This document shows, in pieces, positions 1 to 64,000 of a stretch of DNA of 64,000 bases. This stretch comes from Phallus indusiatus. Lineage: Eukaryota > Basidiomycota > Agaricomycetes > Phallales > Phallaceae. Every line of letters begins with the position of its first letter. The stretch's first letter is position 1. The notes beneath the pieces were generated by a model. That model was not told where the DNA came from, searched no databases, and saw only the letters and a list, made by a program, of their open reading frames with translations. Location: NCBI GenBank assembly GCA_027605045.1, contig JAQFWX010000030.1, positions 372,001-436,000 of the forward strand, in the 5' to 3' direction. The translations under genes and the position numbers were made by a program.

Positions 1-274
1 GTAGTGGGATAAGGGAGGGGGAAGCCTTTGCAATATATCTGGAGAAAGCAATTGGACTAAATTATCTACCAAGCGTATGAGTTGATGGGAGGGATGGATA
101 AAAGCTATTTGTTACCTTGTAACGTAGACTCACTGAGCCACCCTGTAGACTGCTTCATTATTCATTTATTTACTGTGCTTCATGCATCAGTTTCAATAAG
201 CAATAAGAATCGTATATTAACATCGTCTTGAGCCAGATTTGTAAAGAATATAAAGCTTGATAAAGACTCTATCT

Positions 275-1296
275 TTACTTATAATTATACCCTCCTATGT
301 TGTCGATGATATTCATCCTAGTCCGATGGTGGCGGGCCATTATTTGAGAACGCATAACCAAATTTTCCTGTTGTCGAAGTGCCTGCTGATATTCCAGAAA
401 ATCCTGCTGTTGTCTTTGAAGAGATGTCGATGCTGATTGCGATTGCAATTGCGGCTGAGATTGGGTTTTCAATCTTGCTATCAGACCTTGTTCCCATTTC
501 TCATATATAGCACTTGATTGTGGGTTCTTCTCAGTAGGAAACGATGAGCGAGGGACTGGCGTTGGGAAATGCAAACCAGTCAGGGGATCAATGAGTTGAA
601 GGACGTTGAAACGGCAATTCCAGTCCTATTGGTATCATTCATACATGAGACTAAGGTAATTTTTTCGCGAACGTTTGGACGAACTTTATATGCGCCTTCC
701 GGATCAAAAGCTACTTCGAACACCAGTAGATGAAGAAATCCACGTCTATCGAGTAAGGCTTCGCGGTTTGCATTGAACTACTCGGAGTGACAGGTAAAAC
801 ATGTAATTCGACGACAAAGACAGATAATTTGGCAAAGTATGCTTACAGAATGAGGAATAGATGCAGAGAGGTACAAAGTGCCGAGATCATAAACTGGCGC
901 CAGTTTCTACCAAATACCATCAATCAAAATAAAAATAAGAATAGCTAAAGCAAAAGTACCAGGTCTTGTTTTTCCCCGAGGACGATACTACGCCAAAGAA
1001 CCTTTTCCGGCTCTATATATCCGCTTTCCTGATTCACGGGACAATTCTTGTTCAGATGAAAGAACAATGAATCCGACATTCGACAAAAAATTTGAGAAGG
1101 TATCCCGGTTTGTGGGTCGATGAGACTAGACATTAATGAATGACTGGTCAGTCGCTTACCGGAAGACTTCGGCACAACGATACGTAGCAAGATGTTCAAA
1201 TAGGACTTACTCTCCATAGAACGTAGTGGGGTCTTGTCCTTCGTTCAAAGGACTGTCATATTGGACGGGTACATACTCGGAACTAGAGGAAGACAT
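275..1296 (-). CDS. DUF7514-like fungal protein, five exons, 251 aa
   Basis: I read this as exons 1211-1296, 960-1125, 847-906, 685-777 and 275-625, all with GT-AG borders and continuous frame (756 nt). The start is the ATG at 1296. The protein opens with a Ser run and then reads FYGDLIDPQTGIPS, followed about 30 residues later by GYIEPEKV. It goes on through GFLHLLVFEVAFDPEGAYKD and FNVLQLIDPLTGLHFPTP. This layout (a short 'G-x-L-x-D-x-x-G-x-P' opening, an 'I-x-P-E-K' helix, then a 'GF' block) resembles the uncharacterised fungal DUF7514 domain. The last 60 residues are Gln/Ser-rich and probably coiled or disordered. No enzyme motif is visible and the function is unknown. The family assignment is from memory of the consensus and is moderate; the exon structure is more secure because each join restores frame. 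Confidence 0.6.
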
Positions 1297-1739
1297 GATG
1301 TGGGTTGATAATCGACGGACTATTTCATTTTCAGGTTTTGCATCCTTTTTTAACTCGGTTCAGCTGCCCTGAGAATCGTCTGTCTAAGGTTGCCAGGATA
1401 CATCAGATGGTCGTGATGTGCGCATTTTTATTTTCCCAATAGCTTTGATGCAATTGCTAAAACCTGCAGTATCCATTCATGCAAAAGTTTTTATTGGGAA
1501 TGTGGAGGAAATAGGCAAGCAGCATGGGTATACGAAAAGTTCTGGAGAAGTGTAAATATCAATACAAAAATCATAATTTGTTACCCATCTCAGAAACCAC
1601 AAGAGAAATAAAATTTTTAAGCACAAAAACAAGCCAAAATGAGGAATTTATTTCTTACCTGGTTTTGCTCTCATAGTGAGGTTTGTGCAAGTTTACGCTT
1701 AGTCAGCTTGTTGGAACTCCGCTTCACGCCGACAACACC

Positions 1740-2677
1740 ATGGCAGACGATGCGTTTGTGTCTACAGCAATCGACAGAGAAAAGGTATGTCTTGTATTTT
1801 GCTCTGCGGAATTAATTCACATGATATCATTTAATAGACTGCTCCCTTTTTGATCCGCACTTTTGTCAAAATCAACGGGTTTCATCGTCTCACCTTGTTT
1901 GAAGATGGGACACTCCCGACAACAGACGAACATCAACTCTTTACATGGTATGAGTTTCCATTTTTCAAGAACCTAGTAATGCAGTCTAAACCATACAATA
2001 ATTACAGGAAAGATGCCACTCTCACAGAGATTATCACCACACTCCGGATCACATCTTCCACCCCAGAATTCCGCCATCCACTAGCCAAGTTCTTCTTCCG
2101 AGCTTTGTATGCCGATTCAATGACAAAAGGACACTTCTCTCAGAAAGACATGGGTCAACTCACATCCCGCGATTTGCTGGAAGAAAACGGATCTTTGAGT
2201 GACGACAACAATGGCACTAACAGTAGGAGCAAGACTCTCGAGGAATTACGATTCGTTCCAGGCGATTATCTCTGCATAGCTGTACATCTACCGAAGAACG
2301 TTAACCTCGGATCAGCCGCTACAAACGTATTGAGCATCAAAGGGAGCGCTTCTACAGCAGATAAATGGTCTCGCGGTACACCTCAAGTCCAACCTCCCGG
2401 CGGACTGGGTCGCGGTGGTGCACATTGGCGTGCTAGGCCTGGCGTTACTGCTCCAACAGGTAGAGGCGGAGGCGATGATAGTAGATCATGGAGAGGAAGA
2501 GATAGAGATTCCCCTCCTCCAAGACCGAGACGAAATTCACCTCCCCGCGTTCGACCTCCTGTTCCGGAACGTGAGCGAAATTTTGATAGACCACGCTCGG
2601 GAAGAAGATCGCGGTCTCGTTCACGTAGTCGTCAACGTTCGCGCTCCCCGCGTAGGAGACCGGGAAGGTATGATTGA
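1740..2677 (+). CDS. SAP18: SAP18-family protein with RS/RG-rich tail, 274 aa
   Basis: Exons are 1740-1784, 1838-1947 and 2008-2677. SAP18 is a small ubiquitin-fold protein that joins Sin3 histone-deacetylase and ASAP splicing/exon-junction complexes in the nucleus. The family pattern is plain: DREKTAPFLIRTFVKINGFH near residue 15, LFTWKDATLTEI across the second splice, and the closing strand FVPGDYLCIAVHLP at about residue 145. An insert between DMGQL and LEELRF is longer than in animals. After the core comes about 110 residues rich in RG, then RS dipeptides (SRSRSRSRQRSRSPRRR), absent from textbook SAP18. In metazoan ASAP the RS domains sit on the partners RNPS1 and Acinus, so this tail suggests a splicing-side role (inference). 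The ATG at 1740 gives the best family fit. Confidence 0.93.
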
Positions 2678-2984
2678 TCAGAGAGCATGGTTCGACCCAT
2701 CTCTTTTTCATTGTGGTGACAGCCGTTGAGTAAAATGTGGTTATTAAAAATACATAAGTATATTTGTAGCTAATACTTTAAATATCCTGATACTGCGTTA
2801 CATAAATAACCTTGTCTGATTATCTCGTATGCAAGAACGATGAGAAGTAAGCCTTGTCGGCCACCGAGTTGGCTTCGACACCCCGAAGCACTAGCTCGAT
2901 ATTTTTGAGTGGGATTCAGAGAATCGCCTCAATAGCACAGTGATGTCTTAATCATAGACTAAAAAAGAGATTAAGAAGCTTATA

Positions 2985-3363
2985 TCATGAACGAAACCAG
3001 TCATGCATACCGTGTACAATACCATCTAGTAAACTTGGCGTTAGCTTCGAAATCACCTTTGAAACGTATGTACTCACAGAACAAAGTCCACACAAGGATA
3101 AATGTCCAAAAGTCAGGCGTAGCAAGCTCTGTCCAACCGCCTTTGAAATATTTATCTGGCTTTCCTCCGCATTTCAAAGTACCAAGAAGCAGAGCGGCAG
3201 CAGCTGAGGAAACAGCAAAAAAGCCAAATCCACTTAGTGTTTCAAATCCTAGTATTCCAGAAGTAGCACCGACAAAGCAAGAAATGAGGAACTTTGCGTT
3301 GTTAATGCTGGTGTTATGCAGGACATTGGGAGGATAGATGAGATGCGCGGACTGGTCTTCCAT
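2985..3363 (-). CDS. EMC6: ER membrane protein complex subunit 6 (EMC6), 108 aa
   Basis: Two exons, 3078-3363 and 2985-3025. The 52-nt intron (gtgagt...ctag) restores the family ending WTLFYGIVHGMH, where unspliced reading gives a non-homologous tail. EMC6 is a small core subunit of the ER membrane insertase that places tail-anchored and multipass proteins. Seen here: a polar N-terminus (MEDQSAHLIYPPNVLHNTS), a first hydrophobic helix beginning FLISCFVGATSGILG, a second helix around FFAVSSAAAALLLG, a KYFKGG loop and a third helix FWTFILVWTLFYG. Length matches the family. The start at 3363 was chosen because residues upstream of it lack family similarity and run toward the neighbouring divergent gene, whose start is 209 bp away. 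Confidence 0.92.
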
Positions 3364-3572
3364 GCTTGCTACTTGATGACTAATACGATGCGTTACGTAA
3401 TCCCAACACTTCAAACTCCGACTGTACGGAGTTAATGACTTGGCGACAGTCAAAAAGCTGGAATTGTCTTCGCTTCTTCGATTCAACCAGCAAGCAAGGC
3501 CGCGTGGACGAGGCAAAATTCAAAGGATTATTTGAGACAAATTATCTCCTCCGATTTTCTTGATTAACCAGG

Positions 3573-4802
3573 ATGCCAAATACCCGTGTTATTAACGTTG
3601 GTGTTCTGGGAGCAACAGGCACGGTTGGACAACGTTTTATTCTTCTTTTGGGGTTGCACCCATACTTCCGTCTGCATGCTGTTGGGGCTTCTGCACGGTC
3701 TGTGGGACACAAATATGCCGATATCACAGCCTGGAAGCAGACCCAGCCCATTCCAGCGATCGCGAAGGATCTGATCGTCCAACCCTGCTTGCCTGAGTCA
3801 TTCGGCGATGTAGAGATAATTTTCTCAGGTTTGGATTCCGAAGTCGCGGGCGATATAGGTATGTAACGTACGTTTTTGCCGTGTCTCTTTTTCCCTATTG
3901 TTCTCGAATTGGGCCGCTGTCCTCATGATCCACTTATTTGGGGCATAGAATTAGCATTCAGGAACGCTAACATCGCGGTCTTCTCAAACGCGAAAAACCA
4001 TCGAAGGGATCCAGTCGTTCCGCTCATTGTCCCATTGGTTAATCCGGACCATCTGGCTATATTATCTTATCAGAGATCCCTTCTCAACCCAGTTCCGAGT
4101 CGCGGTTGTATCGTGACAAATGCCAATTGCGCTGCAACAGGATGCGCTGTCCCGTTAGCTGCTCTACAGCGGGCATTCGGTCCGATAGAATGTGCAATGA
4201 TAACCACCATGCAGGCTATCTCGGGCGCTGGCTACCCAGGTGTTCCCAGCATGGATATATTCGATAACGTAATCCCTTATATTGGTGGTGGGGAAGAAGA
4301 CAAGCTCGAATGGGAACTGTCCAAGATTCTCGGCGGATTAAGCGATCAAAATGGAAATGCAGTAAAAAAGGGGGGCGGTAGCGCATCTGAAGGAGGAGTC
4401 ATAAGCTCGTTCCGGTTAGCAGATTTGCGTGTGTCGGCTGCGTGCAATCGCGTACCCGTCCTTGAAGGACACACGGCTTGTGTGTCTGTTCGATTCGCCC
4501 GTAGGCCCGCACCGAAAGTCGAAGATGTTATCACAGCGCTGAAATCGTATACTTGCGAAGCACAAACGCTTGGTTGTCCGTCCGCGCCGAAGAATCCCCT
4601 TTTGGTACACAGTGAACAGGACCGACCTCAACCCCGTCTGGACCGCGATGCTCAATCTGGAGCCGGTGTTAGTGTTGGAAGAGTGCGAGAATGCAAGGTG
4701 TTGGACATTAAATTTGTCCTGATGGCCAACAATGTCGCTATCGGTGCTGCCACGAGCAGTCTTATCAATGCTGAAATAGCCATTGAGAAGGGCTACATTT
4801 AG
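3573..4802 (+). CDS. HOM2: Aspartate-semialdehyde dehydrogenase, 379 aa
   Basis: Exons 3573-3858 and 3949-4802; a 90-nt intron splits a Glu codon. The enzyme reduces aspartyl phosphate to aspartate semialdehyde with NADPH, the branch point toward threonine, methionine and isoleucine (and homoserine) in fungi. The Rossmann motif [14 protein letters not shown] is at residue 9. The nucleophile lies in TNANCAATGC at about residue 155, and the substrate loop is [15 protein letters not shown]. The C-terminal core carries [11 protein letters not shown] and ends [22 protein letters not shown]. Length is as expected for fungal ASADH. A Gly-rich insert ([12 protein letters not shown]) replaces a shorter loop in yeast. 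Its 5' end is divergent from EMC6, leaving a shared promoter of about 209 bp. Confidence 0.97.
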
Positions 4803-5012
4803 ACAAAAGTTGATCAGACCCACTCAAATGGATGATGGATGAAGATGGGGGGGAAACAATACGAATAGTCAGTGGATGTATATACGTATATGACCCTATC
4901 GCCGAGAATCATTATCTCTGCGGAAAGAACACTGGTGTTGTGTATAGATGAAAGGAAATGAATACAGAAAAAAAAAGCTGGGAGTTTTGGTCTAGCATGA
5001 CGTGATGTAGTA

Positions 5013-5568
5013 TTACGACGACTGTCCTCCACGTAAGGCCAACACAAGATGTAATACACTGCCCGCCAACACATTCAAGTCTCTTGCAGTCTTGTCATCT
5101 GGCCTGTATAATCAGATAGATCAGCTTGAGAAACGACAATAGCAACAGCAGCTGACGGTTCTAGACGTACATTTGACGTCCTCCGAAGATGAGTCTTTGC
5201 TGCGGTGGCGGAACTCCGGATTGTTCCTCTACTTTTTCTTTTATGCGACTTATCTAAAGAGAATACACGTGGTTAGTTCACAGTTGAGAAAGAAACAATG
5301 CAGCAGTGAACAAAAAGGCTCCAGAGCAGAGTCAAACGAATGGCATCCCAAGCTGTTTAACTGCCTCTCCGATGGCAATAGACAAACCTTGTCATCAAGG
5401 TCGATATCAAGCTCAACCTGCACATTCAAGAGTAAGTATCATGACGAACGACGCCCAACATACAACTCGCACCTCTTTTCCCGTTAACGTCTTCGATAAG
5501 CGACATCAGCCACAGCCGCGAAGATGATGAGCGAAGAGAGAGAAACGCACCTTGACTTTAATGAGCAT
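5013..5568 (-). CDS. RUB1: NEDD8/Rub1 ubiquitin-like modifier, five exons, 79 aa
   Basis: Exons are 5551-5568 (18 nt), 5473-5490 (18 nt), 5388-5417 (30 nt), 5171-5253 and 5013-5103, totalling 240 nt. They read [42 protein letters not shown] and so on, ending [10 protein letters not shown] plus QSS. That is NEDD8: the ubiquitin fold, an Ala (not Arg) at the residue before LRGG that distinguishes NEDD8 from ubiquitin for its E1, and a short tail removed by a NEDD8 hydrolase. It is conjugated mainly to cullins to activate CRL ubiquitin ligases. Two tiny in-frame exons hide the gene from ORF finders. It is convergent with HOM2, with the stops 213 bp apart. Confidence 0.95.
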
Positions 5569-6393
5569 AACGAATGAAATGGGACGAATGCGAAGAATAT
5601 ACAGATGAATTAGAGAAAGAAAGGAAAACGGCAGTTTGAGGAGGCCAGAGGAAAATGTTTTGTTGTTTTTTATGAAGTATTCGCGTTCGGGACTTGAGCT
5701 GGTTTACGAAAGCGCTTTTTAATTATGAAATCCGTCTAGCCGGCGATCTCCGAGTGATACTCCCAAACAGTCACGTGCCTTTTCTCTTCCCTATTATTTT
5801 TCTTTCGTATTCGTCTCTTAAATTTCCTTCTTACTTCCTTTTCAATTGAAATATTGGCTTCAAATCTCACGATAATATCTCATCTTAGAAAGTACATGAG
5901 CGGCTTGAAATTTTTTTCATTATACAGGTCTTTGAATCGGGTAAGATTGCTCCAAAATGGGGTAAAGCAAGGAAAATCAAGGGACAGGCTTTACCGCTAC
6001 GGGCTGGTTTTCTAAACGAGTTTTCGAGAAGTACATTTGGTCACTTTCCAATTTCAACACAAAGGCACGGCTTTTGAATCGTCTTATTCTAAAACGGATA
6101 TTCCAACCCACGCTGTGGGGGAGAGCCACGCTTAATAGAAGTACAGGTTTCCCATCAATCAAAGTTTTTGAAGTGGACTGCATTGGTATAAATCTTTGGT
6201 GAGTAATGTAAATTTAGACTTTCCAAAAAATTATTATTATAATTACTGGCTGTTCTGAGCTTCTAGAACACGTCTTTTCCCAAAACAGGTTCCTTCCATA
6301 TCCGTAAGGTTCGGCGCAAAATGGAAACGGAAACGCGCTCATCTATCTACAGGATGTAAATACACTGAAGCTGAAGTACTGAATATGCTCGTG
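5569..6393. other. Intergenic, no gene recognised
   Basis: This 825-bp stretch lies between the NEDD8 start and the AlkB-type stop. It should contain the NEDD8 promoter at its left end. A 68-codon minus-strand ORF (5977-6183) has no recognisable domain, no convincing splice partners and no coding support. I see no RNA gene. Confidence 0.5.
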
Positions 6394-7245
6394 TCATTCG
6401 TCGCCTACAACGTCTGCTCCCGGAAGTAACCACCGCAGCGTAATGCTTATGCGCCTTGTCCTTCTAAACCAAGCTCCTCCACCGTCACTTCCTTCGTCCA
6501 AAACATAATCTCCGCACTGACCCTCAATTCCATGTGTCCATTTATAACGCGCGTCTTTAGATAGAACGATAATACTTCTTTGAGGGAGATAAACATCCCA
6601 TCTATCCAATTCCCCGCTTGGCTCAACTTTTTGGAAAGTCATAACCGTCCCGCTACCCAGACTTACACCGATTATCCCGTCCGCGAACCTCCGGAGCAGA
6701 TCCACGTGAGGCGTGATACCTTCCCCAGGCAAATAGTGGTTCAAAATGGCCTGACGCGACATGCCACTCAAGGAAGCCGTAGAATTCTTCGGCGGGAAGA
6801 GCATCTCATATGTTTCCATAGGGAGATGTGGCTCGAGCACCGCAGCTAACACGACAACCAGCTCATCCAAGAATGGTGGCAGCCCTGAATTTCCGTTGGA
6901 CGCTCTCCCGAACAACATTGCCTGGTTGATGTTGATGCCAGGCCGATTCCCTTGATTCAACGCCCCATTATTACTGGTACCATCACTGTTATCGTTGTTG
7001 ACACGGAAATATTGCGTCGTGCAGGAAATGAGTTTCTCTTCCAGTTCTTCCGACAAGAGGACGGCCGGATTAAAGAAAAGCCCTGGAATTGGAGGCGCAG
7101 TCTTCCGTGCCGGGAATTTTGTACATTGGTCATGATTATTGCAAGTCCTGCCAAGCTCAGGAAAATAACCTTCCAAAGGACTCGCGCTGTCAAACAGCGA
7201 ATCGACATCAAATTCATCATCCGACTCGGTAACCTGATCTTCCAT
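6394..7245 (-). CDS. AlkB-like 2OG-Fe(II) dioxygenase, about 283 aa
   Basis: Single exon. The Fe(II)-binding HxD is in LPGEGITPHVDLLRRFAD and the distal His is in KDARYKWTHGIE; the 2-oxoglutarate Arg pair lies in RRTRRISITLRWL near the C-terminus. The 'ADGIIGVSLGSGTVMTF' and 'VYLPQRSIIVLS' strands are the standard double-stranded beta-helix of AlkB homologues and look closest to the ALKBH4/7/8 type. Such enzymes remove or add oxidative modifications on nucleic acids or proteins; the substrate here cannot be told from sequence. I use the ATG at 7245 (MEDQVTESDDEFD, acidic start). In-frame ATGs at 7288 and 7356 would add a hydrophobic stretch that looks like untranslated leader. It is divergent from the ITPase gene. 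Confidence 0.85.
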   Translation of the reverse strand: MEDQVTESDDEFDVDSLFDSASPLEGYFPELGRTCNNHDQCTKFPARKTAPPIPGLFFNPAVLLSEELEEKLISCTTQYFRVNNDNSDGTSNNGALNQGNRPGININQAMLFGRASNGNSGLPPFLDELVVVLAAVLEPHLPMETYEMLFPPKNSTASLSGMSRQAILNHYLPGEGITPHVDLLRRFADGIIGVSLGSGTVMTFQKVEPSGELDRWDVYLPQRSIIVLSKDARYKWTHGIEGQCGDYVLDEGSDGGGAWFRRTRRISITLRWLLPGADVVGDE

Positions 7246-7573
7246 AGCTATATGATCAAATATTGTTGTGAAATTAGAATTGTTCATTCGTTTGTTTAGG
7301 ATCTCCCCGCACCAATACAAAAATACAACGAGTTTGATTGACCAACTGAAGTTCAAGTGGATCTATTAATGTAAAAGTTCTATTGTTGTATGTTATTCAA
7401 ATACTAGATAAATTTCAAAAAGCAGACATACTCCACTTGATAAACTACTATAGTGAGCGTCGCCTTTGTTTGCTTTCTGTGGTTGCGGAGCGGCGGAATC
7501 AAAAAGACATTTTTACTTCCGAACGCGTGTTCAAGTTGTGACTTGTCGCCACAGAGGCAGACGTTGAGGGAAA
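7246..7573. promoter_or_regulatory. Shared divergent promoter, AlkB-like and ITPase genes
   Basis: The two genes are transcribed away from each other with 328 bp between start codons, so this interval must hold both promoters. It is AT-rich around 7330-7440. No specific binding site is claimed. Confidence 0.5.
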
Positions 7574-8506
7574 ATGAAGATTCAACCATTGGGTAAGCTC
7601 TTGAAACGAACCAGATGATGAATTCTTGTTGATCAATAACGCTTTTTTGTTTCAGTTTTTGTAACTGGAAACGCAAATAAACTCATAGAAGTCCGCGCTA
7701 TTCTTTCGGATGGTTCGACACCTATCCAATTAGAATCTCAGAGCCTTGAATGTAAAGCCTAATAATTATCCAAAACTTCGGGTTAAATATTCACAGCAAG
7801 AAAAAAACGTGATTTTTCTCCGTAGTACCTGAGATTCAAGGAACGACCCAGGATGTCGCCAGGGAAAAGTGTCGCCGGGCTGCAGAACTTGTTTGTGTTT
7901 TTTTTTGTTCTTTGGCACTCCCAAGGGTACTATATTATTTTTTGTTCATATTCAGGTGAACGGCCCATGTATAACCGAGGACACAGCACTGTGCTTCAAA
8001 GCTTTGAACGGTCTACCTGGACCTTACATCAAATGGTTCCTCGCCGAACTAGGCCACGAGGGTAGTGTTTTCGCAGATTTCGCCTTTCTACTAAAAAGCT
8101 CAATATCTGAAATAAATTAAGGGCTCAATACTATGTTAGAAGGCTTTCCGACCAAAGAAGCAACTGCACTTTGTACATTCGCCTATTGTCCCGGGCCTGG
8201 GCAAGAACCAATCTTATTTGAAGGGCGAACCGAGGGTCGTATAGTACCGGCCCGAGGCTCAGGTCGTTTCGGATGGGATCCTATTTTTGAAGCTGAAAAT
8301 ACAGGATTGACGTAAGATAAATCCCACCAATCTCATTTGTCTCGCCATGGCATTATTTTTTTTTACTGAAGCGACTTTTGCTTTTTGTTTGTTTCTGAAA
8401 CACACACAGATATGCTGAAATGCCTTCTGAGCAAAAAAATAAGATTTCACACAGGTATCGCGCGCTGGAAAAGCTTCGTGCGCATTTACAGTCTTTAAAG
8501 GGATAA
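7574..8506 (+). CDS. HAM1: Inosine triphosphate pyrophosphatase, six exons, 190 aa
   Basis: Exons 7574-7592, 7656-7751, 7826-7890, 7956-8061, 8122-8311 and 8410-8506 give an uninterrupted 573-nt frame. The enzyme hydrolyses ITP, dITP and XTP to monophosphates, cleaning the cytosolic nucleotide pool. Diagnostic motifs: [14 protein letters not shown] at the N-terminus (SHR-type (T/S)xNxxK), [20 protein letters not shown] (acidic metal site), [28 protein letters not shown] (the specificity loop) and [20 protein letters not shown] at the C-terminus. The length equals the family norm. Five introns in under 1 kb are typical of this genome. Confidence 0.96.
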
Positions 8507-10519
8507 ACTGGATAACATCCGGTCAAAGTTGGCTATAGAATAGACTATAGAAGTAGTGATGAATTCTAATTAAGTACGTGAAAAAAAATGACAAATAAAT
8601 GACGAAGCGTCGAGACTGAAAGTTGGGTCGTCTACGATGCAGCTTCATATCTCTTTCGCGGTATTTTCTGACTAAATGAACTCAATTTTGTAGGAGACTT
8701 CAAATGCCGTCACTCATACTAATGTGAGCGTCTGTTTGATGGCGCGATAATACTAAATCTTTGATAGTGACTGCTAGTAACAAACACCGAACCCGCTTTT
8801 GGCGATCTATTCATTTGATCTATAGTTGGACATGAGAACAATGCACATGCACATCGCCAAAGAAACTAAGCGGATGACCGTCGGATCCCAACAATCAAAT
8901 CGATATGTACCGGCATGAGAAAAATCATAATGTTGGTTATTTACACAATAACTTACGATTGTATAAAACCGTAAGCCTGAGATCGCATGTGCGTTCTAAA
9001 ATACCCATTGATTAATTGGGAGATGTCTGGTTGTAGTTTCTATCATATATACCATTGTTCACAACGTGCCTTCTTATAAATCGGACTCTGAGTCGTAAGT
9101 CGGGGTTTTGAAAAGTATCTCTCCGGCTCAGCAAGAGCCGCGTGTAGCAAAACTCAAGAAGCTTTAGGTCTCGTAATTCTCTCAACAAAAGTAGTACTGA
9201 TGCACCGGGGAAAAACACTCGCCGGTACTATTGTAAAGCCGAGTTCAAATGAAGCCCGTTCCCGATTATCAAATAGTATATACCTTAATTACTAAAACGA
9301 GATGAAAAGCAGTTCACTCAGAGGCGAGGGTAAGTGTTAAGCATACATACATACATTTTCCGCCTTTGATTTCCCTTGCCAGTGACGCCTCATGGTCCCA
9401 TTTTAATCCAGCAGTCACTTCGGATCTGTCTCCTTGATTAACCATCCGACGCGCCAGGACTCAAACCGGTGTTCGGTACGTCTAATATGTAGCTTAAGTG
9501 CGCATGCGTATAGTACTAAAGAGTCATGTCACTCTCGGGAAATGGAAGCATCGTAAACTGCCTCGTGTCCATGCACTCGCGCAAGAAGACTCATAGTTCT
9601 TTTTTGAGCGAGTGATTCGATGATTGGCAAAGCCGGATCATGCCATGGCATGGGTGCCAAAATACAAATATGAAAGTACTTCTTTCCCTTCGCTGCGGTA
9701 TTGTCGCAGTTGAGTCTAAAAGTTAAAGCCAGTCTCGATTATTTCATTTCTTTTATTAGAAGCCAGGGAACTGCGATATCTATTAAGTGACGTTTATTTT
9801 CCCTTAATAGGTTCGTTTGTTTGCCATCGTCGGATCGATCCCTGCTCCGGATCCCGTTTTAACCTGCCAACTTGAGTCAAAATGGTATACATTTACTAGT
9901 ACATTCATTGGCTGTCAAACCTCATGTGTGTGTCTATTATGGTAGATAATCTTCATTCACATAAAGGAGTTTTGTCATAAAATTTAATTGAGATGTGGTA
10001 TTAATGCCTCGACAACGTATCAATCTCCGCGGCGCTCGAGTCGCGTTTATTTACATCAGTCAGGAAATGCATCTCCTGTTAATTGAAGCTGTCCATGTGG
10101 ACGCTATTCAGGAGGTCCGCAGCCTGTCTAGTTCAGAGAGTCAGAGTTTTCAACATACAACGAAGTCTGGTATTGGCAATACGGGACAAATCCCTGTTCC
10201 GTCTTGTCGTCTGATTTTAAGTTTTTACTATTAAAACACTAATGTAAACAGTTACGTAGATACAACAAATGCAATTATTATTAAGCTTGTAAGCTTTGTA
10301 ATGCGCAGTCTGAGCGTGAACGCGAATAAACATATTACAAGTGAGGAAACGACGCAACTCCTAACTTGACATCTTCCGCTTCATTATAGAAAGCCAGAAA
10401 TGACGTTGAAAACTTCGTCATTTCTTCTTCGACTTCTGCAACTTCTTCAGCTGACGAACGTAAGATAGCGTAAGATGCATATATTACACTCCAAACGCCA
10501 CGTTGTGCCTGTTCTAAGT
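8507..10519. other. Intergenic, no gene recognised
   Basis: About 2 kb between the ITPase stop and the stop of the BCS1-like gene. Short ORFs (for example 9012-9218 minus and 9995-10234 plus) show no family motif and do not splice into anything longer. A tRNA-like T-arm string near 9440 was examined and rejected. The ITPase 3' UTR should occupy the first part. Confidence 0.5.
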
Positions 10520-12918
10520 TCATCGTCTTAAACCACGATGCCGAAAATGGAATCGCCCCGGTCGGCGTATGGGGTAACCTGCTGCTCTGATTCCTTGAGG
10601 ACGCCCGTTGTTCCTGTCTGAAGCTTCTACTAATTCTGAAGGCTCTTGGTCGTTGCGACATTGTTCCGACTCGGAGTCGGATTCAAGTTCATCACCATCC
10701 TGAACCTTCTCATCCTTCTTCTTCTCCCGTTTCGTCATCTTGGCCTTGGCCTTGGACTCCGTCTTCTCGGATTTCGCTTCCTTCATATTTCTTTTGACCA
10801 GCTCCTCCTCGACCCACTTTTCAATCCCCTTCAAAGCGCTCCTCGGTCTCTCCTTGTACAGCATCAAATAACCCTGCAAGCTCGCAATAGAAAACACATC
10901 TGCTGGAATCAACTCTCCAAACTCGTCGGATAGTTTCGACAGCTCCTCAAGCGCGACAACCTCAGGAACAACAAGCCTCGCAAATCGAATAGCAGTAGAC
11001 TCGGACTCCGGACTTGTCTTTTTCGCAATAGTAGACTTGGATACGGCAGAATCTTTGACTTTCTCTTTCGTCTTTTTAAAAGGCTCAAAAAGCTCCAAAA
11101 TAATTCTCTAGCTTGCCATTTTGTAGCATTTTTGAATTCGACGTGAACGTCCATTCGTCCAGGACGTCGGAGAGCTTCGTCGAGAGCTGTAACGCAATTG
11201 GTAGTCGCGAATAGTAAACGACCTTCTGCAGCTGCTATTCCGTCCAAAGCGTTCAAAAGCCCGCTCAAAGTTATACCCTCCCAGTCATCGAAGAATCACC
11301 GTCCGGTTTATTGAAAGAAGAAGAATCGCCTTTACTTTCGCCCTGACGATCTTCTCCGGGTCGTTGAGAGTGGGCGTCGTCGTCGTAAGGATTTAACGAT
11401 GAGGTTCCCGCTACAGATTGACGAGCAGCGGTCGCTTTTCGAAATACAGCATCTATGTCTTCGATGAGTAAGATGCTTCGAGAGGGCATAGAGCAAAAGA
11501 GATTGTTGAGTTCCGAGTCTCCCAGACCAGGCTTGGAAAGAGAGACGATGTACACGTCAAGACCCAATTCGCCAGCGATACTATGGATGAGACTTGTCTT
11601 TCCTGATCCGGGAACACCGTACTGTATTGATCAACAATCAGAATCACTATTAGCTGAAAATTAGGTTCGTACTAGCAAGTACCCGCGACGGTAAGGTATT
11701 CCTCTCTCGACATACCATTCCTCATTGGAGAGGAAATCTACTGCGTCAGCTAGGATTCCTTCTTTAACCTAAAAGCTGGGCGATCAATACAGGTTCATCG
11801 AGTATCCAAACCAGCCTACCTCTGGTTCCAAGATAACGGAACGTAACGACCTTTTTCTACGGCTTGAAGTGCGGTACCAGTCATTGGTGTAACTATGATT
11901 TGATAATATAAGACAGCGTTACGAGAGGAAATATATCACAAGATGATTTACCCTCCGATACTATATATGTTGATAACATCTTCGCTTTCGGACATTTCCT
12001 TCGCTTCTTGTAATATCTCCCGAAGGAAGTCATGCTTTCGCGTGTACAAACTACAAATGGGGATTAAAAATGATGGTATATCACGATACGAATATAACAC
12101 GAAAATACCATAATATAAGAGTCTCCGTTAAATGAGGACTTCCGTTTCGGTCGTTCTTGCATCTTGTAACCGAAATCCACGTTCCCTTGTGTTTGAACCA
12201 GCTAGGAACATCTATCGTAATATAAGAATGGTTATGACAAGGTAAAACAATGTTTCTAACATACCATAAACAGGATAGTATCTCAACTGGCGTTTTGAAG
12301 GGCTGTCTGCGTTTGAATCACCTCCGTAAAAGCTGTTATTGATATTATTGTGAAACGAATATTCAGTATTTATGTAGATATCACGAGAGTTTTCTAAATA
12401 TGATATAAGGCATGTCAAGAAGCGAGTTGATATCAATCAATCAAACGCACCCCAGATGCCTTGACTTCCGAGCCAATGCATCATCCAATCTACGAGCACA
12501 TATACCGAATCAGATGAGACAAAAAAGACAAGAAAAGAGAAAACGTACGATAAACATCATCATTACTCTCAAAATGGACAGAAATGTACCACGCAGTAGT
12601 CAACCTCGTCCAGATGCGATTCCATAGTGAAAAAGCGAGCCTTCTTGAAGTTTCAATGACAAAACCGACCAGCATCAGCTTTAGCACGTCCTGATTTCTA
12701 ACAGCCAGTGATATAAGAAAAGCGAGTAGAGAAGACGGCGAGATTTCCATTTTGTCGAAAGAGAAGGCTGTGGCGTTTGAGTAGACTGGCCCGGGACTGT
12801 TGTTTGCCACTAGTAGGTTGGCGGTATCAGCCTCGGCGTTGGGTGTGATGATTCCTGAATCCTGTGTCGAGGGAGCCATGTCGGACAACGCATGTAGAAT
12901 TTGTTGTGCAGCAGCCAT
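10520..12918 (-). pseudogene. BCS1-like AAA ATPase with two frame disruptions
   Basis: Exons inferred on the minus strand: 12549-12918, 12451-12489, 12265-12393, 12109-12211, 11952-12050, 11820-11892, 11673-11768, then 11621 down to the stop at 10520. The N-terminal region has a hydrophobic segment (residues about 50-75) and the BCS1 N-domain. The AAA domain shows Walker A GVPGSGKTS, Walker B SILLIEDID and the block TTNCVTALDEALRRPGRMD. The C-terminal region has the BCS1 SIASLQGYLMLYKERP helix and a Lys-rich tail. BCS1 translocates folded Rieske protein across the mitochondrial inner membrane; fungi carry many BCS1-like paralogues. Frame is lost twice inside the last exon: about 11274 (extra 2 nt between GRV and TLSGLL) and about 11097-11108 (11 extra nt between WQARE and LFEPF). 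It could be a recent pseudogene or hold assembly errors. Confidence 0.8.
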
Positions 12919-13465
12919 GGTATTGGGGATATTAGCCTGGGCGAGCAGATATAAACCGGCATTGAAGGCGCGTTCTTTTTATGCGGCGGGGAGATTTCCC
13001 TCCGAGTCAGACTGTCAGCGCAGGGTCAGCGCCCAAATGGAAACGTCACAGGAGGTGGACACAGGTTTGATCGTTTTTTATGTGTAATTTCGGTATTCTT
13101 GAAATTATGCGAAAAGAGACGAAACGGGTTATGAAATGGAATTATGGAGTTGGCATCCAATCCGCGTTGATGTTACATCAGCGCCACGAGTTTTCTCTTC
13201 CTCGTGCGATGCTACCTCAGAAAGGATATATCAAATAGGTGAGGGTGGCTTGCTGTTTTAGAAGAAGCAGTGATTTTTAGCACATTTTGCCAGTCTGGGC
13301 CCTCAAATCCTTCAAGCAGTGCATGCACAGCTCCCCGAGTCATAAGGAGTCATATTGTCTATCTTGAAAGTCCGACTCAATTAAAGCTCAAAGAAGAAAG
13401 ATTTTCAAGCTGGCCAGCAATATTTTCGGGCTGAAGTGGTGGATCTATTAATAGTGATCATATTA

Positions 13466-14270
13466 TTAATTGGGTAGTAACGACTGGAAGTCAAGACATA
13501 ATGTAGCTTTTGGACTCACTAGAACCTGCGCAGCCTCACTCTTCCTCCTTCCCCTTCTTATAAATTCTTCAAACAAACTCTGCATGCCACATCTTGTACC
13601 TTTCGAAGTACTTAGCCCCGCAAGCTCGCAACGGAAAACACCATCTATGAGCTTCTGAGTCCGCAGCAGCAAGCCAACCCACTTCAAAGGCTCATAGGAG
13701 CTCTGAGATACAAGCTCTCTGACTTGCCATTTTCAGCAGCTTTCAAATTGCACGTCGTACGCGCGAGAGCGGAGGACTTGGTTGAGAGCACAATAACCGT
13801 TTGTGTAGCAGCGAACAATATGCGACCGGTACCTCCCATTGTGGCGATGTCCAATCCAAAGTGTCCAATCCAAAGCCGTTCAGGTTTTTGTGGTAGATTC
13901 ATTTAGGAGTAGAAGGATCGGTGGTGTCTTCGATTCTCGCTTCTCCTGCAGGGTTGGTGAACTTTTTCAATTACAGAAAAAATGTCTTCGATGGTCCGAC
14001 TGACTCGTTCCGGCTTCGGATTTTGTTTTCATGGAGATAAGTGCCAGTAGTAGGTATGGTATTTGGACCTAGTCCAACGTCCGACGGGGAGGCAATACAT
14101 TATAATCACCGAGAGTCCACAGAGTCAAATGGGACCAAAGATCTATCGAGCTCTGGATCTCCCAAACTTGATTGGAAAGTAAGTCCTAGATCTTGTCGCG
14201 CGTACTGGGATGCCGTGAAAAAGACTTGTCTTTCCTGGTTCCAGAACTTCGAGGCGCCGTGCTTCATATC
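13466..14270 (-). pseudogene. Decayed second copy of the BCS1-like gene
   Basis: Read on the minus strand, fragments follow the neighbouring BCS1-like gene in the same order. 14140-14265 matches the Walker A region (shared nucleotide runs 'gacttgtctttcct'). About 13980-14010 matches the Walker B exon ('atgtcttcgatg'). 13700-13880 gives GRILFAATQTVIVLST and ENGKSESLYL against GRLLFATTNCVTALDE and TKWQARELF. 13500-13640 matches the C-terminal helix ('gcaagctcgcaa'). No frame is open across it and intron borders are lost. It is a tandem duplicate about 0.6 kb upstream of the other copy. It lacks the 11-nt insertion seen at the equivalent place in the neighbour. Confidence 0.75.
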
Positions 14271-15291
14271 GTTATCATTTCAATTACGGTTGAACCACAC
14301 AACATGGAAGTTTTTTTTGCTTACCCAATTGGACATCCTTCATTGGACGTATCTTTCCCTTATTTAAAGGATCAACCGCACCGCACTTCGATCTAAGCGT
14401 CGTTAAAGCATAAATGTACAGAGACGCCATCAACACTATTACCTCTGGCCTCTAAATGACAGAATCTTAACACGAGTTTAAGTATACGATACTGGTCGCC
14501 AGAACTGTAAGTTGATGTCAAGGAAGGTTATGTAAAAAGAACTAACACCAACATGGTGATAGTGAGTATTTTTGTATTTCCTGCTCGGGCGGGACTTTTG
14601 CTTCTTGTACTCATCAAAAGAAAACCACACCCCTCCCCACAACCAGACAGACGTCGCCATACATCGTGTTGGAGGAACGACGAATGCCATGATTGTACAT
14701 AAGCGTAAAGTTGACGACGGGTTGTTTGTACGAGTTCCTTTGTACCCAACCAGTTCGAGAGTACCTTATCTTGAGTGGACATATACAACACCATACTTCT
14801 GATACGAATGTATACGAATGGGCATGTGAACAGATATTCAAAAATTGAAATTTGAATTGCATCGAAACACACCTCGGTCCTCTACATTGATTGGTTTTCC
14901 ACCAGCCAATTGGTGCATCATCCATCCAGTACACGTGATGTCGAAATATCCAAAACTGCTGAATAACGAGTCTTGGTGAAATGAACGGAGATGGATTTAT
15001 CCGCTAGCACTGATTGCGTACTCCGAGTTCACGAATGAAAAGAATCTGGAGATGACAGTTTGACCTGGTGCTTGCTCGCCGACTCCAAAAGAATCCAACA
15101 GAGATAAAACGCGTGTGTATCTGGATATTGCATTGTACTAAATGTTTTAGCACAATGCAGTTAGCAAAAACATTGGTCGCGTCTGAATTTGCACAACTTG
15201 AAGTAATATGTATGTACGCTCAGTGCGGTCCGCCCTGCGCCCGGCGCTTCCACTGGCAGAGTTAACATTGAGCGCCTAACGAAATTTTCCT
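14271..15291. other. Intergenic, upstream of the TTC27-type gene
   Basis: About 1 kb with only short overlapping ORFs in several frames and no recognisable domain. The right end must contain the promoter of the large TPR gene that starts at 15292. Remnants of the BCS1 duplicate may extend a little way in from the left. Confidence 0.45.
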
Positions 15292-18075
15292 ATGGCTGTG
15301 AACACCGACAGCATTCAACACATACGCGATGCCGAGTTTGCATTAATCGCTGGATCTTCAACTCAAACCAACTCATTCAATGATGTAGTTCAGAATACCA
15401 TCAAAGGAAACTTCAAATCTGTTCTCGAGGCACACAAAAACATTATCACCTCATCCGATGACTCGGCCGTGGACGAACTCGTTCAGCTCTGCGTGGGGAT
15501 AAGCCTTCTACATTCGTTTATTCAGGTGAATTGGACAGGTCCTGATCTTGATTTTACGCCTTCTGCACTTGTATCGACGACAAATCCGTCGGAGACTGAT
15601 AAAGAGCTGAATAGTGGAGCGATCGCATCTCTCGCGTATGGAGGGGAACCAGCGTACCATCTATCATCTCATCCGATCTTTCTTCAATGGGCTCTCGACA
15701 TATTCAAAAGACCGTATAAAAGTCTAATAACAGTCCCGTGGTGGCGTCTCAGAGCGGGTATAATACACCAATACGTTCTCGACGAGCCAGCACCCTTTCC
15801 ACCTTCCATTTTCGACGACCTCGACCCTCTTCTCGCCACGCATCTCATAAACGAGAACCCCGATTTACTAGCCCGGTTGAATTTGGAGCAAGGTTTACTT
15901 CATCATCATTATGGAAACGACCGGATCGCTGCGCAGTTGTTTGTTAAAGCTGCACGAACGGCTGGACTTGAATACGAGTTGACCGGTGCATTAGGTCGTC
16001 GGACCAAGTTTCAGCAGTTTGATACGACTCAGCTTGTGCTTTTGGCTGTTTCGCGGGATCGAGACGATGGTAAAACGAATGCTAAAACTACGGAACCGAG
16101 TACTTCTGCTATGCCTCATACACTTGCACTAAACGACGATACACTTCTCGAGCAAACCGAGTTCACATCGTCGTCCGTATCAGCTCCTACGTCCACATCT
16201 ACATCTACATCTCCTCTATCACATCTTAATCCCGCAGATCAACCACCACTCCACCCACTAGATCAATGCACCCTTCTCTCACTCTGTCTAAACATCCGCA
16301 ACACCTCCCCACAACACGGTCTCACAGCCGAACAAATGCAGCCTTACATCGCCCGATGCATCTCGCATCCTCAAAACTGGTCTGTCCACACCATGGCTCT
16401 CCTTCTCCGCTCTCGTCTCGAAAGCTCGCGAACGCGTACTGTCGAACGGTCTGTTCTTCAGCTTCAGGCTTTAATCGATCAGATTCATGCGGATTCGAAA
16501 TCTGATGGGGGTGAGGGTGAGGATAAGGTTGCTGCGATACAAGAGCGGTTGGAGTATATTCATGATGTGCCTATGCCGAGTCGGTGGATGCTTGAACGAG
16601 AAGTCGCGAGACGGTATCTCTCTCTCGGTGTTTTGCGATCTGCGCTTGAAGTGTTTGAGAGGCTTGAAATGTGGGAAGACGTCGTTCGGTGTTATCAGTC
16701 TTTGGAGTACCCTGAAAAGGGGCTTGTTATCGTTAAAGAGCTCATCGAGGGGCAAAGGGAAGAAGCGGATCATGTTTTGGCGAAAGCTAGAAAAGCTTCT
16801 TCATCTCTCGTCGGTAACATCGACAAAACACGACTTGCGAAACTGTATTGTCTGTTAGGCGATCTCGAACCCGATCTCGCGGTAGAGCATTACACTCACG
16901 CCTGGAATCTATCTAAACAAACGTCTTCTCGAGCTGCTCGATCGTTGGGTACGATTTATTTCACGCGAGGCGACTATGCGAACGCGCTCGAGTGGTTGCG
17001 TTTTGCGGTGCAGATTAACCCGTTGTTGAGCGGTGTGTGGTTTTCGTTGGGGTGTGCTGCTGTGAAGGTTGAGAGGTGGGAGGATGCGCGAGAGGCGTTT
17101 TTGAGGGTTGTGAGTCTTGATGATGAGAATGGGGAGAGTTGGAGTAATTTGGCGAGTGTGTATTTGTCGTTGAGGGATGAAGCTGTTCGGAAGGAGAGGG
17201 AGGAGCAGCGGACGGAGCATAAGAATGATGGTGATGGTGATGATGGTGATGAACGCAGGGTCACGTCGTTTGGGTACCTAACTCTTGCGCACCGGGCTCT
17301 CCAAAATGGTCTCAAGTTTTCGTATGACAGTTGGCGGATGTGGAACAATTACATGCTTGTTTCGCTTCAAATTGGAGATGTCGTTGAGGGTATTCGGGCA
17401 GTAGGTCGGATTGCTGAAATTCGAGGGCAACGCAGTGGTGGTGGTGGAGAAAAGAGTGGCAATACTGCTGCAGATTCGGATATTGTGGATATTGAGATTG
17501 TAACTCGGCTTGTTAATTCAACACTCCAAGCGGAACAAGAAGAAGATGCTGCAACGCATGGATCTCACGTTCGATTGTTGGTCGCTCTTATCGGTGATAC
17601 ACTTATCCCTCTTATCCCTCCTTCAACGTCGACGCCTGGAACTGCAACTGGAACACGGGTTTTATACTCTTTGCATATCCTGCATGCACGCTTGTTGATT
17701 CATCAGAAACGATATTCGTCGGGCCTACGTGCGCACATGGACGCATACCGAGCAAGTCTCGGTGCTGAAGTTACACCTGATTTACTGGATACTGCTGCTG
17801 CAGACGCTGATGAAGGTGGCGGTGACGGTGATGGTGAAAGGGTCAGAGTCAGGGTGTTTGATGAAGCCGTGAGATGTGTAGTTGAGTGCGTTGAGGCGCT
17901 GAACAAGTTTGGACGTCTAGCTGAGGAGGAGGAGGAAGAAGAGCCGAAGAAACCGAAGATGAATTGGCAATTTCAGATTCGATCTATTTTGCGTAGTTTC
18001 ACGGCGCGAATGAAAGACGTCGAGGACGAGGAAGCTTTTGTGCCCAGCTGGAGACGATTGAGGGAAGTTCAGTGA
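15292..18075 (+). CDS. EMW1: TTC27/Emw1-like tetratricopeptide protein, 927 aa
   Basis: A single intronless reading frame, unusual in this window. The N-terminal half contains the TTC27-type motif LHSFIQVNWTGP (residues about 74-85). The middle holds PSRWMLEREVARRYLSLGVLRSALEVFERLEMWEDVVRCYQ, followed by a run of TPR units (about residues 520-720) including LGTIYFTRGDYANALEWLRFAVQINPL and WFSLGCAAVKVERWEDAREAFLRVVSLD. Yeast Emw1 is essential for cell-wall integrity at high temperature and human TTC27 is linked to assembly of large complexes. The role here is inferred from that family. Low-complexity inserts (a Ser/Thr stretch near residue 300, acidic runs near 650 and 880) are lineage-specific. 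Confidence 0.85.
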   Translation: MAVNTDSIQHIRDAEFALIAGSSTQTNSFNDVVQNTIKGNFKSVLEAHKNIITSSDDSAVDELVQLCVGISLLHSFIQVNWTGPDLDFTPSALVSTTNPSETDKELNSGAIASLAYGGEPAYHLSSHPIFLQWALDIFKRPYKSLITVPWWRLRAGIIHQYVLDEPAPFPPSIFDDLDPLLATHLINENPDLLARLNLEQGLLHHHYGNDRIAAQLFVKAARTAGLEYELTGALGRRTKFQQFDTTQLVLLAVSRDRDDGKTNAKTTEPSTSAMPHTLALNDDTLLEQTEFTSSSVSAPTSTSTSTSPLSHLNPADQPPLHPLDQCTLLSLCLNIRNTSPQHGLTAEQMQPYIARCISHPQNWSVHTMALLLRSRLESSRTRTVERSVLQLQALIDQIHADSKSDGGEGEDKVAAIQERLEYIHDVPMPSRWMLEREVARRYLSLGVLRSALEVFERLEMWEDVVRCYQSLEYPEKGLVIVKELIEGQREEADHVLAKARKASSSLVGNIDKTRLAKLYCLLGDLEPDLAVEHYTHAWNLSKQTSSRAARSLGTIYFTRGDYANALEWLRFAVQINPLLSGVWFSLGCAAVKVERWEDAREAFLRVVSLDDENGESWSNLASVYLSLRDEAVRKEREEQRTEHKNDGDGDDGDERRVTSFGYLTLAHRALQNGLKFSYDSWRMWNNYMLVSLQIGDVVEGIRAVGRIAEIRGQRSGGGGEKSGNTAADSDIVDIEIVTRLVNSTLQAEQEEDAATHGSHVRLLVALIGDTLIPLIPPSTSTPGTATGTRVLYSLHILHARLLIHQKRYSSGLRAHMDAYRASLGAEVTPDLLDTAAADADEGGGDGDGERVRVRVFDEAVRCVVECVEALNKFGRLAEEEEEEEPKKPKMNWQFQIRSILRSFTARMKDVEDEEAFVPSWRRLREVQ

Positions 18076-18366
18076 CCTTGTGTGTATTATTGAAAATAAA
18101 TGAAAGAGTCTCCATGTCGACCATATGTAACAATGTAACAATAATTAACTAAATTCATTCATTCTATTTCCAACTGGCAAACGTGTCTCCGAGTCCTCGC
18201 TATCAAATTTCCAAAATTCCAGGGCTGCCAAATGGGACGACACCAGATACGTGTGAAGCGCCCGCTTCAATTTGCTCATCTTTGTTTTGCCTCCGCACAT
18301 CACACACACACACTATACACTGTTCCACTCGTCATCACACTCCCTTCCCTCTCTCTCGCTTTGGCA

Positions 18367-21300
18367 ATGCCGGAGTACGTTTACGCCTTGCACGACTTTG
18401 TACCAGAACATGAAGACGAGATAAGCTTTAAAGCTGGAGACCGCATCGAAGTTGTCGAGAAAGATGACATGTACGAGGATGGATGGTGGCAGGTGAATGA
18501 CAGGCATAAGCTTTGATCTTTCATTACTTACATCTTGTCTAGGGCCGTAACCTGTCTGGAAAGATTGGTTTATTTCCTCAAAGTTATACTTCAGCGACTC
18601 CAGCCAATGCAGCTCTCGTCCCGGATATACACACACCCAAATTACAGCCCTTACAAGAGGAATCCGCCGAAGACGTCGCTGCTCTTGCAACCCCAGAGAC
18701 CAACACATCTACTCTCCAAAGTCACCCTCAGGTGGACAGTCCGTCTTCCCCGAACAATGATAATCCTACCGGCACCAATGCCAATGGGAACACAGTCATG
18801 TCTGCAACTCTGACAGACGTACAAAGAGCTATCGAACAACTCGCTGCGAGGAGAGACACAGACGATGCTACTTCGAGGAGCTTTTCGTTCGCCAGCACGA
18901 ATCATGATACAGATACAGAGTCGGAGGCTGATCATCGAGATGGCGATGAACAGCATCAATGGCACAGGGACGCTAGGAGAGCCTTGGCTGAGCGCGCACA
19001 GATGGAGAATGCGAGGAGGGAAAGAGAAGAATCAGAGGCGTTGAGAGGTCCGCTTCCCCCTCCTTTATTAGATGCTCCTGCTATCCCTATAGCAGCTGAG
19101 CTCTCTGATGAAAGCGATATGGAGGACGCCGAAGATGGTGGTGACGATCATGACGACGACGACGATAATAGAAAGCATTCTCAACACGAAAGACTTGAAA
19201 CAAGCGAAACGGCTCATACAGACGTCACTGTCGTTCCTCAATCACTTCCGTCTCTTGCTGCTCCCGTTCCGGAACCAGCTCAACCCACTACACAATCCAT
19301 TTTGGCGGCGCTCACATTAGAAGCAGCAGCAGCATCAACAGCAGTAAATACCCCCGTCGAAAATGCTCAAGAAACCCTTGCATCCGCATCCATTACGCCC
19401 TCAACCTCAACTTCGACGTACGTAGCAGCTAATATCCCATTACCTAAAACTCCCGCTGCTACGGCCACATTCCCCACAATCCAAACTCCTCGGTCTCAAT
19501 CACCGCCACCTCCATTACCACCACTCTCACAACCAGCGCCATCAAGTCAAATCCAGAATCTAAGCATCGAAGCTCCTCTTCCTTTCAAAGGTCCAATGAG
19601 TCCTTCAACAATAGCACAGACACCTCAATCAGCCGCAACGATCACCCCATTCACTGCCGGAAATTTTCCACATCCTTCTACATTCCCAGAGCAACCATCA
19701 GTGCAGCCACCTCCGCCTCCGTCTTCGTCATCGCTGGCAATACCGTCACCGTCACCATTGACGGCGCAAATGCCAGAACCGCAATTCACGTCTTCACCGA
19801 CTCAGTTATCATCCCAGCCTGTTTCTCCTTCAGCGAGAGGATCGTCGCCTGCTCCTCCGTCTGTTCAAAGTGGATTTAGACAATTACATCCATCTGAATG
19901 GGCGGTAGATCAAGTTGTGGAGTGGCTCAAGAGTAAAGGCATGGATGAAGCGACATGTTCCAAGTTCATAGGTGAATCATACAATGTCTTCTTTGTGTTT
20001 GTGCTGAATCTGATCTCTCTTTTTTTAGAACATGAAATAACCGGAGATGTACTTCTCGAGCTGGACGGAGCGATGCTTAAAGATGAAATGGGAATAACAG
20101 CACTCGGCAAGCGTATGCGCATTCAAAACGGGATTGTCGAGCTTAAACGCCCCGTCAGCGCGAACCTGAACAATCTAACTACGATGCCGATACCTATGCC
20201 CATGTCTATGCAAACGACGACAATGACGGCGTCGCCTTCGATGCCTATCATGTCTGGATCTGTTTCTGTTTCGTCGGCTTCTTCGTTCGGACATGGACAA
20301 GGACAACAAGGAACGGGAATGATGATGATAGGAGCGAATGGGATAATTACTCCTGCGGGTGTGCAACAGCAGCAGATGTACAATTTCAATGGGATTCCCG
20401 TTCCGATGCCTCAACCTCCTGGTGCTGTATATGCGGGTGCGAATGTGGGACAGATAACGAACGCTCAGGGGTATCCTTATCCCATCGGAAATGGGAATGG
20501 GAATGGGAATGGAAGAACGTCCAGTGTTGAGAGTCCTTTGACGTTGCCTGAGACGGGAAGTCCGTATGCTGGGAGTATTGTATCTGAGGAGTTTACTAGT
20601 AATGGGGGGCCGGGCGGTAAAGATAGTAGTGGTTTATCCGTATGTTTGATTTTTATCTTTGGTCAAGATTTTTGATACTGATTGTAAGTAATTTAAGAAA
20701 CCGCGCCCTGCTCATTTGAAGTTTTCACCGTCGGACGGTGCACTTGGAAATGGAGGAGGAGCGGGTATAACTATCGACTCTTCTACTCCTACGCCTGAAG
20801 ACGAAGTTGATGGTAGAGATAGAGACAGAGATGGGGAAGATAAAGGTGTTCATAGCGAGGTGAGAGGACCACAATTCCTTTCGTTTTCTTTATCTCTCTT
20901 TCTCAAACTTTCAACTTCGACGAAATCAGCCGGAAACACCACTCCACCACGCGATCTCCTCCAGAAGACGCAGGCTCTTTGGCCTCTCAACCGAATCAGG
21001 CGCATCGTCTTCACTAGGGAGTCGTAAATCCGGAGACAGAGACAGTAAAACCAGTACACCCGCTACACCACGAAGCGGGAGCATTCGAATCGGGGCGAAT
21101 GTGTTACACGCCGCTGGATCCGCTTTACGATCGAGATCGCCTACACCCGTTATCGGCGTGGGCGTGGGCGTAGGTGTAGGCCCAGGGAGCGCACGACGGA
21201 GTGGGGAGAGTACGGGTGGTGCTAGTACGACCCGTGTCGGGGATGATTCGCTTGTTATTGTGTCTGGTGCGCCGTCACCGGCAACGTCGCCTTCTCATGC

Positions 21301-23923
21301 GTCTACTTTGGGTGCTGGGAGTGGGAGTGGGAGTCGCCATGCGAAGAGTAAGAAGAGCTTTGATGGGTCGCTTGCTGGTGTGTTTGGAAGGGATAAGGAG
21401 AAGGAGAAGGAGAAGGATGGGAATAGAGAGAAGGAGAGGGAGAGAGAGAAAGAGGAGAGGAAGGCGAGAGGGGCGGGTGATAGATCGAGCTTTTTTGGGA
21501 ATGGGATGAGTTTGGGGAGGAGTCGGAAGCCTGCGCCGAGGTATTCTATGTATGTTGTTTTGAAAGTGGCTTGGTTTGGTTTGGTTGTTGATTGTTGTCA
21601 GATACGAGGCGGAGGCGGCAGCTTCGGCGGGAACATCATTACCTGTCGACAAACACAGGAGTATATCGCGTTATATCACGTCTACTATTGGATTCGGTTC
21701 GATTTCTGGGAATAGCGGGAGTGGAGGGAACGCGTCAGGAGGAGGAGGAGGAGCGGGCGGGAAGAAGAAGAATTCGAGACCTGGGACAGCGCCGTCGGGA
21801 AATGGAACTGATCCAGTTCCATTTGGTGGTCAACGATCGAAAAACAACAATGCATCTTCATCTCCATCAAGAAGTCCTGTACGAACGATCAATATACATT
21901 CATTCGGGGCGACGAAAGACGACACGCATCTTGCCAGATCTTCATCTATCTCACCTGTTTCAGCCCCCAACGCCAGTCCAGTCCTCCGCAAACGACACGT
22001 CTCGACGATCGGACCTACGTCTTCTTCATCTCCTGCGAAACCGACACCGACGTCGACGCCTTTGAATGCTAGTACTAAAGCTGATAAAGTCGATTTTCAA
22101 GTTGGATTGAGCGTGTTGGATCAGATTGGACAGCCGGATTATGCGGGGTGGTTGAAGAAGAGAGGGGAGAAGTATAATGCGTGGAAGACGAGGTATCTTG
22201 TGTTGAAAGGGCCGCATTTGTATTATTTGAAGGATGCGGATAGAATGGTTAGTTGTTCAAGCAGCTGTTTCGTTTCTCTGCCCCATTTCATACCTGATCT
22301 TTTTTGGGAACAGGCGACGAAGATTAAAGGTTATGTTAAAGTTCAAGGCTACAAGATCGTTGCCGATGAATCAGGCCCGGGCAAATATGGGTTCAAGATT
22401 GTCCATGAAGACGAGCCTACGCATTATTTCTGCAGCGATGAATTGTTGACGGCTCGTGAATGGATGAAAGCTCTTATGAAAGCTACTATTGAGAGAGATT
22501 ATTCCAGTAAGCTTTTCTATCACCAGATAGACAGACACCTTAAACACAAGCCGATATTTCTTTCTTTCTTTTTTTTCTCAGAACCTGTCATATCGTCATG
22601 CAACATCCCAACTATACCGCTCGTCGTAGCTCAAACTATGAATCCGGGACCGAGACCGCCATCACCAACAGCTCGAGACGCGACGCAACGCGCTTTACGC
22701 CGCGAGAACCCCAATCAGCTCTCAACACGAGACGCCCGAGTACTCATGGGTCTACCTTCTCCTCCTGCTGTACCCATACCCAATGATGATCGTAAATCCA
22801 ATGGAAATGGGAAATCCGCAGCAGATGAGGGTACGTATTTTATGGAGCAACCGTTGTCGCCACCACCGCCTCTCACGCCAAGTGCTGCTGACGAAGAAGC
22901 GACGCTTGTTAATCTTGCTTCTTCTGTTTCGGCCGGGTCTGGTTCTGGTTCAGCTTCCAAGAATGCTGGTGGTGTGCCTCCTCCGAAACGGCCTGCTAGG
23001 GATTCGAGAACACCTCTTGGTCCAAGAACTATAACTTCAAATTCGAGACATAGTGCCAATAATTCGGTTACTTCGACTGATAACGTAGGCTTTTTTCATT
23101 CTTCTTTCAATCCACGGCTCTAAAAAAGCTCGTACTTATCTGTTTTGTTTTCATCTATTAAAATCATTCTATCACATGTATACATGTATTCTCTTGTACA
23201 CCTCAATCTGCTTACAAATCTCTGGGTCATGGAAACTCTCTGTGCGTCGTCCTACCGATGAAAATCGTCTTATCAAACGCTCGGATAAATCTCGACCTTG
23301 CCTTCTTTTCCCTCGTTATCTCTTATCAAATCAACAACACGTTTACCCTACCACGTTTTTTTTTCCATGGGCTCCACTTGTCATTTATTTCTCAATTCAA
23401 TTCACCCGACCGTCATGGCCATTCGAATTCGCACACTATTCATTGGCCGAATTCTGCTTCTTTGCTGCTTTCATCTCTCTCCTTGTTCCCAAAAAAATAT
23501 AGATCCAGGCTTCGGACCTCGAACTAGTGGAATGGGCAAACTCTGTATTACCTTCGCAATACAGAATTTCTGACATAACAGTCGATCTTTCTTCGGGACT
23601 TGTGCTCTTCCGTCTAGCGGAGGGTCTAAAAGGACGACCGAGCGAACCTCCCGTTGCGGATTCGATATTTACTGGCGAAAATAATCTTGATGGGATGTTC
23701 AAGTTATTTGACTTTTTACTGGATAATGAAGTGTAAAGTTTTTCTTCTTAATTTGTTGTTTCAGGGATACCGTTTTTTGACTTTATGTTTTTTTTTGCAT
23801 GCTCTTAGAAAAATGGGAAGTGTGAGCATTAATGATATTAAGCAAGGTCGGCGGGATAAGATTGTGCAGCTGCTGAAGGCATTGAAGGTTTGGGGAGAAA
23901 AGCGGAAGACAGTCGCTCGTTAG
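18367..23923 (+). CDS. Boi1/Boi2/Pob1-type scaffold (SH3-SAM-PH-CH), 1544 aa
   Basis: Ten exons: 18367-18492, 18543-19971, 20029-20639, 20698-20859, 20930-21549, 21602-22247, 22314-22506, 22582-23084, 23503-23732 and 23809-23923; all junctions keep frame. Domain order: SH3 at residues 1-60 (YVYALHDFVPEHEDEISF, then DGWWQGRNLSGKIGLFP); a long Pro/Ser/Thr-rich linker; SAM at about 500-570 (WAVDQVVEWLKSKGMDE, split by an intron); a second disordered region; PH at about 1165-1265 (DYAGWLKKRGEKYNAWKTRY); and a C-terminal calponin-homology-like module (ELVEWANSVLPSQ, SSGLVLFRLAEGL, GRRDKIVQLLKALKVW). Boi/Pob1 proteins link Cdc42, formins and exocyst at growth sites. The C-terminal module is not part of the yeast proteins as I know them. 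Intron 8 is unusually long (418 nt). Confidence 0.92.
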
Positions 23924-24167
23924 ACGGATTGCTACGGGGTTTTGGAGTATTGATGTATTTGCTATGACGGGTATTCTTCTTATCACTCTTTTATGCATTC
24001 TTTATTATCTTTTTTTCTTTATTTGCCTTTTTTTTCGTCTGTGGATATGGAACGGACAATAATACCTCCATTCGTTTTTGTCAATTTTTCATTTTTTTCT
24101 TGTCATACATATGTTGTCGTCATTTTTCCATCATTCACATTTCTCGAGATGCTGTCCTATTTACTAC
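23924..24167. other. 3' flank of the Boi-type gene with a 55-bp dispersed repeat
   Basis: T-rich 3' UTR-like sequence. About 24111-24164 recurs in the same orientation at about 26599-26653 with few mismatches (both contain 'catcattcacattt' and 'gatgctgt'). It marks the left end of the repeat-rich region. Confidence 0.5.
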
Positions 24168-25468
24168 ACAGCTTATGACCCTTTCTTTTGTTACACCATG
24201 CATTAACCTTTGGTGTGTGTTTGCATATACACATATTTGTATTTTGTCTCGCAATTTATTCACATCAGACAACTTTATTTCGGTTTTAATAGGACGTTTC
24301 GTCGAGAATATATTTTTTGATCTTTTGGAATTTTTCAGACTCTGCAGATTGAGTTGAATTCGTCACGCATTGCTATTAACAGCTGTAAATTTGTTTTCTG
24401 AATACCTTTTTTTAGGTTATTCCTTAAATGATCAATGCTCAATTTGCGTTAGCGTTCATTAAACATTTTGTTTTCTTAACACGACTATGCATAAGACCTG
24501 AAATACAACTGCCATGAAGATATTTTAATGACCGTGACTCGGCGAGGCCGTAAATTTGAACTTCAATCACGGTACTGACTATTTTCCAACTCGACTGATC
24601 AAATTTCTAAATCGCTAAATCGAATTATGTGAAGCTAACAAACCTAGTCGCAATTCGATTGTGTCTACGTATGGCGTTTACAGTACTAAGAGCTATGACT
24701 GGGCAGACTTCAAACTCAAATTTGGTTCCAGATTCACCACCAGACGCCGTCTTAAAGCCTTTCTTAATACCACAACTCTACTTACCACAACTATAATATC
24801 CACTTCTTTACTACAATCCTTTCACGATAGCGACAATGAGTATTATAGTAAGCCATTAATGCATTTAACTTGTCATACCTGGTCTAATCTCGTAGACAAT
24901 CATTTTTATATTGGAAACGCGTCGGGGACATTCGAACCGAAAATATCTCTAACGGGACCAGATTGGCTCGGACCGCGTAAAATCGCTGAAATCAAATTCG
25001 CCGTTATTCTGATTTTCACCACGTGGCAGCTAGTTGTTGAACCAGGTGTTGGTCACCTGAGGGAGAAGAAGATACTATTTGTGTTTCTTTCAATAATAGC
25101 GATTAGCCTTTCTTTCATATGGAGCGCCATGACGCAACCCTAGTTAGCTTCCGCTTCTTCAGCATAATTCATAGCAGCATAACTAATTGGTTGCAGATCA
25201 GGGCCGATCCTCCTCCTCGTCCTTCCGACCCCTCAGCTGGCGCGAACGCCCAACCTCCTGCCGCCTCCAACGCGCTTTCCCCTCCCGTTGCCTCCAATGC
25301 GTTTTCCCCTCCTGGCTCCAGCGTTCGTCGCCGCACCTCCCCACGTAATGGCCCTCCCCATGATAATGCGCCTACGAATTCGGACGACACATCAATATTT
25401 TATGATGCAGAAGACGGATACCCATTCTTGGGAGAGGCGAGACTAGATGAGCCTGAGACCCATCCCTA
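24168..25468 (+). pseudogene. Hypothetical membrane-protein locus, left paralogue (degenerate)
   Basis: This segment is repeated in the same orientation at 37028-38508, on the other side of the Helitron. A reading frame from about 24671 begins AFTVLRAMTGQTSNSNLVPD. In a second frame the main homologous block reads GTFEPKISLTGPDWLGPRKI followed by two hydrophobic segments (FAVILIFTTWQLVV and ILFVFLSIIAISLSFIW), so a membrane protein is likely. A stop (CCC TAG) follows SAMTQ where the other copy reads CTT TGG. A Pro/Ser-rich exon (25197-25468) follows a good acceptor (ttgcag). No known domain. Intact gene models need frame changes, hence the pseudogene call, but an unseen exon structure could rescue it. 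Confidence 0.5.
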
Positions 25469-25849
25469 AACATCATTTTTTTTGCTCTCTCAAGGTTTAA
25501 AAACTTGATATTAACTTTACCAACCATTTTTTTACGACTTCTGTTTTGTACTCGTTGATTTTTACCTGTCCATTAACGTCACATGAGCACGACTTTCTCT
25601 TTACATTAATACCCAAATACTGTAGAACACCAAATTATACATCCCTTCTCCTATAAAGATCAATTTTTAGATATAATCAGTACAACTTTTATAAAGGCAC
25701 ATATTTTAACCTGAAATGAAGGAGGCGAGGTTTGACCTGAAGCCTCGGAATCAAATTTAAATGCAAACTGTGTATAATCCCAATTAGCTGTCTTTCACTG
25801 AAATTTCGAATACTACTTCCTCAACTTTGCATATTCCTGAGATAAGCCT

Positions 25850-26559
25850 CTGGATAGTAGTGGCTTGTCGTCGCTTCTGTGATATTGGAGAAACGCTCGA
25901 CAAGGCCAAATCTCGTCCTGAATTCGCACTCATGATCGAAAATGTAGTAAGTATTCAAGACGTTAAACAGAAATTCAAACTCACATCGAGTTAACCATTT
26001 TACAGGTTCACACTATCGTGGATGCTCTCAACAGCAACAGGTGACATTTTGCACCGTGCAGGCTGTTCGTGATATAATTGGGGCTTGTAAACGTACAAAA
26101 TTGCCCATTGATCCTGTCGTCGAATTTTATAATTTTCGGAGCAAGGGGAAAAGGGTCCCAACTTGGATTATTCTCCATTCGACACCAGCTGATGACAAGT
26201 TAACAACTAGCACACGCCATTGGCTGCTTCAAGCGTATCTGGACGAACTACCTCCAACTCCATCTGTTCTAAAAGAGTTGTATTTAGCGTGTGCAGAGAG
26301 GGGCTATAACAATTACTTTGATCGTATTCGACTGGCGAGCTCAGGATGTCTTCAAGATCGTCCCAAACTTGTTCCTGTGATGTCTAAAACGCCGAGACTT
26401 AGCTTCAGGTTGCCTATTTGTCCTTCAGAGACTCTGACGGTTGTTGACACTACGCACGGTTTCAAGCTTAATTGGTTTGTTTCAGACATGTTCCCAATGT
26501 TCCAGTCGGGTTTCCCAATTGGTACCGAATTTGTGGCTAAAGGTATTCGTAAAATTTGA
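25850..26559 (+). CDS. Hypothetical protein fragment, spliced
   Basis: The main exon (26062-26559) reads AVRDIIGACKRTKLPIDPVV and continues through WLLQAYLDELPPTPSVLKEL to a stop. Two upstream exons join with good signals: ...LMIENV ending at a gtaagt, then VHTIVDALNSN (about 26006-26040) ending at a gtgaca. I do not recognise the family. No start codon is convincing, so the 5' end is open or missing. It lies between two copies of a 55-bp repeat and only 0.3 kb from the Helitron end. Confidence 0.4.
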
Positions 26560-26710
26560 TATGAATAATGAATAGCGTCTACAAATTCTCTTTCCAGTAT
26601 GTTGTCATTATTTTTTCATCATTCACATTTCCCAAGATGCTGTTTCTATTTACAGTAAACTAACAACAACTAGGAGTAATATAGTATATATTACGACGAG
26701 ACGGAATGCA

Positions 26711-26819
26711 CTAAGAAGTTCAAGGCGAAGCCTTGAACGTCAGAAATATACAAATGAATAAATAAGGAAAATAGCGCACCTAAGAAGTTCAAGGCGAAGC
26801 CTTGAGCTTGAACTCTTAG
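26711..26819. repeat. Two tandem hairpin-forming repeats beside the Helitron end
   Basis: A 26-nt string (aagaagttcaaggcgaag plus ccttga) occurs at 26713-26737 and again at 26782-26805. Each contains the perfect palindrome TTCAAGGC-gaa-GCCTTGAA or nearly so. The second copy sits inside a longer imperfect stem (CTAAGAAGTTCAAG pairing with CTTGAACTCTTAG, 26780-26819). They lie 24-132 bp outside the Helitron 3' terminus. Confidence 0.75.
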
Positions 26820-26943
26820 CGAGCGCGTGACTAAGCTAAAAACTAGGGCCGCCGACGGGCGGCAATTCCCTGCACCAAGGGGGGCACGTGATGAAGGTTT
26901 TGACAGACAAGAAATTTATTATAATTTAGCAAGTTTCGTCAAA

Positions 26944-27904
26944 TTATATATGTTGATAGTCTATGTGGACACAATTGTAACCATTGCACATCCAATATTT
27001 TGATTTCCAGGTAGCACGGGAAATGTAACCAGAAAATACATCCGGGATAGTACGGCTTTCGTTGAGCGATTGTATGGAAGACGCATCCGGACGTTTGATG
27101 AGGAAGGTTCGTTTGTCACCTATACGACGGACGATAGGGACGGGGACAGCGTTGATAGGATCGGTTACGTTGTAGCCAGAGTCTACTAATAATTCAACAA
27201 GGTGATAATGCATCATCATATTGTAAGAATCAGGTGTGGCATTTAAAAACGCAACGTAGCGAGTGAAAGTGTGTTTAGGATATAAGGCGAACATTCGGTC
27301 CCAAGTTATAAAATTCATTGTAATGCCTAAACATTCTCATCAGTTAAGAACGACGCAGGTAAACTAATTTACTTGAAGGCGATTTGAGAATATATGGGAA
27401 TGCTTGTGAGTTCGTGAAGACGACGATGTGAATTTTATGGTTTGTGTCCGATAATTTTGAGAAAATGTAGCAATCTCCTTTAATTGGTTGCAAAATATGT
27501 GAATTTCTGAACGATCTGTTGTAAAAGTCGATGCGATAGCCGATACTGTATAACCATGTTTGTAAATTCGTGAAGAAGGTGTGAGTGATTATTATCTTCA
27601 TTTCGAAAGCGCGTGAAATAAACGGATGGTGTTTTCTTGAAAAGGGGTGATTAAACGAGATGATGAAGTCATATTTGAATTGAAGCGAATGGAATTCGAT
27701 GGCTTCCGAAGGTGAAAAATAGATGTTGAATAAGTGAGGAGATTTCAAACGATTGTTAAAGTAATCGTTTTTAATATCGCGATATTTGCGACATGTTCGC
27801 GCCAACAATGAAATTTCGCATAAGGTCAGATGTGAAAAAATTTCGAAAACCAAGAAAGGTTCAATTTTCCACAAACGGGTGATGAAGTCTTTGGAAGAAG
27901 CCAT
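26944..27904 (-). CDS. Helitron cargo: F-box-like protein, 304 aa
   Basis: Exons 27373-27904 and 26944-27326, joined by a 46-nt GT-AG intron, give 915 nt. The N-terminus (KIEPFLVFEIFSHLTLCEIS, then LARTCRKYRDI, residues about 12-48) has the F-box pattern that binds Skp1 in SCF ubiquitin ligases. The rest is Phe/Ile-rich and of unknown fold, with no LRR or WD repeats. The gene lies about 100 bp inside the Helitron 3' end and in the same orientation as the transposase. It is either captured host sequence or a resident accessory gene. Agaricomycete genomes carry large, fast-evolving F-box families, which favours capture. An upstream in-frame ATG at 27985 exists but adds non-family sequence. Confidence 0.7.
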
Positions 27905-28122
27905 TGTGTAAGTTGGAAAAGGGGGTATCGCGTCAAGTGTTTTACCGATGCTATCTATATGATACGAAATCAGAGATTTATTCACATATACGAGTTATTT
28001 GCATTCGAAAGTAATATTACATTAAATTTAGCTATTTCTGAGCACTTTAACGTGTATTCGCTCTGTAAGTACAAGATTAAATTGAGACCCTTACATTTAA
28101 GAAGATTTAAAAGATTAAGAAT

Positions 28123-29246
28123 TTAAATGTCGATAACAGTAACAGATTCGATGCTTGCATTGTAAATTATTTTGTCGTTGATTTTGAAATAATGAAGTTT
28201 AAACGCGACGTTGACAACGGCATTTTCCATGGCATCTTGTACTTGAGCCGGCGTAATAAGTTGACCGTTCTTGTTTCGTGCCGGGAACGGAGTGGGCGAA
28301 AAAGTTTTTTCAAGATGGTTGTCATAATAAGATTTCGCACTTTCGTAGATCCAAGGATACGCAGTTTCTAAAATGATGTTCCGTTAACAGTGATCAGAAT
28401 TTGAGAATGAAGCATTTACGTGGATCACCCTCATAAATGGTACTGGGACCCTTAAATGTCGACTTCAGTTATAAATATTTTTGAATGAACAATGACATAC
28501 ATCTTTGAAAGAGAAAAATTTAAGTCCAAATTTAATACCAAAAATATGCGTTGAATCTTCAACAAGGAAGAGCGTGTTGATGAACTTAGATTTAGAAGAA
28601 GTCTTTTTTTCGATAAACTTTTGCAAAAAGGAGGTGACGATGTTGAAATGCGACGTCAGAGTTTTGGAAGCAGATACGGGTCCGATTGAGAATCGGTATT
28701 TTGCTTGTCGAAAATTATCTGGATTTTCATCGTTCCAGCCCGGCACAGCGTCTAGATCCATTCTATAAAATCGCTCAGCTAAATAATAAATATGAAAGAT
28801 TGTGTTTGTTACCCGTCAGGTAAGACTTGTCCTATTACATTAAAAGTGGCGGCACAGTTGGAGGGACGATGAAGGACGATTTCGCCATATCCTTGTTTTT
28901 TGGAAGCGGCGCACCAGCGATAAAGACCTTTGTCAATATCTTGAAGGACATTTAATTGCGTTTCCATAACGTTTCCGATGAAAGGTAGATATTGCAGAAG
29001 CGCAGTATCTGGTTCTGCTTCTGGAATGGAGGGTGCACCAGAAGGTGTCGAAGAAGATGGTGCAGCATGAGAGGAAAGTGTTCCTGTATCGGAAGAAAGC
29101 GTAGATTGGTCGTTCGGAGACTGTGCGGCATTAGATTGAGACGCCGTAGACATGATATCGTTTGAATCTACATGGATGAATTACCACAAATATATTTCGA
29201 AAACGAAAGAATTCTTACTAGAAGCGCGAGTTTTACGAGACGACAT
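28123..29246 (-). CDS. Helitron cargo: unknown spliced protein, 310 aa
   Basis: Five exons (29219-29246, 28813-29167, 28501-28762, 28420-28462, 28123-28367) join with GT-AG borders into 933 nt. The protein starts MSSRKTRAS, passes through a Ser/Pro/Ala-rich stretch to about residue 75, and then forms a compact domain with few charges out of place (YGEIVLHRPSNCAATFNVIG, KTLTSHFNIVTSFLQKF, INTLFLVEDSTHIFGIKFG). It ends in beta-rich AVVNVAFKLHYFKIN and ASIESVTVIDI. The alternating strands at the end suggest an OB-like fold, which would suit an ssDNA-binding helper of rolling-circle transposition. That is inference only; no motif proves it. Five clean junctions argue the gene is real. Confidence 0.6.
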
Positions 29247-29481
29247 AAAGATAATTAAAGTAGAGGACAAAGTAAAGGGGGTAGGTGAATATAAGGATTT
29301 TGAGAACCCCCTTTCGGTGTGACCGAACCGTTATACGAAGAGGAGGTAATAGTTTTGATGTCGTCACCAAGATAACTATTTATCCAATGTCAATTAGTGT
29401 AAAAAATAAACGAACGAATTTCTTCAGTTGAGATATGAAAGACAATAGCCTATCTTTGTGAGTAACTTCCAAATCTAGCAA

Positions 29482-30105
29482 GTTTTACGATTTGGAAAGG
29501 TTTTTATACGACGTAGATCGTATGTGTGGGCTGCTCGTTCGGCAAATGATGGGATAGGTGAAGTCGTGACGTATAGAGACAATGGTTGTCCGGTGGTGTT
29601 TACCGTAACAGGACGTGTAATGGACGATAGGTATGATATCTGAAAAAATGCGGCAATCAATTGACATGATTGTATAGGATTAAATCCACATTATTCGCTC
29701 GTTGGAAGGGTATACGCTTATCGAAGTATCATGATGAGGAATTCACATTCGTTGTCCATGCATTACACGAATGTAGATGAATTTGTATAGAGTTTTATAT
29801 ATAACAATGACGAGAAAGGTACGTAATTTATTCAACATATGAAATGAACTCATAGTATATCAGATGAATTTTGTAGCGTGGAAGATGAAATCAAAGTGTA
29901 TTATGAAGCTGAGATTGAAGATTGTTATCAATTTACGGGAGATTTTGTATACGACGAGAATAACGAAAAGGTAAAATATGATAAATTATCGGAGCGTTTG
30001 GGAAATGCGTTGGTAGATGTCCAATTCGTTGTACGCCGATGGGATAAAGGTTATCGTATGGGTTATTGCATTGAATTAAATACTTGTAAAGTTTTGGGTT
30101 ATTGA
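29482..30105 (+). CDS. Helitron cargo: unknown protein, antisense to the transposase
   Basis: Exons ending at 29630, 29678-29772 and 29864-30105 stay in frame across GT-AG introns. They read VFIRRRSYVWAARSANDGIG ... GRVMDDRIKSTLFARWKGIR ... EFCSVEDEIKVYYEAEIEDC, ending CKVLGY. The 5' exon lacks a convincing start; an acceptor-like 'ctag' precedes the first shown codon, so a further upstream exon is likely. The composition (aromatic and charged, about 155 visible residues) suggests a small globular domain. I do not recognise the family. It is the only plus-strand gene I can support inside the Helitron. Confidence 0.5.
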
Positions 30106-30189
30106 AGTAACGTATAACTGATGTATAAGATTTGCAGCATAAATGTATTTTCTTCGTATTTTAGTTTAGAAACGATTTATTAATTAGCG

Positions 30190-33100
30190 TTAAGAAAGGG
30201 ATAGTAACGATTTACATTTATCGTCTAATAATCTGAGTTTTTTGTCTAGATTTAATAAGTCATCATCTGGTGGAGTATTGAACAAAGATTCGTTCGGTGG
30301 AGTAAGCAGACGTGTCATATCTCTGCTCACGCCCCGAGATAAAGCAACGTATAAATTGAAATGGTTAAGATTGCCGATTGGAGGCGAACGAAGATCCAGA
30401 ATAACAGGACGGATTGTAGATCCTTGCGCTTTATAATCTGTTAGACTGTAAGCAGATTGTATAGGGAATTGTGTCCGGTCGATAGAAACTTTAGATCCGT
30501 CGGCGAGATTGATTGAAATGGACGATGTTGAAGGGACGATAGGTAAAATACCTTGTGGGAGATTCGGTAAAGGTGGGAAATTACAGTGATCGGGTTTGAA
30601 AAATATCAGTTTGGGAAGATATTTCAATTCGTGGATAGATGAAGTTGATTGGATTGGAGGTTCGCGAGGGTCCAAAAAAATTTCGGTTACCGTACCGGAA
30701 GTGCCGTTAGCTAAATCGGCTGATACACGAATATTGAAAGTCAATAAAATGCGAAGACCGATGGCTAGATATACTTTTCGAGGCAAGATTTTTCCAAATT
30801 TCTTTTCTTTTCTTGCAATAGAAAATAAAATATCTGAATCTTTAGTTGGACTGAGTAAATCGCCATTTTGAAAGGTATGGCGCGCGTTGGCCACCAAAAT
30901 GATTTTTTGGTTTAAGTAACCGTATTTTTTGATGGCGGATAAATTCCATTTTTTTCGTACAACGTGTCGCGGCGTGACTAAAGTTGAATAAAGCCAAGGT
31001 TCAGTATAAAAGTTTGGAAAAGGCAAGGAGTTTGGTCGTAACGCCAGTCGTTTAACTTCGTTAATATCTTGTGGTGTGCAAACGCCATAACGAAGCCGTT
31101 CCAGAATGTCTTTCCATAAAGGATCAATTATTCGCATTTGTTGCGTGAGAATGACCACCGTCTCAAAATATTGAAAAGCGTCGTGTCCTATTTTAGCCCA
31201 AAGAGATGCACCAGGATTTTTGTATAGAGCGATATTATTCCGTGCAGTTGGAGGAAATTGGTGGAAATCACCGATAAGAATGACGCTTAGCCTGGAACCT
31301 AAAGGATCGTCCGTATTTGAATCAATATCAAATTTTGACACCACAGATGTCAAAAGACCCAAAGTTTCTTGACAAAGCATAGATACTTCGTCTATAATAA
31401 GATATCGACAATTGGTGATATTGTTTACTCGTCTGTTTTTGATTGCAGGAGAGGATTTTTCGGTGAAATTTGAAGTTCGCGGAAGAACAATCGGCAATCC
31501 AGCCCACCAATGAATAGTATTACCGTTGATGTTACTCGCAGCAACGCCCGAAGTAGCAGTAGTAGCCAATAAGTTTGAACAAGATTTAAGGGTGAATATT
31601 TCTTGAATACTTCGAATTACGGTTGATTTTCCAACTCCTCCCGATCCACAAATTAACATACGAAGGGGATTTTGAATAATTCCGTCTAGATAAAAATCGA
31701 GATGCCGAAGTACGATGGTACACGCACGTAATTGATCAGCAGTTAAAGGTTGTAAAATTCGACATATATCCTCGGAGAAAGTCGAAGATAGAGAAGGAAG
31801 TGTTTTGATTCCAGGTGAAGAAGAATCAACAAGTACGTCAGATAGGTTGGTCACAGATGGTAAAGGCAATGGAATCGGATTTGGCGAATCTTCACCCGAT
31901 TTTGTATATTTCGCTAATAAATCTTGCCAGAGAAGGTTTTGATCTTGCATTTCATTCGTGATGTTTGAGACCTTCGATGTACCAGAAAAGGACGGAGCGT
32001 CTTCGTTTTTAAAAATACCGACATCATCAGCAATTTCCATAGCTTCGTCTCCGTAATAAGCACCGCCCGAATTTTCCGAATACGAAGCAATTTCATCGAA
32101 ATCCAAATGAATTTTTCCATTTGTGTTAATATGGATGCCGGGAATAGTCGGAACGATATCATCATCGAGATCTATCGATGTGATATTATGAGAAAATCCG
32201 TGACCTTTTTCATCATTGGCTTTTTGAGAAGCTGCATCCGAAGTTGTGTAGAAAAATTGGAAATTATCGATGATACGTTTGTCGCGAAATGAACCATTTG
32301 TACGAAAGTCTTCAAATGCATCAGACCAAGAATCAAATCCCGACTTCAAATCGTCTAAATTTCTCCAAGGTTTCAATAATGTCAAAACCGAGGCACAATA
32401 AAAATCAAATTCTTCTTCCCGATCATTTCGAGGAACCCATGCACCTAGAAAATCAGGCATCATTTCACAAAGAGGATGACGAAGGATCCGGACTCTGTTT
32501 TGATGAAGGGTGGATGTAGGAAGATACGGAACCCGTTCATGTCGATGAGAAGTTTCGTCTGGTAAATTGCGACTAGGTTCATATGATTCCAAGAGAAAGT
32601 TCAAAAACGAGAACGTATCCATTGCATGACCTCGAAAAGCATAATCAGATAATTGGCTTTTGACACGTAAACCACCAGGTGTCATCTGTAAATAATATGA
32701 CGAAGGCGACTAATGTGTAGTTTAGTATAATGTAAGTGTATATTAAGAAAAATACCGACATCGTTCAATTCGTTATCTGAAGAACGGTCATCAGTATTGT
32801 CTTGGTTTGAATCATTGGCCATATCATCAACGAGGGATAAATGTCTGTAAACAATTTGAGATTGAAAACATAAGTTTAAAGAGGAATATATACTTTTGAC
32901 CACCAATATGAAATTCAGGAAAATGTTTACGCAAGGTAAAAAGCACCCCAGATAAATAAATCGGCACAAAACGGTGAGATAAAAAAGTGTCTCCGAATTC
33001 CATAATATAAGATACCATTTGTTGATTAGACAATTCTTGACCTTTAGAAAGAGCGTGGGCACATTTGGATAGTAAACGCTTGTTTTTTTTCCGTTCATCG

Positions 33101-36100
33101 GTATCATCTTGAACACTAGATTTGATGTACGAAAACCGGTCCGCTAGAAGAGCTGTCGCTTGGAAGGATTTATATTGTGCTTTGGCGGCATAATTGGTAA
33201 TATAATATGTTATATGTCGAGAATCACTGCCATTTGTCAACAATTTGATGTCGTTATTGGACCGAGTCGCAAATAAAATTATAGGATTCCACGTATTCAG
33301 AAAACCATATTCTCGTTCAGAATACCATAGACCGGATTCGTAAACAATATCCTTTTCAGATAAAGGCCAAGGCGCACGGCGTTTACAACGAACTCTGCCA
33401 AACTTGTCTCCAATTAAACAAGCCGATGAATTGCATTTATGTACTTGAACTGAACGAACAAGGCTGAATTGAAGCGGATCTCGAATAGAACTGAAATTTT
33501 GCAAAGTCGGATTAATTGGACGGGAATATGCAGATGCGCGTTCTTTGTGAAATGTGCGCTGTTCCGATGACTCGTTGTCAAAATAGTGTTGGTTTAAACC
33601 ATGTAAATGAGATTTAATATTACGTCCAATAAAGTCTTCTAATTTGGAACGGAAGGCCTCGTCTTTAAGTTTCTCCAGCATTTCCGATGACGAAGGAGAA
33701 CCAAGTAACCACAAGAGCATATGAAGATGGAGACTTCCTCTGTTCTGAGCCTCTACCAAACCCACATAACCGTTGATTTTACCAAATATGCCCCTCTCAC
33801 GTTGTATATGTCCCGTTGAAGATACTCGAATGCCCAACAGATCTTGTAGTATCAAATTAATAATGCGGAAAAAAAATTTCGTGGCCGCGTAAGGATTCGA
33901 TGTGCTATTAGATAGCCGTTCTTTAGTATCTGGGCCGCGGGAAGCATCAAACGAATCTAAACTGATATTGCAACCAGAATATATTTGGACGATAGGATCG
34001 TTAACGTCGTCGCAAGTGATTGTCATCCAAATATTTGCGGGGTTAGCCATTAAAGACATGCCATAAATTTTAGAACGGTTGGCCATTCGATTTTCATCTG
34101 TACCAGAAACATGTCTACGAGTAGCTTTGACGAAAGTTTTGAGGGTCCTAACGGCAGGATTCGAAGGAAGTTCACCCCGACGTTCTTCTTTTATGGCTTG
34201 TTGGAGAATGGCCGGGGTGATAGAATGTATAGAATATTCGAATCGTTTGAAATCAGAGCGTTTCATCTATTTAGTCATGTAAGTATATAAAAATCTAAAA
34301 TAAATCGTCTTACTTGTAATTGAGCTCCTAAACAAACTTGGCGTTTCTGAATGACATTGAATATGATGGATAAAAACATAGTGTTTTTGGCAAAACGACC
34401 GTCGTCGTATCGTAGCGACCATCGCGCGTGTTCTACATAAGATAACGGTTGAGGCCTATCAATCTCAAAGCCACCCATACCATAAGGAAAAAGGTATGGA
34501 AACGCTCCTAATAAATGATTAATGCCTTCTGAAGAACAAGACACGAGCCGACCAGAGTCATCTCTTCTACCATATTCGTTTACGTGAGATCCGCCTCGTA
34601 AAACAGCATAAGCAGGTTCACGAGACATAACTTCTTCGGCAGAATTCGAGAGGGCTTGGGTAAGAAGATCCGAATCAGTTATATCGAACCCATCTACATC
34701 GACGATAGCATTTTCATTCAAAGGAATAACAGTAGGATCTGAAAAAATCATACAGAAATCATTTAATGACAATAACATGGGTTGTATATTAGGCATAAAC
34801 GTACCCACTGAAACGCCCGAATCGTCATTATGAATAATAGGATCGGATTCTGGGTATTGATCGTCACATTCTTCATCTGAATGTACTGCATCATTAGTAT
34901 GGATATTAGATTGTTTTTCGGCATTGGATACGAGTATAGACGAATGTTTGATATTATGCGAAATAGAGTCTGGAACATCATCTTCCGGCAAACGAGATAA
35001 TATAGATTCGTCGATAAGAATGTCCTCATAGAAAGGGTTATTGTTTTTTAGCCATATCAAAGCATCCAACACGCGCCGTCGTCGAACCTGACACAATCCT
35101 TTGATAGTATTTTCCGGTTTTCCTCGAGGACCGACAACGGTAACACTGAACAAAGACGCAAGAATTTCTGGAGGCCTCGGCATTAAATTGCCTTTTATCA
35201 TGTCATGAATCCCGGATGTGTCCAAAGTGTACGTAGAAACATTTCCACGTAAACCAAAATTTACACCCCAATCCTTCCAATAACGAGCGTTGGGAGATTT
35301 AGGATATAGTTTGACGATATACGCCGAGGGATAATAGATAGATATCAAAAGTCGCTCCGGTATTGTAAGCAATTTTAATTCCAACGGTATGTCACCAATC
35401 CACATCTTGTTGGCCAGACTATATTTCGGAATCTTGTTTTCACTCAAAGCCGTGAAACAAGATTGGCAAAATCGCAATAATCGACTCTCATTATCCATCG
35501 CATCAACACAAACAGGGTGAAGAAGCATATCATCGCATAACACATGAGAAGGGTGCGGCTCCAACGGTTTCAATCTATGCTTGTTCGGAATGTCGTCTAT
35601 TGATAGCTCCAATGTATCGATTTCATCAAAACGACCTGCACAAGAAGCACAGACGGCTTGCCGGACAAAAACATCTCGACAATGGTCATTAAAAAGTCGG
35701 AGACGATCGAATTGATGTTGTTCAGGAACGATGTCGGGAAAGTCGATATCGTCGTCGCCACCAGCCAACTTCTTCTCCCTCAAAGAACGATAATAATCGA
35801 AGCATTTGTTCCGTTTCGAATTGCGACGATCTTGACGAACATATTCTTTCCATTCAGGGATGCGATTGATAATGAACCGAACAACGTCTTCATCTAATTT
35901 TGCGACTTCTCGCATAAACGCAGATCGCCAATGAAAAACTTTCCATGGTAAATCGATATTTAATTCTTTGAACATGGATCGGATGTTTTTCATAGACAAT
36001 CCTTTGAAGATATCTTCTAAATCCGTTTCTTTAAAATTATTTGATGAAAAAACACCGGTGAGGTCGCTGGATGAAATCTGCGAAACTATCTCATTGAAGC

Positions 36101-36359
36101 GAAAATCCTCCAATGTAAGGCAATATTGAACGAAGGCATCTCTTGATCGCAAAGCCCTGGGAGGCAAAAGACGTGCGAGATTAGACAAAATTTCGCGAAT
36201 GCTTTTCAAAGTGAAACCACGAATATAAGGTTGGATATCACCCATGAAAGGAACGACGAATAGGTGGAAAATTTTCGACGACGTAATTTCATGTACACGG
36301 ATAAAATGATTAACCCGTATGACCCGTGTTGACTTCCTTTGATCCGTATCGCCATTCAT
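30190..36359 (-). CDS. Helitron Rep-helicase (HUH nuclease plus PIF1 helicase), about 1,999 aa
   Basis: Exons 34314-36359, 32894-34266, 32760-32844 and 30190-32685 total 6,000 nt; the third donor is gtcggt, weaker than the rest. The N-terminal region has paired Cys motifs (CASC, CQSC) and a DUF6570-like block (ANKMWIGDIPLELKLLTIPE). The Rep domain shows the metal-binding LHLHMLLWL (HUH type) after VGLVEAQNRGS, and the two-Tyr motif TYYITNYAAK. The last exon is a PIF1-family SF1B helicase: Walker A CGSGGVGKST, motif Ia TATSGVAA, Walker B IIDEVSM, motif III GDFHQFPP, and the C-terminal YVALSRG. I see no stop or frame break, so the element may still be able to move. Confidence 0.93.
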
Positions 36360-36978
36360 CTACTCAATTAATTCAAACATACTAAATTTAGACAGGTGCG
36401 TCTTAACCTCACGAACTAACGAACTAACTAATATACATAGATATGGATGCAACAAACCAATCTTCGAAACATGTCACACCCGTGAACGAAATCATCCGAC
36501 AAAATATCGCTAACAATAAAATTGTTGCTTATCATCATAATCATAAGGACCACTGCAAATATGTCAGGAAATACATTCATAAAGAAAGTCAATCAAACGC
36601 GGATAGTGTAACCACTCACGACTCAACGTCTAACTAAACAAGTTCCGAACTTCCGATAATAGTAAGCCTAATAAAGCTTTCGAAACCATTTATTCATTGA
36701 ACTGAACTCAACAGGAAACGTAAAGAACTTTATTCACACATATAACGTGTTAATTGAAAGACAAACTCAATTTTTTTCGAATATATAAATTAGCTTTTTC
36801 ATACACCGGTTATCGACCTAAACAATATATTAACTACGATAATAAGCGGCCTTTAAAAAACTGTCCAAACTCAGACTAGTGATCAAAACCTACGAACTTT
36901 CATACTCAGTCAAACTCAGATTGCGCTCAGATTTAGCACCAGATCCAATGACATGGTAGAGCCCTGCTGGTGCAGGGA
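36360..36978. other. Helitron 5' region upstream of Rep-helicase
   Basis: Holds the presumed promoter of the transposase and the 5' terminus. A 64-codon plus-strand ORF (36443-36637) has no support. The right end forms a hairpin (CCCTGC-tggt-GCAGGG at 36962-36977) that overlaps the 5' terminal repeat. Confidence 0.5.
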
Positions 36979-37027
36979 ACTATCTACGCAAGCGCCCACA
37001 CTTAGTGTCGCTGACTCTACGTTCGAC

Positions 37028-38508
37028 ATAAACACAGCCTATGGCCCTTTCTTTTATTACACCATGCACTAACCTTTGGTGTGTGTTTGCATATACACAG
37101 ATTTGTATTTTGTCTCGCAATTTATTCACATCAGACAACTTTATTTCAGTTTTAATAGGACGTTTCGTCGAGAATATATTTTTTGATCTTTTGAATAATT
37201 TCAGACTCTGCAAATTGAGTTGTATTCATCACGGATTGCTATTCAATTGACAGCTGTAAATTTGTTTTCTGAATACTTTTTTTAGGTTATTCCTTAAATG
37301 ATCAGTGCTCAGTGCTCAATTTGCGTTAGCGCTCGTTGAGCATTTTGTTTTTAACACGACTATGCATAAGACCTGAAACGAAACTGCCATTAAGATATTT
37401 TAATAACTCGGCGAGGCCGTAAATTTAAACTTCAATCACAGTACTTACTATTATTCAACTCGACTGATAAAACTTCATTCTCCTCCTTCTCAAATTTCCA
37501 CTTTCTAAATCGAATTCTGTGAAGCTAACAAACCTAGTTGCAATTCGATTGTGTCTACGTATGCAGTTTACAATACTAAGAGCTATGACTGGGCAAACTT
37601 CAAACTCAGATTTGGTTCCAGATTCACCACCAGACGCCGCATATAAAGCCCTGCTTCTTTTCCACAACTCTACTTACCACAACCATAAATATCCACTCTT
37701 TTACCACAATCCTTTCATGATAGCGACAATGAGTATTATAGCTTCTTTATACCAGAACTCTACTTACCACAACCATAATATCCACTCTTTACTACAATCC
37801 TTTAACGACAGCGACAATGAGTATCATAGTAAGCCATTAATGCATATAACTTGTCATATCTGGTCTAATCTCAGTAGACGATACACAACCACTTTTACAT
37901 TGGAATACACAGGAACCATCTTTGTCGGCATGCGTCACAATTACGACGTGTGATCCAATTTTCCCCGATTTCTCCACGGGCACTTTCGAGCCTAAAATTT
38001 CCCTGGCGGGTCCAGACCTGCTCGGACCAAGAAAATTTGCAGAAATCGCGTTCGGTATTATTCTATTTTTCGTCACATGGCAGCTGGTGGTAGACCCCGC
38101 GGTTGCCCACCCAAGAGAAAAAAAAAATACTATTTGTCATTCTTTCGGGAGTGGCAAGTGGCTTTTCTTTCATATGGAATGCCATGACGCAACTTTGGTT
38201 GGCTTCAGAAAATACTCTTTTTGTGTCTTTCATTCATAACAAGGTGGTCTCTCCTTCATATGGTGCAATATAACGAAAATTCTGGTTTGCTTCATTTTCT
38301 TCACCATAATCAATAGCATAACTAATTATTTGTGAATCAGGACTGACTATTCTATAATGCCTCCTCCCGGTTCCAACCCCCCCCCCCTTACTTCCCCCAG
38401 TCCCAATGCACCCTTTCCCGGCTCCGATGCTCCTCCCCCTCCCCTTCCTAACGCCCTTCCCGGTTCTAATGCCCCTCCCCGTTGGGAGGTTCATCTATGA
38501 CTCAGCCA
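37028..38508 (+). pseudogene. Hypothetical membrane-protein locus, right paralogue (degenerate)
   Basis: Second copy of the 24.2-25.5 kb locus, same orientation. The frame from 37561 reads MQFTILRAMTGQTSNSDLVP and stays open longer than the left copy, partly because an internal segment of about 90 bp is tandemly duplicated (about 37651-37740 and 37741-37829, both containing 'actctacttaccacaacc'). The later block GTFEPKISLAGPDLLGPRKF is followed by WQLVVDPAVAHPREKK. An A-run at about 38121 then shifts the frame away from the hydrophobic segment still readable in another frame (ILFVILSGVASGFSFIWNAM). A Pro-rich, C-homopolymer-containing stretch follows at 38360-38490. Confidence 0.5.
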
Positions 38509-39154
38509 GGGCAATTAGCAGATCTCCACGAGATACAAGCGTCGAGGACACAAAGCGAATAAGGAGACGTCGATGGATAGAGCAAGGGTCATCTAGCGCT
38601 GTATGTACCAAGACTCTGCGACATAAACAGTATTTGATTACGTTGTCTGTCTTCGCGGACGTATAGGTTTCTTTCTTCATTGTTACTGTCATCAACCATA
38701 GATTTGGGGTAAGGTGTCTCCGTCTCGTCTTTTTGCTTTGTTCTTATACAAGATTTCTCAATCAAGGCCTGTCATTTGAAATTGATATCATTGCGTAATA
38801 CGGTCTGTAGATAAAGAGGGTGGAGCAATTGAGAGTTTAATTTAAGGATGGAAGGTTGAACAGGGATAATAGGTGCTTTCATCAAAGCATTTCAATAATT
38901 TCGAACTCGACTAATTAAATTTCAAACTTCGTTTCCTCCCTCTTTCCATCTTCGCCGTTTATGTAACCAAAACCCAGATTTTGAGGAATAATTTCACCCC
39001 TGTCTGTGCAAGTGTCGCGTTAACATGAGAACGTGACTATATGCACTTTAACACTTTCTGGTGGGTGGGTTACTCTTCACTTCTTCGTTTCTTGTCTTTC
39101 TCTTTCTGATAAAATCATCAAAGCCGTGGCGTTCCCTCGACGTTTTTCTGGGAT

Positions 39155-39742
39155 ATGAAAGCAGTTCATTCACGATTCCATATATTCAATTGTTCCATAT
39201 GGCTGGAACATGCTTGGAGAACGACTTTTTTTCGAGTCCCCAGAGCTCAACTCCCCTATCCTAGGCGAACATACTTTGCAACATCCTTCCGGTCTTTTTC
39301 ATTGACGCACCGCACCCTGCTCGAACGCTATGCTGAGCAAATAGACAATTTCATTTTTCATATTGCAAACTGCCCTCTGATACAAAAGGCCTTATGTAAC
39401 GCTCATCCCGTAGACTTTGACAAGCTCGGATCTGAAAAAACCAACATCATGGGCATGCTCGTAACCTGTGTACTATTTGATCGGCTTTGCTGGGCTCTGG
39501 GTATCTGCGTACCTGCCCTATTTCATCAAAAGCGGTTTCGGTTTGAGGCGTCATTGGAACCTCGCGATTACGCGGACGCTCTTGAATCATTGGACCGCAT
39601 CTGCTCCACTATCAGCATTGAAGACAATCTTGAAACTGTCTTGGATTCACGGTTCAAAACTATTGCAGAGGGTGTCCAAGTCAGGACCCTGAGCCCTCCA
39701 TCCAGATCAAATTCTGTAAAGCTAATCTTAGTCGCAATTTGA
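39155..39742 (+). CDS. Hypothetical protein, unplaced
   Basis: An open frame of 195 codons containing TLLERYAEQIDNFIFHIANC and YADALESLDRICSTISIEDN. I recognise no domain. The 3' part overlaps a third copy of the sequence found upstream of the 24.7 and 37.6 kb loci ('agtcgcaattTgactgtg' type, about 39716-39750), so the frame may end in repeat DNA. Weak support; kept because it is the longest frame between 38.5 and 40.5 kb. Confidence 0.25.
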   Translation: MKAVHSRFHIFNCSIWLEHAWRTTFFRVPRAQLPYPRRTYFATSFRSFSLTHRTLLERYAEQIDNFIFHIANCPLIQKALCNAHPVDFDKLGSEKTNIMGMLVTCVLFDRLCWALGICVPALFHQKRFRFEASLEPRDYADALESLDRICSTISIEDNLETVLDSRFKTIAEGVQVRTLSPPSRSNSVKLILVAI

Positions 39743-40140
39743 CTGTGCCTATGTAAATATTCCGTGTACAATAACAGTTATAGTCTCAGTTCTCAAGAAA
39801 TCATCAGAATCATGGACCCACACCCTGCCACAATGCAAATGTCGCTTCAATACTTCTCCTCGGATGAGCTCGCTTACCTCAGCGCCACGAGCATCCAGTC
39901 AGGTTTTGTGTCAATGATTCAGCGGACATTGAAATATTTTATACGTCCGTACTTTTGTACCAAATCCACTTCAGCCTGGCATTGGTCTCTGTATATGAGC
40001 AAAACCCCCCCATGAATGGCGAGTTAGAGTAGCGGAAAGTGAGGTTGGTGATCGGACTCCGATGAACGTTTCGGCTACCTCGAAAGCAAGGTGATTCTAA
40101 GGTGATTCCGGTGAAAAACATCGCGCCCCATAGACAGCGT

Positions 40141-40336
40141 CGGTGTCCGAGGAGATAACAGGTCTAGTTCGGACCCAGTCCCTACTTTCCCACGCGTTTA
40201 GGAAGTCCTATGGCGTTCTGGCTTGTGTCCTCTTAGCTCCTCTTGGGCCAAGCCTCAATGTAGAGACTCGGTTCAAGTCTAACCGAGTCACGGCACCGAC
40301 GATGTGTTACTAAACTTGGTATCTCCTCGGACACCG
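40141..40336. repeat. MITE-like element with 17-bp inverted ends
   Basis: CGGTGTCCGAGGAGATA at 40141-40157 is exactly complementary to TATCTCCTCGGACACCG at 40320-40336. Inside is a second perfect hairpin, GACTCGGTT-caagtct-AACCGAGTC (40265-40289). One more copy of the right end, with a single mismatch, follows at 40375-40391. No coding capacity. The structure suits a miniature inverted-repeat element. I could not identify a clear target-site duplication. Confidence 0.6.
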
Positions 40337-40457
40337 CGAGGCACAGTACGAACAGATGTGCTCTCAGACGTTGGTATCTCCTCGGACATCGTACATGGGC
40401 AACACTAATGCCGCAACACGTGTATGCTCTTTGTCTCGTAGGCTTTCAAATCTGGTA

Positions 40458-40518
40458 TGTACGCGTCAATGGGTCGGCATATTATCTGCTGCCAGTGTAC
40501 GCGTCAACGGATCGGCAT
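40458..40518 (+). promoter_or_regulatory. Duplicated promoter motif shared by SDR genes
   Basis: A 23-bp string beginning TGTACGCGTCAA and ending TCGGCAT occurs at 40458-40480 and 40496-40518. One copy stands at 47255-47277 before the second SDR and one, inverted, at 60795-60817 before the fourth. The third SDR has none. All lie 80-145 bp before the start codons. Confidence 0.55.
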
Positions 40519-40557
40519 GGCTTGCTAATGTGATTTCATTTTAGTGACCTTCGTGCG

Positions 40558-40566
40558 TATATATAA
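40558..40566 (+). promoter_or_regulatory. TATA box of SDR gene 1
   Basis: TATATATAA, 35 bp before the ATG. Equivalent boxes are at 47341-47349 and (minus strand) 60723-60731 in front of the paralogues. Confidence 0.6.
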
Positions 40567-40600
40567 CGAGACCCAAGCTCGCAAGTTTGGTCAAGTCAAA

Positions 40601-41690
40601 ATGGCAACTCTCGAGAACAAAATCATCCTCATCATCGGCGGTACCTCTGGCATAGGCTTCGGCGTCGCAGAAGCTTGTCTCAAATCTCATGCCCAAACTG
40701 TTATTGTCGCTTCTTCTAACAAAGATCGTGTCCAGAATGCTGTCAAGAGATTGACGGAGGCGAAGCTTGGATCTGGACAGATCAAAGGCCATGTCGTCGA
40801 TGCGTTGAAGGAAGAGTCTCTGAAAACATTGTTGGAACAGGTTGGGGAAGTTGACCATATCGTCGTAACAAGTGGTCGGCCTGCCGGAAATATGCAATTC
40901 CCTGCTGTCGAACTTGACGCTGCCAGAAGTATGTTTTATCTTCACATCCTTTATCAATATGATTAAAATCCGATTCAGCCGTTTTCGATGAGAGAGTATG
41001 GGCATTAGTCGTCATAGCCAAGTACGCCAAAGTCCGTCCTGGAGGATCCATGACATTCACCAATGGTTCGTGATCCTTTTATTTTTTTTTATTTGAGGAC
41101 AATCTCAACTGCTTCTATAGGAACACTGTCTACTAAACCTTTCCCTTCATTCTCCTTCGCGGCTGGTATGCATTCGAGTCTCGAAGGTTTGACTCGAGGA
41201 CTAGCTGTTGATCTTGCGCCAATCCGTGTAAACGCTATCAGCGTTGGTGTTGTAAGTTGCCTGTTCTTTTCCCCTCCCAAGTTGCATTCTAATGTCTTTT
41301 TATCAACGCTCAAAAGATCAAGACGGAGGTATGTTATGGATTGATTTAGATCGTACTTTATATTTATATCATTCTCATTGATATTGTACAGATATGGGAT
41401 GCGATCCCACAACCCCATAGAGACGCGTTCCTCGACGGCAGCAACATGCTTGTTGGACATGTTGGAATGCCCGATGATGTACGTTGCATGACATTGCATC
41501 TTCTTCCCGTAGCTAATCACGTTGTACATCAGCTCGCCGAGGCTTATCTGTTCCTTATGAAGTAAGTGCAGCTTTTCCTTTTAAATCAACGAAGAGTGTT
41601 CTGAATGTATTATCTTTTGGTAGATGCGGCTTTATCACCGGGCAATTGATTGTGGCTGATGGTGGACAGATTCTCAAAGCTAAAGTCTAA
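40601..41690 (+). CDS. Atypical short-chain dehydrogenase, copy 1, seven exons, 246 aa
   Basis: Exons 40601-40928, 40979-41065, 41121-41251, 41317-41328, 41392-41478, 41533-41561 and 41624-41690 give 741 nt. The NAD(P)-binding motif is IIGGTSGIGFGV at residue 10. The segment IRVNAISVGV, the closing ITGQLIVADGG and overall length are classical SDR. The catalytic YxxxK is absent: the place is taken by FAAGMHSSLEGLTRGLAVDL. The middle Asn of the usual NAG is VTSGR. Atypical SDRs of this 'no Tyr' kind are known in bacteria and fungi, often of unknown activity. Exon 4 is 12 nt (IKTE). This copy lies outside the inverted duplication that holds copies 2 and 4. Confidence 0.88.
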
Positions 41691-43108
41691 AGTTCTGTAG
41701 AGCTCTTATCGTTTTCTTTTGTAGTTAATAATTCTGGTATCAATTTATTTGGTGATCTTACTATTTACTCTTGTGCTTGCCGCCTGAACGCAAAAAGCGT
41801 GATGCCGGAAAGAATGACAAACATCAACGAACCCAAGTTTGGAAGGTATGCATGTATTGTTACGATCCATTTGGATTCAAATTTACTACAGTGCTGATGA
41901 TGATCTGGTAAACCGCTGGGGGCTGACATCGCGAGGTTCGGTACGACTCGCAAACTTCAACCATACAGATGTCAAACTCACATCTTGTTACATGTTCAAC
42001 GCTCACTGTACTAAGAGACATAACCTTCATCGCCCTAACGATAGATCGAGATATATTTATGTAAGTGGAAGGGAAGCAAAGGAAAAGTAAGAATGACATA
42101 CACCGAATGCTATGCTATGGTGTACATACATACGCTCGGACGGCGGATCCCCCGGTAGACCTTTTGATGCAATGCATTTGACGACCATGCGGATATCATG
42201 ATGAACGGGGAATATTAGAAGAACAATTAATGAAGCAGAAGCAAAAGAAACTTGAGTACCATGGCCAAAAACGACCAACCAAGCTCATTAGTGCTAGTAG
42301 CAACGTTCAGTTACAGGTACGTCATAGTCAATATTTAATTGAATGCACGTATATGACTTTCGCCAGTTTTTCCATGCGTTAAATTGCTGTATTGCGGACA
42401 GACTTGGGTGTTAGGGTGTGGTCGAGACTCCTTTTCAGGGTTCCACACAAGGCTCCACTTGACCGGGCGAGCTTCAAGGGATACAATCAGAATTCCTGTG
42501 CCGGTAGTTCAATTGTTGAACAGATGGTGAGTAGGGTATTTGGTTTGTTCAGCAGGGTGAAGTACAAAATTTTATTTTCGTAGTTATATGTGACTTTTCA
42601 CTGAAGGATCCGAAGTCTCGCTAGTAGTAAATGCATTTGACATAGTTTTACTTTGGCAACGGTCGGTACTGTGATGTCGCCAGTGGAATTTTTTTATTCT
42701 GCTTGTTCAATTTAATTTCTAAAGAATTCACTTATTACTTATTTCTTGACTTCCTTTCGTAACGTTTGCTTCATGCCCGAATTAATACAAGGTATTGATC
42801 AGCCGGGGATTTGAAGCCCCTCTAAGTTGTCATCTAATCTGCCGACTGCCATGGAGCATTCAAGTTCCGGAAGAAAAGAACAAAGCCAACAAAGCCTCAG
42901 GTTAGGAGTATTATTTCAATTGTACAGGTATGTACGTATGAATTAATGGTGACAATAACTCCACTGAAAGGGCACTCTCTCCCGATGCTATGTATGCGCA
43001 AAAGGCATTTAAACCAACTTCGAACACCCCATCTCTTCACTTGTCCTCAAGTTCTCTAACATTCAGACTCACTTCTGTTAGCTTTCTTCTATAAACCTCA
43101 GTTCAAAT
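41691..43108. other. Intergenic before the KR-repeat gene
   Basis: About 1.4 kb. Several minus-strand ORFs near 41765-42278, one ending in a hydrophobic stretch (MFVILSGITLFAF), suggest a possible small membrane protein, but I could not join them with valid splice sites in frame. The right end is the promoter of the secreted-peptide gene. Confidence 0.4.
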
Positions 43109-44555
43109 ATGCGATTCACTAGCCTCGCCGCTGTTGCATCTCTCCTCTTCGTCTTTGCTACCGCTTCTCCATTGCGTGGTATGTCGGTCTAAATGAGTTT
43201 TATTCATGTACGCGTTTGCTTAACACGGAAATTTACCCACAGCCCCCAGCGCTCCTCCAGGTGATTGACTTTACAGCTTATGTGTTGGACTAATATATTT
43301 AATGACATCTCGATTGAATTGCAGGTGGCATCGGTCCCCGTAAGACTTGTCCAACGTGATTTTAGTATTTACTAATTGATATACTGTTTACTCCATCTTG
43401 AATAGATTGGGAAAAACGCGGTGAGCCTGCCTTTGTTTAAAACGTTCAAATGTATGTATTTAACCACGCTTTTTTCGAATGACAGATGTGGCAAGTGGCA
43501 AAGGGCAGGGTAAGTTGGACATGTTCAACGAGATGTGGTACTGGTCGTCATATTTTTTATTCGCATTCCACAGAACACCCTGACGTGTTTAAGCGCGGTG
43601 AGTACATTTGTTAATTGTGAAAACCCGAATTTTCAAACGGTGTACTGACATCTCCATTGCATCCGCGCAGACGAGAAATTGGCATGTGAGAAAAACATTC
43701 CCATCCAACGTCATGCTGTCTTAACTGTTACTTTGTTTGCTTCATCTTCAAAAAGATCCCCAGTATGCCAACTTGAAACGCGGTAAGCTTAAGATTATTA
43801 AGACTCAAATGTATTTAACCGCTCACCTGTTGAATGGCAGGGTTAGCAACGGACTTGAAGCAGCCTGGTAGGCCAGACATGTTCAACGAGATGTCCGCGA
43901 TATTCATAATTCCCACTTTACATAGTAATTATAGATCCCGGTCTTCAGTTCAAACGTGGTGGGTACTTTTGTTGTACGTGTATGCGCGAATTTTCAACCG
44001 GGATGTTTTGAAGGACCAGGAGTATTGGGAGAGGGTGAGTTAAATATTGTTCTGAAGACCGGAATATTTATCCCCACGCTCACACCAAACGGCAGAGGAG
44101 AACGACGTAGAGAAACGTAAGCCAGACATGTTCAGCGAGATGTAACCTTAACCGCCATAATTTTCTTTTTCACATTTCACAGTATCAGCTAGTAAGCGCG
44201 GTGAGTACATTTGTCAATTGGGTAAACCCAAATTTTTAAACGGTGTACTGACATCTCTATTTCATCGCAGACGATAAATTGCAATGTGAGAAAAACATTC
44301 CCATCCAACAGAATCTTGTACTAACTGTTATTTTGTTGATTCATCTTCAAAAGTACTCCCACCTCTCACTCATATACGGTAAGCTCAAGATTATTAAAAC
44401 CCGAATGTATTTAACCACGCACCTGCTGAATGACAGAAAATCAGAGGCTCAAGGAAAGAACACGAAGGTTCACGGTGAGCGGCTCATCGATACAATTTAA
44501 CTGCACGCGATTTGACTGTGATGTGAAAATAGAGGATTTCCTTCCTTCTTCATAA
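43109..44555 (+). CDS. Secreted Kex2-site repeat precursor, many micro-exons
   Basis: Exon 1 (43109-43178) encodes a signal peptide: MRFTSLAAVASLLFVFATAS. It is followed by exons of 15-27 nt: 43243-43260, 43325-43339, 43406-43420, 43486-43509, 43574-43597, 43671-43685, 43756-43782, 43841-43867, 43935-43958, 44014-44034, 44096-44116, 44183-44200, 44271-44285 and others. All are phase 1 with GT-AG borders. The product runs in segments ending in Lys-Arg: HWEKR, EHPDVFKR, YPQYANLKR, GLQFKR, LSASKR. The KR codons stand at the very 3' end of their exon (AARCGYG|gt). Lys-Arg after a signal peptide is the Kex2 cleavage signal, so a family of short secreted peptides is likely. The last exons are uncertain: one repeat is 2 nt short, and the end could be 44555 or 44759. 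A partial second gene lies inverted at 63.2-64 kb. No known family recognised. Confidence 0.6.
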
Positions 44556-45118
44556 AGAATGAACGGTAGGCCCAAGCATCGCAGTTCACTAGAATCATCT
44601 GATCAATTTGTATTTTTTCCAGTGATTATGGGTCTCGAAGATAAAGGTAGATAGAAAAAACTTCAACGAATAATGGGAATCACAGCTGGTTTTTTTTTTT
44701 TCAGTCAAAGTCTTTCAAGTGGATTTTTGCAAGATCCCATCTCCGTAAGCGTGCGTTCAGAACTTGTTAAGAGACGGAAACTGATTTTTTGCTTATTTAT
44801 TCTTGTTTTATTCTTGTTCTGTAGCCACTATTATTTTTGAATTTATATGCTAGTCTTTCATTCGATTTGATTATATATTTATTTATTACGAGTCTTTGAC
44901 TCGTCGTCATTTTACATGAATGATTGGAGTGACCTGAAATCTCTTTTGTCCGACCCAATCTAATTATTGCAAGAGTCTAATGGATAACGAATGAACTGGA
45001 TCTAAGACTTGTGGTATTGACAAGTTTCCAATTAAAAACTGATGTGAGTGCAAAGTTGGTGCAAAGCGTTTATGATGTTCGTGTGACGAACAACACGTGA
45101 GCGTGACCACAAATACAA

Positions 45119-45710
45119 ATGTCCTCTTCTTCCCGACCACCACCCCAGTATATACTTCTGTCCCATTCAAATGCTTCTTCTCCGTTGACCAGTCAGTTTA
45201 ACACCCCGGCCAGGTTATCCCACCCAATTATACAGTACCATTTCAAAGACGATCCCTCTTTATCTCTCGACCCCGCCGATAATCCACGTGTCTTGGTTAT
45301 GGACTATGACCCAATGTCGCCGGACTCAGTATATGTGCAGAGCCTTTCATCTCAGTTGGCTGTGACGTGTTTGAAAGTGACGGATGCACCTGGAGCTTCT
45401 AACGACGATAATGAGGAACGAAATAACAAGATGTATGTGATCGAAACTGTATCTCATTGCAACGATAAAGAGTAAGTCTGGTTGATTGAGTTGAATGATT
45501 TGATTTGATTTGGGTGTTATAGGAACGGGACTATTCTGGATAAAGGTCCAGAGATGATATTGAATTTTCGAGAAAGGTGAAATGTTTATTGCCACGGTAG
45601 TTGTCTCCCATGACTTACAACTGTTGTTTATTAGAAACGCACTTTTACGGAAGGCTTTAGAATATCCACTTCCTTCTTCGACGACAGATGTCGATGTTAA
45701 ACATGCTTGA
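45119..45710 (+). CDS. Conserved unknown protein, left-arm copy, 160 aa
   Basis: Exons 45119-45471, 45523-45576 and 45635-45710 make 483 nt. The protein begins SSSRPPPQYILLSHS, contains HPIIQYHFKDDPSLSLDP and VLVMDYDP, and then VTCLKVTDAPGA before an acidic loop and NKMYVIETVS. It ends in a charged helix and KHA. I recall similar uncharacterised Agaricomycete proteins but no function. The right-arm copy at 62360-62946 is nearly identical, and a decayed third copy follows at once. No signal peptide or membrane segment. Confidence 0.8.
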
Positions 45711-46109
45711 AAACCTCTTCTACGGGTGTAATTTTGCTCGCCGTGCCCGTCATGAACTATGCGTCGGCTATATCTTGTGGACTATATCAGGTTTTACGGC
45801 GAACTGGATGGTGACGGTGTGAGTAGAATTTCCCATTGGCAAGGGTGACACCATATGATGAAGTTAGCAGTGCTATTTGGTCAGGGTCTGCCTGGTCGAA
45901 GAATTCGAGTTACAAATGATGGTGTTGGTTCATCTTCGAATTCGATATTTCTCATGCGACGAGCGTGGTATCCTAGAGTGTATTTTGTGTACCCCAGCTG
46001 AGATACCGAATTGACGCAGTTCAGTACTCCAGAAGATGCCTGAACGTGAACGCTTGCTGAATGTTTGTGTACACTGTAACACACGACACGTAAACGTGAC
46101 TACGACATC

Positions 46110-46395
46110 CTCTTCCTGCCCAATATACACTCCAATTTCCAGCCACCAAATGTCTTTTCTCCATCAACTTAGGTTCAATCATGATCATTCAACCGTGTGA
46201 TGCTATTTAACCACCTCTGCCTCTCGCCTCCGCTCATAATGTATGACTCCTGTCGTCTTGGTCGTACACTATGCCAGCATTGTCACTTCTTTGAAAATTA
46301 CCGATGCCGCCCCAGCCTAGGACTTCCAACGATGACAGGGAGCAAAATAATAAAGAATAACCAGGTATCTATAATTGTACCGATAAAGAGTAATC
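46110..46395 (+). pseudogene. Decayed copy of the adjacent conserved unknown gene
   Basis: The order of words follows the gene 1 kb upstream: 'ccaatatacact' (start region), 'tctttgaaaattaccgatgc' against tttgaaagtgacggatgc, 'acttccaacgatgacaggga' against cttctaacgacgataatga, and the exon end 'gataaagagtaa' in both. No open frame. The same relic is present in the right arm at about 61690-61950, so it predates the inverted duplication. Confidence 0.7.
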
Positions 46396-47379
46396 TTTCG
46401 CGTCGTTTTTTCCTGAGAAAATAAGGTAAATATGGAGCTATCAACAAAGGTGAATGTTGCCCCAATAACCTTCATGTTTACAGCTATTGTTATGACAGTT
46501 TGGTGGGAAGGTCTGGTATATCCGCCGTGCATGTTCTAGCCTTGCATTCTCATACCCAGTCTTGTTATGAATGACGTTATGCAGCAGAATTAGCGTTCTA
46601 ATTCGTTCAAACCTTTTCAGGTCGACGAATGATTAGGTTCGAATTGCAAATTATGATGGTGCTTATTTTCGGTTTCTATCTCTCCCATGGGATCCAGCGA
46701 CATCTAAGTCTCCGATGGATATCGTCAAGGGGTGAGGCTAATCATATGGGTCAGTGCTTTTCAAATGATAATTTGTTAATTCATCTATTTCGGTAACTAC
46801 CTTATATATCAGAGCGTCTGGCCCAAATCTGAGATGATAGTATTGGTCTCTAAGAGCTATTATTTGTTGCACGGTCCTTCGGTCCTGGCCACGGTACCCC
46901 TGTCAATGACATGGCGTCGCCGGGCTAACTTTTGCTAGTATGTAGATGGGTTTGTAATTTTCATACTTGTCGCTGGTTGGTTGATGTCTGAATTGCCGTG
47001 CATTCACCTAGCCGAGATGGTGAATCAGACCGATTGACGCGACTTGGAGTCACTCAGTTGCATGTGCACCTTTTTGTTCGAAGCAGATTCGAATTTCGAG
47101 CACCTCGAGGAGCCATGTTCCCTGATTCATAATACCGATCAGTACGAGTCACTATGTCTATCGAGAGAAGCATCAGCTGAGTCACAAATTTGATTTATCG
47201 CAGACCTGCCGCAAGACGCGTATGCTCTTCGTTTCAGAGCCTTTCTATCCGGTGTGTACGTATCAATGGGTCGGCATGCTACCTGGTGATGATGTTGAAC
47301 GTAATTTCTTCGTGTTAGGTGAGACGTTGGCGTTCGTACGTATATATAATGAGGCCAAGGTCGAATTTATTAAGTAAAA

Positions 47380-48478
47380 ATGGCAACTCTTGAGAACAAA
47401 ATCGTCCTGATCATTGGCGGTACCTCTGGTATAGGCCTCGGGGTTGCAGAAGCTTCTCTCAAGTCTCTTGCCCAAACTGTCATTGTCGCTTCTTCAAACA
47501 AAGATCGTGTTCAGAATGCGGTCAAGAGACTGACAGAGGCAAAGCTTGGACCTGGACAGATTAAAGGCCATGTTGTTGATGCAGAGAAGGAAGAATCGCT
47601 GAAAGGACTACTGAAGGAGGTCGGAGAAGTAGATCATATCGTGGTAACAAGTGGTCGGATTAGCGGAAATATGCATTTCCCTAGTGTCAATCTTGAAACT
47701 GCCAGAGGTATGTTTTATTTCCCATCTTTTATTATATAAATGTAAATCAAAATCCGATGCAGGCATGTTTGATGGTAGAATATGGGCATTAGTTGTCATA
47801 GCCAAGTTCGCCAAAATCCGTCCTGGAGGGTCCTTGACATTTACCAGTGGTCCGTGATCCTTTTTTTGACTGTCTGAAGACAATCTAAATTGTTCCCTAT
47901 AGGAACAGCGTCCATAAAACCTATACCTACATTTTCCATGGCAGCTGGTATTAGTTCGAATCTCGAAGGTTTGACTCGAGGACTGGCTGTTGATCTTGCG
48001 CCAATCCGTGTAAATGCTATCGGCGCTGGTGTAGTAAGTCGCCTGTTCTTTTCCAACAAGTGTGTTCACACTTCGTCTTAATCAATCTCTTATCAACGCT
48101 CAAAAGGTCAAAACTGAGGTATGTTATGGCTCGTTACTTGATTCGGATCATCCTGTCATTCTCATTTACACTGTACAGTTATGGAGTCAATTTCCATCAG
48201 CCTTGAGAGAAAAATTCTTAGACAATGGTAGTTCATACATGCTTGTCCAGCATGTTGGAATGCCCGATGAGGTATATTACATGACTATCTATTATTTATC
48301 TGCTAGTAGTTAAATCACATTTTATTTTAGGTCGCCGAAGCTTATTTGTTCTGTATGAAGTAAGTGCACTTGTTTGTTTTATCAATGAAAATGTTTGAAG
48401 ACCTTTTATAGATGCAGTTATGTTACCGGGCAATATATTGTGGTTGATGGTGGACACACTCTCAAGCCTCAAGTCTGA
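47380..48478 (+). CDS. Atypical short-chain dehydrogenase, copy 2 (left arm), 248 aa
   Basis: Exons 47380-47707, 47763-47849, 47903-48033, 48107-48118, 48179-48271, 48331-48359 and 48412-48478 (747 nt) match copies 1, 3 and 4 in number and phase. Glycine motif LIIGGTSGIGLGV. The catalytic region reads SMAAGISSNLEGLTRGLAVD, so both Tyr and Lys of YxxxK are missing. The closing motif is VTGQYIVVDGG-like (YVTGQYIVVDGGH). Its closest relative in the window is copy 4 in the right arm; their promoters and first exons are almost the same. An inactive-looking catalytic centre kept in four copies suggests a conserved non-classical role. Confidence 0.88.
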
Positions 48479-50072
48479 GTTTTTGTAGAACTCTTGTTGT
48501 TCTTGTAGTTATAATCTGGTATTGATGTATTTGGTGATTATATTAACTCCTTTTGTGCCGCCGATACGCACCTCAGCTGCCAGGAATTGTCAGCTTTAAG
48601 TCTCAATCACCGGATTTTTGCGACATAATGTTTACGGGCGCTCACCCACTTGAAGCTCCGCCGAGCTCTTTTTCTCCTTAGCCTCTCCTTTGGTTTTACA
48701 TTCATTCTTACCGCCATCAAAACAAGCATCTTGTTCAAAAGAATCATAAATGTATTAGTGCATAAGCCTAAGGTACGCTCTTTCTTAGCCATAGCTCCCT
48801 TAATACCATCATTTTACGGGTGTATTTACGAAACTTCCTGACCCTCTTCCCCTTTTGTTCAACCTCTGAAGTTGCAATGCTACCGACGATATTTTCGGAG
48901 ATGCTGAGCTTGTGACTATCCACCCTATAGTAAACGTAACGATATGGCTTCGTTCTCTTCCAAATGTTCGCGATTCGGGACCTTGCACTCATACACTGGC
49001 ATGCGCCTCGACCTGCTGGGAAAGAGCAATCGCCTCTTCGGGTGCGAGTTCGGGATCGTTAATTAATGTTTGTTCCATTTAAGCGTGCACTCCAATGTGA
49101 CGCCGGAGATTTCTGGACCTGTAAGGACCGAACCCCAGCAAGACGCTCCATGGCTTTGGTCGCACAGGTCTCGAAAGAGACATTTCCAAAAATTCTCTCC
49201 TAATATGTTTGTAGAGTCCGAGGACTGACTGATTTTAAATCTTCCTCCTCTATGTGCGATTTCTTCAAAGGAGTTTGATTGGTACCGGTTGAAACAGTGG
49301 TTGATTTTCCCTTCAACGGAGAGGAAGGAATCATAGCTCGCGATCGGGCTGTGTACCTGGTGGTATTCTGGTTTGCGCTTGTGAACAGGTCAGTTGTAAC
49401 ACCCGATGGTTCGCAATGGATGGTTAGACGTTCTTCCAGACCGAGCTTGTTGCATACACAAATAATGTCATGTTTATATATATACGTGTGTGTGAATTAA
49501 CTGCGTCCCGGAGGGCATAGCCCTATGCGCAGAGACTTTTACTCGAGTGTGCGAGTCGCTCATCAGGCGCCATATTTGTGTCGAACGCCGTAACTATGCA
49601 TTCGCTAAGGTGTAATACCACTTGATAAAGTAAGATCATTGGCTATATCTTATCTTATCGTCTCCGCGGAAAGCCCACACATATCGCATCTAACGTGGTA
49701 GAGACGCCGCTTGCCCTTCGCAGTTGGCAGTTAAGACCTTTCTATGCACCTATAGTAAATATCTGGAATATTATAACACATTTAAGTCCGGTATGGCCTT
49801 GGGTAAGCGATATACTGGCATCTTCGACGTTGGAAACTTGGGATGTAATTAAAATTCAGTAGATAAACCCCCTAGCCTTTTTCGTAGCGGGTGTCAATCA
49901 GTGAGACAGATCAGATTATCCATCTACTTCCATTCTCCTGGAGTCTCCTGACGATCATTTTTTAAGAAGAGATTCTCCAAGAGTTGCTTGGATCAATTCT
50001 TGTTTCATTAAGCAGCGGGAAAGACAAATACATAATTTCTACATTCACTTCTTTCTTGATTATTCAATCTAT
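48479..50072. other. Left-arm spacer of 1.6 kb without a recognised gene
   Basis: The matching spacer in the right arm is only 159 bp (59431-59589), so about 1.4 kb is extra here. A pair of overlapping ORFs near 48607-48841 (opposite strands) and one at 49279-49500 have no domain. No terminal repeats found by eye. Confidence 0.45.
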
Positions 50073-51975
50073 TCATTGAAAGGCCTCAGCCCTCAATCTG
50101 TCGAACTCTTTCTTCCCTCTCTCAATCTCAGCATCCAAATCGAGTTTTCCCTGCCACAGCCAATTAACAAATCCATTCGCAGTCTCGTTCATATTCACAT
50201 CACTCTTCTCCGCATCCGCATACTCCTCCAACGACTGAAATGCCCGCTTGGCTTCTCGTGTTTTGTGTAGCACTTTCTCAGCCCGTTCTTTACGAATATA
50301 TTCGTAGCTTCGTAGAGCGTGTGCAATGTTATGGCGGGCAACGTTTGGGTTTCCGAGGAGATTGGCGAGGATGTAGCCGTCCTGTTTTTTTTGGAGGGGG
50401 GTGTAAAAGGTGATGACATGAGTCAGAGGATGATGAGGTTGATTGTGAATAGACGACAGTTTGGACGTACCTCGAGACCTTGGCCTCCTCCGGCACCTAT
50501 GAAAGGAGGCATCGCGTGGGCCTTGTAAATGTCACGTTATTAAAAGAACAGAAATTTCAGTTTGTAAGTTCGTACCGCATCACCTAATACAGTTACACGA
50601 CCATGAGACCAATGAGGCATAGGTTCAACATCGTACAAAGCCCATCTAGACGTCTTCGTGATGGTCTGAAGAAACATATATCCATTAGACATAAACATGA
50701 AAGAAAAAAAAAGAGGCGCGAGAGGGCTGGCTGAATAATTGAGATTCACCTTTAGTAAAACCTGAACTTGTTCTTCAAAATCGTTATATTCCTTTAGAAG
50801 TATCTCGGGATTTTCTTCGTCAAATGTCCATTCGCCACTTTTCCATTCGTGATAGCGGTCTGGGTTGCTTGAGTACCCTACGAAGTTGATGTATTTACCG
50901 CCTGCGATTGGGTACGTTACGATATGCTGTTTATTATATCAGCTCTGAGTGTGTTATGAAGTGAGTGATGGTATTAGTGTAATACCTTGTGAGACCCGCA
51001 ATACTGTTTTTTTTGGGATGTGAATTCTACTATCCAAATTTTTATCATTAAGAGAAAAAAACGACCTACTATTTTATGGGCTTTACGAGCTGGATGATCT
51101 CCCAGATTCACAGGATCAATAAGAGAACGGTACACCACCGTACCAGTAAACGTCAGCCCAGTTGAATCAACGACATCAGGATCAGACGTTTTCCATCCCA
51201 TTTCCTCTAACATCTGCTTCCGAACGACGCTTTTAATTCCATCAGCTCCGATAAGAGCATGACACGCCGCGATGCTTCCGTCTCTAAAGTGGATCAGGAT
51301 TTCGTCGTCACTTTGAAGAAGATCGTGATTTTTATCGCTGGAGTAACCGACACAGCGTTTGCCGTAATGGATGGTCGCGCGGTTTGATTCTTTGAGGATT
51401 TCGACAAGCTTGTGGAAAAGATCGCCCCTGTGGAAGCCCATTGCACCTGGTGAAGTTGTGTAAATGGAAAGAAACTCAGATTTCATTTAAGAGGGAGGTG
51501 GGGATTCCATACGAGTGAGAACCATATCGCCTGTATCTTTTCCTTCTTTCACATTCGCTCTCCTCAAATACATATGACTCCACTCTAAAGAAAACAGTTG
51601 ACAAAACCCTTTAATAACAAATTCTATATTACGATTCATAGTCATCATATCATACCTTGAACTCCCGGCGCAATAGCAGCCAATCGCTCCTCAATACCAA
51701 GTCTCTTACATACTTCTATACAGGTACCCCATAAAAAAAGTCCAGCACCGATTATTTCCGGTTTAGAAGAGCCTTCATAGATGTCGATTTGGATGTTTTC
51801 GTAAGGGATTAGAGAGATCGCAGTTATCAGGCCTCCTATTCCTGCGCCGCTGTTTTATTGTAAAGTGTAGAGCATCATGATGTCAGTCAAACAGGTCAGT
51901 GTATGCATATAGAGAATAATTTTTAGCAGGATCTTACATGATAGCGACATTGATTTTGTTGGAATCGTCGGACAT
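50073..51975 (-). CDS. FAD-dependent monooxygenase, salicylate-hydroxylase type, copy 1
   Basis: Starts at the ATG at 51975 (MSDDSNKINVAI); exon 1 is 38 nt as in copy 2. Dinucleotide-binding GAGIGGLITAISLIP, then IDIYEG. The substrate/FAD region is MGFHRGDLFHKLVEILKESN, with the DG motif region LIGADGIKSVVRKQM. The flavin phosphate motif GRVTVLGDA is followed by AHAMPPFIGAGGGQG across an intron. The C-terminal helix includes RFVNWLWQGKLDLDAE-like sequence. It has one intron that copy 2 lacks (before YCGSHK). Such enzymes hydroxylate aromatic or other small substrates with NAD(P)H. It lies inverted to copy 2 with an SDR and a 14-3-3 gene between them. Confidence 0.87.
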
Positions 51976-52468
51976 CGATCAAAAAAAGCGAAAGCAAGAG
52001 GTGGATATGTGGAACCCAGCCTTGATATTGCCCGCCGCTCAACCTTTTTTAAGAAAGCAGTTCTTTTTTTAGGCGGCCGAAGGAATGAACGTGAATGAGA
52101 GACTATGAGAGAATGAAGACTAAGATTAGAATTTGATTCGGTGATCGTCGGTCGTGCTTTCTGCATGGTCGTCTATGATCGCGTGGATTCGCTCTCATTG
52201 TCACTGTCATCACCGCTTTACAAAGACATGTTCGGGGTTGTATGACCTTTTTCCGGCGTTGGCTAGCCGTTACGCGTGTGAGAGGGTGAGAGGTCTACTC
52301 CGCGGATCCGCTCATTACGCGTGTTTTGCGTACACACCTCAACGTAATGCGACTGCATGTTCAGATGATAATAAAAGGCAGACCCAACCCTCGTCTTCAA
52401 ACATCACACACAAAATCTTTGATCCAATATCTTACAAATCATTAAGAGGATTGAATCGCGATCGCGAA

Positions 52469-53592
52469 ATGGCGCTGGCAACTCTTGAAGATAAATCAGT
52501 GCTCGTTATCGGTGGCTCATCAGGAATGGGATTCGGGGTCGCCGCAGCATCACTCAAATCGCTCGCTCAATGCGTGATCATCGCTTCGTCGAATAAAGCT
52601 CGAGTGGATAATGCTGTTAAGCGGCTTACAGAAGGGAATTTCGGATCGGGTAAGGTTAAAGGGTTTGTTGTTGATGTCTGTAGTGAAGAGTCTGTAAAAG
52701 AGTTGTTTGAGAGTTTGAAAAAGGAGTTGGATGAAGTGGATCATGTTGTGTTTACTGTTGGTAAACTTGATCAGAGATTTCCGTTTCCGGATGTTGATAT
52801 TAAGGCTGCTAAAGGTTTGAAGTCTCCATTCTCTCCTTTTTTGCTGTCTAATGGTTTGGATGTTGTCTATATTTTAGAGTCAATGGATATGAAATTGTGG
52901 GGCGCCGCTATCGTGGCTAAATACGCCAAAATCCGTCAGGGGGGATCCATCACATTTACAAGCGGTTTGTAATTTCTTGTTCTTCTCTCTCTCCTAATAT
53001 CTTCATTAAATTTATTCAGGGACTTTTGGTATTCGACCAGCTGCTGCGCATGCCATCGGTGCGGCGGCCAACGGAAGTCTTCACAGCCTTGCCAAAGGAT
53101 TGGCTATTGATCTTGCCCCTATACGCGTCAATGTAGTTTGTCCTGGTGCTGTAAGCTTTATTCATCTTCTTTTCTGGTACTGTAACTCCATTATTTATTA
53201 TATTAAGACTCGGACCGAGGTACGCATTGAGTGCATTGCTGCATATATCATTCCTTGTCACGGATCACGATCCTGATTTTCAATTTCATTGTTCAGTTTT
53301 GGGACTCTCTTCCGCCGGCAGTTGTAGAAAACATAATAGCTGCTCTCCCTCAAAAGTTACTCGTTAACGATGTTGGAACTCCCGAACAGGTGAATCTCAT
53401 TTATTTTCTATAGGCTTCCCGAGTTTCTTCTCATTATTTTGGCCTCTCAAGCTGGCGGAAGCCTTTTTATTCTGTATGAAGTGGGTAGCCATGTTCTCAT
53501 GTTTCGAAATTAATTGACAAAGGTTGGTTTTTAGATGCAATTACATTACGGGACAAATTATTGTAGTTGACGGAGGATATCTCCTCGGTTAA
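52469..53592 (+). CDS. Atypical short-chain dehydrogenase, copy 3, seven exons, 251 aa
   Basis: Exons 52469-52814, 52878-52964, 53020-53150, 53208-53219, 53297-53389, 53452-53480 and 53535-53592 (756 nt) repeat the structure of the other three copies, including the 12-nt exon 4 (TRTE). Glycine motif VIGGSSGMGFGV. The catalytic segment is AIGAAANGSLHSLAKGLAID: again no YxxxK. End: YITGQIIVVDGGYLLG. It is the most divergent copy, has a slightly longer exon 1 and lacks the shared promoter motif. It stands alone in the centre of the inverted duplication, 0.5 kb from and divergent to FMO copy 1. Confidence 0.87.
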
Positions 53593-55555
53593 CTGATTGA
53601 GGAAGCTCTCAGAAGACTATTTATAAGAAAACCTTTTATCATTTGCTTCTGATGGGGTTTTAGCGCAATTGAAGAACTCGAGTGACTGTTTTGAATGCCT
53701 GAGAACCCGGAAGACGAGTCACATCCACACTTCCGCTCGGAATCACAACCATAAGAAAAGGTTGATTCATCAAAATTTTGATGATCTTTCTGTGATACTG
53801 TCGACTTATGCCATCAACCAAATGAGTAAGGAAGGAGAGTGACCGCAGTTGCATGTTGAGCATTATAAAGCACCGAGATGGTTCATTGGTTGCCGGCCGC
53901 CGGTGACGCGTATACATACGTTCGTGCGTCATGCACCAGAACGAGATGAGATGTTAAACAAAGGTATCAGCCTTCTTTTATAAAAACAAACGAGGAACCA
54001 GATAGAGATCTTCTATGTTTAGAATCAAGATAAACATGACGGCTTCTTGGTACTACATACTTCTTCTTGCTAGTGCCAGTGCCAGTGCCAGCTGTCAGAA
54101 ATGGGGGTTTTTCTTTCACCGTATTTCTACTCAGAAGTATAGCACAGCATTTACAGAGTAAGTTGAGTTGTTCAGGTGCATGTACGAATGTATTAAATGT
54201 ATGATGTGTTGTGTCGTCTCTGAAGATCTCTGTTGTGGACTGCGATTGGGTCGCAGGCTCGCAGCTCGACTCCTGGGCTTTACCAGTGGAGGTGGTCAAC
54301 AAATAAGTAACGAATTTTTTTTTGATGAGATGGAGATAGTATGGTACCGTGCACGTGTACCTTTTATCTTTTTCGAGATGCGGGGCCGAAAGATGAAAAT
54401 CAAAAGATCAACTAAGATAGTTGTGGTAGAGTCATACGCAAGGACCAGCAATCATCTCAAAAGAACGGATCATCATGGTAAACATGGATACAATTGGTGC
54501 GACATGAGTCTTTAAAGTGGGTGCGTTGGAGCCTTGTTGGAGCTTGGTACCATGTAATACACATACATGTTTTCATTTTGGTATCAAGCGCACCGGATCT
54601 ATAATCGGATCTAACGGCAGATTGATTTGTATGGCTCGTTTATTTTTAAAAAAACACGCGCGCCCTGTGTTTAAATTGGCAGATATCTTGACAGGTCGAG
54701 AGATAGACGGTTCTATATACGGTGTGATTCTCCCACAAATGAATCCTGCGTATTGCTCCTAATCTGCCATGAAGGGATAGATATGATATGAAGATAGGAG
54801 AATTAGGCCAACAATGCACCGGTACAGCCTGGTACAGCATGTGCGCAACTTCTTTCCGAAAACCCTTCTCAAGTTAATTGTTATGTATACAGACGGTAGT
54901 GGCTCAATACGGCTGTAAGTACAAAGGGGAAGGGTGCAATGAATTTGAAAAAGAAAGCTGGGATGGGTTATACCATAGAAATGATTTTTTGATGCGCTCG
55001 TGCTTGCTGTTATCTGCGAATTAGATGAAGAGAGAGTCGCTGCCCTTAGGGACAGGGAGAAATCGATACCATTCTGTTCATTGTCCCATAATCTTTTATT
55101 ATACGCGGTTGTCATCGTTTATATTATCCAGTATCTATTGTTTCTACTCGTCTGGCAACTGGCGGTGCCGTGTCGATTCCATATATTATGGTTGTGTGAT
55201 TACGTAATCTGACTTACAGCAACGCCCTTTAAACCCTTTGCCCAGAGGAGAGAGGGGATTACACCCATGGACGAGAAAAAAAAACACCCTTTGCCCAACC
55301 CAGAAAATTATACAAAAATGGGATTCCAGCTCCGCCCCGTAACCAGTATTACTTCCTTGTCCACTTACTACTCACTACTACTCACTACTACCACTCTCTG
55401 TCCTCGACGCTTCCTCGTGTCCTTTTCTCTCGTCATCCTCCCCGTCTATACATTTCATATAACTCACAGTCAGTGTTCTCATCCATTCACGACGTCACCT
55501 TTCATTTCGTATCATCTAACCGCGTGTTCTTTTTTTGTTTCTTATTGTGCACCAG
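53593..55555. other. Intergenic, with CT-rich leader of the 14-3-3 gene
   Basis: No gene recognised between 53.6 and 55.2 kb. A (GTGCCA)-type triplicate lies at about 54072-54091. From about 55350 to 55550 the plus strand is strongly C+T-rich with a tandem 'ctcactacta' (55371-55390), which is typical of fungal promoters and leaders of highly expressed genes and fits the 14-3-3 gene downstream. Confidence 0.55.
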
Positions 55556-56608
55556 ATGGTTGAAACCCGCGAAGACTCAGTTTACCTCGCCAAGCTTGCC
55601 GAGCAAGCTGAACGCTATGAAGGCGCGTTTACAGTATTCCCTACCATTTCAAGCAGCTCATACTGACGCGTCCGATCATACTTTTAGAGATGGTCGAGAA
55701 CATGAAGCGCGTCGCCTCGTCCGACCAAGAATTGACTGTTGAAGAACGTAACCTTTTGTCTGTTGCCTACAAAAACGTCATCGGAGCGCGTCGTGCTTCG
55801 TGGCGTATCGTCTCCTCGATTGAACAGAAAGAGGAGAGCAAGGGCAATGAACAACAGGTCACCATGATCAAGACTTACCGTGAAAAGATTGAAAGCGAAT
55901 TGGCCAAAATTTGCGAAGACATCCTCTACGTTCTCGACAAGCACCTTATCCCAAGTGCTGCCTCCGGAGAGTCGAAAGTCTTCTATCACAAAATGTATGT
56001 CCCTCTCCACTTTGAATTTTGATGTCATAAGGACGTAACGCAATTGTTGCGCTCCAAAACCTAAAAACCCTATATATTTCCGGCGCTAAATTACCTAATT
56101 TAGGATGGGTGACTACCACCGTTACTTGGCCGAATTTGCTACCGGCGACAAACGCAAAGAAAGCGCAGACAAGTCGTTAGAATCGTACAAGGCTGCCTCA
56201 GACGTCGCCGTCACCGAATTGCCCCCAACACATCCCATTCGTCTCGGTCTTGCTCTCAACTTCTCAGTCTTTTACTACGAAATCCTTAACAGCCCAGACA
56301 GGTAACGTGACCTTAGTTGTCCCCACTATTTTGAAATTATTGACGTCGTTGTTAAGGGCGTGCCACCTCGCCAAGCAAGCCTTCGATGATGCCATTGCCG
56401 AGCTCGACACCCTTTCGGAAGAAAGCTACAAGGACTCCACTCTCATCATGCAATTGCTCCGGGATAACCTTACATTGTGGACCTCAGACATGCAAGACTC
56501 CGGTACGAACATTCTTTCCCGATATTTCTTTTTTGAGACTCACCTCGTACTACAGACAAGCCTGATGCTAAGGATGATGCTGTTGAAGGTGCCGCCGATG
56601 CAGAATAA
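55556..56608 (+). CDS. BMH1: 14-3-3 protein, five exons, 256 aa
   Basis: Exons 55556-55622, 55688-55994, 56104-56301, 56357-56502 and 56556-56608 (771 nt). 14-3-3 dimers bind phosphoserine/threonine motifs and regulate many signalling and metabolic proteins. Family landmarks: [40 protein letters not shown] (signature 1), the basic pocket in [38 protein letters not shown], and [18 protein letters not shown] (signature 2). The acidic tail is short. The first intron begins gcgcgt after TATGAAG, a GC-AG intron; reading it as intron restores the invariant ERYEEMVE. This single-copy conserved gene sits in the middle of the duplicated accessory cluster. Confidence 0.98.
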
Positions 56609-57635
56609 ATTGGTCGTTAATTGAACATGGATCCGAATTTCTTATTTTAATCGTTTTTTTTTCCTCTCTTCCAGCATATATACATAATATCTGCGCTCAC
56701 AGCGAACACGCAACCCTTAAATCCCATTTCTCTTCCCTTAATCTCGTCACCATCACCTCTCCCACCGTTTTCGTCGAGACGATTTCTTATACACTAGGAA
56801 CGCCTCTTCTTGCTTCCTCACTTCCATCATTACACCTGTGGGTTTTAAACAATTTAAGCAGTAATTGGCGGTTGTATAGAAAAAATGATATAAACTGGTT
56901 TGAGTAAAAAAGAAAACTGTTGATAATATATTCATTAACCCTTCCTGTTCTTTCTTCTTCTCTTTTTGCATCCCCACCTCCCAACACATCTTTTTTTTCC
57001 AATTTTTCTTTTTTTGTTATTCTTTCGACTGTTTCTTTCCTTTTATCTTTTCCTTTTCTCTTTCTCTTAATGTCAATTATCTCTGGTATGCAGAAATACA
57101 AAAGCAATCTTTGACGTTAGGTTTTCGCAGCGACGTATCAATGTACCGTTTATTAGTTTGACATTCGCAAGGAAGGTGGGTATCGATATCGAAAGGAATC
57201 TCCGAGCGACTGAATGTTATTGAAGTATGGCTAAGACGCATAATCTCGAAGAGCTTGCTAACTGTACATGTGTAGAATACGAGCGCATGGACAATTCGAA
57301 GGATTGTGATTTTTTTATAACGGCGTCCGTCGGTTTTCCGCGGAGATGGTAGATGGTCATTACAATATGCGGGGGACGTCGACCTTGCCAAGCTTGTCCT
57401 TTGTAAAGCGGTGATGAGTTTACGGCGTTCGACATAAGACAAGGCAAGTCATAGCCGCATCCCCGAAATTTACATGACCAACACATTGTTCCTAACCTGA
57501 ACTAAAGAGGTATTTTTAAACCAACGCATCCTAATTTAAATTGATTGGAGGAACACACACAAAAGACTCCATCCACATCAACTGACTCAGGACTAGAATT
57601 TCAATTCAAACCAGCCTTCACATTATTACTTGACG
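56609..57635. other. 3' flank of 14-3-3 and spacer
   Basis: Begins with a long T/C-rich 3' UTR-like region. A minus-strand ORF at 57217-57486 (MCWSCKFRGCGYDLPC start) has no supporting family or splice partners. The right end holds the promoter of the FAD monooxygenase. Confidence 0.45.
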
Positions 57636-59430
57636 ATGTCTTCTGACGAATCTAAAATCAATGTTGCTATCGTGTACGTCCATCCTTTCCTTCCTGCCAT
57701 AGTCATTCTTATATGCATAATTGATGATGATCTCTCTTGATCTAATTTAGCGGAGGAGGAATAGGAGGCGTAATATTCGCTATTTGTTTAGCACCTTATC
57801 AAAACATTCAAATCGATATCTACGAAGGTGCGCAAAAGTTCGAGACACTCGGCGCTGGATTGGGATTATGGGGATCTTGTATCGATGTAATGAAGAAGCT
57901 TGGTCTTGAGGAACGGTTAACGGCTATTGCACCTGCAGTCGAAGGTAACAAAAAAAATGAGAAATTTATCTTTGAATTTCGTTCTCTAATTCAAAGTTAT
58001 AGATCCTAGTCATATGTATTTGAGAAAGGCGAATCTACCGGAAGGAAGAGATATGGGAGATATGGTTCTCTCTCGTATGTAACACCACATCATATACATG
58101 CACATTCTCTCACTCTCTTACACCTTGCACTCCATCCACCTTCAAAAGGTGTAATGGGTTTTCACAGAGGCATGCTTCTCGATCATCTAGTCAAGATCCT
58201 CGGAGAAACAAACAGAGCAACCATTAACTTTGGCAAACGCTGCGTTAGCTACTCCAACAACAGCAACAACGATAACGATAATGAGGAAATAACAATCACG
58301 TTTAAAGACGGAAGTACTGTGATGTGTCATGTGCTTGTTGGAGCTGATGGAATTAAAAGTGCCGTGAGGAAACGGATGTTTGAGGAGATGGGATGGAAGA
58401 CGCCTGATCCCGACGTTGTCGACTCGTTTGGTTTGAGGTTTACCGGCACGGTGGCGTACCGTGCTCTTATTAACCCGGAGAACATTGGAGATCATCCGGC
58501 TCGGAAAGCCAACAAACAATATTGCGGGTCTCACAAGGTGAATGGGAATGAATGAATGTGTTCCGGCACTTTTGGATTTTTTTTCAGTTCTGACGACTCG
58601 GACAATTTTTCAACCTAATAACAGCATATCGGAACGTTTCCAATTGCGGGTGGCAAATTTATCAATATTGTTGCGTATACGAGTAACCCGGATCGCTACC
58701 ACGAATGGAAAACCGGTGAATGGACATATGACGAAGAAAGTACCGACGTCCTCTTCAAAGAATATAGCGATTTCGAAGATCAAGTACAAGTTTTACTGAA
58801 AGTGAGCATTATAAATATTTTTTTCTCCCTCTGACATATATATGTTCAATTTCTTTGGGATTCTGGTTTTTGTTTAGGCGGTCACCGGGACATCCAGATG
58901 GGCATTGTATGAAGTCGAGCCTATGCCTCATTGGTCTCACGGTCGTGTAACTTTGTTGGGCGATGCGGTAATAAATAATAAACATGTTCTTCAAAAAGTT
59001 TTCATTTTTGTGACGATCTTTATTAGGCACACGGTATGCCACCTTTCACTGGTGCTGGAGGAGGCCAAGGCTTTGAGGTACGTTATACAAGTGTTCAGGC
59101 TTTACATTCCTTTCAAACGACATTTATCATCAGGACGCCTACATTCTCGCCCAACTCCTCGGAAACCCCACCATAACCCGCAAGAATATCTCTTACGCTC
59201 TTCAAAGCTATGAATACATCCGAAAACCTCGGACCGACAAGATTTTAGAGTATACGAGAGAAGCCAAGCGCGTTTGGCAAGCGTTGGATGAGTATGCGGA
59301 TGTCAGCGACGAGCAAGTCAATGAGGCTGCGAATAGGTTTGTGAATTGGCTTTGGCAAGGAAAACTTGATTTGGATGCGGAGGTTGAGAGAGGAAAGAAA
59401 GAGTTTGATCGATTAAGGGCTGAGGCCTAA
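57636..59430 (+). CDS. FAD-dependent monooxygenase, salicylate-hydroxylase type, copy 2, 435 aa
   Basis: Eight exons: 57636-57673, 57751-57944, 58003-58074, 58149-58537, 58625-58801, 58878-58967, 59027-59077, 59134-59430 (1,308 nt, all in frame). Motifs in order: VAIVGGGIGGVIFAICLAPY (FAD), IDIYEGAQKFETLGAGLGLW, MGFHRGMLLDHLVKILGETN, HVLVGADGIKSAVRKRMFEE (DG), GRVTLLGDAAHGMPPFTGAG (GD). The C-terminus is FVNWLWQGKLDLDAEVERGK, almost the same as in copy 1. An Asn/Asp-rich loop (SNNSNNDNDNEE) is special to this copy. Substrate unknown. It is convergent with SDR copy 4, whose stop is only 159 bp away, so the two 3' UTRs must nearly meet. Confidence 0.9.
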
Positions 59431-59589
59431 TGATAGGGTTATTTATTTTATAAGGCATATTGACACAGGTAGTTTGAGGAGTTTGTAACATAATGAAACT
59501 GAAACTGAAACTTTACACGACGCAAAACCAGCAATGAATCCAGTGTTACAGGTATACAAAGAAGGCTTGGGCTCGAGCTCTGCAGAAGT

Positions 59590-60692
59590 TCAAATTTGAG
59601 GCTTGAGAATTTGTCCACCATCAACCACAACGTATTGCCCGGTAATATAGCTGCATCTAAGAAAGGTGTTCGGACGTGTTTCGTTTTATGATCAAAAGAA
59701 GTGCACTTACTTCATACAGAACAAATAAGCCTCAGCGATCTAATGTAAAATAGGATGAGCAATTAGACCGGTAGATAGATTACATATCATGTTTGAAGGT
59801 ACATACCTCATCAGGCATTCCAACATGTTGGACAAGCATTTCAGGACCACCGTTGTCTAAGAACCTTTCCCTCAAAGCTTGCGGGAAGTCATTCCATATC
59901 TGTACAGTGTGTAGGAGAATGATAGAGAAACATCTGATTCGCTCCAAGAACATACCTCTGTTTTGATCTTTTGAGCATTAATGAAAGATTGAACACGTCA
60001 GAACGCATTTGCGGAAAAAGAACAAACAACCCGAACTTACAACACCAGGGCAAATAGCATTGACACGGAGTGGTGCAAGATCAACAGCCAGTCCTCGAGT
60101 CAGGCCTTCGAGACTCGAAATAATACCAGCTGCGAAGGACATTGTAGGCCTAGGTTTTATGGACGCTATTCCTATAGAAACAATTTAGATTGTCTTCAGA
60201 CAGTCTGCAAAAAAAGAATCACGGACCACCGGTAAATGTCAAGGACCCTCCAGGACGGATTTTGGCGAACTTGGCTATGGCGACTAATGCCCATATTCTA
60301 CCATCGAAAAAGCCTACATCGAATTTTGATTATGTATACAATAAAGGATGGAAATAGAATATACCTCTGGCAGACTCAATATCGACACTAGGGAAATTCA
60401 TTTTTCCGCCAATTCGTCCACTTGTTACCACGAGATGATCTACCTCCCCGACCTCCTCCAGAAGTCTTTTCAGAGAGTCTTCCTTCTCCGCATCAACGAC
60501 ATGGCCTTTGATCTGTCCAGGTCCAAGCTTTGCTTCCGTCAGTCTCTTGACCGCATTCTGAACACGGTCTTTGTTTGAAGAAGCGACAATAACAGTTTGG
60601 GCAAGAGACTTGAGAGAAGCTTCTGCAACGCCGAAGCCTATACCAGAAGTACCACCAATGATCAGGACGGTTTTGTTCTCAAGAGTTGCCAT
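59590..60692 (-). CDS. Atypical short-chain dehydrogenase, copy 4 (right arm), 248 aa
   Basis: Exons 60365-60692, 60227-60313, 60041-60171, 59956-59967, 59807-59899, 59711-59739 and 59590-59656. Glycine motif LIIGGTSGIGFGV. The catalytic segment SFAAGIISSLEGLTRGLAVD lacks YxxxK. End: ITGQYVVVDGGQILKPQI. The 12-nt exon again encodes IKTE. First exon and promoter are nearly identical to copy 2; the whole gene is its inverted partner. TATA box at 60723-60731 and the shared 23-bp motif at 60795-60817. Confidence 0.88.
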
Positions 60693-61689
60693 TTTTACTT
60701 AATAACTTCGACCTTGGCCTCATTATATATACGTACGAACGCCAACGTCTCACCTAACACGAAGAAATTACGTCCAACGTCATCACCAGTTAGCATGCCG
60801 ACCCATTGATGCGTACACACCGGATAGAAAGGCTCTGAGACGAAGAGCATACGCGTCTCGCGGCAGGTCTGCGATAAATCAAATTTGTGACTCAGCTGAC
60901 GCCTCTCTCGATAGACATAGTGGCTCGTATTATGAATCAGGGGAACATAGCCTCCCGAGGTACTCGCAATGCGAATTTGGTTCGAATAAAAAGGTGCGAG
61001 TGACTCTAAGCCGCGTCAATCGGTGTCTGATTCAGCATCTCGGCTAGTTTGTACATGGCAATTCAGACATCACCAACCAGCGACAAGTATAAAAATCACT
61101 AGCCCATCTCCATACTGACAAAAGTTAGCCCAGCGACGCCATGTCATTGACAGCAGTACCGGGGCCAGGACCGAAGGACCGTGCAACAAATAATAGCTCT
61201 TAGAGACCAATACTCTCAGCTCAGAATTTGGGTCAGACACTTTGATATGTAAGGTAGTTACTGAAATAGATGAGATAACAAATTATCAGTTGAAAAGCTC
61301 TGGCTCATATGATTAGCCTCACCCCTTGGCACGCCAGGATATCCATCGGAGGTTTAGATGTCGCTGGCTTCCATGGGAGAGATAGAAACCGAAAACGAGC
61401 ACCATCATAATTTGCAATTCAAAATCATTCGTCGATTTGAAAAGGTTTGACCGAATTGGATCGTTAACTTTGCCGCATAACGTCATTCATACAAGACTGG
61501 GTATGAGAATGCAAGGCTAGAACATGCACGGCGGATATACCAGACCTTCCCACCAAAATGCGGTCTGTCATAACAATAGCTGTGGACATGAAGATTATTG
61601 GGGCAAAATTCACCTTTGTTGATAGTCCCATATCATTACTGAATAATTTACCTTATTTTCTCAGGAAAAAAACGACGCAAAAGATTACT

Positions 61690-61950
61690 GTTTATCGGTA
61701 CAATTATACCTCGTTATTTTTTATTATTTTGCTCCCTGTCATCGTTGCAAGTTCCAGGCTGGAGCGGCATCGGTAATTTTCAAAGCAGTGACAACGCTGG
61801 CATAATGTACAACCAAGACGCAAGGGTTATATATTATGAGCGGAGCCAAGAGGCAGAGGTGGTTGAATAGCACAACGCGGTTGAATGATCATGATTGAAA
61901 CTCAAGTTGATGGGGAAGAAACATTTGGTGGCTGGAAATTGCAGCGTATA
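61690..61950 (-). pseudogene. Right-arm copy of the decayed unknown gene
   Basis: Inverted counterpart of the relic at about 46110-46395, recognisable by 'gatgccgctccagcctgg'-type sequence and a run matching the first-exon start on the minus strand. No open frame. Confidence 0.6.
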
Positions 61951-62359
61951 TTGGGCAGGAAGAGGACGTCGTAGTTACGTTCACGTGTCGTGTGTTACAG
62001 TGTACACGAGCATTGGGCAAGTGTTAAGGCACCTTCTGGAGTACTGAATTGCGTCAATCCGGCATCTCGGCTCGGGTGCACAAAAAATACACTCTAGGAT
62101 ACCACGCTCGTCGCATGAGGAATATCGAATCCGAAAATGAACCAACACCATCATTTGCAACTCGAATTCTTCGATCTGGCAGACCTTGGCCAAATAGCAC
62201 TGTTAACTCCATCATATGACGTCACCCTTTCCAATGGGAAATTTTACTCACATCGTTACCATCCAGTTCGCCGTAAAACCTGATATAGTCTACAAGATAT
62301 AGGCAACGCATCGTTCATGACGGGCACGGCGAGCAAAATTACGTCCGGAGGAGAGGTTT

Positions 62360-62946
62360 TCAAGCATGCTTAACATCGACATTTGTCGTCGAAGAAGGAA
62401 GTGGATATTCTAAAGCCTTCCGTAAAAGTCCGTTTCTACAAAGAACAGCTGTAAATCATGGACACAACTACCGTAGCAATCAACATTTCACCTTTCTCGA
62501 AAATTCAATATCATCTCTGGACCTTTATCCAGAATAGTACCGTTCCTATAACACCCAAATCAAATCAAATCATTCAACTCAATCAACCAGACTTACTCTT
62601 TATCGCTGCAATGAGATACAGTTTCGATCACATACATCTTGTTATTTCGTTCTTCATTATCGTCGTTAGAAGCTCCAGGTGCATCCGTCACTTTCAAACA
62701 CGTCACAGCCAACTGAGATGAAAGGCTCTGCACATATACCGAGTCCGGCGACATTGGGTCATAGTCCATAACCAAGACACGTGGATTATCGGCGGGGTCG
62801 AGAGATAAAGAAGGATCGTCTTTGAAATGGTACTGTATAATTGGATAGGATAACTTGGCTGGGGTGTTAAACTGACTGGTCAATGGAGAAGAAACATTTG
62901 AATGGGACAGAAGTATATACTGGGGTGGTGGTCGGGAAGAGGACAT
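62360..62946 (-). CDS. Conserved unknown protein, right-arm copy
   Basis: Exon 1 is 62593-62946, and the remaining two exons reach the stop at 62360 (KHA end). The protein differs from the left copy by only a few residues (one Ser fewer in the first run, NASS to NVSS, ARLSHP to AKLSYP). Distance from this start to the SDR start is 2,254 bp against 2,261 bp in the left arm, so the arms are collinear. Function unknown. Confidence 0.8.
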
Positions 62947-63199
62947 TTGTGGGTCACGCCCACGTGTTGTTCGTCACACGAACACCTAATAAACGCTTTG
63001 CGGTCACTTGGCGCTCACATCAATTTTTTAATTGGAAACTTGTCAATACCACAAGACTCGGATCCAGTACAATAAGCTTATTCATTTGCGTAATCTGGAT
63101 TGTTGCAATGATTAGATTGGGTCGGACCATAGAGATTTCAGGTCCCTCCAATCATTCATGTAAAATGACGACGAGTCAGCGACTCGTAATAAATAATCA

Positions 63200-64000
63200 T
63201 ATAATCAAATCAAATGAAAGACAAGCATATAAATTTAAGAACAATATTGACTACAGAATAACAATGAATAAAGCATAAAATCAGTTTCTGTCTCCTAACA
63301 AGTTCTGAACGCGTGCTTACGGGAATCGAAGATGGGATCTTGCAAAAATCCACTTGAAACACTTTGACTGAAAAAAAAACAGCTGTGATTCCCATTATTC
63401 GTTGAAGTTTTTTCTATCTACCTTGATCTTCGAGACCAATAATCACTGGAAAAATACAAATTGATCAGATGATTCTAGTGAATTGCGATGCTTGGGCCTA
63501 CCGTTCATTCTTTATGAAGAAGGAAGGAAATCCTCTATTTCACATGACAGTCAAATCGTATGCAGTTACATTGTATCAATGAGTCGCTCACCGTGAACCT
63601 TCGTGTCCTTTCCTTCAGCCTCTGATACAGATGCGTGGTTAAATAAATTCGAGTCTTAGTTGGTAATCTTAAGCTTACCGCGTTTGTAGGCGGCATTGAA
63701 GGGATCTTTTTTAAGATAAAGCAAACAAAGGAACAGTTAATACAGCATGATTTTGGATGGGAATGTTTTTCTCACTTGCGAATTTCTCGTCTGCGGTGAA
63801 ATGAAGATGTCAGTACACCGTTTAAAAATTCGGGTTTACCCAATTGACAAATGTACTCACCGCGCTTTACAACTGGAACTGTAATGTGAAAAAAAAAATT
63901 ATGACAATTCAGGCCACATCTCGCTGAACATGTCTGGCTTACTTTTCTCCTGGTCGTTCCCCTCAACTATTCGATATGAGCGTGACCATATACGTTCCAG
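63200..64000 (-). CDS. Secreted KR-repeat precursor, right-arm copy (partial)
   Basis: Runs off the window at its 5' side, so the signal-peptide exon is not seen. Visible micro-exons on the minus strand, phase 1, GT-AG: one reading VPVVKR, one DEKFA, one completing NPFNAAYKR, and one EAEGKDTKVH. The KR codons again end their exons (CGCG|gt). The repeat DEKFANPFNAAYKR matches DEKLAYPQYANLKR of the left copy in length and pattern. Downstream exons follow the left copy to about 63290. Confidence 0.5.

Follow-up and report, generated by a model that had tools for sequence, protein, structure and literature searches.

We have found in Phallus indusiatus two genes, A and its inverted paralogue B, that probably encode secreted precursors cut by a Kex2-type protease and built of cassettes, in which divergence is quicker in the peptide cores than in the introns, as expected under diversifying selection. 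The window analyzed is the whole stretch of 64,000 nucleotides, to which all positions given without a contig name refer (its contig is C130); A lies inside it and B extends past its end. The gene structure is real and unusual, and its splicing is strongly supported in one of the two paralogues.

As read from the sequence, gene A covers positions 43109-44555 (+) and has 17 exons, the last one closing with a TAA that ends at exactly 44555. The first, for the putative signal peptide, has 70 nt, the next 14 are micro-exons of 15-27 nt, and exons 16 and 17, the latter with the stop, have 38 and 23 nt; the introns between them have 58-73 nt and are GT...AG throughout, and the predicted product has 137 residues. 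Exon 1 (43109-43178) carries the signal-peptide-like sequence MRFTSLAAVASLLFVFATASPLR, judged by inspection (charged start, hydrophobic core, A-T-A before S20). It is followed by exon 2 (43243-43260, 18 nt, APSAPP), exon 3 (43325-43339, 15 nt, GGIGP) and exon 4 (43406-43420, 15 nt), which ends in KR|G and closes the N-terminal piece. Exon 5 (43486-43509, 24 nt, DVASGKGQ) and exon 6 (43574-43597, 24 nt, EHPDVF and KR|G) together give the predicted peptide DVASGKGQEHPDVF. Exon 7 (43671-43685, 15 nt, DEKLA) and exon 8 (43756-43782, 27 nt, YPQYANL and KR|G, predicted peptide DEKLAYPQYANL) have no counterpart at this place in B, which also lacks exon 9 (43841-43867, 27 nt, GLATDLKQP) and exon 10 (43935-43958, 24 nt, DPGLQF and KR|G, predicted peptide GLATDLKQPDPGLQF). 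Three exons, 11 (44020-44034, 15 nt, GVLGE), 12 (44096-44116, 21 nt, EENDVEK) and 13 (44183-44200, 18 nt, LSAS and KR|G), contribute to the predicted peptide GVLGEEENDVEKLSAS. The predicted C-terminal piece, which starts DDKLQLLPPLTHI-RK-SEAQ, comes from exon 14 (44271-44285, 15 nt, DDKLQ), exon 15 (44354-44378, 25 nt, LLPPLTHI and a split Arg codon), exon 16 (44437-44474, 38 nt, RK-SEAQGKNTKVH) and the coding part of exon 17 (44533-44555, EDFLPSS and stop), whose 23 nt are identical to those of B.

All five Lys-Arg (KR) codon pairs of A sit at micro-exon ends as AAR CGY G|gt (at 43420, 43597, 43782, 43958 and 44200), so the earlier claim that the Arg codon is followed by one base and then the intron stands, here and in B (4/4). 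The preliminary description had proposed a signal peptide followed by at least six KR-ended segments. The secreted multi-peptide design is supported by the signal-like exon 1 and the micro-exon chain running to the TAA, with five such segments. At the sixth site, the end of exon 15 (44378), the sequence reads ...HI-R|K, the intron splits the Arg codon and the KR has decayed; the B counterpart of this exon has 27 nt and an intact KR|G. The statement that all exons are phase 1 fits 15 of the 16 introns of A, the exception being intron 15, which is phase 2 because exon 15 has 25 nt, and 13 of the 14 micro-exons are multiples of 3. The frame is restored because exon 16 starts 8 nt upstream of its B counterpart, at an acceptor similar to the ones in introns 4 and 8 (repeat family D4). 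The number of micro-exons per peptide, given before as one or two, is mostly two and sometimes three. Past the stop codon, at 44556-44760 and at the same place in B, intron-like GT...AG stretches flank a 24-nt segment (44623-44646 in A), and a skip of the stop exon in either gene would use this segment and give a different C-terminus. Alternatively these stretches could be introns of the 3' UTR.

A homologue with the same layout is present about 19 kb away in inverted orientation. Paralogue B (C130:436572-435512, minus strand) has 12 exons with KR at exon ends in 4/4 cases, and its 10 internal exons, of 15-30 nt, are all multiples of 3. Exons 1-6 lie past the window end (C130:436018-436572) and the last six fall within it (63512-63966, minus strand): exon 7 (63943-63966, 24 nt, VEGNDQEK), exon 8 (63861-63878, 18 nt, IPVV and KR|G), exon 9 (63776-63790, 15 nt, DEKFA), exon 10 (63679-63705, 27 nt, NPFNAAY and KR|G), exon 11 (63592-63621, 30 nt, EAEGKDTKVH) and the coding part of exon 12 (63512-63534, EDFLPSS and stop). 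The predicted peptides of B are EASKGSEHPDVL, ALFSDVEGNDQEKIPVV and DEKFANPFNAAY.

Used as query against 5.8 billion proteins, A gave a single match, P0001, an uninterrupted frame of 98 residues on a contig of 1384 nt, whose source label 'lgn' presumably denotes assembled sequence reads. P0001 equals spliced B exactly over the 12 exons, including all six that lie in the window. The B product had been predicted before the protein search and agrees with P0001 at 93/93 residues; the five further residues, ALFSD, correspond to one more 15-nt phase-1 exon that is present in the genome. At this point, before VEGND, B had first been read with a 3-nt exon or a skip, a reading replaced by the 15-nt exon with an acceptor further upstream. 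The frame of P0001 is unbroken over 11 intron positions, so the record must derive either from RNA or from an intron-free copy. A search of the genome with the spliced sequence gave 8 matches, each of them to an exon at one of the four known places, and on this ground we set aside a processed retrocopy of this genome as the origin of P0001. As the genome search brought up no intron-free copy, the splice sites of B are strongly supported by this sequence evidence, an intron-free copy in some other strain being the remaining alternative. The splicing predicted in the preliminary description is thus strongly supported for B, while for A it rests on homology: neither the protein search nor a profile search returned a transcript-like record of A. 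With a profile made from the two sequences, A and P0001, the one relative among 217 candidates was P0001 itself, which says little about relatives in other species.

The A-B pair has a second copy on contig C140, which we take to be the other haplotype. P0001 agrees with the C130 copy of B; the C140 copy has two residue changes against it, D to E and L to F. For A, the copies (C130:415109-416555 and C140:464020-465467) are the same but for one intronic base in 1447. For B, 22 positions out of 1061 are listed as different, one of which is due to trimming; 4 are exonic substitutions, and 2 of these change a residue. Such uneven divergence inside 20 kb may point to gene conversion, a sweep or an assembly effect.

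Chance was considered as a source of the exon chain by a dynamic programming scan that accepts only phase-1 micro-exons of 12-33 nt under strict donor and acceptor rules. At the A locus the scan returned a chain of 11 exons, 5 of them KR-ended. In shuffles of the locus (two-base blocks) a KR-ended exon appeared in the best chain in 0/300. When the window was scanned in tiles on both strands (n = 156), at least two KR ends were found in only three tiles, two over A and one over the end of B (62349-64000, minus strand), and exactly one KR end in 3/156, one of which overlaps A. Random splice signals were rejected on the basis of the shuffles and the tile scan. Simple probabilities of finding KR at the exon ends are 5e-8 for A (5/5) and 1e-6 for B (4/4), values that assume independence and make the case look stronger than it is, since the modules arose as copies of each other. 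In the genome of 67.2 Mb, AARCGYGGTRDG occurs twice at a spacing of 150-180 nt in 10 places, all of them within the two genes (contigs C130 and C140), and the same pattern read backwards in none. With looser codons, AARMGNGGTRNG pairs at 150-180 nt gave the same 10 places against 2 for the backwards control. As for further families, there were no places in the genome with AARMGNGGTRNG pairs spaced by 60-90, 90-120 or 180-210 nt, against 0, 0 and 1 for the backwards controls.

Together with short-chain dehydrogenase genes, A and B are part of an inverted duplication that amounts to about 6.5 kb and consists of separate pieces. The pieces are 43776-48493 against 59575-64268 (85%) and 41828-43636 against 64055-65862 (77%). 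The wider regions 40409-49415 and 59575-68943, the latter partly past the window, contain nested inverted and direct duplications at 74-86%, with a further copy of the duplicated stretch at 67463-68943 and SDR matches at 40529, 47374, 52145 and 60333. Between A and B we found a 14-3-3 gene and an exon with a FAD-binding match just below the curated cut-off (21.6 against 22 bits). Upstream of the start of A, a core-promoter-like stretch of 58 bp (42982-43039, +) is common to A, B and a second family of secreted repeat-protein genes; compared from both sides it matches the genes of that family at 81-83%, with an 81% DNA match at C140:108919-108976. This suggests, as far as sequence goes, a shared promoter or common descent. 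The second family consists of secreted Pro/Leu-rich repeat genes, located at C140:109045 onwards (L029:2045-3200) with copies at C130:8210, C130:81756, C70:40571 and C140:177892. Read by eye, its sequence has MQLTSSAFFAFVISAVVVSAVPFP..., LPSLPVSLP repeats, a 12-nt micro-exon (V-E-K-P) and LKRSEF ahead of an exon end. Elsewhere in the window there are long uninterrupted open reading frames at 15280-23120 (+), including frames of 931, 710 and 519 residues, and at 30193-36359 (-), including 839, 479 and 694, which are possibly transposable elements.

The comparison of the modules with each other indicates how the genes were assembled. Within A the intron pairs 5/12, 6/13, 7/14 and 8/15 are collinear, at 74%, 86%, 84% and 86% identity. 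In these four pairs 222/269 alignment columns are identical (83%, gaps counted), against 38/73 (52%, gaps counted) in the paired exons 6/13, 7/14 and 8/15. Since introns 5-8 pair in order with introns 12-15, a block of exons and introns was tandemly duplicated, and the precursor most likely evolves by duplication of exon-intron cassettes. Exons 7-10 of A, which amount to two whole peptides, are missing from B with the frame intact, and their removal from A in silico leaves an open frame, as had been anticipated in the claim that gain or loss of exons would alter the peptide set without breaking the frame. Intron 5 of B pairs with intron 10 of A at 77% identity, as would be expected if the gain or loss of exons 7-10 had its ends at like introns. 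Single skips of internal exons keep the frame in 10/10 cases in B and 13/15 in A (23/25 overall), the exceptions being exons 15 and 16 of A. The frame neutrality of exon skipping, also put forward before, is therefore largely confirmed, while its use is unsupported, with a single isoform on record.

Between A and B the introns differ at 55/551 aligned bases and the exons differ more. In six pairs of micro-exons of equal length, compared ungapped, 32/102 bases differ (Fisher P 1e-7 against the introns), and over the internal exons with gaps 32/157 (Fisher P 9e-4 against the introns). Exon 3 differs from its B counterpart at 9/15 bases (ungapped) and the following intron at 4/66. There are slow exons too, like exon 6 with 1/24. 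The flanks diverge by 7.7% upstream and 6.5% downstream. Unchanged are the signal exon (0/70 aligned bases), the KR ends of three exons (0/21) and the last coding exon (0/23), and in those same three KR exons the sequence ahead of the KR differs at 12/36 bases. In B the acceptor AG of exon 2 is lost, and P0001 does not contain the segment. In spite of exon 15 being 2 nt shorter in A and exon 16 starting 8 nt earlier, the frame is kept. At the sequence level, exons that are less conserved than introns between fixed KR ends are the mark of fast-changing peptide cores. The divergence of the exons may partly reflect relaxed constraint or small compensated frameshifts instead of positive selection, and two sequences do not suffice to separate such frameshifts from positive selection.

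Kex2 cuts secretory precursors after KR. We infer that the signal peptide would direct the A and B proteins into the secretory pathway, where a Kex2-type protease would cut after each Lys-Arg. The cuts would free linear, cysteine-free and mildly acidic peptides of 12-17 residues, four from A and three from B, besides the N- and C-terminal pieces. The proprotein-convertase P domain (P_proprotein) has one match in the genome, at C111:519347-519655, a family that also matches 1 of 14 control genomes. The gene itself, as visible in the DNA, is a string of exon-intron cassettes, the usual cassette being two phase-1 micro-exons of which the second carries the KR and the first base of the next codon. 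A holds, in frame, a whole number of such cassettes (two peptides) that B does not have, which is the one difference for which this can be seen. Recombination between like introns would add or remove peptides, and the cores would outpace the introns that carry them, in the manner expected under diversifying selection. The likeliest role of the peptides, though taken by itself on the doubtful side, would be that of an extracellular set directed towards other organisms or neighbouring hyphae.

It is a distinct possibility that the position of KR at exon ends is a historical accident, in which an ancestral intron happened to lie one base past a KR and was copied by tandem duplication, the genes being ordinary Kex2-processed precursors of an intron-rich fungus. 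Phase-1 symmetric modules spread easily through duplication, and given the homology among the module introns, one or two origins would suffice for the coincidence. By shared cassette ancestry the repeated coincidence may indeed be one event copied rather than many events selected. Such an accident leaves unexplained why the cores diverge more than the introns while the KR ends stay; it accounts for the origin of the arrangement and not for its maintenance, and is compatible with the cassette-built, fast-changing precursors that we favour. The KR ends also bear on whether the protein is secreted whole, for example as a wall-associated protein with the KR pairs as uncut linkers. Dibasic linkers occur also in uncut modular proteins, and the cutting of A and B is itself something that we infer. 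The conservation of KR (0/21 bases) next to changing sequence (12/36) in the three KR exons, together with the linear peptides from such precursors reported for four agaricomycetes in the available text of PMC9769878, makes secretion of the whole protein improbable.

Two other explanations concern the use of the genes. A might be a decaying copy, with B alone a working precursor: the sole transcript-like record agrees with B, exon 15 of A is 2 nt shorter and has lost its KR, and skipping of exons 15 or 16 breaks the frame. The acceptor further upstream preserves that frame, however, the other splice sites and KR ends of A are intact and its copies on the two contigs differ by a single intronic base, so we regard decay as unlikely. 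Alternative splicing of the micro-exons could yield many peptide combinations from one gene, as in the micro-exon genes of schistosomes. The 23/25 single skips that stay in frame, the loss of exon 2 from B through its acceptor and the micro-exon-like stretch past the stop exon, which would offer another C-terminus, are all in keeping with it. Exon symmetry alone is no proof of use, though, and with only one isoform in the protein database there seems little likelihood that splicing plays this part. Cassette-built precursors with a Kex2-type cut remain the reading that we consider probable for both genes.

In the available texts of the fungal multi-peptide precursor literature compared here, the focus is on protein repeats, and in A and B it is the splice structure that coincides with the processing sites. 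By this coincidence a peptide can be gained or lost simply and in frame, and exon skipping could add variety. Exons of 15 nt are hard for gene finders. Genes such as these are easily overlooked on account of their tiny exons, and also as peptide surveys seek repeats, which here have been erased. Since the introns are conserved, a search for repeated introns around diverged tiny exons offers a route to them.

The closest fungal parallel is with the Kex2-processed repeat proteins or KEPs (PMC6339444, PMC7329392, PMC9769878), which according to the available texts share with A and B several KR-divided peptides in a small protein and a signal peptide, in A and B a putative one. Several dibasic sites divide the mature part in both genes (5 KR in A and 4 in B). 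The survey rule for KEPs is at least three like repeats of 8 or more residues between sites (according to the available text of PMC7329392). Among the 9 segments past the first KR (5 in A, 4 in B) no pair within either precursor reaches 40% identity, by pairwise identity rather than by the survey's own scoring, while three A-B pairs do. The precursors fall outside the repeat rule because the peptides have diverged, and we therefore call them KEP-like and not KEPs; their repeats are visible in the DNA, chiefly in the introns. Linear peptides from such KR precursors have been detected in four agaricomycetes, and deletion of six such precursor genes gave no apparent phenotype, the authors suggesting a role towards the biotic environment (available text of PMC9769878). 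By analogy, A and B would be precursors of this agaricomycete linear-peptide working type. None of PMC9769878, PMC7329392 and PMC6339444 uses the word exon in its main text; intron is used a single time, in one paper's methods.

The preliminary description had named Kex2-processed repeat proteins, among them dikaritin precursors such as those of ustiloxins, as known in fungi, and strict membership was upheld for neither group. The dikaritin and epichloecyclin precursors (ustiloxin, GigA; available text of PMC9233826) resemble A and B in being secreted multi-core precursors thought to be cut by Kex2. The cores of A and B are dissimilar, unlike those of dikaritins, and have no conserved Tyr: of the 9 segments past the first KR, one A segment (DEKLAYPQYANL) and one B segment (DEKFANPFNAAY) contain Tyr, and a repeated core with a cyclised Tyr is absent. 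Membership was rejected on these grounds and for the lack of a UstYa match nearby. Among the matches listed, none of UstYa (DUF3328) falls within C130:372001-443900, the nearest listed on C130 being at 28-29 kb, about 386 kb from A. Pfam searches of 28 surrounding open reading frames found UstYa in none, and phmmer with four UstYa exon reading frames as queries (three of the four of equal length, from equal-scoring places) found no match at E 0.05 among 1462 reading frames of the window plus 7.9 kb. The HxxHC motif is present in 7 of these 1462, two of them near A and B (41768-41956, -, and 55025-55204, +), and these two have no Pfam family match. In the genome as a whole there are at least 20 UstYa-domain matches (C122, C70, C130, C140, C184, C136, C129, C168), several as neighbouring pairs, and possibly these pairs mark dikaritin-type clusters. 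The ascomycete alpha-pheromone precursors (available text of PMC7329392) also have KR-separated linear peptides, which follow a signal peptide (in A and B a putative one), and two B segments begin with Glu-Ala. Unlike them, A and B have no repeated identical pheromone and no consistent X-Ala/X-Pro spacer, and given the list of segments, without identical pheromone repeats with STE13 spacers, membership was rejected.

In the literature searched, whose scope leaves out most subscription papers, no fungal report of the micro-exon and peptide layout was found, and none of four peptide strings taken from the two genes was present in the papers searched. The earlier impression that no such exon-per-peptide layout was known is to be narrowed to fungi, as there are precedents in animals. 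In the schistosome micro-exon genes or MEGs (available texts of PMC4350168 and PMC10526429) secreted proteins are coded mostly by very small symmetrical exons, as are A and B, whose secretion is predicted, and in several of them the mature part evolves faster than the signal peptide, a further likeness (available text of PMC4350168). Their introns reach 5 kb, against about 60 nt in A and B, alternative splicing is described for them, and the terms cleavage and furin were not found in the available text of PMC10526429. The honeybee apidaecin gene has several exons of one peptide each in a multi-peptide precursor (available text of PMC3415428). It is an animal gene for antibacterial peptides; A and B use two or three micro-exons per peptide, and their peptides are mutually unlike. 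With both animal systems the analogy is one of likeness and not of kinship. Tentatively, and a little short of an even prospect, we propose that in A and B exon end and protease site are locked together, that like introns serve as recombination handles for in-frame gain and loss of peptides and that the cores are under diversifying selection, a design that would be overlooked as a class by protein-based repeat surveys and that would be convergent with the schistosome micro-exon genes and the apidaecin gene of the honeybee.
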